22,330 nt of DNA from a virus. How positions within the stretch are numbered: position 1 is the first letter of the stretch; the number at the start of each line of letters is the position of its first letter. The translations under genes and the position numbers were made by a program. Below, piece after piece: positions 1-22,330 of the stretch. The stretch is taken from the IMG/VR virus record IMGVR_UViG_3300034082_000698, positions 1 through 22,330 of that record, one strand, 5' to 3'. Below the pieces are notes generated by a model. That model saw only the letters and a program-made list of their open reading frames with translations. It did no database searches and had not been told where the DNA came from.

Positions 1-185
1 TGAAATATTTTATTAACAAAGACGGTGTAATTTTTGAATTAGATGAAGAATTTGGTCCTAATGCATGGGTTCATTTTGAGCCGAATAACCCCGACTACTA
101 TAGATATTTAGACTGGGTAGAGCAAGGTAATGAGCCTGTAGACATTATTGATACGCCCAAAGAATTAAATGTGGAGACTGAATAA
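1..185 (+). CDS. Small YLxWVxxGN-family protein, 5' edge of window
   Basis: The window opens with TG, and the frame then reads KYFINKDG and on to a TAA at 183-185. If the missing base is A, the gene starts with ATG one base upstream of the window and encodes 61 residues. The protein is acidic. Its second half carries NPDYYRYLDWVEQGNEP, which matches the C-terminal motif of two other small proteins here (3254-3418 and 6131-6283). In those two copies the small gene directly follows a jelly-roll fibre gene, so such a gene may lie just upstream. The stop overlaps the next start (TAATG). Similar DYxxYLxWxxxGN endings occur in small phage tail-fibre-associated proteins, so a fibre assembly or attachment role is possible but unproven. 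Confidence 0.7.
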   Translation, partial: KYFINKDGVIFELDEEFGPNAWVHFEPNNPDYYRYLDWVEQGNEPVDIIDTPKELNVETE

Positions 186-868
186 TGGCTATTGACTTTC
201 CAGACTCCCCTACAGCAAACCAAACTTACACAGTTGGTGATAAAACATGGAAATATGTTCTACCTTCATTGTCGGTAGGTAGCACTGGTCCTGGTGGTGG
301 CATTGTATTCATTACTCCGTCTACCGCTGGTAACTCAACAGGTAAATACTTTGAAATAGCACCTTACGGTTGGAATACTGGCGCAGACCCAACAAGAACT
401 TGGGCGCAAAGCACCCCTGTCAATTACCAATCAACCGCCGTTACGGGGGCAGACGGAACTGCTATAGGTACTGGGTATCAAAACACTCTAGATATTATCG
501 CTCAAGGAAATAGTACAACCTCTACATCAGCAGCAGCGCTTGCTCAATCTTATGCTGGTGGCGGTCAGACCGATTGGTTCTTAGCGTCAAAAGATGAGTT
601 ATACCAAGTGTATGTTAATCGTGCGAGTATTGGAACTTTTACTTCAAATTATTACTGGAGTTCTTCTGAGAACAGTTCTATCTATGCATATTTTCAAGGA
701 ATTACCAATGGGGCAGTGCAATGGGACGCTAAGAACAATACATTCTATGTCCGCCCAGTCCGTTCTTTCACTACCGAAGGCGGAAGATGGGTTGTTGTGG
801 ACAAGGTAAACAACGCCTCTAATCAGATTTACGATGTTACTGTATTATTGCGTATGGAGACTAACTAA
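185..868 (+). CDS. Tail fibre/adhesin with DUF1566 (C-type-lectin-like) domain
   Basis: This is a 227-residue protein. Residues 4-25 (DFPDSPTANQTYTVGDKTW) resemble the short N-terminal motif of many phage fibre proteins. Residues 35-195 look like a DUF1566 domain: GGGIVFI near 37-43, GTGYQNT near 95-101, DWFLASKDELY at 130-140, YYWSSSE at 156-162, and VRPVRSF at 189-195. This fold is related to C-type lectins and is used in phage and bacterial surface-binding proteins, so the likely role is host-receptor binding at the tail tip. The ATG overlaps the upstream stop (TAATG), and its own stop overlaps the next start in the same way. DUF1566 proteins are sometimes targets of diversity-generating retroelements, but no reverse transcriptase or template repeat is visible in the window. 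Confidence 0.75.
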   Translation: MAIDFPDSPTANQTYTVGDKTWKYVLPSLSVGSTGPGGGIVFITPSTAGNSTGKYFEIAPYGWNTGADPTRTWAQSTPVNYQSTAVTGADGTAIGTGYQNTLDIIAQGNSTTSTSAAALAQSYAGGGQTDWFLASKDELYQVYVNRASIGTFTSNYYWSSSENSSIYAYFQGITNGAVQWDAKNNTFYVRPVRSFTTEGGRWVVVDKVNNASNQIYDVTVLLRMETN

Positions 869-1740
869 TGGCTCGTAGGCGTGTAGATACAGCACCACAA
901 TTTAACGTTGGCGCTGATTCAGTATTAATCCAGCAGGTAGTAGGGTCAACTTCTAACATCTTTGAGGTTAAGAACGCTGCTGGTGCGTCTGTAATGGCTA
1001 TTGATAGTTCTGGCGCAACCACGGCTACCTTTGCTGCTGGTGTAGGTCTACCCGTGGGTATGATTACCCCGTTTGCTGGTTCTACTGCACCTACAGGGTG
1101 GTTCTTGTGCGGAGGTCAAGCAGTATCCCGAACAACTTACGCTTCTCTTTTTGCAGTTGTTGGTACTACCTACGGTGCTGGTGATGGCTCAACTACCTTC
1201 AACTTACCTGACCTTAGAGGTCGTGCAGTAGCAGGTGTAGACAACATGGGAGGTACAGACGCTGGTCGTCTGGACATTGCCAATAGTTCTGGAACAGTTA
1301 TTGGGTCACAGTATGTAACTTTGACCTCTGCACAATCAGGAGTCCCTGCCCACTCCCATGCAAACACGGTTACAAACAATGCAGTTACTTCAGGTGCAGG
1401 TTCGGCTCACCAACATGCAAATACTGCCTCGTTTACAGGCAACGCAGCATCTCATGCCCACAGTTTTACTCCAAGATATGGTGGTAGCACTGCTGTAGGT
1501 GTAAACATGGATGTTAATGGTTTTGGTAGTCCTTATGGTCTAGGTGGTGGATATGTTGAGGCGACTACCATCACCCCTTCGGGTTCTGTCTCAGTGAGCA
1601 ATGTCAACGAATCAGCACATACTCACTCCGTTACAAGCAATGTCACTATTAGCAACGTAAACAATACTGCGGCTAATGCCGCTGAATCCCATAGCGTCAT
1701 GCAACCAACAATGGTTCTAAACTATATAGTGAGGTACTAA
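868..1740 (+). CDS. Phage tail collar domain fibre protein
   Basis: This is a 290-residue protein. Residues 62-122 form a recognisable phage tail collar domain (PF07484 type): VGMITPFAG, then TAPTGWFLCGGQAVSR, LFAVVGTTYGAGDGSTTFNLPDLRGR. Such domains cap short tail fibres and take part in receptor contact. The N-terminal 60 residues look like a short attachment segment. The region after the collar is Gly/Ser/Asn rich with repeated His-containing stretches (PAHSHANT, AHQHANT, SHAHSF, AHTHSV). In short-tail-fibre relatives, HxH motifs bind metal along the fibre axis. It ends in the typical MQPTMVLNYIVRY, close to the collar-family terminus QPxxxLNYIIk. It is joined to both neighbours by TAATG overlaps. 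Confidence 0.85.
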   Translation: MARRRVDTAPQFNVGADSVLIQQVVGSTSNIFEVKNAAGASVMAIDSSGATTATFAAGVGLPVGMITPFAGSTAPTGWFLCGGQAVSRTTYASLFAVVGTTYGAGDGSTTFNLPDLRGRAVAGVDNMGGTDAGRLDIANSSGTVIGSQYVTLTSAQSGVPAHSHANTVTNNAVTSGAGSAHQHANTASFTGNAASHAHSFTPRYGGSTAVGVNMDVNGFGSPYGLGGGYVEATTITPSGSVSVSNVNESAHTHSVTSNVTISNVNNTAANAAESHSVMQPTMVLNYIVRY

Positions 1741-3254
1741 TGCCATTTGTAGAGACACGCTTCATTTCCCCTACAACGCTGACAACATCAGCGGCTAGTG
1801 CGCTGTATACAGTTCCAACTGGGTATTCCGCAATTATTAAACAATTAGTCGTAACGAACATTACAGGAACTGCGGCTACCTTTACCTTCTACGTTAATAC
1901 TGCTTCTGCTAGTAATGCCCTATTTAGTGGTACGTCTGTAGCGGCTAACGACACAGTGATTATCAACTTGTCTCAGGTACTTACAACTGGCGAGACTCTT
2001 AGGGCGCTTGCTTCAACAGGTTCGGCGCTAAACCTGACAGTCTCTGGTGTCATCAATGATGGTCCTCTTGCATCTACGGCTACCTACATTGCTGACAATG
2101 CAATTACTAGCGCCAAGATTGCTGATGGAGCAATTGTTAATGCAGACATAAACGCTTCGGCTGCAATTGATAAAACTAAGATTTCTGGCACTGCTGTAAC
2201 TGTTGCCGATACTGGAACTGTTACCTCAACAATGATTCTTGACGGAACGATTACTACTGCCGATATTGCCGCTAATGCAGTTACTCAAGCCAAGTTAAGT
2301 ACAGATATTCCATTGAGTGGTTTCCGCAATGTTTTGATTAACGGTGGGTTTGATGTTTGGCAACGAGGCACATCATTTACAGGTATTGCAAACACAACTT
2401 CCTACACTGCTGATAGATGGTGTATTTTTAGGTCAGTAGTAGCAGGATATTCTTTAAGCCAACAAGCAATGGTTCCTTCGGAACTTTCGGGTTTTAACTA
2501 TTGCGCTCGCTATCAAAGAACTGCTGGAAATACGGACTTGGGAGTTTTGTATATGGGCAGAACTTTTGAAAGCATCACAGTTAAAGCATTAGCAGGAAAA
2601 ACAGTTACTTTGTCTTTTTATGTTCGCAAAGGTGCAAACTTTAGCGGTTCCACCCTGTCAACGGCGGTTGATTTTGGCACAGGAACAGATTTAGGGTTCA
2701 CAACTCAACCAACATCTCCGTCTTCAACAACCATATCTACTACTTTGACCGCTTCTTGGCAATATGTAACCAGCACTATCGCTGTGCCAACTACTGCTAC
2801 TGCTGCAAGAATATTGTTTTTTTACACACCGACTGGTACTGCTGGTGCTGCTGATTATTTTGAGATTACTGGTGTACAGTTAGAAGTTGGCTCACAACCA
2901 ACCCCGTTTGAACAACGACCTATCGGTACAGAACTAGGGTTGTGTCAGAGGTATTACTGGAGAAACGCAATATATGGCGCTGGGGCTATCGGTGGTGGAG
3001 GAACTGTTCCGATTGTTACTATTGCATTTAAGACCACAATGAGAGCATCGCCAACGATTACTTATGTTAGTGGTGGTACCACAATGAATGGTCAGGCTGA
3101 CTTGACTATAGGAAGTGCATATTCTGGATTACCAGTAAGAGATTTAAGTGCAGATGGTGCTGAGGTCTTATTTAGTCTAGCAAGTGGAACGTTTACTACT
3201 GGTCAACCAGTGACTGTCAAAGGCGCAATTATGCAAGCATCGGCGGAACTGTAA
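1740..3254 (+). CDS. Modular tail fibre: module A, AKI/ADI repeat stalk, jelly-roll-like domain B
   Basis: This is a 504-residue protein with three visible parts. Residues 1-107 are module A, a beta-rich unit (ETRFISPTTL, IIKQLVVTN, LSQVLTTGETL) that recurs in the proteins at 4308 and 4796. Residues 115-190 carry repeats such as AITSAKIADGAI and TADIAANAVTQAKL, which look like a trimerising stalk. Residues 195-395 are domain B, bounded by FRNVLINGGFDVWQRGT and by QLEVGSQPTPFEQRP plus LCQRYY. This resembles the carbohydrate-binding-like fibre domain of many phages. About 100 further residues may be the tip. Domain B recurs in the separate gene at 5137. The gene is TAATG-coupled at both ends. 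Host-surface binding is inferred from domain style and context. Confidence 0.8.
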   Translation: MPFVETRFISPTTLTTSAASALYTVPTGYSAIIKQLVVTNITGTAATFTFYVNTASASNALFSGTSVAANDTVIINLSQVLTTGETLRALASTGSALNLTVSGVINDGPLASTATYIADNAITSAKIADGAIVNADINASAAIDKTKISGTAVTVADTGTVTSTMILDGTITTADIAANAVTQAKLSTDIPLSGFRNVLINGGFDVWQRGTSFTGIANTTSYTADRWCIFRSVVAGYSLSQQAMVPSELSGFNYCARYQRTAGNTDLGVLYMGRTFESITVKALAGKTVTLSFYVRKGANFSGSTLSTAVDFGTGTDLGFTTQPTSPSSTTISTTLTASWQYVTSTIAVPTTATAARILFFYTPTGTAGAADYFEITGVQLEVGSQPTPFEQRPIGTELGLCQRYYWRNAIYGAGAIGGGGTVPIVTIAFKTTMRASPTITYVSGGTTMNGQADLTIGSAYSGLPVRDLSADGAEVLFSLASGTFTTGQPVTVKGAIMQASAEL

Positions 3255-3418
3255 TGTATAGGAAATGCAAAAACTTATTTGATGATGGTGAAGCGCCTAT
3301 CATTTTAAGACTAGAGGATATGGCTGCTATTCCTTTTGATGAAAGAAATGTAGACTACCAAGAGTATCTTGCGTGGGTTGCTGAAGGTAACACCGCTGAA
3401 GAATGGAGTCCAGAATGA
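3254..3418 (+). CDS. Small YLxWVxxGN-family protein, second member
   Basis: This is a 54-residue acidic protein (starts MYRKCKNLFDDGE, ends EEWSPE). Residues 32-51 (NVDYQEYLAWVAEGNTAEEW) nearly match those of the protein at 6131-6283 and resemble the partial protein at the window start. Its ATG overlaps the stop of the fibre gene (TAATG), and its TGA overlaps the next start (ATGA), so translational coupling is likely. The coding sequence from 3359 to 3407 is almost identical to 6224-6272, including 33 perfectly matching bases. The N-terminal half differs between family members, and only the second half is shared. This would suit a protein that recognises different partners through its N-terminus. 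Function is unknown; fibre assembly or attachment is an inference. Confidence 0.75.
   Translation: MYRKCKNLFDDGEAPIILRLEDMAAIPFDERNVDYQEYLAWVAEGNTAEEWSPE
3359..3407 (+). repeat. Direct repeat, partner of 6224-6272
   Basis: This 49-base stretch matches 6224-6272 at 47 positions by eye, with a perfect 33-base core at 3364-3396 (6229-6261). It encodes the YLAWVAEGNTAEEW motif of the two small proteins. The match is tighter than in the surrounding sequence, so it reflects recent duplication or recombination between the copies. Confidence 0.85.
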
Positions 3419-4308
3419 CTGGTATTCGTAGAGTCTCTCAATTAGGTACTACTGGAGAATCAACTTATGTTGATGGGTCTATTCAGGCTGTAGATATTGC
3501 TGCCAATGCTGTTACTAGAGCAAAACTTGCAACAAACTTGATGTTCAATATTGACTTGCTTGTTATCGCAGGTGGAGGACCAGGAGGATGGGATGTAGGC
3601 GGTGGAGGAGGTGCTGGCGGTTTCATATTCATGAGAGGATATCAAATATGGTTGCCATCCTTCACTTCAGTATCAGTGGTTGTTGGTGCTGGAGGAGTTG
3701 CTGCAGCAGCGAACCACCCAACCGTAGGAACAGATGGTGGTAACAGTAGTTTTGGAAATATAGTTGCCTTTGGTGGAGGATATGGTGCCAGTTATTCTGG
3801 TGGTTCTCCAAACGCAGGTGGTTCAGGAGGAGGCGGTGGAGGTTATACCGCTCCTACAGATGGAGCATTGGGGGTTGTAGGTCAAGGCTTTGCTGGGGGT
3901 ACTCCGTCTGTTGGTGGTAACGTTGCTCTCACTGGCAGTGGAGGCGGAGGAGCAGGAGGTCCTGGAGTCAATGGAATACTAAACTCTGGTGGTGCTGTCA
4001 ATGGTGGAAATGGGGCTATTTCAAATATCTCAGGCTCAAATGTAATTTACTGCAAAGGTGGAAGAGGCGGAAGTGACTCATGGGCTGGCGGTGCTGCTGG
4101 CGCTGCAAACACTGGCAATGGTGGAGATGGCGCTGGAGCGTCAAATGGTAACAGCGGTTATAACGGTGGTTCAGGTATTGTAATCGTTAGATATCTCACT
4201 TCTGATGCATCTGATTTTACAATTACTGGAGGAACTGCAACTACGAGTGGTTCTTATACGGTTAGAACATTCAGTACCGTTGGTTCAGCAACATTTGGGA
4301 TTTCATAA
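3415..4308 (+). CDS. Glycine-rich tail adhesin
   Basis: I chose ATG 3415 because it gives an ATGA overlap with the upstream stop, in keeping with the tight joints nearby. An in-frame ATG at 3403 would add four residues. The protein has 297 residues. Residues 1-40 include a short stalk motif (SIQAVDIAANAVTRAKLATN) shared with the fibre at 1740. From about residue 45 to 245 it is dominated by Gly clusters (LLVIAGGGPGG, GGGGGAGG, GGSGGGGGG, GGGGAGG, GGSGIVIVRY). This is the style of glycine-rich receptor-binding tips, such as adhesins that pack polyglycine helices, and of the LVVAGGGGGG domain common in aquatic phages. A C-terminal ~45-residue stretch (SDASDFTITGG to the end) closes it. The role as a receptor-binding tip is inferred. 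Confidence 0.75.
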   Translation: MTGIRRVSQLGTTGESTYVDGSIQAVDIAANAVTRAKLATNLMFNIDLLVIAGGGPGGWDVGGGGGAGGFIFMRGYQIWLPSFTSVSVVVGAGGVAAAANHPTVGTDGGNSSFGNIVAFGGGYGASYSGGSPNAGGSGGGGGGYTAPTDGALGVVGQGFAGGTPSVGGNVALTGSGGGGAGGPGVNGILNSGGAVNGGNGAISNISGSNVIYCKGGRGGSDSWAGGAAGAANTGNGGDGAGASNGNSGYNGGSGIVIVRYLTSDASDFTITGGTATTSGSYTVRTFSTVGSATFGIS

Positions 4309-4796
4309 TGGCTTTTACAGAAAAACGACTATCAGGACCATCTGCGCTAACGGCTAACACAGAGACAACCCTGTACACGTGCCCAACCGCCCAAACAACC
4401 ACAACCATGCTTAAACAGTTTGTAGTAACCAATACAAGCGCTTCTGCAACTGCCACTATCAGTATCTCTTTGGTACCTGTTACACAAACTGCTGGCACAG
4501 CCAACCGTTTATTTAATGCTTTGTCGTTAGCGGCTAATGAGACAGTATTACTGGATGTATCACAGGTAATGACTTCGGGTGATTTTATCTCAGCCAGGTC
4601 TAGCGCTAGTTCTACTATTAACGTAACCATTTCAGGGGTAGAGAACGCTGGCGGTATGGTAGTTTCAGGGTTAGCGGATTCCGCTGTAACTACTGCTAAA
4701 ATTGCAGATAGTAATATAACCGCCGCAAAACTAGGACCTAACGCCTTTTTGTCTAATAACCAAGCAGGTGCAATAATGTTAATGGAGATGATGTAA
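4308..4796 (+). CDS. Module-A fibre protein with short stalk
   Basis: This is a 162-residue protein. Residues 1-115 are a second copy of module A: EKRLSGPSALTANTETTLYTC, LKQFVVTNTSASATATI, LSLAANETVLLDVSQVMTSGDFI and NVTISGVENAGG match the order of motifs at the N-terminus of the fibre at 1740. Residues 120-150 (VTTAKIADSNITAAKLGPNAF) are a short version of the AKI/AKL stalk. It then stops after NNQAGAIMLMEMM, with no domain B. It could be a subunit that assembles with a neighbouring tip protein, or a truncated paralogue. Both ends are TAATG overlaps. No enzymatic motif is seen. Confidence 0.7.
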   Translation: MAFTEKRLSGPSALTANTETTLYTCPTAQTTTTMLKQFVVTNTSASATATISISLVPVTQTAGTANRLFNALSLAANETVLLDVSQVMTSGDFISARSSASSTINVTISGVENAGGMVVSGLADSAVTTAKIADSNITAAKLGPNAFLSNNQAGAIMLMEMM

Positions 4797-5137
4797 TGGC
4801 TGTCGGTGACCGTAACGAAACTAGGTTCTTTGGACCTTCTACTTTAGGTGCTTCTAGCGCTGGGCTTGGCACTACTGCTGTACCATCTGGGCAGACATGG
4901 ATTATTAAGCAAATGACTATTTGCAATACTTCAGGTATAGATAGGCTTGTATACATGGGCGTAGGCACTACAGAAACTACTGCTAACCGTTTCTTTTCGG
5001 CGCTTCCTATTGCTGGTTTTGACACCATTATATGGGATACAGGCCTAGTATTGACCGCTGGTGAACGTCTATGGGGCTATAGTGACAGCGCCAGCGCCGT
5101 ATCTGTAATGGCAATGGGCTGGGTTAAGGAAGTCTAA
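4796..5137 (+). CDS. Stand-alone module-A fibre protein
   Basis: This 113-residue protein is essentially module A alone: RNETRFFGPSTLGA, WIIKQMTICNTSG, ANRFFSALPIAGFDTIIWDTGLVLTAGERLW, and a final short beta stretch. The motif order matches residues 1-107 of the fibre at 1740. The next gene (5137) starts inside its stop codon and encodes domain B, so the two genes together correspond to the fused fibre at 1740 without its stalk. Module A always sits at an N-terminus or alone, so it may attach fibres to the tail or cap a trimer (inference). Confidence 0.7.
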   Translation: MAVGDRNETRFFGPSTLGASSAGLGTTAVPSGQTWIIKQMTICNTSGIDRLVYMGVGTTETTANRFFSALPIAGFDTIIWDTGLVLTAGERLWGYSDSASAVSVMAMGWVKEV

Positions 5138-6123
5138 TGCCTATTTCTTCTGTCCTTGGTTCATCGGCGTTGTTGCCTGCTGGCTTGGGTTTTCGCAATG
5201 TTCTGATTAACGGTGGTATGGATGTTTGGCAACGAGGCACTGGCTCTATTGCTCCAGCGAATGGTGTCATAACAAACACAGACAGATGGGTTCACACAGG
5301 AAACACAACCACTTTCACACAACAAACAGATGTTCCTGCTGGGTTTAGATATTCACTTGGGGTGAGCGGTAGTGACCCAAGTTTTGCTCAAAAAATTGAA
5401 GCAGCAAACTCTGCTCGTCTTGCTAGCCAAACGGTAACTTTTTCTATTTGGGCTAAAAGTATTTCTGGTTCAACATCGTTGTTTGTTAACTTTTACTATC
5501 CATCAGCAGTTGACAATTTTGCTTCGTTAACCACTATCAGTAGTACGACTATCGCCACTACTGTTTCTTCATCGTGGGCAAGATACACATTAACCGTCAA
5601 TCTTCCCGCAAATGTCATTAATGGCTTAATGGTTCTTGTTGGTCGCTCTTCTGGCTCTTCAAATACTTACTTTACGGGTGTGCAGTTGGAACAGAACTAC
5701 CAGCCAACCCCATTTGAACAACGACCCATCGGTACGGAACTACAACTATGCCAACGTTATTACGAAAAGTCGTATCTTAACGAAGTAGCAGTTGGAACAA
5801 ATACCACTTTTGGTTTAGCCGTAATTACTGGGTCTACGGATGCTAACGGTTATATTTACGCTTCAATCCCAATGAAGGTTTCTAAAAGAATTTCTGCACC
5901 ACAATCACAAAGCAGCAATAACTCTGTTTTTAAATTGTACACAAACACTGGTACTGCCGACCAAGTATTTTATTATAGAAATGGGGCAAATGGTGTTGCT
6001 ACCACAACTTGCGGAACCAACAATGTTGGGCAAGACAACATTTCTATTTATGTATACACTGGTGCTGCTGCTTGGGTTCCTGCTTATATAGTTTTTCACT
6101 GGGTTTACAATGCAGAATTGTAG
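5137..6123 (+). CDS. Jelly-roll-like tail fibre protein (domain B)
   Basis: This is a 328-residue protein. After a short leader, residues 20-38 (FRNVLINGGMDVWQRGT) open domain B. The pattern then follows the domain-B plan of the 1740 fibre: TDRWVHTGN, LASQTVTFSIWAKS, SSSWARYTLTVNLP, YFTGVQLEQNYQPTPFEQR and ELQLCQRYY. This domain is widespread in phage fibre tips and looks like a carbohydrate-binding beta-sandwich. The last ~115 residues differ from the 1740 protein and may carry receptor specificity. Edge sequences are conserved at nucleotide level with the 1740 gene while the interior is not, as expected for adhesins under selection. The start is TAATG-coupled to the module-A gene. The stop is followed by a 7-nt gap containing AGGAA ahead of the next gene. 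Confidence 0.8.
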   Translation: MPISSVLGSSALLPAGLGFRNVLINGGMDVWQRGTGSIAPANGVITNTDRWVHTGNTTTFTQQTDVPAGFRYSLGVSGSDPSFAQKIEAANSARLASQTVTFSIWAKSISGSTSLFVNFYYPSAVDNFASLTTISSTTIATTVSSSWARYTLTVNLPANVINGLMVLVGRSSGSSNTYFTGVQLEQNYQPTPFEQRPIGTELQLCQRYYEKSYLNEVAVGTNTTFGLAVITGSTDANGYIYASIPMKVSKRISAPQSQSSNNSVFKLYTNTGTADQVFYYRNGANGVATTTCGTNNVGQDNISIYVYTGAAAWVPAYIVFHWVYNAEL

Positions 6124-6130
6124 GAAATAA

Positions 6131-6283
6131 ATGTTTTATTTTATTCAAGATACAGAAGATATGAAATTGCTCGTGCTGGAAAATGGTGTTCCTTTTCCAC
6201 CAAATGATGCCAACACGGATTATCAAGCGTATCTTGCGTGGGTTGCTGAAGGTAACACCGCAGAAGAATGGACAGGTAACTAA
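6131..6283 (+). CDS. Small YLxWVxxGN-family protein, third member
   Basis: This is a 50-residue protein (starts MFYFIQDTEDMK, ends EEWTGN). Residues 29-47 (NTDYQAYLAWVAEGNTAEEW) are nearly identical to the protein at 3254-3418. AGGAA at 6122-6126 gives a plausible ribosome binding site 4 nt before the ATG, the only such spaced joint in this part of the island. Its TAA overlaps the next ATG. As in copy 1, it follows a domain-B fibre gene and precedes an unrelated tip gene. The recurring position suggests a job tied to domain-B fibres, such as assembly or attachment. Function is not established. Confidence 0.75.
   Translation: MFYFIQDTEDMKLLVLENGVPFPPNDANTDYQAYLAWVAEGNTAEEWTGN
6224..6272 (+). 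repeat. Direct repeat, partner of 3359-3407
   Basis: This is the second copy of the 49-base near-identical stretch, with a perfect 33-base core at 6229-6261. See 3359-3407. Confidence 0.85.
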
Positions 6284-6855
6284 TGGGTATCACACAGCAA
6301 ATCGGTGCTAGTTCACTAATTAAACCAGGCGTGATAGACAACACGGCTGCACGACCTGCATCACCGTTTGAAGGTCAAGCGGTATATCAAAAAGATACTG
6401 ACCAAGTTTTGGTTTATAACGGAACTGCATGGGTTGAAACAGCATCTATGTTGACCAAAGCCCCACGAGGGATAATTTCATATACAACAAAATCTGCTGG
6501 GACAACAAACATCACAACAGCAACAACAACACTTCTTACTGCACCATCTTTTACTTTAACTTCTTCAAGGTATATTAAAATAACTGGTCGTGCAGATTAT
6601 CTTGATAACGCAAACAGTGTTACCGACATAATTCTTGCTTTGAATAATGGTTCAGGGAATGTTGCCTCCACTGCAATAGTTAGCAATGTATGGCCTGAGT
6701 TCACTTCATGCATTCCTGTTGTATTTATTGGTATTCTTGCTGCTGGTACATACACATACAGAATGGATATTTCGCTTGTTGCAGGGACAAACAGAGTAAA
6801 CCATAATGTTTCCAACTATGTAAATCTGCTTATTGAAGATATTGGAGCGGCGTAA
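6283..6855 (+). CDS. Tail fibre protein with EGQ/DTD N-terminal module
   Basis: This is a 190-residue protein. Residues 14-53 (KPGVIDNTAARPASPFEGQ, then YQKDTDQVLVYNGTAWVE) form an N-terminal module shared with the protein at 6890. It is a common element in phage fibre proteins, where a short beta-hairpin ends in NGTxW. Residues 60-190 are a beta-rich domain of unrecognised family (SRYIKITGRADYLD, AAGTYTYRMDISLV, NLLIEDIGAA) that looks like a small C1q/TNF-like or jelly-roll tip, though I cannot confirm the fold. It is TAATG-coupled at both ends. A tail-associated receptor-binding role is inferred from context. Confidence 0.7.
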   Translation: MGITQQIGASSLIKPGVIDNTAARPASPFEGQAVYQKDTDQVLVYNGTAWVETASMLTKAPRGIISYTTKSAGTTNITTATTTLLTAPSFTLTSSRYIKITGRADYLDNANSVTDIILALNNGSGNVASTAIVSNVWPEFTSCIPVVFIGILAAGTYTYRMDISLVAGTNRVNHNVSNYVNLLIEDIGAA

Positions 6856-6890
6856 TGGCTATTAGTAATAATTCAACTGGGGGTAAGTAA
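6855..6890 (+). pseudogene. 11-codon micro-ORF, possible remnant of a fibre N-terminus
   Basis: ATG at 6855 overlaps the preceding stop (TAATG), and the TAA at 6888-6890 overlaps the next ATG. The frame encodes MAISNNSTGGK. The next protein begins MSVSNLSTGMR: six of eleven residues are identical in the same positions. The likeliest reading is a collapsed copy of the 6890 gene, kept in phase so coupling still runs through it. Alternatively it is a real short peptide or only a translational bridge. Confidence 0.45.
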
Positions 6891-7480
6891 TGTCAGTATC
6901 TAATCTTTCTACGGGTATGCGCCCTGGCGTATGTACGAGCACCACTAGGCCCACGGTTCCTTACGAAGGTCAAATGATTTATGAGACTGATACGGACATG
7001 GTTGCTATCTGGAATGGCACCGCATGGCGTTACATCTCTGCGACTACACCAACTAACGGAACAGTTTTACAGGTTGCCCATGGCTCTACATCTATTGAGT
7101 CATCGGTTTCAACGGCTGGCATTTGGCAGTCCACCAATGTGTTGGCATCTATTTCTCCAAAAAGCACCTCAAGCAAAGTTTTAATTCAAGCAAGTTTGCA
7201 ATATAGAGTTGAGCAAGCAGCAGACTCTGGAGTTGGTTTAATGCTTAGGAGAAGTGGAAATGCCGTATATACTGATAGTAATTTCTACGGAATGGGCTAT
7301 TCATCAAATGCTTCAGGAAGTTCAACTAGAGCATTTTTTCAATTTTTAGATAATCCAGCATCCACATCATCTACTTTGTATGAAATATTTGCACAAAGAA
7401 GAGGGAGTGGCGCTGCTGTATCTTTTCAAGACGATAGTCTCTATGCCTCTACAATCACCCTAATGGAGATTGCAGGGTAG
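6890..7480 (+). CDS. Tail fibre protein with EGQ/DTD N-terminal module, second member
   Basis: This is a 196-residue protein. Residues 11-48 (RPGVCTSTTRPTVPYEGQ, then YETDTDMVAIWNGTAWRY) match the N-terminal module of the protein at 6283. Residues 55-196 form a beta-rich domain with SSKVLIQASLQYRVEQ, LMLRRSGNAVYTDSNFYG, FFQFLDNPASTSSTLYEIFAQRRGSG and ITLMEIAG. This resembles the C-terminal tip found in many aquatic phage fibres (a pattern of SxVLIxxxLxY and LxLxR followed by xLxEIxG). It is the last gene of the overlapping chain: a 37-nt gap with a good ribosome binding site follows. Receptor binding is inferred. Confidence 0.72.
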   Translation: MSVSNLSTGMRPGVCTSTTRPTVPYEGQMIYETDTDMVAIWNGTAWRYISATTPTNGTVLQVAHGSTSIESSVSTAGIWQSTNVLASISPKSTSSKVLIQASLQYRVEQAADSGVGLMLRRSGNAVYTDSNFYGMGYSSNASGSSTRAFFQFLDNPASTSSTLYEIFAQRRGSGAAVSFQDDSLYASTITLMEIAG

Positions 7481-7517
7481 CACCTGCTACACTCTCAACA
7501 TACCAAAGGAGCCTTAA

Positions 7518-7658
7518 ATGGAACTACAAACTGATGACCTTATAAATGGCCTACTTGAAGAAGTAAAGCGCCTTACCCTTGAAAACATCGCTTACAAGGC
7601 AGCATTACAGAAACTTCAAGCAGTCCCTATGGGCGCAATGCCCGATACAGAAGAGTAA
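7518..7658 (+). CDS. Small coiled-coil protein, unknown
   Basis: This is a 46-residue protein (starts MELQTDDLINGLLEEVKRL, ends MPDTEE). AAAGGAG at 7505-7511 lies 6 nt before the ATG, one of the clearest ribosome binding sites in the window. Residues 5-36 have heptad-like spacing of Leu/Ile (DLINGLLEEVKRLTLENIAYKAALQKL), so a short coiled coil is likely. The TAA directly abuts the ATG of the large S74 spike gene. It may be a small structural or assembly factor for the spike (inference). I do not recognise a family. Confidence 0.65.
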   Translation: MELQTDDLINGLLEEVKRLTLENIAYKAALQKLQAVPMGAMPDTEE

Positions 7659-9542
7659 ATGCACAGCCCACACCCTATCTATAGAGCACTAGTTACTTAC
7701 TCCAGTTCAACAACTGGAGAGATTCGTGTGAAGATTCCCGCATTGCTGGGCGCTGATTCTGAAGTACCAATCTCTTATATTGGGCGCAAAGTACCTTGGG
7801 TAGTTCCTACTGTAGGTGACCAAATAGTAGTAACGTCAGATGACACTAATCTGACTAACCTATTTTGGGTACAGACTGATGGCAATACAAGTCCTTTAGG
7901 TGGTGTTACTTCTAATATTGCTGGCACGGGTATTTCTGTAACAGGGGGTACTGGTGCAGTGACAATAACTAACACAGGAGTGACTTCGTTTACTTCTTCG
8001 TCTGGGTTAAGTACCAACACGAGTGCGACTGGTGCCATTTCTGTTACCAACACTGGAGTAACTTCTATTGCTGTGGGTGGTTCAGGTTTGTCAAGGTCAG
8101 GTGCTACTGGTGCTATTACTTTGACTAACACAGGAGTGACTTCGTTTACTTCTTCGTCTGGCTTGAGCACAAACACCTCTGCTACTGGTGCAGTGAGTAT
8201 TACCAACACTGGAGTGACATCTAATGTTGCAGGAACGGGAATCTCTATATCTGGTGGTACGGGAGCCGTAACAATTACCAATACTGGCGTTACTTCAGTC
8301 GTAGCAGGTACTGGCGTTTCTGTTTCAAGCGGTACTGGTGCAGTTACTATAAGTATTGGACAATCTGTTGCTACAAGCGCATCTCCTACCTTTGCGTCTA
8401 TTACTGCTACTGGAACAGTAACTGCAAGTGGTAATGGTGGTGCAATACTTGGTGCGTGGACAGCAGATGCTACTTGGGCAAGCGTAAGAGGCAGGAATGG
8501 TTATGTACTTGTAGGTAACACGGGTAGTGATTATAATGTTTATGTCCGTACTTATCATAACTCCAGTGTTCACATTGGGGGAAACGGCAACAACACCCTG
8601 TCTGTTGACTCATCGTCAGCCTCGGTAACTGGAGGCATGGGTGTATCTGGTGCCTTGAATGCGTATTCAATTCAAGGTAACGCCAACGTTGCTGGTACAG
8701 GTAACGCCTCACACCATCCGTCAGGTATTTACTCCACAGGCAGTAACTGGCTTTATGGAACAATGTTTTTAAATGCTAATAATATCGGTACTTCAGGCTC
8801 ACAAGACCACGGCGCTAATCAAATTTACGCAAAAGATTGGTTTCGTTCATGGGGTAACACTGGTTGGTATAACCAAACCCATGGTGGTGGTATGTACATG
8901 ATTGACTCCACATGGGTTCGTACTTATGGCAGTAAAAACTTCTACGTTGACGCTGAAATTCGTGCTAATGGTTCTTTCTCGTCTAATCAAAGCAGACAGC
9001 GTGGCTCATACGGTTCAATAACTGTTGGTTCTAATGGTCGTTCAGGAGACTGGGGCGGTATTGAATTTGTTTCGCCCGAAGGTCAAACCCTCATGGTGAA
9101 ACAATACAACTACTCAGGTATGTACACGGACAACAGTACTTGGAACTGGTTATGGAACTTCAGCACCTTAGAAGTTGGTTCAGACGAAAGATTCAAGCGA
9201 GAAATAGAGCCATTGAGTGTTGGCTTAAACTTTATTGAATCGCTAGAACCTATTTCGTATTTGCGTTTAACAGAAAGAACTGATGACGACCCTGAGGCAA
9301 CACAAGAGGGTTACTACTACGGGTTTACTGCGCAGAATGTACGGTCAGCATTAGACGCTGTTGGCGAAACAAGAGATGTACGAATACACGACATTGGTGG
9401 TCCTGACATGGGCCTGGTTGCTTGCACAGAAGATGCAGTATATGACCGTCAATACATTGGTATTACTGAGTTCATTGCGCCAATGGTGCAGGCTATTAAA
9501 GAACTTAGCGATAAGGTAAAAGCCCTAGAAAAAGTACAATAA
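7659..9542 (+). CDS. Tail spike/fibre with C-terminal S74 intramolecular chaperone
   Basis: This is a 627-residue protein. Residues 8-73 (GEIRVKIPALLG, WVVPTVGDQIVVTSDD, LFWVQTD) look like a small OB-like attachment domain. Residues 82-234 hold six tandem 25-26-residue repeats each starting GVTS. Residues 235-500 are a beta-rich shaft and tip. From S508 to the end is a peptidase S74 domain (chaperone of endosialidase, PF13884): SDERFKREIEPL, FIESLEPISYLRL, YGFTAQNV, and a final helix (MVQAIKELSDKVKALEKV). S508 and K513 fit the Ser-Lys dyad that cuts the chaperone off after the fibre trimer folds. No glycanase motif is recognised in the shaft. The gene directly abuts the small gene upstream. 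Confidence 0.88.
   Translation: MHSPHPIYRALVTYSSSTTGEIRVKIPALLGADSEVPISYIGRKVPWVVPTVGDQIVVTSDDTNLTNLFWVQTDGNTSPLGGVTSNIAGTGISVTGGTGAVTITNTGVTSFTSSSGLSTNTSATGAISVTNTGVTSIAVGGSGLSRSGATGAITLTNTGVTSFTSSSGLSTNTSATGAVSITNTGVTSNVAGTGISISGGTGAVTITNTGVTSVVAGTGVSVSSGTGAVTISIGQSVATSASPTFASITATGTVTASGNGGAILGAWTADATWASVRGRNGYVLVGNTGSDYNVYVRTYHNSSVHIGGNGNNTLSVDSSSASVTGGMGVSGALNAYSIQGNANVAGTGNASHHPSGIYSTGSNWLYGTMFLNANNIGTSGSQDHGANQIYAKDWFRSWGNTGWYNQTHGGGMYMIDSTWVRTYGSKNFYVDAEIRANGSFSSNQSRQRGSYGSITVGSNGRSGDWGGIEFVSPEGQTLMVKQYNYSGMYTDNSTWNWLWNFSTLEVGSDERFKREIEPLSVGLNFIESLEPISYLRLTERTDDDPEATQEGYYYGFTAQNVRSALDAVGETRDVRIHDIGGPDMGLVACTEDAVYDRQYIGITEFIAPMVQAIKELSDKVKALEKVQ
7902..8360 (+). repeat. Six tandem ~26-residue beta-repeats in the spike
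   Basis: There are six in-frame units of 25-26 codons, each starting GVTS and mostly ending TGAxxxTNT (residues 82-234). Units 2 and 4 are almost identical (FTSSSGLSTNTSATGA), and units 1 and 5 are close (AGTGIS, GGTGAVTITNT). The ABCBA-like order suggests duplication of multi-unit blocks. It probably forms a trimeric beta-shaft whose length can vary by unit gain or loss. Confidence 0.85.
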
Positions 9543-9561
9543 TAGAAAAGTCTAAATGTTG

Positions 9562-9573
9562 TAAACTATAACC
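9562..9573 (+). promoter_or_regulatory. Possible leaderless promoter (-10) for the lysin gene
   Basis: TAAACT at 9562-9567 fits the actinobacterial TANNNT -10 pattern and ends exactly 6 nt before the ATG at 9574. No Shine-Dalgarno sequence lies in between and no clear -35 is seen. The same geometry recurs at 10104. Confidence 0.35.
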
Positions 9574-10101
9574 ATGACAAGAAAATACTCTTATTACCCC
9601 AGTTTTGACGGAAAAAAGGCACAGCCTGGGACTGAAAAACTCGCTGCGCTTTGTGCGGCTAGGTGGAAAACCAAGAACCTGGGGATTTATTCTCCAAGAT
9701 TGATGCGAAATTCTAAGACCGAGGGTAAGAAAATTGGTGACCCTGGTATGGAAAAGTATTTAAGTGTTCATGCTACTGGAGCCGCTGTAGACATCGGTTA
9801 TGACGACCGCAAGGTTGGCGTTGCCATGTGGGACTGGTTTATTAAATATACTTTGGAACTTGGTATTGAAGAAATCCATGACTATGCCTTTGACAAAGAC
9901 CCTAAAGATAAAACACCTGGCTATGGAAGAGGCTTCAGGTGCTCAAGAGGAGAAAATTCTCAAGGCATAAAATTATTTACCGTTGACGATAATGCTGGTT
10001 CATTCGGGGGCAAGTGGTTGCATTTAGAATTATCTCCTGCAATGGCAAAAGATGCTGCAAAATTTGAAGCAGCGTGGCGGGCACTCCCTAAGCCTGAGTA
10101 A
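9574..10101 (+). CDS. M15-like zinc peptidase, probable endolysin
   Basis: This is a 175-residue protein. SVHATGAAVDIGY (residues 64-76) matches the SxHxxGxAxD metal-binding motif of M15 peptidases (VanY, phage L-alanyl-D-glutamate endopeptidases), giving ligands H66 and D73. WLHLEL (148-153) supplies the second motif, with H150 as the third ligand. Such enzymes cut peptide cross-bridges of peptidoglycan. No signal peptide or separate cell-wall-binding domain is visible, so release would need a holin; two holin-like proteins lie at 14932 and 17097. The position after the fibre island and before the packaging genes suits a lysis role. The exact bond cut cannot be told from sequence. Confidence 0.75.
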   Translation: MTRKYSYYPSFDGKKAQPGTEKLAALCAARWKTKNLGIYSPRLMRNSKTEGKKIGDPGMEKYLSVHATGAAVDIGYDDRKVGVAMWDWFIKYTLELGIEEIHDYAFDKDPKDKTPGYGRGFRCSRGENSQGIKLFTVDDNAGSFGGKWLHLELSPAMAKDAAKFEAAWRALPKPE

Positions 10102-10103
10102 GG

Positions 10104-10115
10104 TAAAATAGCCTT
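10104..10115 (+). promoter_or_regulatory. Possible leaderless promoter (-10) for the KTSC-like gene
   Basis: TAAAAT at 10104-10109 is a near-consensus -10 hexamer ending exactly 6 nt before the ATG at 10116, with no Shine-Dalgarno sequence between. It has the same spacing as the site at 9562. No good -35 is visible. Confidence 0.4.
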
Positions 10116-10637
10116 ATGGCAGACAACTTCAGCGGGTACTACGCCGCTCAACGAGAAGAGAATAAGCGTCAACGTGAAGTTGGTGAACTTATTAAACAAC
10201 GCCGTTTGCGTGAAGCCCGTGGCGAAGAACTATCTGAAGAAGAACAGCAAGCATACCAAGAGCAGTTTGAATCTCGTACTTTTGGTGCTTACCAAGTAAC
10301 CCCACTTCCTAATAAGCCTGAAAACTACGGGCGTGGTCCAACTAAAAGTACTCGTGTTATTGCTCATAAGTTTGTACCAGGTTCTAGAAGTTCTGACCAA
10401 GCCTTAGGTCGTGAAGTTATCAACTCTGGTACTGTCTATGTAAAGTTTGCAAGACCTTCTAAACAACAGGGTGGCGATGCAACCTATAAGTATACTAATG
10501 TACCTGTTGCTACCTACGATTCTTTTCGTGGTTCTAACTCAAAGGGTCGTTTTATCAACAGCCCGTTAAACACAAACAACCCACAAAGGGTTACTCCTGG
10601 TAGTGAAGAATATGAAAGATTTTGTTCTGATTTGTAA
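10116..10637 (+). CDS. KTSC-domain-like protein
   Basis: This is a 173-residue protein. Residues 8-53 are highly charged and helical (QREENKRQREVGELIKQRR, then ARGEELSEEEQQ). Residues 105-152 resemble a KTSC domain: GTVYVKFAR, YKYTNVPVATYDSF, SNSKGRFIN. KTSC domains are small, found alone or attached to phage and bacterial proteins such as Lys-tRNA synthetase-like ones, and their function is uncertain. The gene lies 14 nt after the lysin gene, behind a -10-like hexamer. The lack of a ribosome binding site fits a leaderless message. The role is unknown; the domain call is moderate. Confidence 0.55.
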   Translation: MADNFSGYYAAQREENKRQREVGELIKQRRLREARGEELSEEEQQAYQEQFESRTFGAYQVTPLPNKPENYGRGPTKSTRVIAHKFVPGSRSSDQALGREVINSGTVYVKFARPSKQQGGDATYKYTNVPVATYDSFRGSNSKGRFINSPLNTNNPQRVTPGSEEYERFCSDL

Positions 10638-10642
10638 ATAAT

Positions 10643-11059
10643 ATGAAAAAGTTAATTGGTTATGGCTCACTGAGCCTTTTTGTTGCATCATTCCTACTAT
10701 CACCCGTAGCATTCATTCTTTGGGGTTCTCAAGGTATTTGGCTTTGTGTCATTACCGCTAATACATTTGGGCGCATTGTCTTAAAAGACACACTCAATAC
10801 CCTGCAAGTTGTTGGTCCTGTTTATTGGATTACTCGTGATTATGTCCCTAAAGGCACACGCTTTGCAAGTATTGGCTTTATGAAGCAGATTGATGAACCA
10901 TGGCGTGTAGGTACAGGTCTTCATTTAAACTTGTGGAAGCGTACTTTCCAAATTGGTATCTGCCATAAGCAGCATTACACAAACTCTATGGATGGTGAAC
11001 TGTCCGTTGTTGGTGGTAGGTTGATGGACACAGCACCTACGGAAATCGGAGCATGGTAA
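10643..11059 (+). CDS. Membrane protein of unknown function
   Basis: This is a 138-residue protein. Residues 5-28 (IGYGSLSLFVASFLLSPVAF) and about 32-47 (WLCVITANTFGRIVL) are hydrophobic, so it probably has two membrane segments, or a signal anchor and one more. The remaining ~90 residues are mixed (VPKGTRFASIGFMKQIDEPWRVG, LNLWKRTFQIGICHKQH) and could lie in the cytoplasm or periplasm. No family is recognised. The start lies 5 nt after the preceding stop, with no ribosome binding site. The position near the lysin allows a lysis-related role, but nothing in the sequence proves it. Confidence 0.6.
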   Translation: MKKLIGYGSLSLFVASFLLSPVAFILWGSQGIWLCVITANTFGRIVLKDTLNTLQVVGPVYWITRDYVPKGTRFASIGFMKQIDEPWRVGTGLHLNLWKRTFQIGICHKQHYTNSMDGELSVVGGRLMDTAPTEIGAW

Positions 11060-11280
11060 TGATTTGGAAGCGCAGTGCCCCTACTAAAGAACTTCACCCC
11101 CGCATTAAGAAGTTAGACACCCCATCACTTCTGTCATGGATGGATACCACATTGATGAGCGTAGGTATGGCTTATGATGGCTGGCGTTACAAGGACAAGT
11201 CTCCTGAGCAGGTAAACGAAGCACTTGATGTTTTGAATGACCTTTGGGAAGAAATTTCTAATAGAAGCATTGACAAATAG
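11059..11280 (+). CDS. Small conserved-looking protein, unknown
   Basis: I chose ATG 11059 because it overlaps the upstream stop (TAATG) and GGAG at 11048-11051 sits 7 nt before it. An in-frame ATG at 11053 would be only 1 nt from that site. The protein has 73 residues: a basic start (MIWKRSAPTKELHPRIKK) followed by helices (LLSWMDTTLMSVGMAYDGWR, QVNEALDVLNDLWEEI). The layout recalls small helical proteins in actinophage genomes, but I cannot assign a function. Its last codons hold a TTGACA -35-like element. Confidence 0.6.
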   Translation: MIWKRSAPTKELHPRIKKLDTPSLLSWMDTTLMSVGMAYDGWRYKDKSPEQVNEALDVLNDLWEEISNRSIDK

Positions 11281-11300
11281 GTCTACCTAAATGCTAATAT
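11270..11300 (+). promoter_or_regulatory. Promoter-like site upstream of the terminase
   Basis: There is a perfect TTGACA at 11270-11275, a 19-nt spacer, and TAATAT at 11295-11300 preceded by TG (extended -10 TGCTAATAT, 11292-11300). The spacer is slightly long. TGCTAACAT at 15144-15152 is nearly the same extended -10. A transcript would start near 11307 and include the hairpin at 11346-11382. Confidence 0.5.
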
Positions 11301-11345
11301 GACAAGAACGAAGATTTCGGTGTTCCCTTTCCACCGAGTCTTCTA

Positions 11346-11382
11346 GGGGGTCCCACTTTCTTCCCTCCTGTGTGGGACCCCC
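11346..11382 (+). terminator. Perfect 11-bp hairpin before terL (terminator or attenuator)
   Basis: GGGGGTCCCAC (11346-11356) and GTGGGACCCCC (11372-11382) are exact reverse complements around a 15-nt loop. No U-tract follows, so it is not a classical intrinsic terminator, although actinobacterial terminators often lack one. It ends 17 nt before the chosen terL ATG and lies downstream of a promoter-like site. It could therefore end upstream transcription, act as an attenuator, or control translation. Confidence 0.7.
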
Positions 11383-11399
11383 GACTTCGCCCTTCGTGT

Positions 11400-12965
11400 A
11401 TGCTTGATTACGTGACAGTACTTGACGAATCAGAAATTGAAGAATACGAACAGGCGGAAGACCTTGATGAAACCTCTGCCGAGTTTCTTGACAACCTAGT
11501 TAAAAGGTTGGTCATCTTTACAGAAGAGTTCTGTGACGTTGAGTTGTTCCCATATCAGGTGCCCATTGCTTACCGCTTGATTGAATCCATCGTCATTGGA
11601 GATGGTGAAGAAATAACAGTTATTGCAACCCGCCAGTCAGGTAAATCAGAAGTACTTTCTAATGTCTGTGCGTCCCTTATGGTCATCCTTCCTAAGTTGG
11701 CTAAGGTGTACCCAACATGGCTTTCTAAGTTTGAAAAGGGTTTTTGGGTTGGGGTATTTGCGCCAACTGAAGACCAAGCCGATACCGTCTTTGGTCGTAT
11801 CGTTTCAAAACTGACAAGTGACCATGCCCTACAGTTCTTGCTTGACCCTGAGATTGACGACAAAGCCGCTTCTGGTGGTTCCCGTGGTAAGGGCAAACTC
11901 ATCAGTCTAAAGAACGCTGGTTCTATTTGCCGTATGCAGACCTGTAACCCTAAAGCAAAGATTGAGTCTAAAACCTACCACTTCGTTCTTATTGACGAGG
12001 CTCAAGAAGCCGATGAGACAATGATTGCTAAATCAATCAAGCCCATGCTGGCGTTCAACAACGGTTCTATCTGTCTTACTGGTACCGCTACCCGCTACAA
12101 GTCTTACTTCTATAAAATGATTCAATATAACAAGCGTAGGTCTGTAGGCGGTAAATCAAAGCGCCAGCAACACTTTGAGTATGACTGGAAGGTAGCGGCT
12201 AAGTACAACAAGAACTACCTGAACTTCATTTCTAAAGAAAAACTCCGTATTGGGGAAGACTCAGACGAATTCCAAATGTCTTACATGAATCGTTGGATTC
12301 TTGAAAAAGGTATGTTTGTCACTGAAGAGCGCCTAGACCGTATGTATGATGCCTCCATGAACGTTGTAAAGCAATGGTGGCGTACGCCCGTTGTGGCTGG
12401 CATTGACGTAGCCCGTTCAAATGACTCCACGGTTGTGACAGTCGTATGGGTTGACTGGGACCATCCAGACCCATTTGGGTTCTATGAACACCGTGTACTC
12501 AACTGGCTTGAGATTAACAACGAAGAATGGGAATCTCAGTATTTCCAGATTATTGACTTCCTGCGTAATTACGACTGTATGCGTATTGGCGTGGACTCCC
12601 AAGGTGTCGGTGGTGCTGTAGCGGAACGCTTGCAACTTCTTCTTCCTGATATTGAAGTTCTGGCAGTTACCTCAGATGCCAAGAATCAGAACGAACGGTG
12701 GGTGCACCTAACAGAACTCATTCAGCGTGACCAACTTGTAATTCCTGGACATTCTAAAGCCCGCAGAATACGAAACTGGAAACGGTTTAACCAGCAAATG
12801 TCTGACCTTGAAAAGATTTATCGGGGACCTTATTTGCTTGCGGCTGCCCCTGACGAAAAGGGTGCGTTTGACGACTACCCCGATAGTTTGGCTATTGCTT
12901 GTCAAATGAGCACGCAGGATACTATGCCGACCATTTTGGTGGCAGATAATCCTTTTTTCCGCTGA
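11400..12965 (+). CDS. terL: Terminase large subunit
   Basis: This is the DNA-packaging motor and headful or cos nuclease. I chose ATG 11400 (521 residues). An in-frame GTG at 11370 would begin inside the hairpin loop, and neither start has a clear ribosome binding site. The ATPase half shows Walker A ATRQSGKS (residues 76-83), Walker B VLIDEA (196-201) and a coupling-type LTGTATR (227-233). The nuclease half has an RNase H-like acidic set: D336 in AGIDVARSNDST, D399 in IGVDSQG, and D491, D492 and D495 in FDDYPDS. Length and motif order fit the family. A small terminase is not adjacent; the HTH protein at 15206 is the best candidate. Confidence 0.92.
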   Translation: MLDYVTVLDESEIEEYEQAEDLDETSAEFLDNLVKRLVIFTEEFCDVELFPYQVPIAYRLIESIVIGDGEEITVIATRQSGKSEVLSNVCASLMVILPKLAKVYPTWLSKFEKGFWVGVFAPTEDQADTVFGRIVSKLTSDHALQFLLDPEIDDKAASGGSRGKGKLISLKNAGSICRMQTCNPKAKIESKTYHFVLIDEAQEADETMIAKSIKPMLAFNNGSICLTGTATRYKSYFYKMIQYNKRRSVGGKSKRQQHFEYDWKVAAKYNKNYLNFISKEKLRIGEDSDEFQMSYMNRWILEKGMFVTEERLDRMYDASMNVVKQWWRTPVVAGIDVARSNDSTVVTVVWVDWDHPDPFGFYEHRVLNWLEINNEEWESQYFQIIDFLRNYDCMRIGVDSQGVGGAVAERLQLLLPDIEVLAVTSDAKNQNERWVHLTELIQRDQLVIPGHSKARRIRNWKRFNQQMSDLEKIYRGPYLLAAAPDEKGAFDDYPDSLAIACQMSTQDTMPTILVADNPFFR

Positions 12966-13015
12966 AATATGATACCCTTATATACAAGTAACCCCAGTCC
13001 CTTTTGGAGGATTTT

Positions 13016-13417
13016 GTGAACGTAGCACCCGCCCCGATGTTCCCTGAGAAGTCGCCCACCATGTTTGAGCGTGGCTTTGCGCCATCAATCCCTATGAACA
13101 AAGGTCCTCTTCGTTTTGAAGAGGGTGTCGCAACTGACACCGATGTTCCTAATGATTTCGCACAAGGCGCATACATGGACACCGCTCCATCGCCATTGCG
13201 TATGAACCATAACAACCCAGAGATGTTCTACAAGCACCCAGAGCAGACAATGCGTGAGCGTGCTCACGTAGGTGCCGCTTCATGGATTGAAGCCCCTGCG
13301 GTCCTCTCAGAGTTCGTACAGGGCGCTGTAGCAGGCGATGGCATGCCATCCTTTGAGTATGAGTACAACACGGGTGGACACATGAACCGTCCAAACCCAA
13401 CTGTAGTTTACGACTAA
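13016..13417 (+). CDS. Hypothetical protein after terL
   Basis: I chose GTG 13016 because GGAGG at 13006-13010 is 5 nt upstream. A TTG at 13004 would put the ribosome binding site inside the gene. The protein has 133 residues and is rich in Pro, Met and Asn: APAPMFPEKSPTMFERGFAP, then NHNNPEMFYKHPEQ, and a Gly/Asn-rich end (EYEYNTGGHMNRPNP). There are no membrane segments or Cys. I recognise no family. The location between terL and the head genes and the strong ribosome binding site suggest a well-translated, possibly virion-associated protein (inference). Confidence 0.65.
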   Translation: MNVAPAPMFPEKSPTMFERGFAPSIPMNKGPLRFEEGVATDTDVPNDFAQGAYMDTAPSPLRMNHNNPEMFYKHPEQTMRERAHVGAASWIEAPAVLSEFVQGAVAGDGMPSFEYEYNTGGHMNRPNPTVVYD

Positions 13418-13420
13418 ATA

Positions 13421-13894
13421 ATGGACTACGGCGAAGCACCAACTCCTGGTGCCGCCGAAGACTCTGAACCTACGCCGTACCAAACGTCACTGCGTATCCA
13501 GAGTGCTGAAGGTGGTATACCTATTGCAGCAGTTTACGCTGGTTTTAAAACTACGTATAACTTCAAGCCTGCGGCTGCTGCTAGACGCATGGCTTTTGCA
13601 GAGGCTGCGGCACATTACAAATACTTTGAAGCGGCTACAGCCATTCATAACCCCTATGTGCCACCACGCCGTAGTCCAAAAGGCGGTATTGACCGTCAGC
13701 GCCGTTTAACAGGCAATGGTGAAATCTTTACAGACCCACTAGATGCTTTCAAGCCTCAGCGGTTTAAGTCTACAAAACTCAACGACCCTTCACGCCTGAC
13801 CTACAAATCAGGTGGACCAAGTCGTTGGGAGAAAAAAGGACGGTCTTCGTACCGTGCCGCAAACCCCGACAATGTTGATGGAGTTGATTACTGA
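13421..13894 (+). CDS. Hypothetical basic protein
   Basis: This 157-residue protein starts 3 nt after the previous stop. Residues 1-20 are acidic and Pro-rich. Residues 50-75 are Ala-rich and helical (KPAAAARRMAFAEAAAHYKY). Residues 85-157 are strongly basic with Pro/Arg/Lys (PPRRSPKGGIDRQRRL, FKPQRFKSTKL, RWEKKGRSSYR), which would suit nucleic-acid or scaffold contact. No known domain is recognised. The stop overlaps the start of the Gp88-like gene (TGATG), so the two are probably coupled. Confidence 0.65.
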   Translation: MDYGEAPTPGAAEDSEPTPYQTSLRIQSAEGGIPIAAVYAGFKTTYNFKPAAAARRMAFAEAAAHYKYFEAATAIHNPYVPPRRSPKGGIDRQRRLTGNGEIFTDPLDAFKPQRFKSTKLNDPSRLTYKSGGPSRWEKKGRSSYRAANPDNVDGVDY

Positions 13895-14928
13895 TGGGCA
13901 TTTCTAGTTTAGAACGCCGTCTTGCAGAAGTATCTGAAGCAGACGTACTTAAATACTCTTCAGGTCCAGGGATTAAAGCAGCCCAAGAAACCTTTGGTGC
14001 TATTTCTCGTGACACTACAGGAACATCTAAGGCTGGACGACTCATGCGTGGTGGGGCAAACCCTTACCTGTTAGGTAGTAGTACAAAACTTGACCTCAAC
14101 AACAGTTCTGGTATTGACTCGGTTCTAGGTTCCCATCAATGGATTCAATACATGCAACCTGCTAATGCTTCTCAGATTCCAGGTTGTAACACTTGTGGCT
14201 CAAACACAAAAGGCTGTACAGCCGCTTGCCTAGGTAAATCTGGTCAGTTAGGTCTTGCTAGTGGCGAAATTGCTAAAGAAGCACGCACCTCTATGGCTTG
14301 GAATGAGCCTGCTAAGTACCTTGGACTTCTTCACAATCAGATTGGGCAACGTGAGCGTGTAGCAGCCCGTGAAGGACGCACCCCTATTATGCGTCTTAAT
14401 GGTACTTCTGATGTTGGTTTTCATCGTCTTCCCTCCGCTCCAATTATCTTGGGTTCTCGCCCTGGAACCCTCTTTAGTGAATACACAAAGTTCAATACGG
14501 GTGATGTTGTAGACCATGAAGACTCTAATGACTATTCAAACTACAACTGGATTCATAGCATTACAGAAAATACAACCACTAATCGTATTAAACAAATTGT
14601 AGAAACACAAACAGAACGTGGTCGTAGAAACGTGGCTGTTCCTTTTAATATGAAAAAAGGTGATGCAGTTCCTGATGCAATGACACTTACTGACCGTGCT
14701 GGTTCTTCTATTGACCTACCTGTTGTTAAAGTTGGGGGTCAATCAGTTGGCGACCTTCATGACATGCGTGTACGTGACCCACAAGAGGGTGGAGTTGTCG
14801 CCCTTCGTGCTAAGGAAATTGTACAAGACGGTAAGCGTGGGGTATTTGATACTCGTGGCTTTATTCGTCCTGTAGAGACACCAGTTACTATTGGTCGTGG
14901 CTCCCGTAGCGGCGCTTTCCGAGGATAA
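13894..14928 (+). CDS. Gp88-like phage protein with four-cysteine cluster
   Basis: This is a 344-residue protein. Residues 95-117 (IPGCNTCG, GCTAACLG) hold Cys 98, 101, 108 and 112. RLNGTSDVGFHRLP follows at 167-180, then SEYTKF (195-200) and GDLHDMRVRDP (286-296) with VVALRAKE (301-308). This order resembles the phage 'gene product 88' family of mycobacteriophages (PF17338 type), whose pattern is a Cys cluster, an RxxxxGD element, YTK, and a late DxxDxRxxDP plus VVxLxAK. The biochemical role of that family is not established; the Cys cluster suggests metal or Fe-S binding. Here it sits inside the packaging and head cluster. Confidence 0.6.
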   Translation: MGISSLERRLAEVSEADVLKYSSGPGIKAAQETFGAISRDTTGTSKAGRLMRGGANPYLLGSSTKLDLNNSSGIDSVLGSHQWIQYMQPANASQIPGCNTCGSNTKGCTAACLGKSGQLGLASGEIAKEARTSMAWNEPAKYLGLLHNQIGQRERVAAREGRTPIMRLNGTSDVGFHRLPSAPIILGSRPGTLFSEYTKFNTGDVVDHEDSNDYSNYNWIHSITENTTTNRIKQIVETQTERGRRNVAVPFNMKKGDAVPDAMTLTDRAGSSIDLPVVKVGGQSVGDLHDMRVRDPQEGGVVALRAKEIVQDGKRGVFDTRGFIRPVETPVTIGRGSRSGAFRG

Positions 14929-14931
14929 CTA

Positions 14932-15141
14932 GTGGACCCCGCAATCGCTTCCATTGTCGTTGCCCTTATTGGTCTCTTTGGAACTATTGCTGGCCTTGCT
15001 ATAAAAGAGTTTAAAGACATGAAGAATAAGAACTCTGCTGACCATGGTGCTGTTATGTCAAAACTAAATAAAGTTCAAGACACTGTGGAAAAAGTTGGGG
15101 ACAGACTCAACAACCACATTGATACACATCAAAAGAATTAA
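14932..15141 (+). CDS. DUF2746-like small membrane protein, holin candidate
   Basis: GTG start with GAGGAT at 14921-14926, 5 nt upstream. The protein has 69 residues. Residues 4-25 (AIASIVVALIGLFGTIAGLA) are a single hydrophobic segment near the N-terminus. A polar helical tail follows with NSADHGAVMSKLNKVQDTVEKV and LNNHIDTHQ. The one-segment-plus-NSxDHGxV layout resembles DUF2746 proteins of mycobacteriophages, often treated as lysis-cassette or holin-like proteins. It may help the lysin at 9574 or another lysis step. Alternatively it is a small tail or membrane factor. Confidence 0.6.
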   Translation: MDPAIASIVVALIGLFGTIAGLAIKEFKDMKNKNSADHGAVMSKLNKVQDTVEKVGDRLNNHIDTHQKN

Positions 15142-15143
15142 TC

Positions 15144-15152
15144 TGCTAACAT
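15144..15152 (+). promoter_or_regulatory. Extended -10-like site upstream of the HTH gene
   Basis: TGCTAACAT is an extended -10-like motif (TG-n-TANNNT). It differs by one base from TGCTAATAT at 11292-11300 before terL. A transcript would start near 15159, just before the palindrome at 15165-15186. No convincing -35 is seen at normal spacing. Confidence 0.35.
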
Positions 15153-15164
15153 AATCCTGACCAC

Positions 15165-15186
15165 AATCATGTACTAGTTCATGATT
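15165..15186 (+). promoter_or_regulatory. 22-nt near-palindrome, possible operator or RNA hairpin
   Basis: AATCATG (15165-15171) and CATGATT (15180-15186) are exact reverse complements. The 8-nt centre contains the palindrome ACTAGT (15173-15178) flanked by mismatched T residues. Only one symmetric base pair breaks full two-fold symmetry. It lies between a -10-like site and the HTH gene, so a dimeric repressor, perhaps that HTH protein, could bind there. Confidence 0.55.
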
Positions 15187-15205
15187 CGGAATAAGGTTAG
15201 GAAAT

Positions 15206-15496
15206 ATGGATAACAAAAAGCCCATGAGCCTCACAGAGGCTTTTGCTAATCCAAAAGCGGGAAGAGATAACACTGACTGTAAGTTGATGCGTATCCGCCC
15301 AAATTTGGATTCACAAGACCAAGAAACTCTTGACAGAGTTGTAGACGCAATCCGCTCAGATATTGGTAACGGTAAATCAAAAACCTACAGTGTTTCGTGG
15401 TTGCATCGTGTCCTTAAAAACTTAGGACAATCAATATCCACAAGTAGCATCCAACGACACATTAACGGAAGTTGTGGTTGTGGGACAATTAACTGA
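15206..15496 (+). CDS. Small HTH DNA-binding protein, possible small terminase
   Basis: This is a 96-residue protein. Residues 35-88 look like a helix-turn-helix unit: DQETLDRVVDAIRSDI, SVSWLHRVLKNLG, then ISTSSIQRHINGSCGC. The ending resembles the HRRGxCxC end of a small protein family common in actinophages and often annotated as a terminase small subunit or HTH protein. It could be TerS, recognising packaging DNA, or a regulator of its own operon through the palindrome just upstream. TAAGG at 15192-15196 lies 9 nt before the ATG. The end overlaps the next gene by 17-23 nt. Confidence 0.6.
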   Translation: MDNKKPMSLTEAFANPKAGRDNTDCKLMRIRPNLDSQDQETLDRVVDAIRSDIGNGKSKTYSVSWLHRVLKNLGQSISTSSIQRHINGSCGCGTIN

Positions 15497-16445
15497 ACAG
15501 TTTACTCCGCAGTTTGGACCATCATGGGACCCAGTACGTCAAGGTCCTGCAATCAAACTTCCAAAAGTTACTGTAAAGTCCACACTTTCTGATTGGAAGA
15601 AGTGCGTTGTACTACCTGACATTCAAGCAGGGTTCTTTAGAGGGCGAGATGGAAATCTTACACCTACTCATGACCCACTTGCTATTTCGTATGCAGTAGC
15701 AATTGTTAAGGCAGAAAAACCTGACATCATTGCATTAAATGGTGACAACACAGACTTTCCAGAATTTGGTAAGTACCGTCTAAGCCCTGCGTATGCGTTG
15801 ACAACACAGGCAACCATTGACTACATGACTACCCTTTGTGCACAACTACGAGATGCGGCTCCGTATGCTCGTATTGTTTGGATTGAAGGTAACCACGAGG
15901 CACGCCTTACAAACTCAATCTTAGACAATGCAAAAGCATCTTTTGGATTAAAGCAAGGTAACAGACCAGATAGTTTTCCTGTGCTTTCTGTGCCCTTCCT
16001 GTGCCGTTTGGACGACTTTGGTGTTGAGTACCTTGCTGGATACCCTGCAAGCCAACTTTGGTTAAACAACCGCATTAAAGTTATTCATGGTCACAAAGTT
16101 GCTTCAGGTGGTTCTACTGCTCACAAGTACTTAGGTACCGAGAAAGTTTCTGTTGTGTATGGACATATCCATCGCCGTGAATGGGCAGAGCGCACACGCC
16201 AAGATTGGGATGGAGCAAAAACAGTTGCTGCTATTTCATTTGGTTGCCTTGCTCGTGTATCAGGCGAAGTACCTTCAACTAAAGGTGGTATTGACCTTGA
16301 TGGTCGTCCACTCACAATTGTAGAAGACTGGCAACAAGGCTTGGGAATCATTCACTTTAAAGAAGGTGACGGTCCGTTTCATCCTGAAATGCTTCCAATC
16401 CACGATGGAACAATGTTCTATAAAGGAAAAGTGTTCGGAGAATGA
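15480..16445 (+). CDS. Calcineurin-like metallophosphoesterase
   Basis: I chose GTG 15480 because GGAAG at 15467-15471 lies 8 nt upstream. An in-frame GTG at 15474 would be too close. The protein has 321 residues and carries the metallophosphoesterase motifs in order: LPDIQAGF (D47, Q49) in place of DxH, GDNTD (88-92), GNHE (137-140), IHGHK (H203, H205) and YGHIHR (H229, H231). These bind two metals and cut phosphoester bonds. The substrate is unknown; phage members may act on nucleic acid or nucleotides. Motif I has Gln where His is usual, a variation seen in some phage members (DxQ). The gene overlaps the HTH gene at its start and the Ntn-hydrolase gene (ATGA) at its end. Confidence 0.85.
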   Translation: MGQLTEQFTPQFGPSWDPVRQGPAIKLPKVTVKSTLSDWKKCVVLPDIQAGFFRGRDGNLTPTHDPLAISYAVAIVKAEKPDIIALNGDNTDFPEFGKYRLSPAYALTTQATIDYMTTLCAQLRDAAPYARIVWIEGNHEARLTNSILDNAKASFGLKQGNRPDSFPVLSVPFLCRLDDFGVEYLAGYPASQLWLNNRIKVIHGHKVASGGSTAHKYLGTEKVSVVYGHIHRREWAERTRQDWDGAKTVAAISFGCLARVSGEVPSTKGGIDLDGRPLTIVEDWQQGLGIIHFKEGDGPFHPEMLPIHDGTMFYKGKVFGE

Positions 16446-17047
16446 CAACGATTGTCGGAATACAGGGTGATGGCTACGCCATAATCGCTAACGATTCACG
16501 CATTTCGGATACTGACTCAAATGGGTTTGTATCACGGATATCTACAGTGCGTCCTGGTTCTGGCAAGGTTGCCAAAAACGGCAAATACATTATTGGAGCG
16601 GCTGGAGACATGCGTGCAATTAACCTTTTGCACCATGTCTTTAACCCTCCAGCACCCCCAGCAACTCTTCTTGGAATTCGTCTAGACAAGTTCTTTACTT
16701 CAAAGTTTATTCCTGAGTTACGGGAATGCTTTGATTCACAAGGTTATTCTGCCCCTACTAATGACCAATCAGACCATCTTGCAGAACAAGGGTCATCAAT
16801 CTTGGTTGCTATCCACGGTGTCATCTATGTCATTGACAGCGACTACTCGTGGGCTTCCGACAACAATGGTCTCTATGCTTTGGGGACGGGGGGTCCATAC
16901 GCACTGGGTGCTCTTAAGGCTCTTTTTCCCAAGAAGAAGTTGACTGCTCCCCAAGCGAAGAGTCTTGCCTTGAAGGCCCTTACCGTTGCGGCTCATTACG
17001 ACCCTCATACGGGTCCTCCGTTCTATGCACATATCCAAGAGCAGTAA
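16442..17047 (+). CDS. HslV/proteasome-beta-type Ntn hydrolase
   Basis: This is a 201-residue protein. It begins M-TTIVGIQGDGYAIIANDSR. Once the first Met is removed, Thr2 would be the N-terminal nucleophile, and D18 falls at the proteasome Asp17 position. K42 in PGSGKVAKNGKYIIGAAGD fits the family Lys33 with about eight extra residues before it. The second half has YALGTGGPYALGALKALF (near 145-163), matching the HslV GSGGxxAxAAxxAL element, then APQAKSLALKALTVAAHYD, like the HslV DAREIAEKALxIAADI helix. This supports a threonine protease of the T1 family. ATGA overlap couples it to the phosphoesterase gene. No ATPase partner (HslU, Mpa) is in the window. It is the only protease near the head genes, so procapsid maturation is a hypothesis. 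Confidence 0.82.
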   Translation: MTTIVGIQGDGYAIIANDSRISDTDSNGFVSRISTVRPGSGKVAKNGKYIIGAAGDMRAINLLHHVFNPPAPPATLLGIRLDKFFTSKFIPELRECFDSQGYSAPTNDQSDHLAEQGSSILVAIHGVIYVIDSDYSWASDNNGLYALGTGGPYALGALKALFPKKKLTAPQAKSLALKALTVAAHYDPHTGPPFYAHIQEQ

Positions 17048-17096
17048 GTCTCCAGATACAGTATTATTAAAGGATACCCTATCACAAGGAGCATTC

Positions 17097-17405
17097 ATGG
17101 CTACGAAGAATCAACAGGTCGCAGACCAAACTCTAAAGGGTGCAGTTGTTGGCGCACTTTCTTATTTCCTTGCTAAGGCAAACATTGACCCAGGCGCACA
17201 AGCCGCAATCATGCCACTCATTATTACAGGTCTTGCATATGCAAGCACACTTGTTGGTGATAAGGGCACTGCTAACTTCCTTACCAAGGCATCACAGGAA
17301 CTTCCTGAACTTGTAAAAGAAGTTACTGTTGCTGTTGAAGAAAAAAAAGAAGCCGCTAAGAAGGCTCCAGCCAAAAAGGCAGCCGCTAAGAAAACTGCCC
17401 AGTAA
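17097..17405 (+). CDS. Holin-like membrane protein with Lys/Ala-rich tail
   Basis: I chose ATG 17097 because AAGGAG at 17086-17091 lies 5 nt upstream; the frame is open further up but without a ribosome binding site. The protein has 102 residues. Residues 14-27 (KGAVVGALSYFLAK) and 36-54 (AIMPLIITGLAYASTLVGD) are hydrophobic. A polar helix and a C-terminal KKEAAKKAPAKKAAAKKTAQ tail follow. Two short membrane segments and a charged tail fit a holin. The Lys/Ala/Pro tail also resembles actinobacterial histone-like tails, so DNA contact is an alternative. The 49-nt leader (17048-17096) holds no other gene. Confidence 0.55.
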   Translation: MATKNQQVADQTLKGAVVGALSYFLAKANIDPGAQAAIMPLIITGLAYASTLVGDKGTANFLTKASQELPELVKEVTVAVEEKKEAAKKAPAKKAAAKKTAQ

Positions 17406-17426
17406 AACTGTAGTAAGGTCTAACCC

Positions 17427-19118
17427 ATGGCAGTTGACTTTTGGTCACCATCGTATAGAGCAGCATCAGGCGACTTAACAGTCGCCATTAGCCCGTTAGG
17501 GCTAGTAGAACTTGCTGACGAAGAGTTTGAGGTCCATGGACCACGCCTAAACCGCTACTCAGCCGCATGGGCTTGGTATCTCGGTCACCACTGGTCTTAC
17601 CGCCGTGAGATGGGCGAATCACAGTTCTATATGAACTACGTCCGCACTATGTCGGACTACATTACCAACTTTTGTTTTGGTAAAGGTATTCAGTTTCATG
17701 TCCCTGAGCAGAATGCTGCTGTAATCCCACCACTTCTTCACAAAGTGTGGGATGGCGATAATAACAAGAACTATGTTCTTTGGGAAATGGGACAACTAGC
17801 GTCAGTAACAGGCGATTGCTTCGTAAAGGTTGCTTACGAAGAGCCTTATGTGGATTCTGTGGGCTTGCAGCATGAGGGGCGTATTCGTATTATCCCTCTT
17901 AACCCAGCGCATTGTTTCCCTGAGTATCACCCACATGACCGTGACCGCTTGATTCGCTTTAAACTTAAATATCGCTTTTGGGGAACATCTCCTGAAGGTA
18001 CCCGTCAGGTTTACACTTTCGTTGAAATCTTGTCTGACGATATGGTTCAACAGTTTGTTAACGATGAACTAATTGACCAATACCCTAATGCTTTGGGTCA
18101 AATCCCTGTTGTACATATTCCTAACTCAACCATTTCTTCTTCCCCTTGGGGTCAGTCAGACATTTGGGATATCATCCCACTTAACCGTGAACTTAACGAA
18201 AAAATGACTGAAGTTTCAGACATCATTAACTATCACGCTGCTCCTGTAACAATCATTACTGGCGCTAAGGCTTCTCAATTAGAGCGTGGACCTAAGAAGG
18301 TTTGGGCAGGTCTTCCTAAAGATGCCAACGTATTCAACCTTGAATCTCGTGGTGAGATGTCAGGTGCTTTGGAATACGTCAATTTCATTAAGCGCACAAT
18401 GCATGAAATTACAGGAGTTCCCGAAACTGCTCTTGGTCAAATGCAACCTATTTCTAACACTTCTGGTGTGGCTCTGGCTATTCAGTATCAGCCAATGATG
18501 AACCGTTACAGCATGAAAAAGATTCACTTCACTAAGGGTCTTGAACGTGTTAATGAAATCATTATTCGTACTGCCGCAATCTTTGAACCTTGGATGTTGA
18601 CGTATGACCCAAGTATGGCTTCAGAACCAGAGCGTGACCAACTCCCACAGTTAGACCCTGCTGACCCACTAACTTATAAAACAACTATTCATTGGCCTGA
18701 ACCACTTCCTATTGACGTTCTCATTAAGTTGAATGAAGTGCAAGCCAAGATGCAACTTGGGCTTGAATCAAAAGAAGGCGCTTTGCGCATTCTTGGTGAA
18801 GAGTTCCCACGTGAGAAGTTGTCTGAAATTTTTGAAGAACTGCAAGATGACGCTATTGACCAAGGTGCCTTGGACATGATGCGTGCGCAGATTCAGCAAG
18901 CCATCATGCTTGCTACTGGAATGGTTACACAGCCTGATGGAGGTGCCCAGCCTGCACCTTCAGAAAATGGTAATGTAAGCACATCGGAAGGCCCCGCTTC
19001 TCCGATGCCTGGACTTGGTGCAGCAATGCCGATGGAAGAGGAAATTGTAAATAAGATAGTATCCAGGGCTTATGGCGCTCGTTTTGCACAACGCCGTAAC
19101 CCTGACGAAGATAACTAA
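17427..19118 (+). CDS. Portal protein
   Basis: This 563-residue protein forms the ring at one vertex through which DNA enters. The plan fits SPP1-type portals (Phage_prot_Gp6 family): N-terminal FYMNYVRTMSDYITNFCFGKG (near 68-88), a central NYVLWEMGQLASVTGDCFVKV (112-132), IPVVHIPNST (about 225-235), RELNEKMTEVSDIINYHAAPV (about 250-270), a long helical segment with TGVPETALGQMQPISNTSG (about 330-350), and a helical C-terminal barrel (LIKLNEVQAKMQLGLES). The last ~90 residues are low-complexity. The start is 21 nt after the holin-like gene; AAGG at 17415-17418 could serve as a ribosome binding site. Scaffold and capsid genes follow. Confidence 0.88.
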   Translation: MAVDFWSPSYRAASGDLTVAISPLGLVELADEEFEVHGPRLNRYSAAWAWYLGHHWSYRREMGESQFYMNYVRTMSDYITNFCFGKGIQFHVPEQNAAVIPPLLHKVWDGDNNKNYVLWEMGQLASVTGDCFVKVAYEEPYVDSVGLQHEGRIRIIPLNPAHCFPEYHPHDRDRLIRFKLKYRFWGTSPEGTRQVYTFVEILSDDMVQQFVNDELIDQYPNALGQIPVVHIPNSTISSSPWGQSDIWDIIPLNRELNEKMTEVSDIINYHAAPVTIITGAKASQLERGPKKVWAGLPKDANVFNLESRGEMSGALEYVNFIKRTMHEITGVPETALGQMQPISNTSGVALAIQYQPMMNRYSMKKIHFTKGLERVNEIIIRTAAIFEPWMLTYDPSMASEPERDQLPQLDPADPLTYKTTIHWPEPLPIDVLIKLNEVQAKMQLGLESKEGALRILGEEFPREKLSEIFEELQDDAIDQGALDMMRAQIQQAIMLATGMVTQPDGGAQPAPSENGNVSTSEGPASPMPGLGAAMPMEEEIVNKIVSRAYGARFAQRRNPDEDN

Positions 19119-19171
19119 ACGTAGCACTAAACAAGTTTATATAAGCCAAACTAACAAAGTAGGTAATACTC

Positions 19172-19975
19172 ATGGCAAGAAACCCAGGTCCCGAAGGGGA
19201 CATTATCTCAGTCCCTGCGGATGCTCCACAAGTGGAGCAATTCGTTGAAGACGCAATGAAGAAAAGTAACTCTAAACTCTTTTCTGAGGATGAAGTAGAG
19301 AACATCCGTAAACAGGAAAAAGACAAGATGTATAAGCGTCTTGAAGAGGCTGATACCCGTGTGAAGAGCATGGAAGAGCAAATGGCTATCATTAGCGCAG
19401 AGCGTGAAGCAGCCAAAAAAGAAGCGGATGAGCGTTCAAAGCAAGAACAAGAAATTGTTAAACAGCGTGAACTCAATGAACTCAGCGCCAAAGAACTTCT
19501 TCTTAAAAAGGAAGATGAATGGACTCAGCGTTTTGAAAGTGTAGAGAAAGACTACAAAGCACGCATTGATGCTATTGAAACACAGCGCCAAGCACAGGAA
19601 GCACTCCTTGATAAAGAGCGCCGTATTCAAGAATTAACGGCTTATCGTAATAGTCGTGTTCAGGATGCTGCTGACAGCATTATCCCTGAACTACAAGACC
19701 TCGTCTTTGGTAACACCGAAGAAGAGATAGAAAACTCAATTGCAGTGCTTACAGAGAGAAGTAATGCTATTATTGAGTCAATCCAGCAAGCGACTGCGCA
19801 ACAGCAAGGTCGCCTGCGGGGTGCGCCCGTAACGGCTCCCCCTGTTGGGCCAATGGAAACTCAGACGGAATACCAAACATTGACAGCGGAGGATATCCGC
19901 AATATGCCGATGGACCAGTACATGAAGATGCGAGACAGGCTCCTCAACGCCCGCCCCTCACGGGGCAGGTTTTAA
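19172..19975 (+). CDS. Scaffolding protein
   Basis: This is a 267-residue, highly charged protein lying between portal and major capsid genes. Residues 40-165 are almost continuous charged helix (EVENIRKQEKDKMYKRLEE, RSKQEQEIVKQRELNELSAK, KDYKARIDAIETQRQ), as in coiled-coil scaffolds. Residues 225-245 are a Pro-rich hinge (RGAPVTAPPVGPMETQ). The last 25 residues (AEDIRNMPMDQYMKMRDRL to ARPSRGRF) form a basic helical tail of the kind that contacts coat protein. GTAGG at 19159-19163 is a weak ribosome binding site. No protease motif is seen, so removal of the scaffold would need another enzyme or passive exit. Confidence 0.8.
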   Translation: MARNPGPEGDIISVPADAPQVEQFVEDAMKKSNSKLFSEDEVENIRKQEKDKMYKRLEEADTRVKSMEEQMAIISAEREAAKKEADERSKQEQEIVKQRELNELSAKELLLKKEDEWTQRFESVEKDYKARIDAIETQRQAQEALLDKERRIQELTAYRNSRVQDAADSIIPELQDLVFGNTEEEIENSIAVLTERSNAIIESIQQATAQQQGRLRGAPVTAPPVGPMETQTEYQTLTAEDIRNMPMDQYMKMRDRLLNARPSRGRF

Positions 19976-20010
19976 CCTAAAAACAACAACTATCCACGGA
20001 GGATAATTAT

Positions 20011-21090
20011 ATGGCCCTTCCAGCCCCACAAGGTGGCGCAATTACAGGAGCAGGTCTTGGTTCTATTACAACCACAGGCTACTCAAGTGATTCAACACTT
20101 TCCCCAGCAATTCAGCAAATTTGGTCCAAGGAAATCTTGTTCCAAGCAATGCCAGTTCTACGCTTTGAACAGTTTGCCGTCAAGAAGACGGAACTCGGAG
20201 TTATGCCTGGTTTGACAATCAACTTTATGCGTTACAACAACCTTACGACTAGCGAAGCCACTGGTGCTGAACTTACTGAAGGTGTACGTATGGAGCCAGT
20301 TGCTCTTTCTGCAAGTCAGATTCAAATCACCGTTAAGGAACAAGGACAGGCTGTTGCAGTTACTGAACTCCTTCTTAACGCATCATTTGATGATGTTATG
20401 GCATCGTCTTCACGACTTCTTGGTCGTCACATGGCTCAGTCCATGGACATCCAGGCTCGTAACACGTTGTACGCACCAGGAACACCATTCGGTGGCGGCG
20501 CAGCCGTTGCTCCTTCGGTAGTCTTCGGTCGTTCACCTGCTGCGGCTCGTGGTTCTATCTCGCCATACGATGCAGGTACCCTTGGTAACGCATCTAACCC
20601 AGGCTGGCTCTCACCTGCTGCTGTAAAAGACGCAGTTGAAGTACTTGCTGGTCAGAACATCCCTCGCCTTGGCGATACCTACGTATGTTTCGTACACCCT
20701 TCACAGAGCCGTGCGCTTCGTGACTGGCCTGAATTCATTGAAGTAACAAAATATGCCGCTCCAGGTAACTTCATGCTCGGTGAAATTGGTCGTCTGTATG
20801 ACGTAGTCTTCATTGAGACCACACAAGTTCTTAAGGGTGGAACCAGTATCGTTGACCTCAACCCAGCAACCGCTGGTTACCAAAACCCAGATGCTGACTC
20901 GTACTCAGCAATCATGATTGGTGACAACGCATTTGGACAGGCAATCGCATTGCCAGTTGAACTGCGTGACGGTGGTGTCATTGACTTCGGTCGTGAGCAT
21001 GGTTTGTCATGGTACGCAATCTGGGGCTTCGGTGTCATCACCGCAGAGTCTCGTGTTGTTATCAACACAAAGGGTGGCGCAATCTCCTAA
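20011..21090 (+). CDS. Major capsid protein, N4-gp56 type
   Basis: This is a 359-residue protein. The order of motifs fits the N4-gp56 family of HK97-fold capsid proteins: SPAIQQIWSKEILFQAMP (30-47), GLTINFMRYNNL and TEGVRMEPVALSASQIQITVKEQGQAVAVTELLL in the first third, HMAQSMDIQARNTLYAP (about 138-155), a central DTYVCFVHPSQSRALRDWPEF (about 222-245), and a C-terminal GFGVITAESRVVINTKGG. A strong GGAGG (19998-20002) lies 8 nt before the ATG, as expected for the most abundant virion protein. A hairpin terminator follows the stop. No N-terminal delta domain or cleavage site is evident. Confidence 0.87.
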   Translation: MALPAPQGGAITGAGLGSITTTGYSSDSTLSPAIQQIWSKEILFQAMPVLRFEQFAVKKTELGVMPGLTINFMRYNNLTTSEATGAELTEGVRMEPVALSASQIQITVKEQGQAVAVTELLLNASFDDVMASSSRLLGRHMAQSMDIQARNTLYAPGTPFGGGAAVAPSVVFGRSPAAARGSISPYDAGTLGNASNPGWLSPAAVKDAVEVLAGQNIPRLGDTYVCFVHPSQSRALRDWPEFIEVTKYAAPGNFMLGEIGRLYDVVFIETTQVLKGGTSIVDLNPATAGYQNPDADSYSAIMIGDNAFGQAIALPVELRDGGVIDFGREHGLSWYAIWGFGVITAESRVVINTKGGAIS

Positions 21091-21118
21091 TAAGGAGCCT
21101 GCAATCTACTAAAATGTC

Positions 21119-21144
21119 AAAGGGGGGTCGTAAGGCCCCCCTTT
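21119..21144 (+). terminator. Intrinsic-type terminator after the capsid gene
   Basis: AAAGGGGGG (21119-21127) pairs perfectly with CCCCCCTTT (21136-21144) around an 8-nt loop. The stem ends in a short T run. It lies 28 nt after the capsid stop, so it probably limits read-through into the downstream genes and sets high capsid expression. Confidence 0.85.
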
Positions 21145-21181
21145 AACACAACAATTTACGTTACATAAACTAGGAGTCAAA

Positions 21182-21415
21182 ATGACCACAAAAAAGACCA
21201 ACATATTTGCAGAACCAGTTGAGGAAGATGAGACTGAAACAGTCGTGTCTAAACCTGCTACTGACTCAAACATTCGCCGTGCCCGTATTAAAGGCACATG
21301 GCTGATGCATTGGGGTAATCAAAAGTTTAACTTTGAAGATGGAAAAACCTTCCATATTCCAGCAGACCTTTATGAATACCTCAAGACCAACGGAAACATC
21401 TACGACACTCTCTGA
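21182..21415 (+). CDS. Small protein after capsid gene, unknown
   Basis: This is a 77-residue protein. TAGGAG (21171-21176) lies 5 nt before the ATG. Residues 1-30 are polar and acidic (PVEEDETETVVSKPATDSN). Residues 31-77 are a compact segment with RRARIKGTWLMHWGNQKFNF, then FHIPADLYEYLKTNGNIYDTL. The position right after the capsid gene is where head-decoration or head-completion proteins often lie, but no family is recognised. It is followed 8 nt later by a fibre-like gene. Confidence 0.6.
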   Translation: MTTKKTNIFAEPVEEDETETVVSKPATDSNIRRARIKGTWLMHWGNQKFNFEDGKTFHIPADLYEYLKTNGNIYDTL

Positions 21416-21423
21416 GGTAACTA

Positions 21424-22330
21424 ATGGGCTTTACCATTCCCAACTACACCCTAGCGTTAGCAAACGGTGCTAGTGACCAATCTGAGCCCGATAGCGTAGA
21501 CTTTCAAGTCCTTGGTGATGGCACCGCTGGTGTCGTCTATGACCCAACTAACTATGCCACTAATGGCGTAGTAACCCAACAAAGTGTTATTGGGCAGGGC
21601 GTAGCAATCGCTCCATACAAAGTTCTTGTCAATGGTGTGTACCACACAAAGGGTATAGCCACTCAACTAACACTTGATGAAGGTGGGGCTAACCCACGCT
21701 TTGACCTTATTGTTATCCCCGCAGATAACCCACAAATTCCTCAGTTCCGTAAAGGTACTGAGAGTAGTGACAACCCTGTATTCCCCGCACTTGTTGCTGG
21801 GGACGTTCTTCTTGCTTCTGTGTACCGCCCTTCAGGTACTGTCACTAGTTACGCAACTAACGCTCTTATTGTAGATAAGCGCAAGTTTATATTAAGCAAC
21901 ACAACGTGGCTAAAGACTGCCGCTCCTACAAATAGTGATGGCAACAATGGAGACTTTTGGGTAGATACATCGGCTGTTGCTACTGGTCAATCCATGCTTT
22001 GGGTTAAGCGCAGTGGTTCTTGGGAAAACCTTGCTGAGTACGTTGCAACCTCTAGTGCCAACACCGCTAACAATGTGGTTTTGCGTGATGCTAGTGGTAA
22101 CTTCTCTGCTGGCACAATTACGGCAAGCCTTACAGGCAACGTGTCTGGTGTCTTAACTGGCAGTGTTGTTGGAAACGCTGCTACCGCTACTGCTTTCCAG
22201 AATGCCACAGGACGCACTGTAACGCTCTCTGGGGACGTTACAGGAACTTCTGCTGCTTCTGCCACAGGCGCTTATACTTTGACCGCCACAATCGGTGCAA
22301 GTAAAGTAACTCAAGCCATGCTTAACGCTG
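21424..22330 (+). CDS. Fibre-like structural protein, cut by window end
   Basis: The ATG lies 8 nt after the previous stop and the frame stays open to the window end (302 codons). The start (FTIPNYTLALANGASDQSEPDSVDFQ) and a conserved-looking region at about 60-130 (YKVLVNGVYHTKGIATQL, then LIVIPADNPQIPQF and AGDVLLASVYRPSG) resemble baseplate or fibre base proteins. After about residue 200 come fibre repeats: NNVVLRDASGNFSAGTITA, LTGNVSGVLTGSVVG, ASATGAYTLTATIG, and SKVTQAMLN, close to the stalk motif of the fibre at 1740. It is probably a long tail-fibre protein. Its place directly after the capsid genes, apart from the other fibres, is unusual. Confidence 0.75.
   Translation, partial: MGFTIPNYTLALANGASDQSEPDSVDFQVLGDGTAGVVYDPTNYATNGVVTQQSVIGQGVAIAPYKVLVNGVYHTKGIATQLTLDEGGANPRFDLIVIPADNPQIPQFRKGTESSDNPVFPALVAGDVLLASVYRPSGTVTSYATNALIVDKRKFILSNTTWLKTAAPTNSDGNNGDFWVDTSAVATGQSMLWVKRSGSWENLAEYVATSSANTANNVVLRDASGNFSAGTITASLTGNVSGVLTGSVVGNAATATAFQNATGRTVTLSGDVTGTSAASATGAYTLTATIGASKVTQAMLNA

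Follow-up and report, generated by a model that had tools for sequence, protein, structure and literature searches.

Two similar fibre blocks in the tail region of an uncultured phage probably reflect two-cassette tips exchanged between fixed anchors rather than a block duplication

The window, by which we mean the whole 22,330-base IMG/VR virus record analyzed here, is a tail-region fragment of an uncultured virus that carries module A, domain B and a small YLxWVAEGN gene twice in an identical order, at 1740-3418 and at 4796-6283. This raises the question of how two such similar blocks came to stand in one genome. A sequence-only reading had taken them for copies of one A-B-small block, produced by segmental duplication within a growing array of adhesins. 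Our data lead us to another answer, which we hold with good confidence: the locus is a host-recognition island in which fixed anchors carry two-cassette B tips that are exchanged via three seams, and the resemblance of the two blocks does not stem from block duplication. The features on which the following considerations rely are:

3..185, +: s0, the 3' part of a small gene with the motif YLDWVEQGN, truncated at the window start (alignment z 7-8)
185..868, +: anchor of the Lcl type, bearing an Lcl_C (DUF1566) tip (PF07603, E 6.6e-9)
868..1740, +: collar-domain fibre (PF07484, E 1.1e-25)
1740..2066, +: module A1, a position-locked anchor with a predicted jelly-roll
2067..2318, +: linker with IAxNAVTxAK-type repeats, disordered in the model
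2319..2957, +: cassette 1 of B1, predicted CBM4-like sandwich plus CQRYY helix
2319..2371 (copy 1) and 5188-5240 (copy 2), +: 5' seam (GFRNVLINGG..WQRGT)
2866..2957 (copy 1) and 5672-5763 (copy 2), +: middle seam (TGVQLE..TPFEQRPIGTEL..CQRYY)
2958..3254, +: C-terminal variable tip of B1, ending in ASAEL, part of cassette 2
3254..3418, +: s1 (54 aa), which overlaps the stop of B1 and belongs to cassette 2
3353..3407 (copy 1) and 6218-6272 (copy 2), +: 3' seam (YLAWVAEGNTAEEW)
3415..4308, +: RRVS anchor with a glycine-rich tip (PF21722, E 1.9e-20)
4308..4796, +: module A2 plus a short linker, without B
4796..5137, +: module A3, a gene of its own
5137..5187, +: ALLPAG lead of the position-2 B gene
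5188..5763, +: cassette 1 of B2, predicted CBM-like domain
5764..6123, +: C-terminal variable tip of B2, ending in NAEL, part of cassette 2
6131..6283, +: s2 (50 aa), which belongs to cassette 2
6283..6855, +: fibre on an EGQ anchor, with tip 2
6890..7480, +: fibre on an EGQ anchor, with tip 3
7659..9542, +: S74 (intramolecular chaperone) fibre, island edge (PF13884, E 2e-9)

Genes for the S74 fibre, a peptidase-like protein, the terminase, the portal and the major capsid protein follow 3' of the A-B array. The terminase shares 45% identity with its counterpart in Streptomyces phage BRock, so that the virus is probably an actinophage-like tailed phage. The name of the peptidase-like protein is our guess, and this protein matched no family in Pfam or PHROG. 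At the DNA level, no match to the tail region was found among cultured phages.

The relatedness of the two blocks is evident from Smith-Waterman alignments scored against shuffled sequences (z of 21 for A1/A3, 36 for B1/B2 and 21 for s1/s2). As the sequence-only reading had recognized, high nucleotide identity is confined to the block edges, where the repeat pairs 2319/5188 (53 nt, 91%), 2866/5672 (92 nt, 75%) and 3353/6218 (55 nt, 93%) are located; the first marks the start of B, the second the end of its folded part, and the third the end of s. The proposed spacing of about 2.87 kb holds for the 5' and the 3' edges (2,869 and 2,865) but not for the middle edge (2,806), and due to this unequal spacing the blocks are not colinear DNA copies. 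Likewise, the block architecture is shared in its order but not in its gene layout: A, linker and B form one fused ORF in block 1 (1740-3254), whereas A (4796-5137) and B (5137-6123) are separate ORFs in block 2. Moreover, module A, a domain of about 110 aa, is present not twice but three times, at 1740, 4308 and 4796, the copy at 4308-4796 having been overlooked. The genes that follow the blocks do differ from one another, and the third small gene, at the start of the window, is real. In G001, one of the relatives used for comparison (all of them metagenome contigs whose records may be fragments), a 1,232-aa fibre ending in B and an s gene stand directly before the Lcl and collar genes. Hence, s0 most likely closes a third B+s unit, and the arrangement suggests that this unit lies upstream of the window. 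The counterpart of the Lcl-type gene (185..868) in the relatives comprises just 54-59 aa.

Among the three copies of module A, 48 of 107 aligned residues are identical between A1 and A2 and 37 of 103 between A1 and A3. In HMM maps over about 300 related loci, the places of A1, A2 and A3 are constant across phages while the tips vary, each copy clusters with its counterparts from other phages, and the tree of A requires two changes of position label, which is also the minimum. Judged by these alignments and trees, the A copies are old paralogs specific to their positions, and an ancient duplication of module A itself is likely. No match to module A was found in cultured phages at E 1e-3. Since a fold search with the whole A1-B1 chain was dominated by domain B, we modeled A alone and obtained a confident jelly-roll-like model (pLDDT 91). 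Its best matches among solved structures are nucleoplasmin-like jelly-rolls (Z 9-10) and its best viral matches, which comprise about 110 aa, carry either no name or the label 'virion structural'; neither group gives a function for A. A conserved anchor with a variable distal part is also a hallmark of T-even-type adhesin swapping.

Domain B has a different history. Its tree requires 12 changes of position label where four would be the minimum, the two B copies of the window stand far apart in it, and their union into one clade is rejected (p-AU 1e-44). B1 is the sister of the domain in L025, where it sits on the position-2 ALLPAG lead, and its cassette 1 shares 85.8% DNA identity with L076, again at another position; the B1-type CBM thus occupies position 2 in both relatives. 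B2 is the sister of the domain in L005, with 84% DNA identity over 5000-5767. B relatives also occur in cyanophages, in Methylophilales phages and in HMO-2011, where they are annotated mostly as tail fibres. A scan with the B domain of L100 retrieved six loci only, four of them from the same phage.

In an AlphaFold2 model of the 1740-3254 product, A forms a beta domain (pLDDT about 90), the linker is disordered, B forms a beta-sandwich (mostly 75-94, and 85-94 across most of the CBM4-like part) with a short helix at CQRYY, and the C-terminus is weakly modeled. The predicted sandwich (residues 195-384) has the same fold as CBM4-2 (2y6j; Z 16.7, rmsd 2.6 over 161 residues) and as the C-terminal sandwiches of phage tail spikes (5w6h, 7xyc and 8iqe; Z 15.4, 14.3 and 14.7), the phage spikes and fibres with domains matched at Z 14-15 being CBA120 TSP4, K2-2 TSP and Kp7 gp52. 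Sequence identity between these sandwiches and domain B is 10-16%, and sugar binding is predicted here from the fold. Neither B protein matched a CBM family in Pfam up to E 1, and we therefore claim the fold and not membership in family CBM4. Domain B is modeled as a CBM4-like sugar-binding sandwich followed by a variable C-terminal tip. As GFRN begins at residue 194, cassette 1 corresponds to the structural domain plus the helix.

The borders of this domain recur as borders of shared DNA. In four pairs of B genes from different positions, the shared DNA (77-95% identity) starts at GFRN, three times exactly and once 60 nt earlier in the linker, and it ends at CQRYY or no more than about 20 nt away. 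Among 53 alignments of shared CBMs from distinct copies, 47 end no more than 30 nt from RYY, six stop short of it, and none runs beyond; two further B pairs are alike from the CBM through the C-terminus without a break. Given that all copies conserve the seam, the ends of the shared-CBM alignments locate the crossovers in or near it without fixing them to a single base. Conversely, the nine alignments of shared C-termini begin 4-107 nt before the FE motif, reach no less than 127 nt beyond the stop codon of B, and thereby enter s or cross it. Conserved motifs thus hold the junctions of exchange, as they do in T-even-type adhesin swapping.

We assessed linkage in 88 non-clonal B genes with a small gene behind them, counting CBMs as alike when at least 60% identical and setting aside 156 B matches without the strict middle-seam pattern. 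None of the 68 pairs with like CBMs shares its C-terminus, whereas among the 17 pairs whose C-termini are alike, 15 have the s N-terminus in common as well. These 17 pairs fall into six families, so that the effective number is small; the CBMs are unlike in all six of them and s is alike in five, the sixth being L321/L305. The window itself offers an example: it shares with L077 the C-terminus (87% aa identity), s1 and the next anchor, but the CBM differs. In these sequence comparisons, the CBM is inherited independently of the C-terminus, with which s travels. What moves is consequently not the A-B-small block that had been proposed, but either the CBM portion of B by itself or its C-terminus jointly with s.

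The small gene s deserves separate consideration. Where enough upstream sequence is available, it stands directly behind B in 73 of 76 cases; about half of the B genes (71 of 150) lack an s recognized by our model, and 136 of 143 scored B genes end in EL. No Pfam family matched s1, the only matches of s1 and s2 are to PHROG families without an assigned function, and none of the papers listed in a literature search prints the YLAWVAEGN motif. The position of s behind a fibre tip and its inheritance with this tip are typical of tail-fibre chaperones, but by sequence (Pfam, PHROG) it belongs to no known chaperone family. The junction between the C-terminus and s is as close in DNA as that between the CBM and the C-terminus, but it is rarely broken, which points to functional coupling and hence to s as a putative dedicated partner of the C-terminal tip, possibly its chaperone or cap. 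For tail genes of about 50 aa, this provides a lead: their likely partner is the C-terminal part of the fibre and not the sugar-binding domain.

Comparison with close relatives reveals how variable the region is. L150 is 97.4% identical in DNA over 9561-13963 and L203 91.4% over 9583-20086, but both mostly lack a DNA match to window positions 1-7500; their packaging genes are about 91-97% identical to those of the window and their tail regions mostly unlike. The peptidase proteins of L151 and L153 are 97 and 95% identical to that of the window, and in the same interval a tryptophan halogenase (PF04820 in L151) and a glycosyltransferase replace the A-B array. The region is hence replaced beside near-identical flanking genes, in the manner of host-recognition islands. 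Tips change on the same anchors as well, being of the B+s, glycine-rich, collar or S74 type in the relatives: the RRVS anchor bears a glycine-rich tip in the window, B+s in L077, L009 and L222, and an S74 fibre in L227, in which position 2 carries a collar domain without s. One array recurs in L100, L102, L103 and L104. An array with a content varying between phages, as part of the earlier claim had it, is thus borne out; growth as its direction of change is not, since the relatives show replacement, gain and loss of tips alike.

Compared at identical amino acids, codon choice in the window pair is random outside the 5' and the 3' seam. The same codon is used at 12 of 16 positions in the 5' seam (6.3 expected, p 0.004) and at 12 of 15 in the 3' seam (6.5 expected, p 0.004); the excess in the middle seam is not significant (p 0.085). 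Synonymous sites are saturated in A1/A2/A3, in the interior and the C-terminus of B, and in the N-terminus of s. Family-wide, the ratio of observed to expected same-codon use amounts to 1.36-1.61 in the first three blocks of the middle seam, 1.28-1.38 in the 3' seam and 1.14-1.21 in the 5' seam, which is for this reason the weakest case. Elsewhere it is mostly 0.8-1.2, with single interior blocks reaching 1.35. Seams within one genome are not significantly more alike than seams between genomes; positions of a single genome may, but need not, exchange with each other.

These findings lend themselves to a coherent model for the locus. Exchangeable tips are carried by anchors that stand in a row and keep their positions (Lcl-type, collar, A1, RRVS, A2/A3 with ALLPAG, and EGQ). 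Cassette 1 would be the CBM4-like domain from GFRN to CQRYY (about 580-730 nt) and cassette 2 the variable C-terminus with its cognate s gene of about 50 aa; at the 5', middle and 3' seams flanking them, homologous exchange would take place from one position to another and from phage to phage. Each of the blocks that resemble one another in the window would then be an anchor that received its tip independently, out of a common pool. The simplest account would be that mixed infections allow homologous recombination at these short seams, presumably driven by a phage RecA-like recombinase. A RecA-family protein is encoded by eight of 10 relatives searched, the window itself being a fragment without RecA, and a RecT search found none. 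A phage-encoded protein for homologous recombination is likewise part of T-even-type swapping; T4 encodes its own RecA-family protein. The CBM would bind a glycan on the host surface, and swapping it would alter which strains the phage recognizes.

Several other explanations have to be weighed against this model. That an A-B-small block was copied about 2.87 kb downstream and then diverged inside B would account for the common order of A, B and s and for edges that lie 2.865-2.869 kb apart at 91-93% identity. A recent block copy would match at synonymous sites throughout, but these are saturated outside the seams, which refutes a recent event; neither sister copies nor likeness at synonymous sites throughout was found. 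With the B1+B2 clade rejected, A1 nearer to A2 than to A3, and each A grouping with its counterparts in other phages, we consider duplication very unlikely. Metagenome assemblers might also have joined unrelated phages at the seams: these repeats measure about 50-90 nt, the 3' seam of the window includes about 33 nt that match exactly, and all relatives do come from metagenomes. The seam copies differ by several bases, however, the same arrangements recur in contigs of different samples (L076/L025; L100, L102, L103 and L104), and a split at the middle seam in all 68 like-CBM pairs is too regular for random error, so that assembly chimeras seem scarcely credible as the cause.

Programmed variation of the tips by an invertible shufflon or a diversity-generating retroelement would fit conserved seams that adjoin variable tips, the Lcl_C (DUF1566) domain at 185-868, a type of domain that is a retroelement target, and a weak Shufflon_N match in the S74 fibre of L227. 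Set against this, neither a resolvase nor a tyrosine integrase was detected in 12 relatives and no reverse transcriptase (RVT_1) in 16, records that may be fragments; the combination of a recombinase with inverted silent copies was absent from these 12 possibly incomplete relatives, and minus-strand copies of A, B or s are missing from the arrays except for one A in L075. We regard this explanation as extremely improbable. The seams might, alternatively, be conserved because protein or RNA requires them, with recombination being illegitimate and only fusions at domain borders surviving. They are, after all, conserved protein motifs at the borders of a folded domain, and an RNA-level function could give synonymous constraint as well. 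Yet codon identity is raised at seams between unlike interiors (up to 1.61 in the middle and 1.38 in the 3' seam), as it should be when the DNA of the seams takes part in the exchange, and a RecA-like protein is present in relatives; in our judgment this reading is unlikely. Exchange of cassettes between fixed anchors consequently remains our preferred explanation. It can be extended, tentatively and probably too far, to the proposal that the seams are kept as recombination addresses and that CBM and C-terminus+s constitute a two-part combinatorial library, near linkage equilibrium, on which several anchors in each genome draw and which different families of aquatic phages have in common.

Replacement of host-recognition genes between aquatic phages with near-identical cores has been described as islands or modules (PMC3909814; PMC7468147; PMC10202952), and carbohydrate-binding and tail-fibre genes are typical of them (PMC3909814; PMC7468147; Nanopelagicales phages E7/F5, PMC10202952). 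While work on metaviromic islands described variable regions or whole-gene variants, the borders of exchange, the linkage of the parts and their movement between positions are resolved here. A hypervariable host-recognition island thereby receives explicit borders: a fixed part, a moving part and a co-moving small gene. As the cassette borders coincide with a predicted structural domain, host recognition in freshwater viromes might be read as combinations from two parts lists. What may be new is the split of the tip into CBM and C-terminus+s cassettes with three seams common to several anchors; we did not find it described in a short search of open papers, and given the extent of this search our claim is a modest one.

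Several known systems share individual traits with this island. In the Alteromonas phages V22 (gp26/gp27) and A5 (gp8/gp9), the gene behind the fibre tip encodes its cognate chaperone or cap (PMC10579305), and it is shared between phages together with the tip, as s is with the C-terminus; these chaperones comprise 195-240 aa, whereas s has about 50 aa and, with no match in Pfam, no detectable sequence relation to them. Ackermannviridae likewise place several receptor-binding proteins on fixed mounts and swap modules between positions (PMC8432352; PMC11414711), but theirs are depolymerase spikes in a branched complex and not small CBM-like tips. The contemporary exchange of tail-fibre domains by shuffling in phage receptor-binding proteins (PMC10684548) is the same general process; we found no description there of a specific scheme that combines three seams, two cassettes and a partner gene. 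Our findings extend what is known of T-even-type adhesin swapping, in which, as cited in PMC7468147, short conserved motifs likewise flank variable adhesin segments and exchange proceeds by homologous recombination. Compared with the account cited there, the island described here differs in its CBM4-like sandwich with a separate C-terminus, in one cassette type being common to several anchors per genome, and in a partner gene that moves with one of the two cassettes.

A short open reading frame in the adhesin array, the row of anchors carrying exchangeable tips, looks like the remnant of an anchor that was left behind after an exchange. It is a repeat of the sequence that opens the EGQ anchor, the position-fixed base of the fibres (MAISNNSTGLRPGVC in the related metagenome loci L076 and L005), and is listed here with the further features of the window.

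6855-6890, 11-codon ORF (MAISNNSTGGK, then stop), directly ahead of the real tip 3 gene
7775-8281, antisense ORF of 168 aa
7942-8355, TNTGVTS repeats, four to five copies of 78 nt each, inside the S74 (intramolecular-chaperone) fibre gene
13894-14928, GP88-family protein (PF17338, E 1.1e-15; phrog_1617)
16442-17047, proteasome-subunit (Ntn-hydrolase) match (E 1.5e-7), flanked by packaging genes
21424-22330, additional fibre-like gene downstream of the capsid gene, truncated at the record end

The antisense ORF mirrors the TNTGVTS repeats and is probably a mere by-product of them. Among the fibre-tip B genes of related loci, EL, mostly as AEL, directly precedes the stop codon in 136 of the 143 that were scored, and the 80-120 residues upstream of this terminal EL are highly variable.

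In the tail island of the near relatives L151 and L153, the place of the window's adhesin array is taken by genes that both loci have in common, situated at 4988-6484 and 8540-9625 in L151. They encode a tryptophan halogenase (PF04820, E 8e-100) and a glycosyltransferase of group 1.
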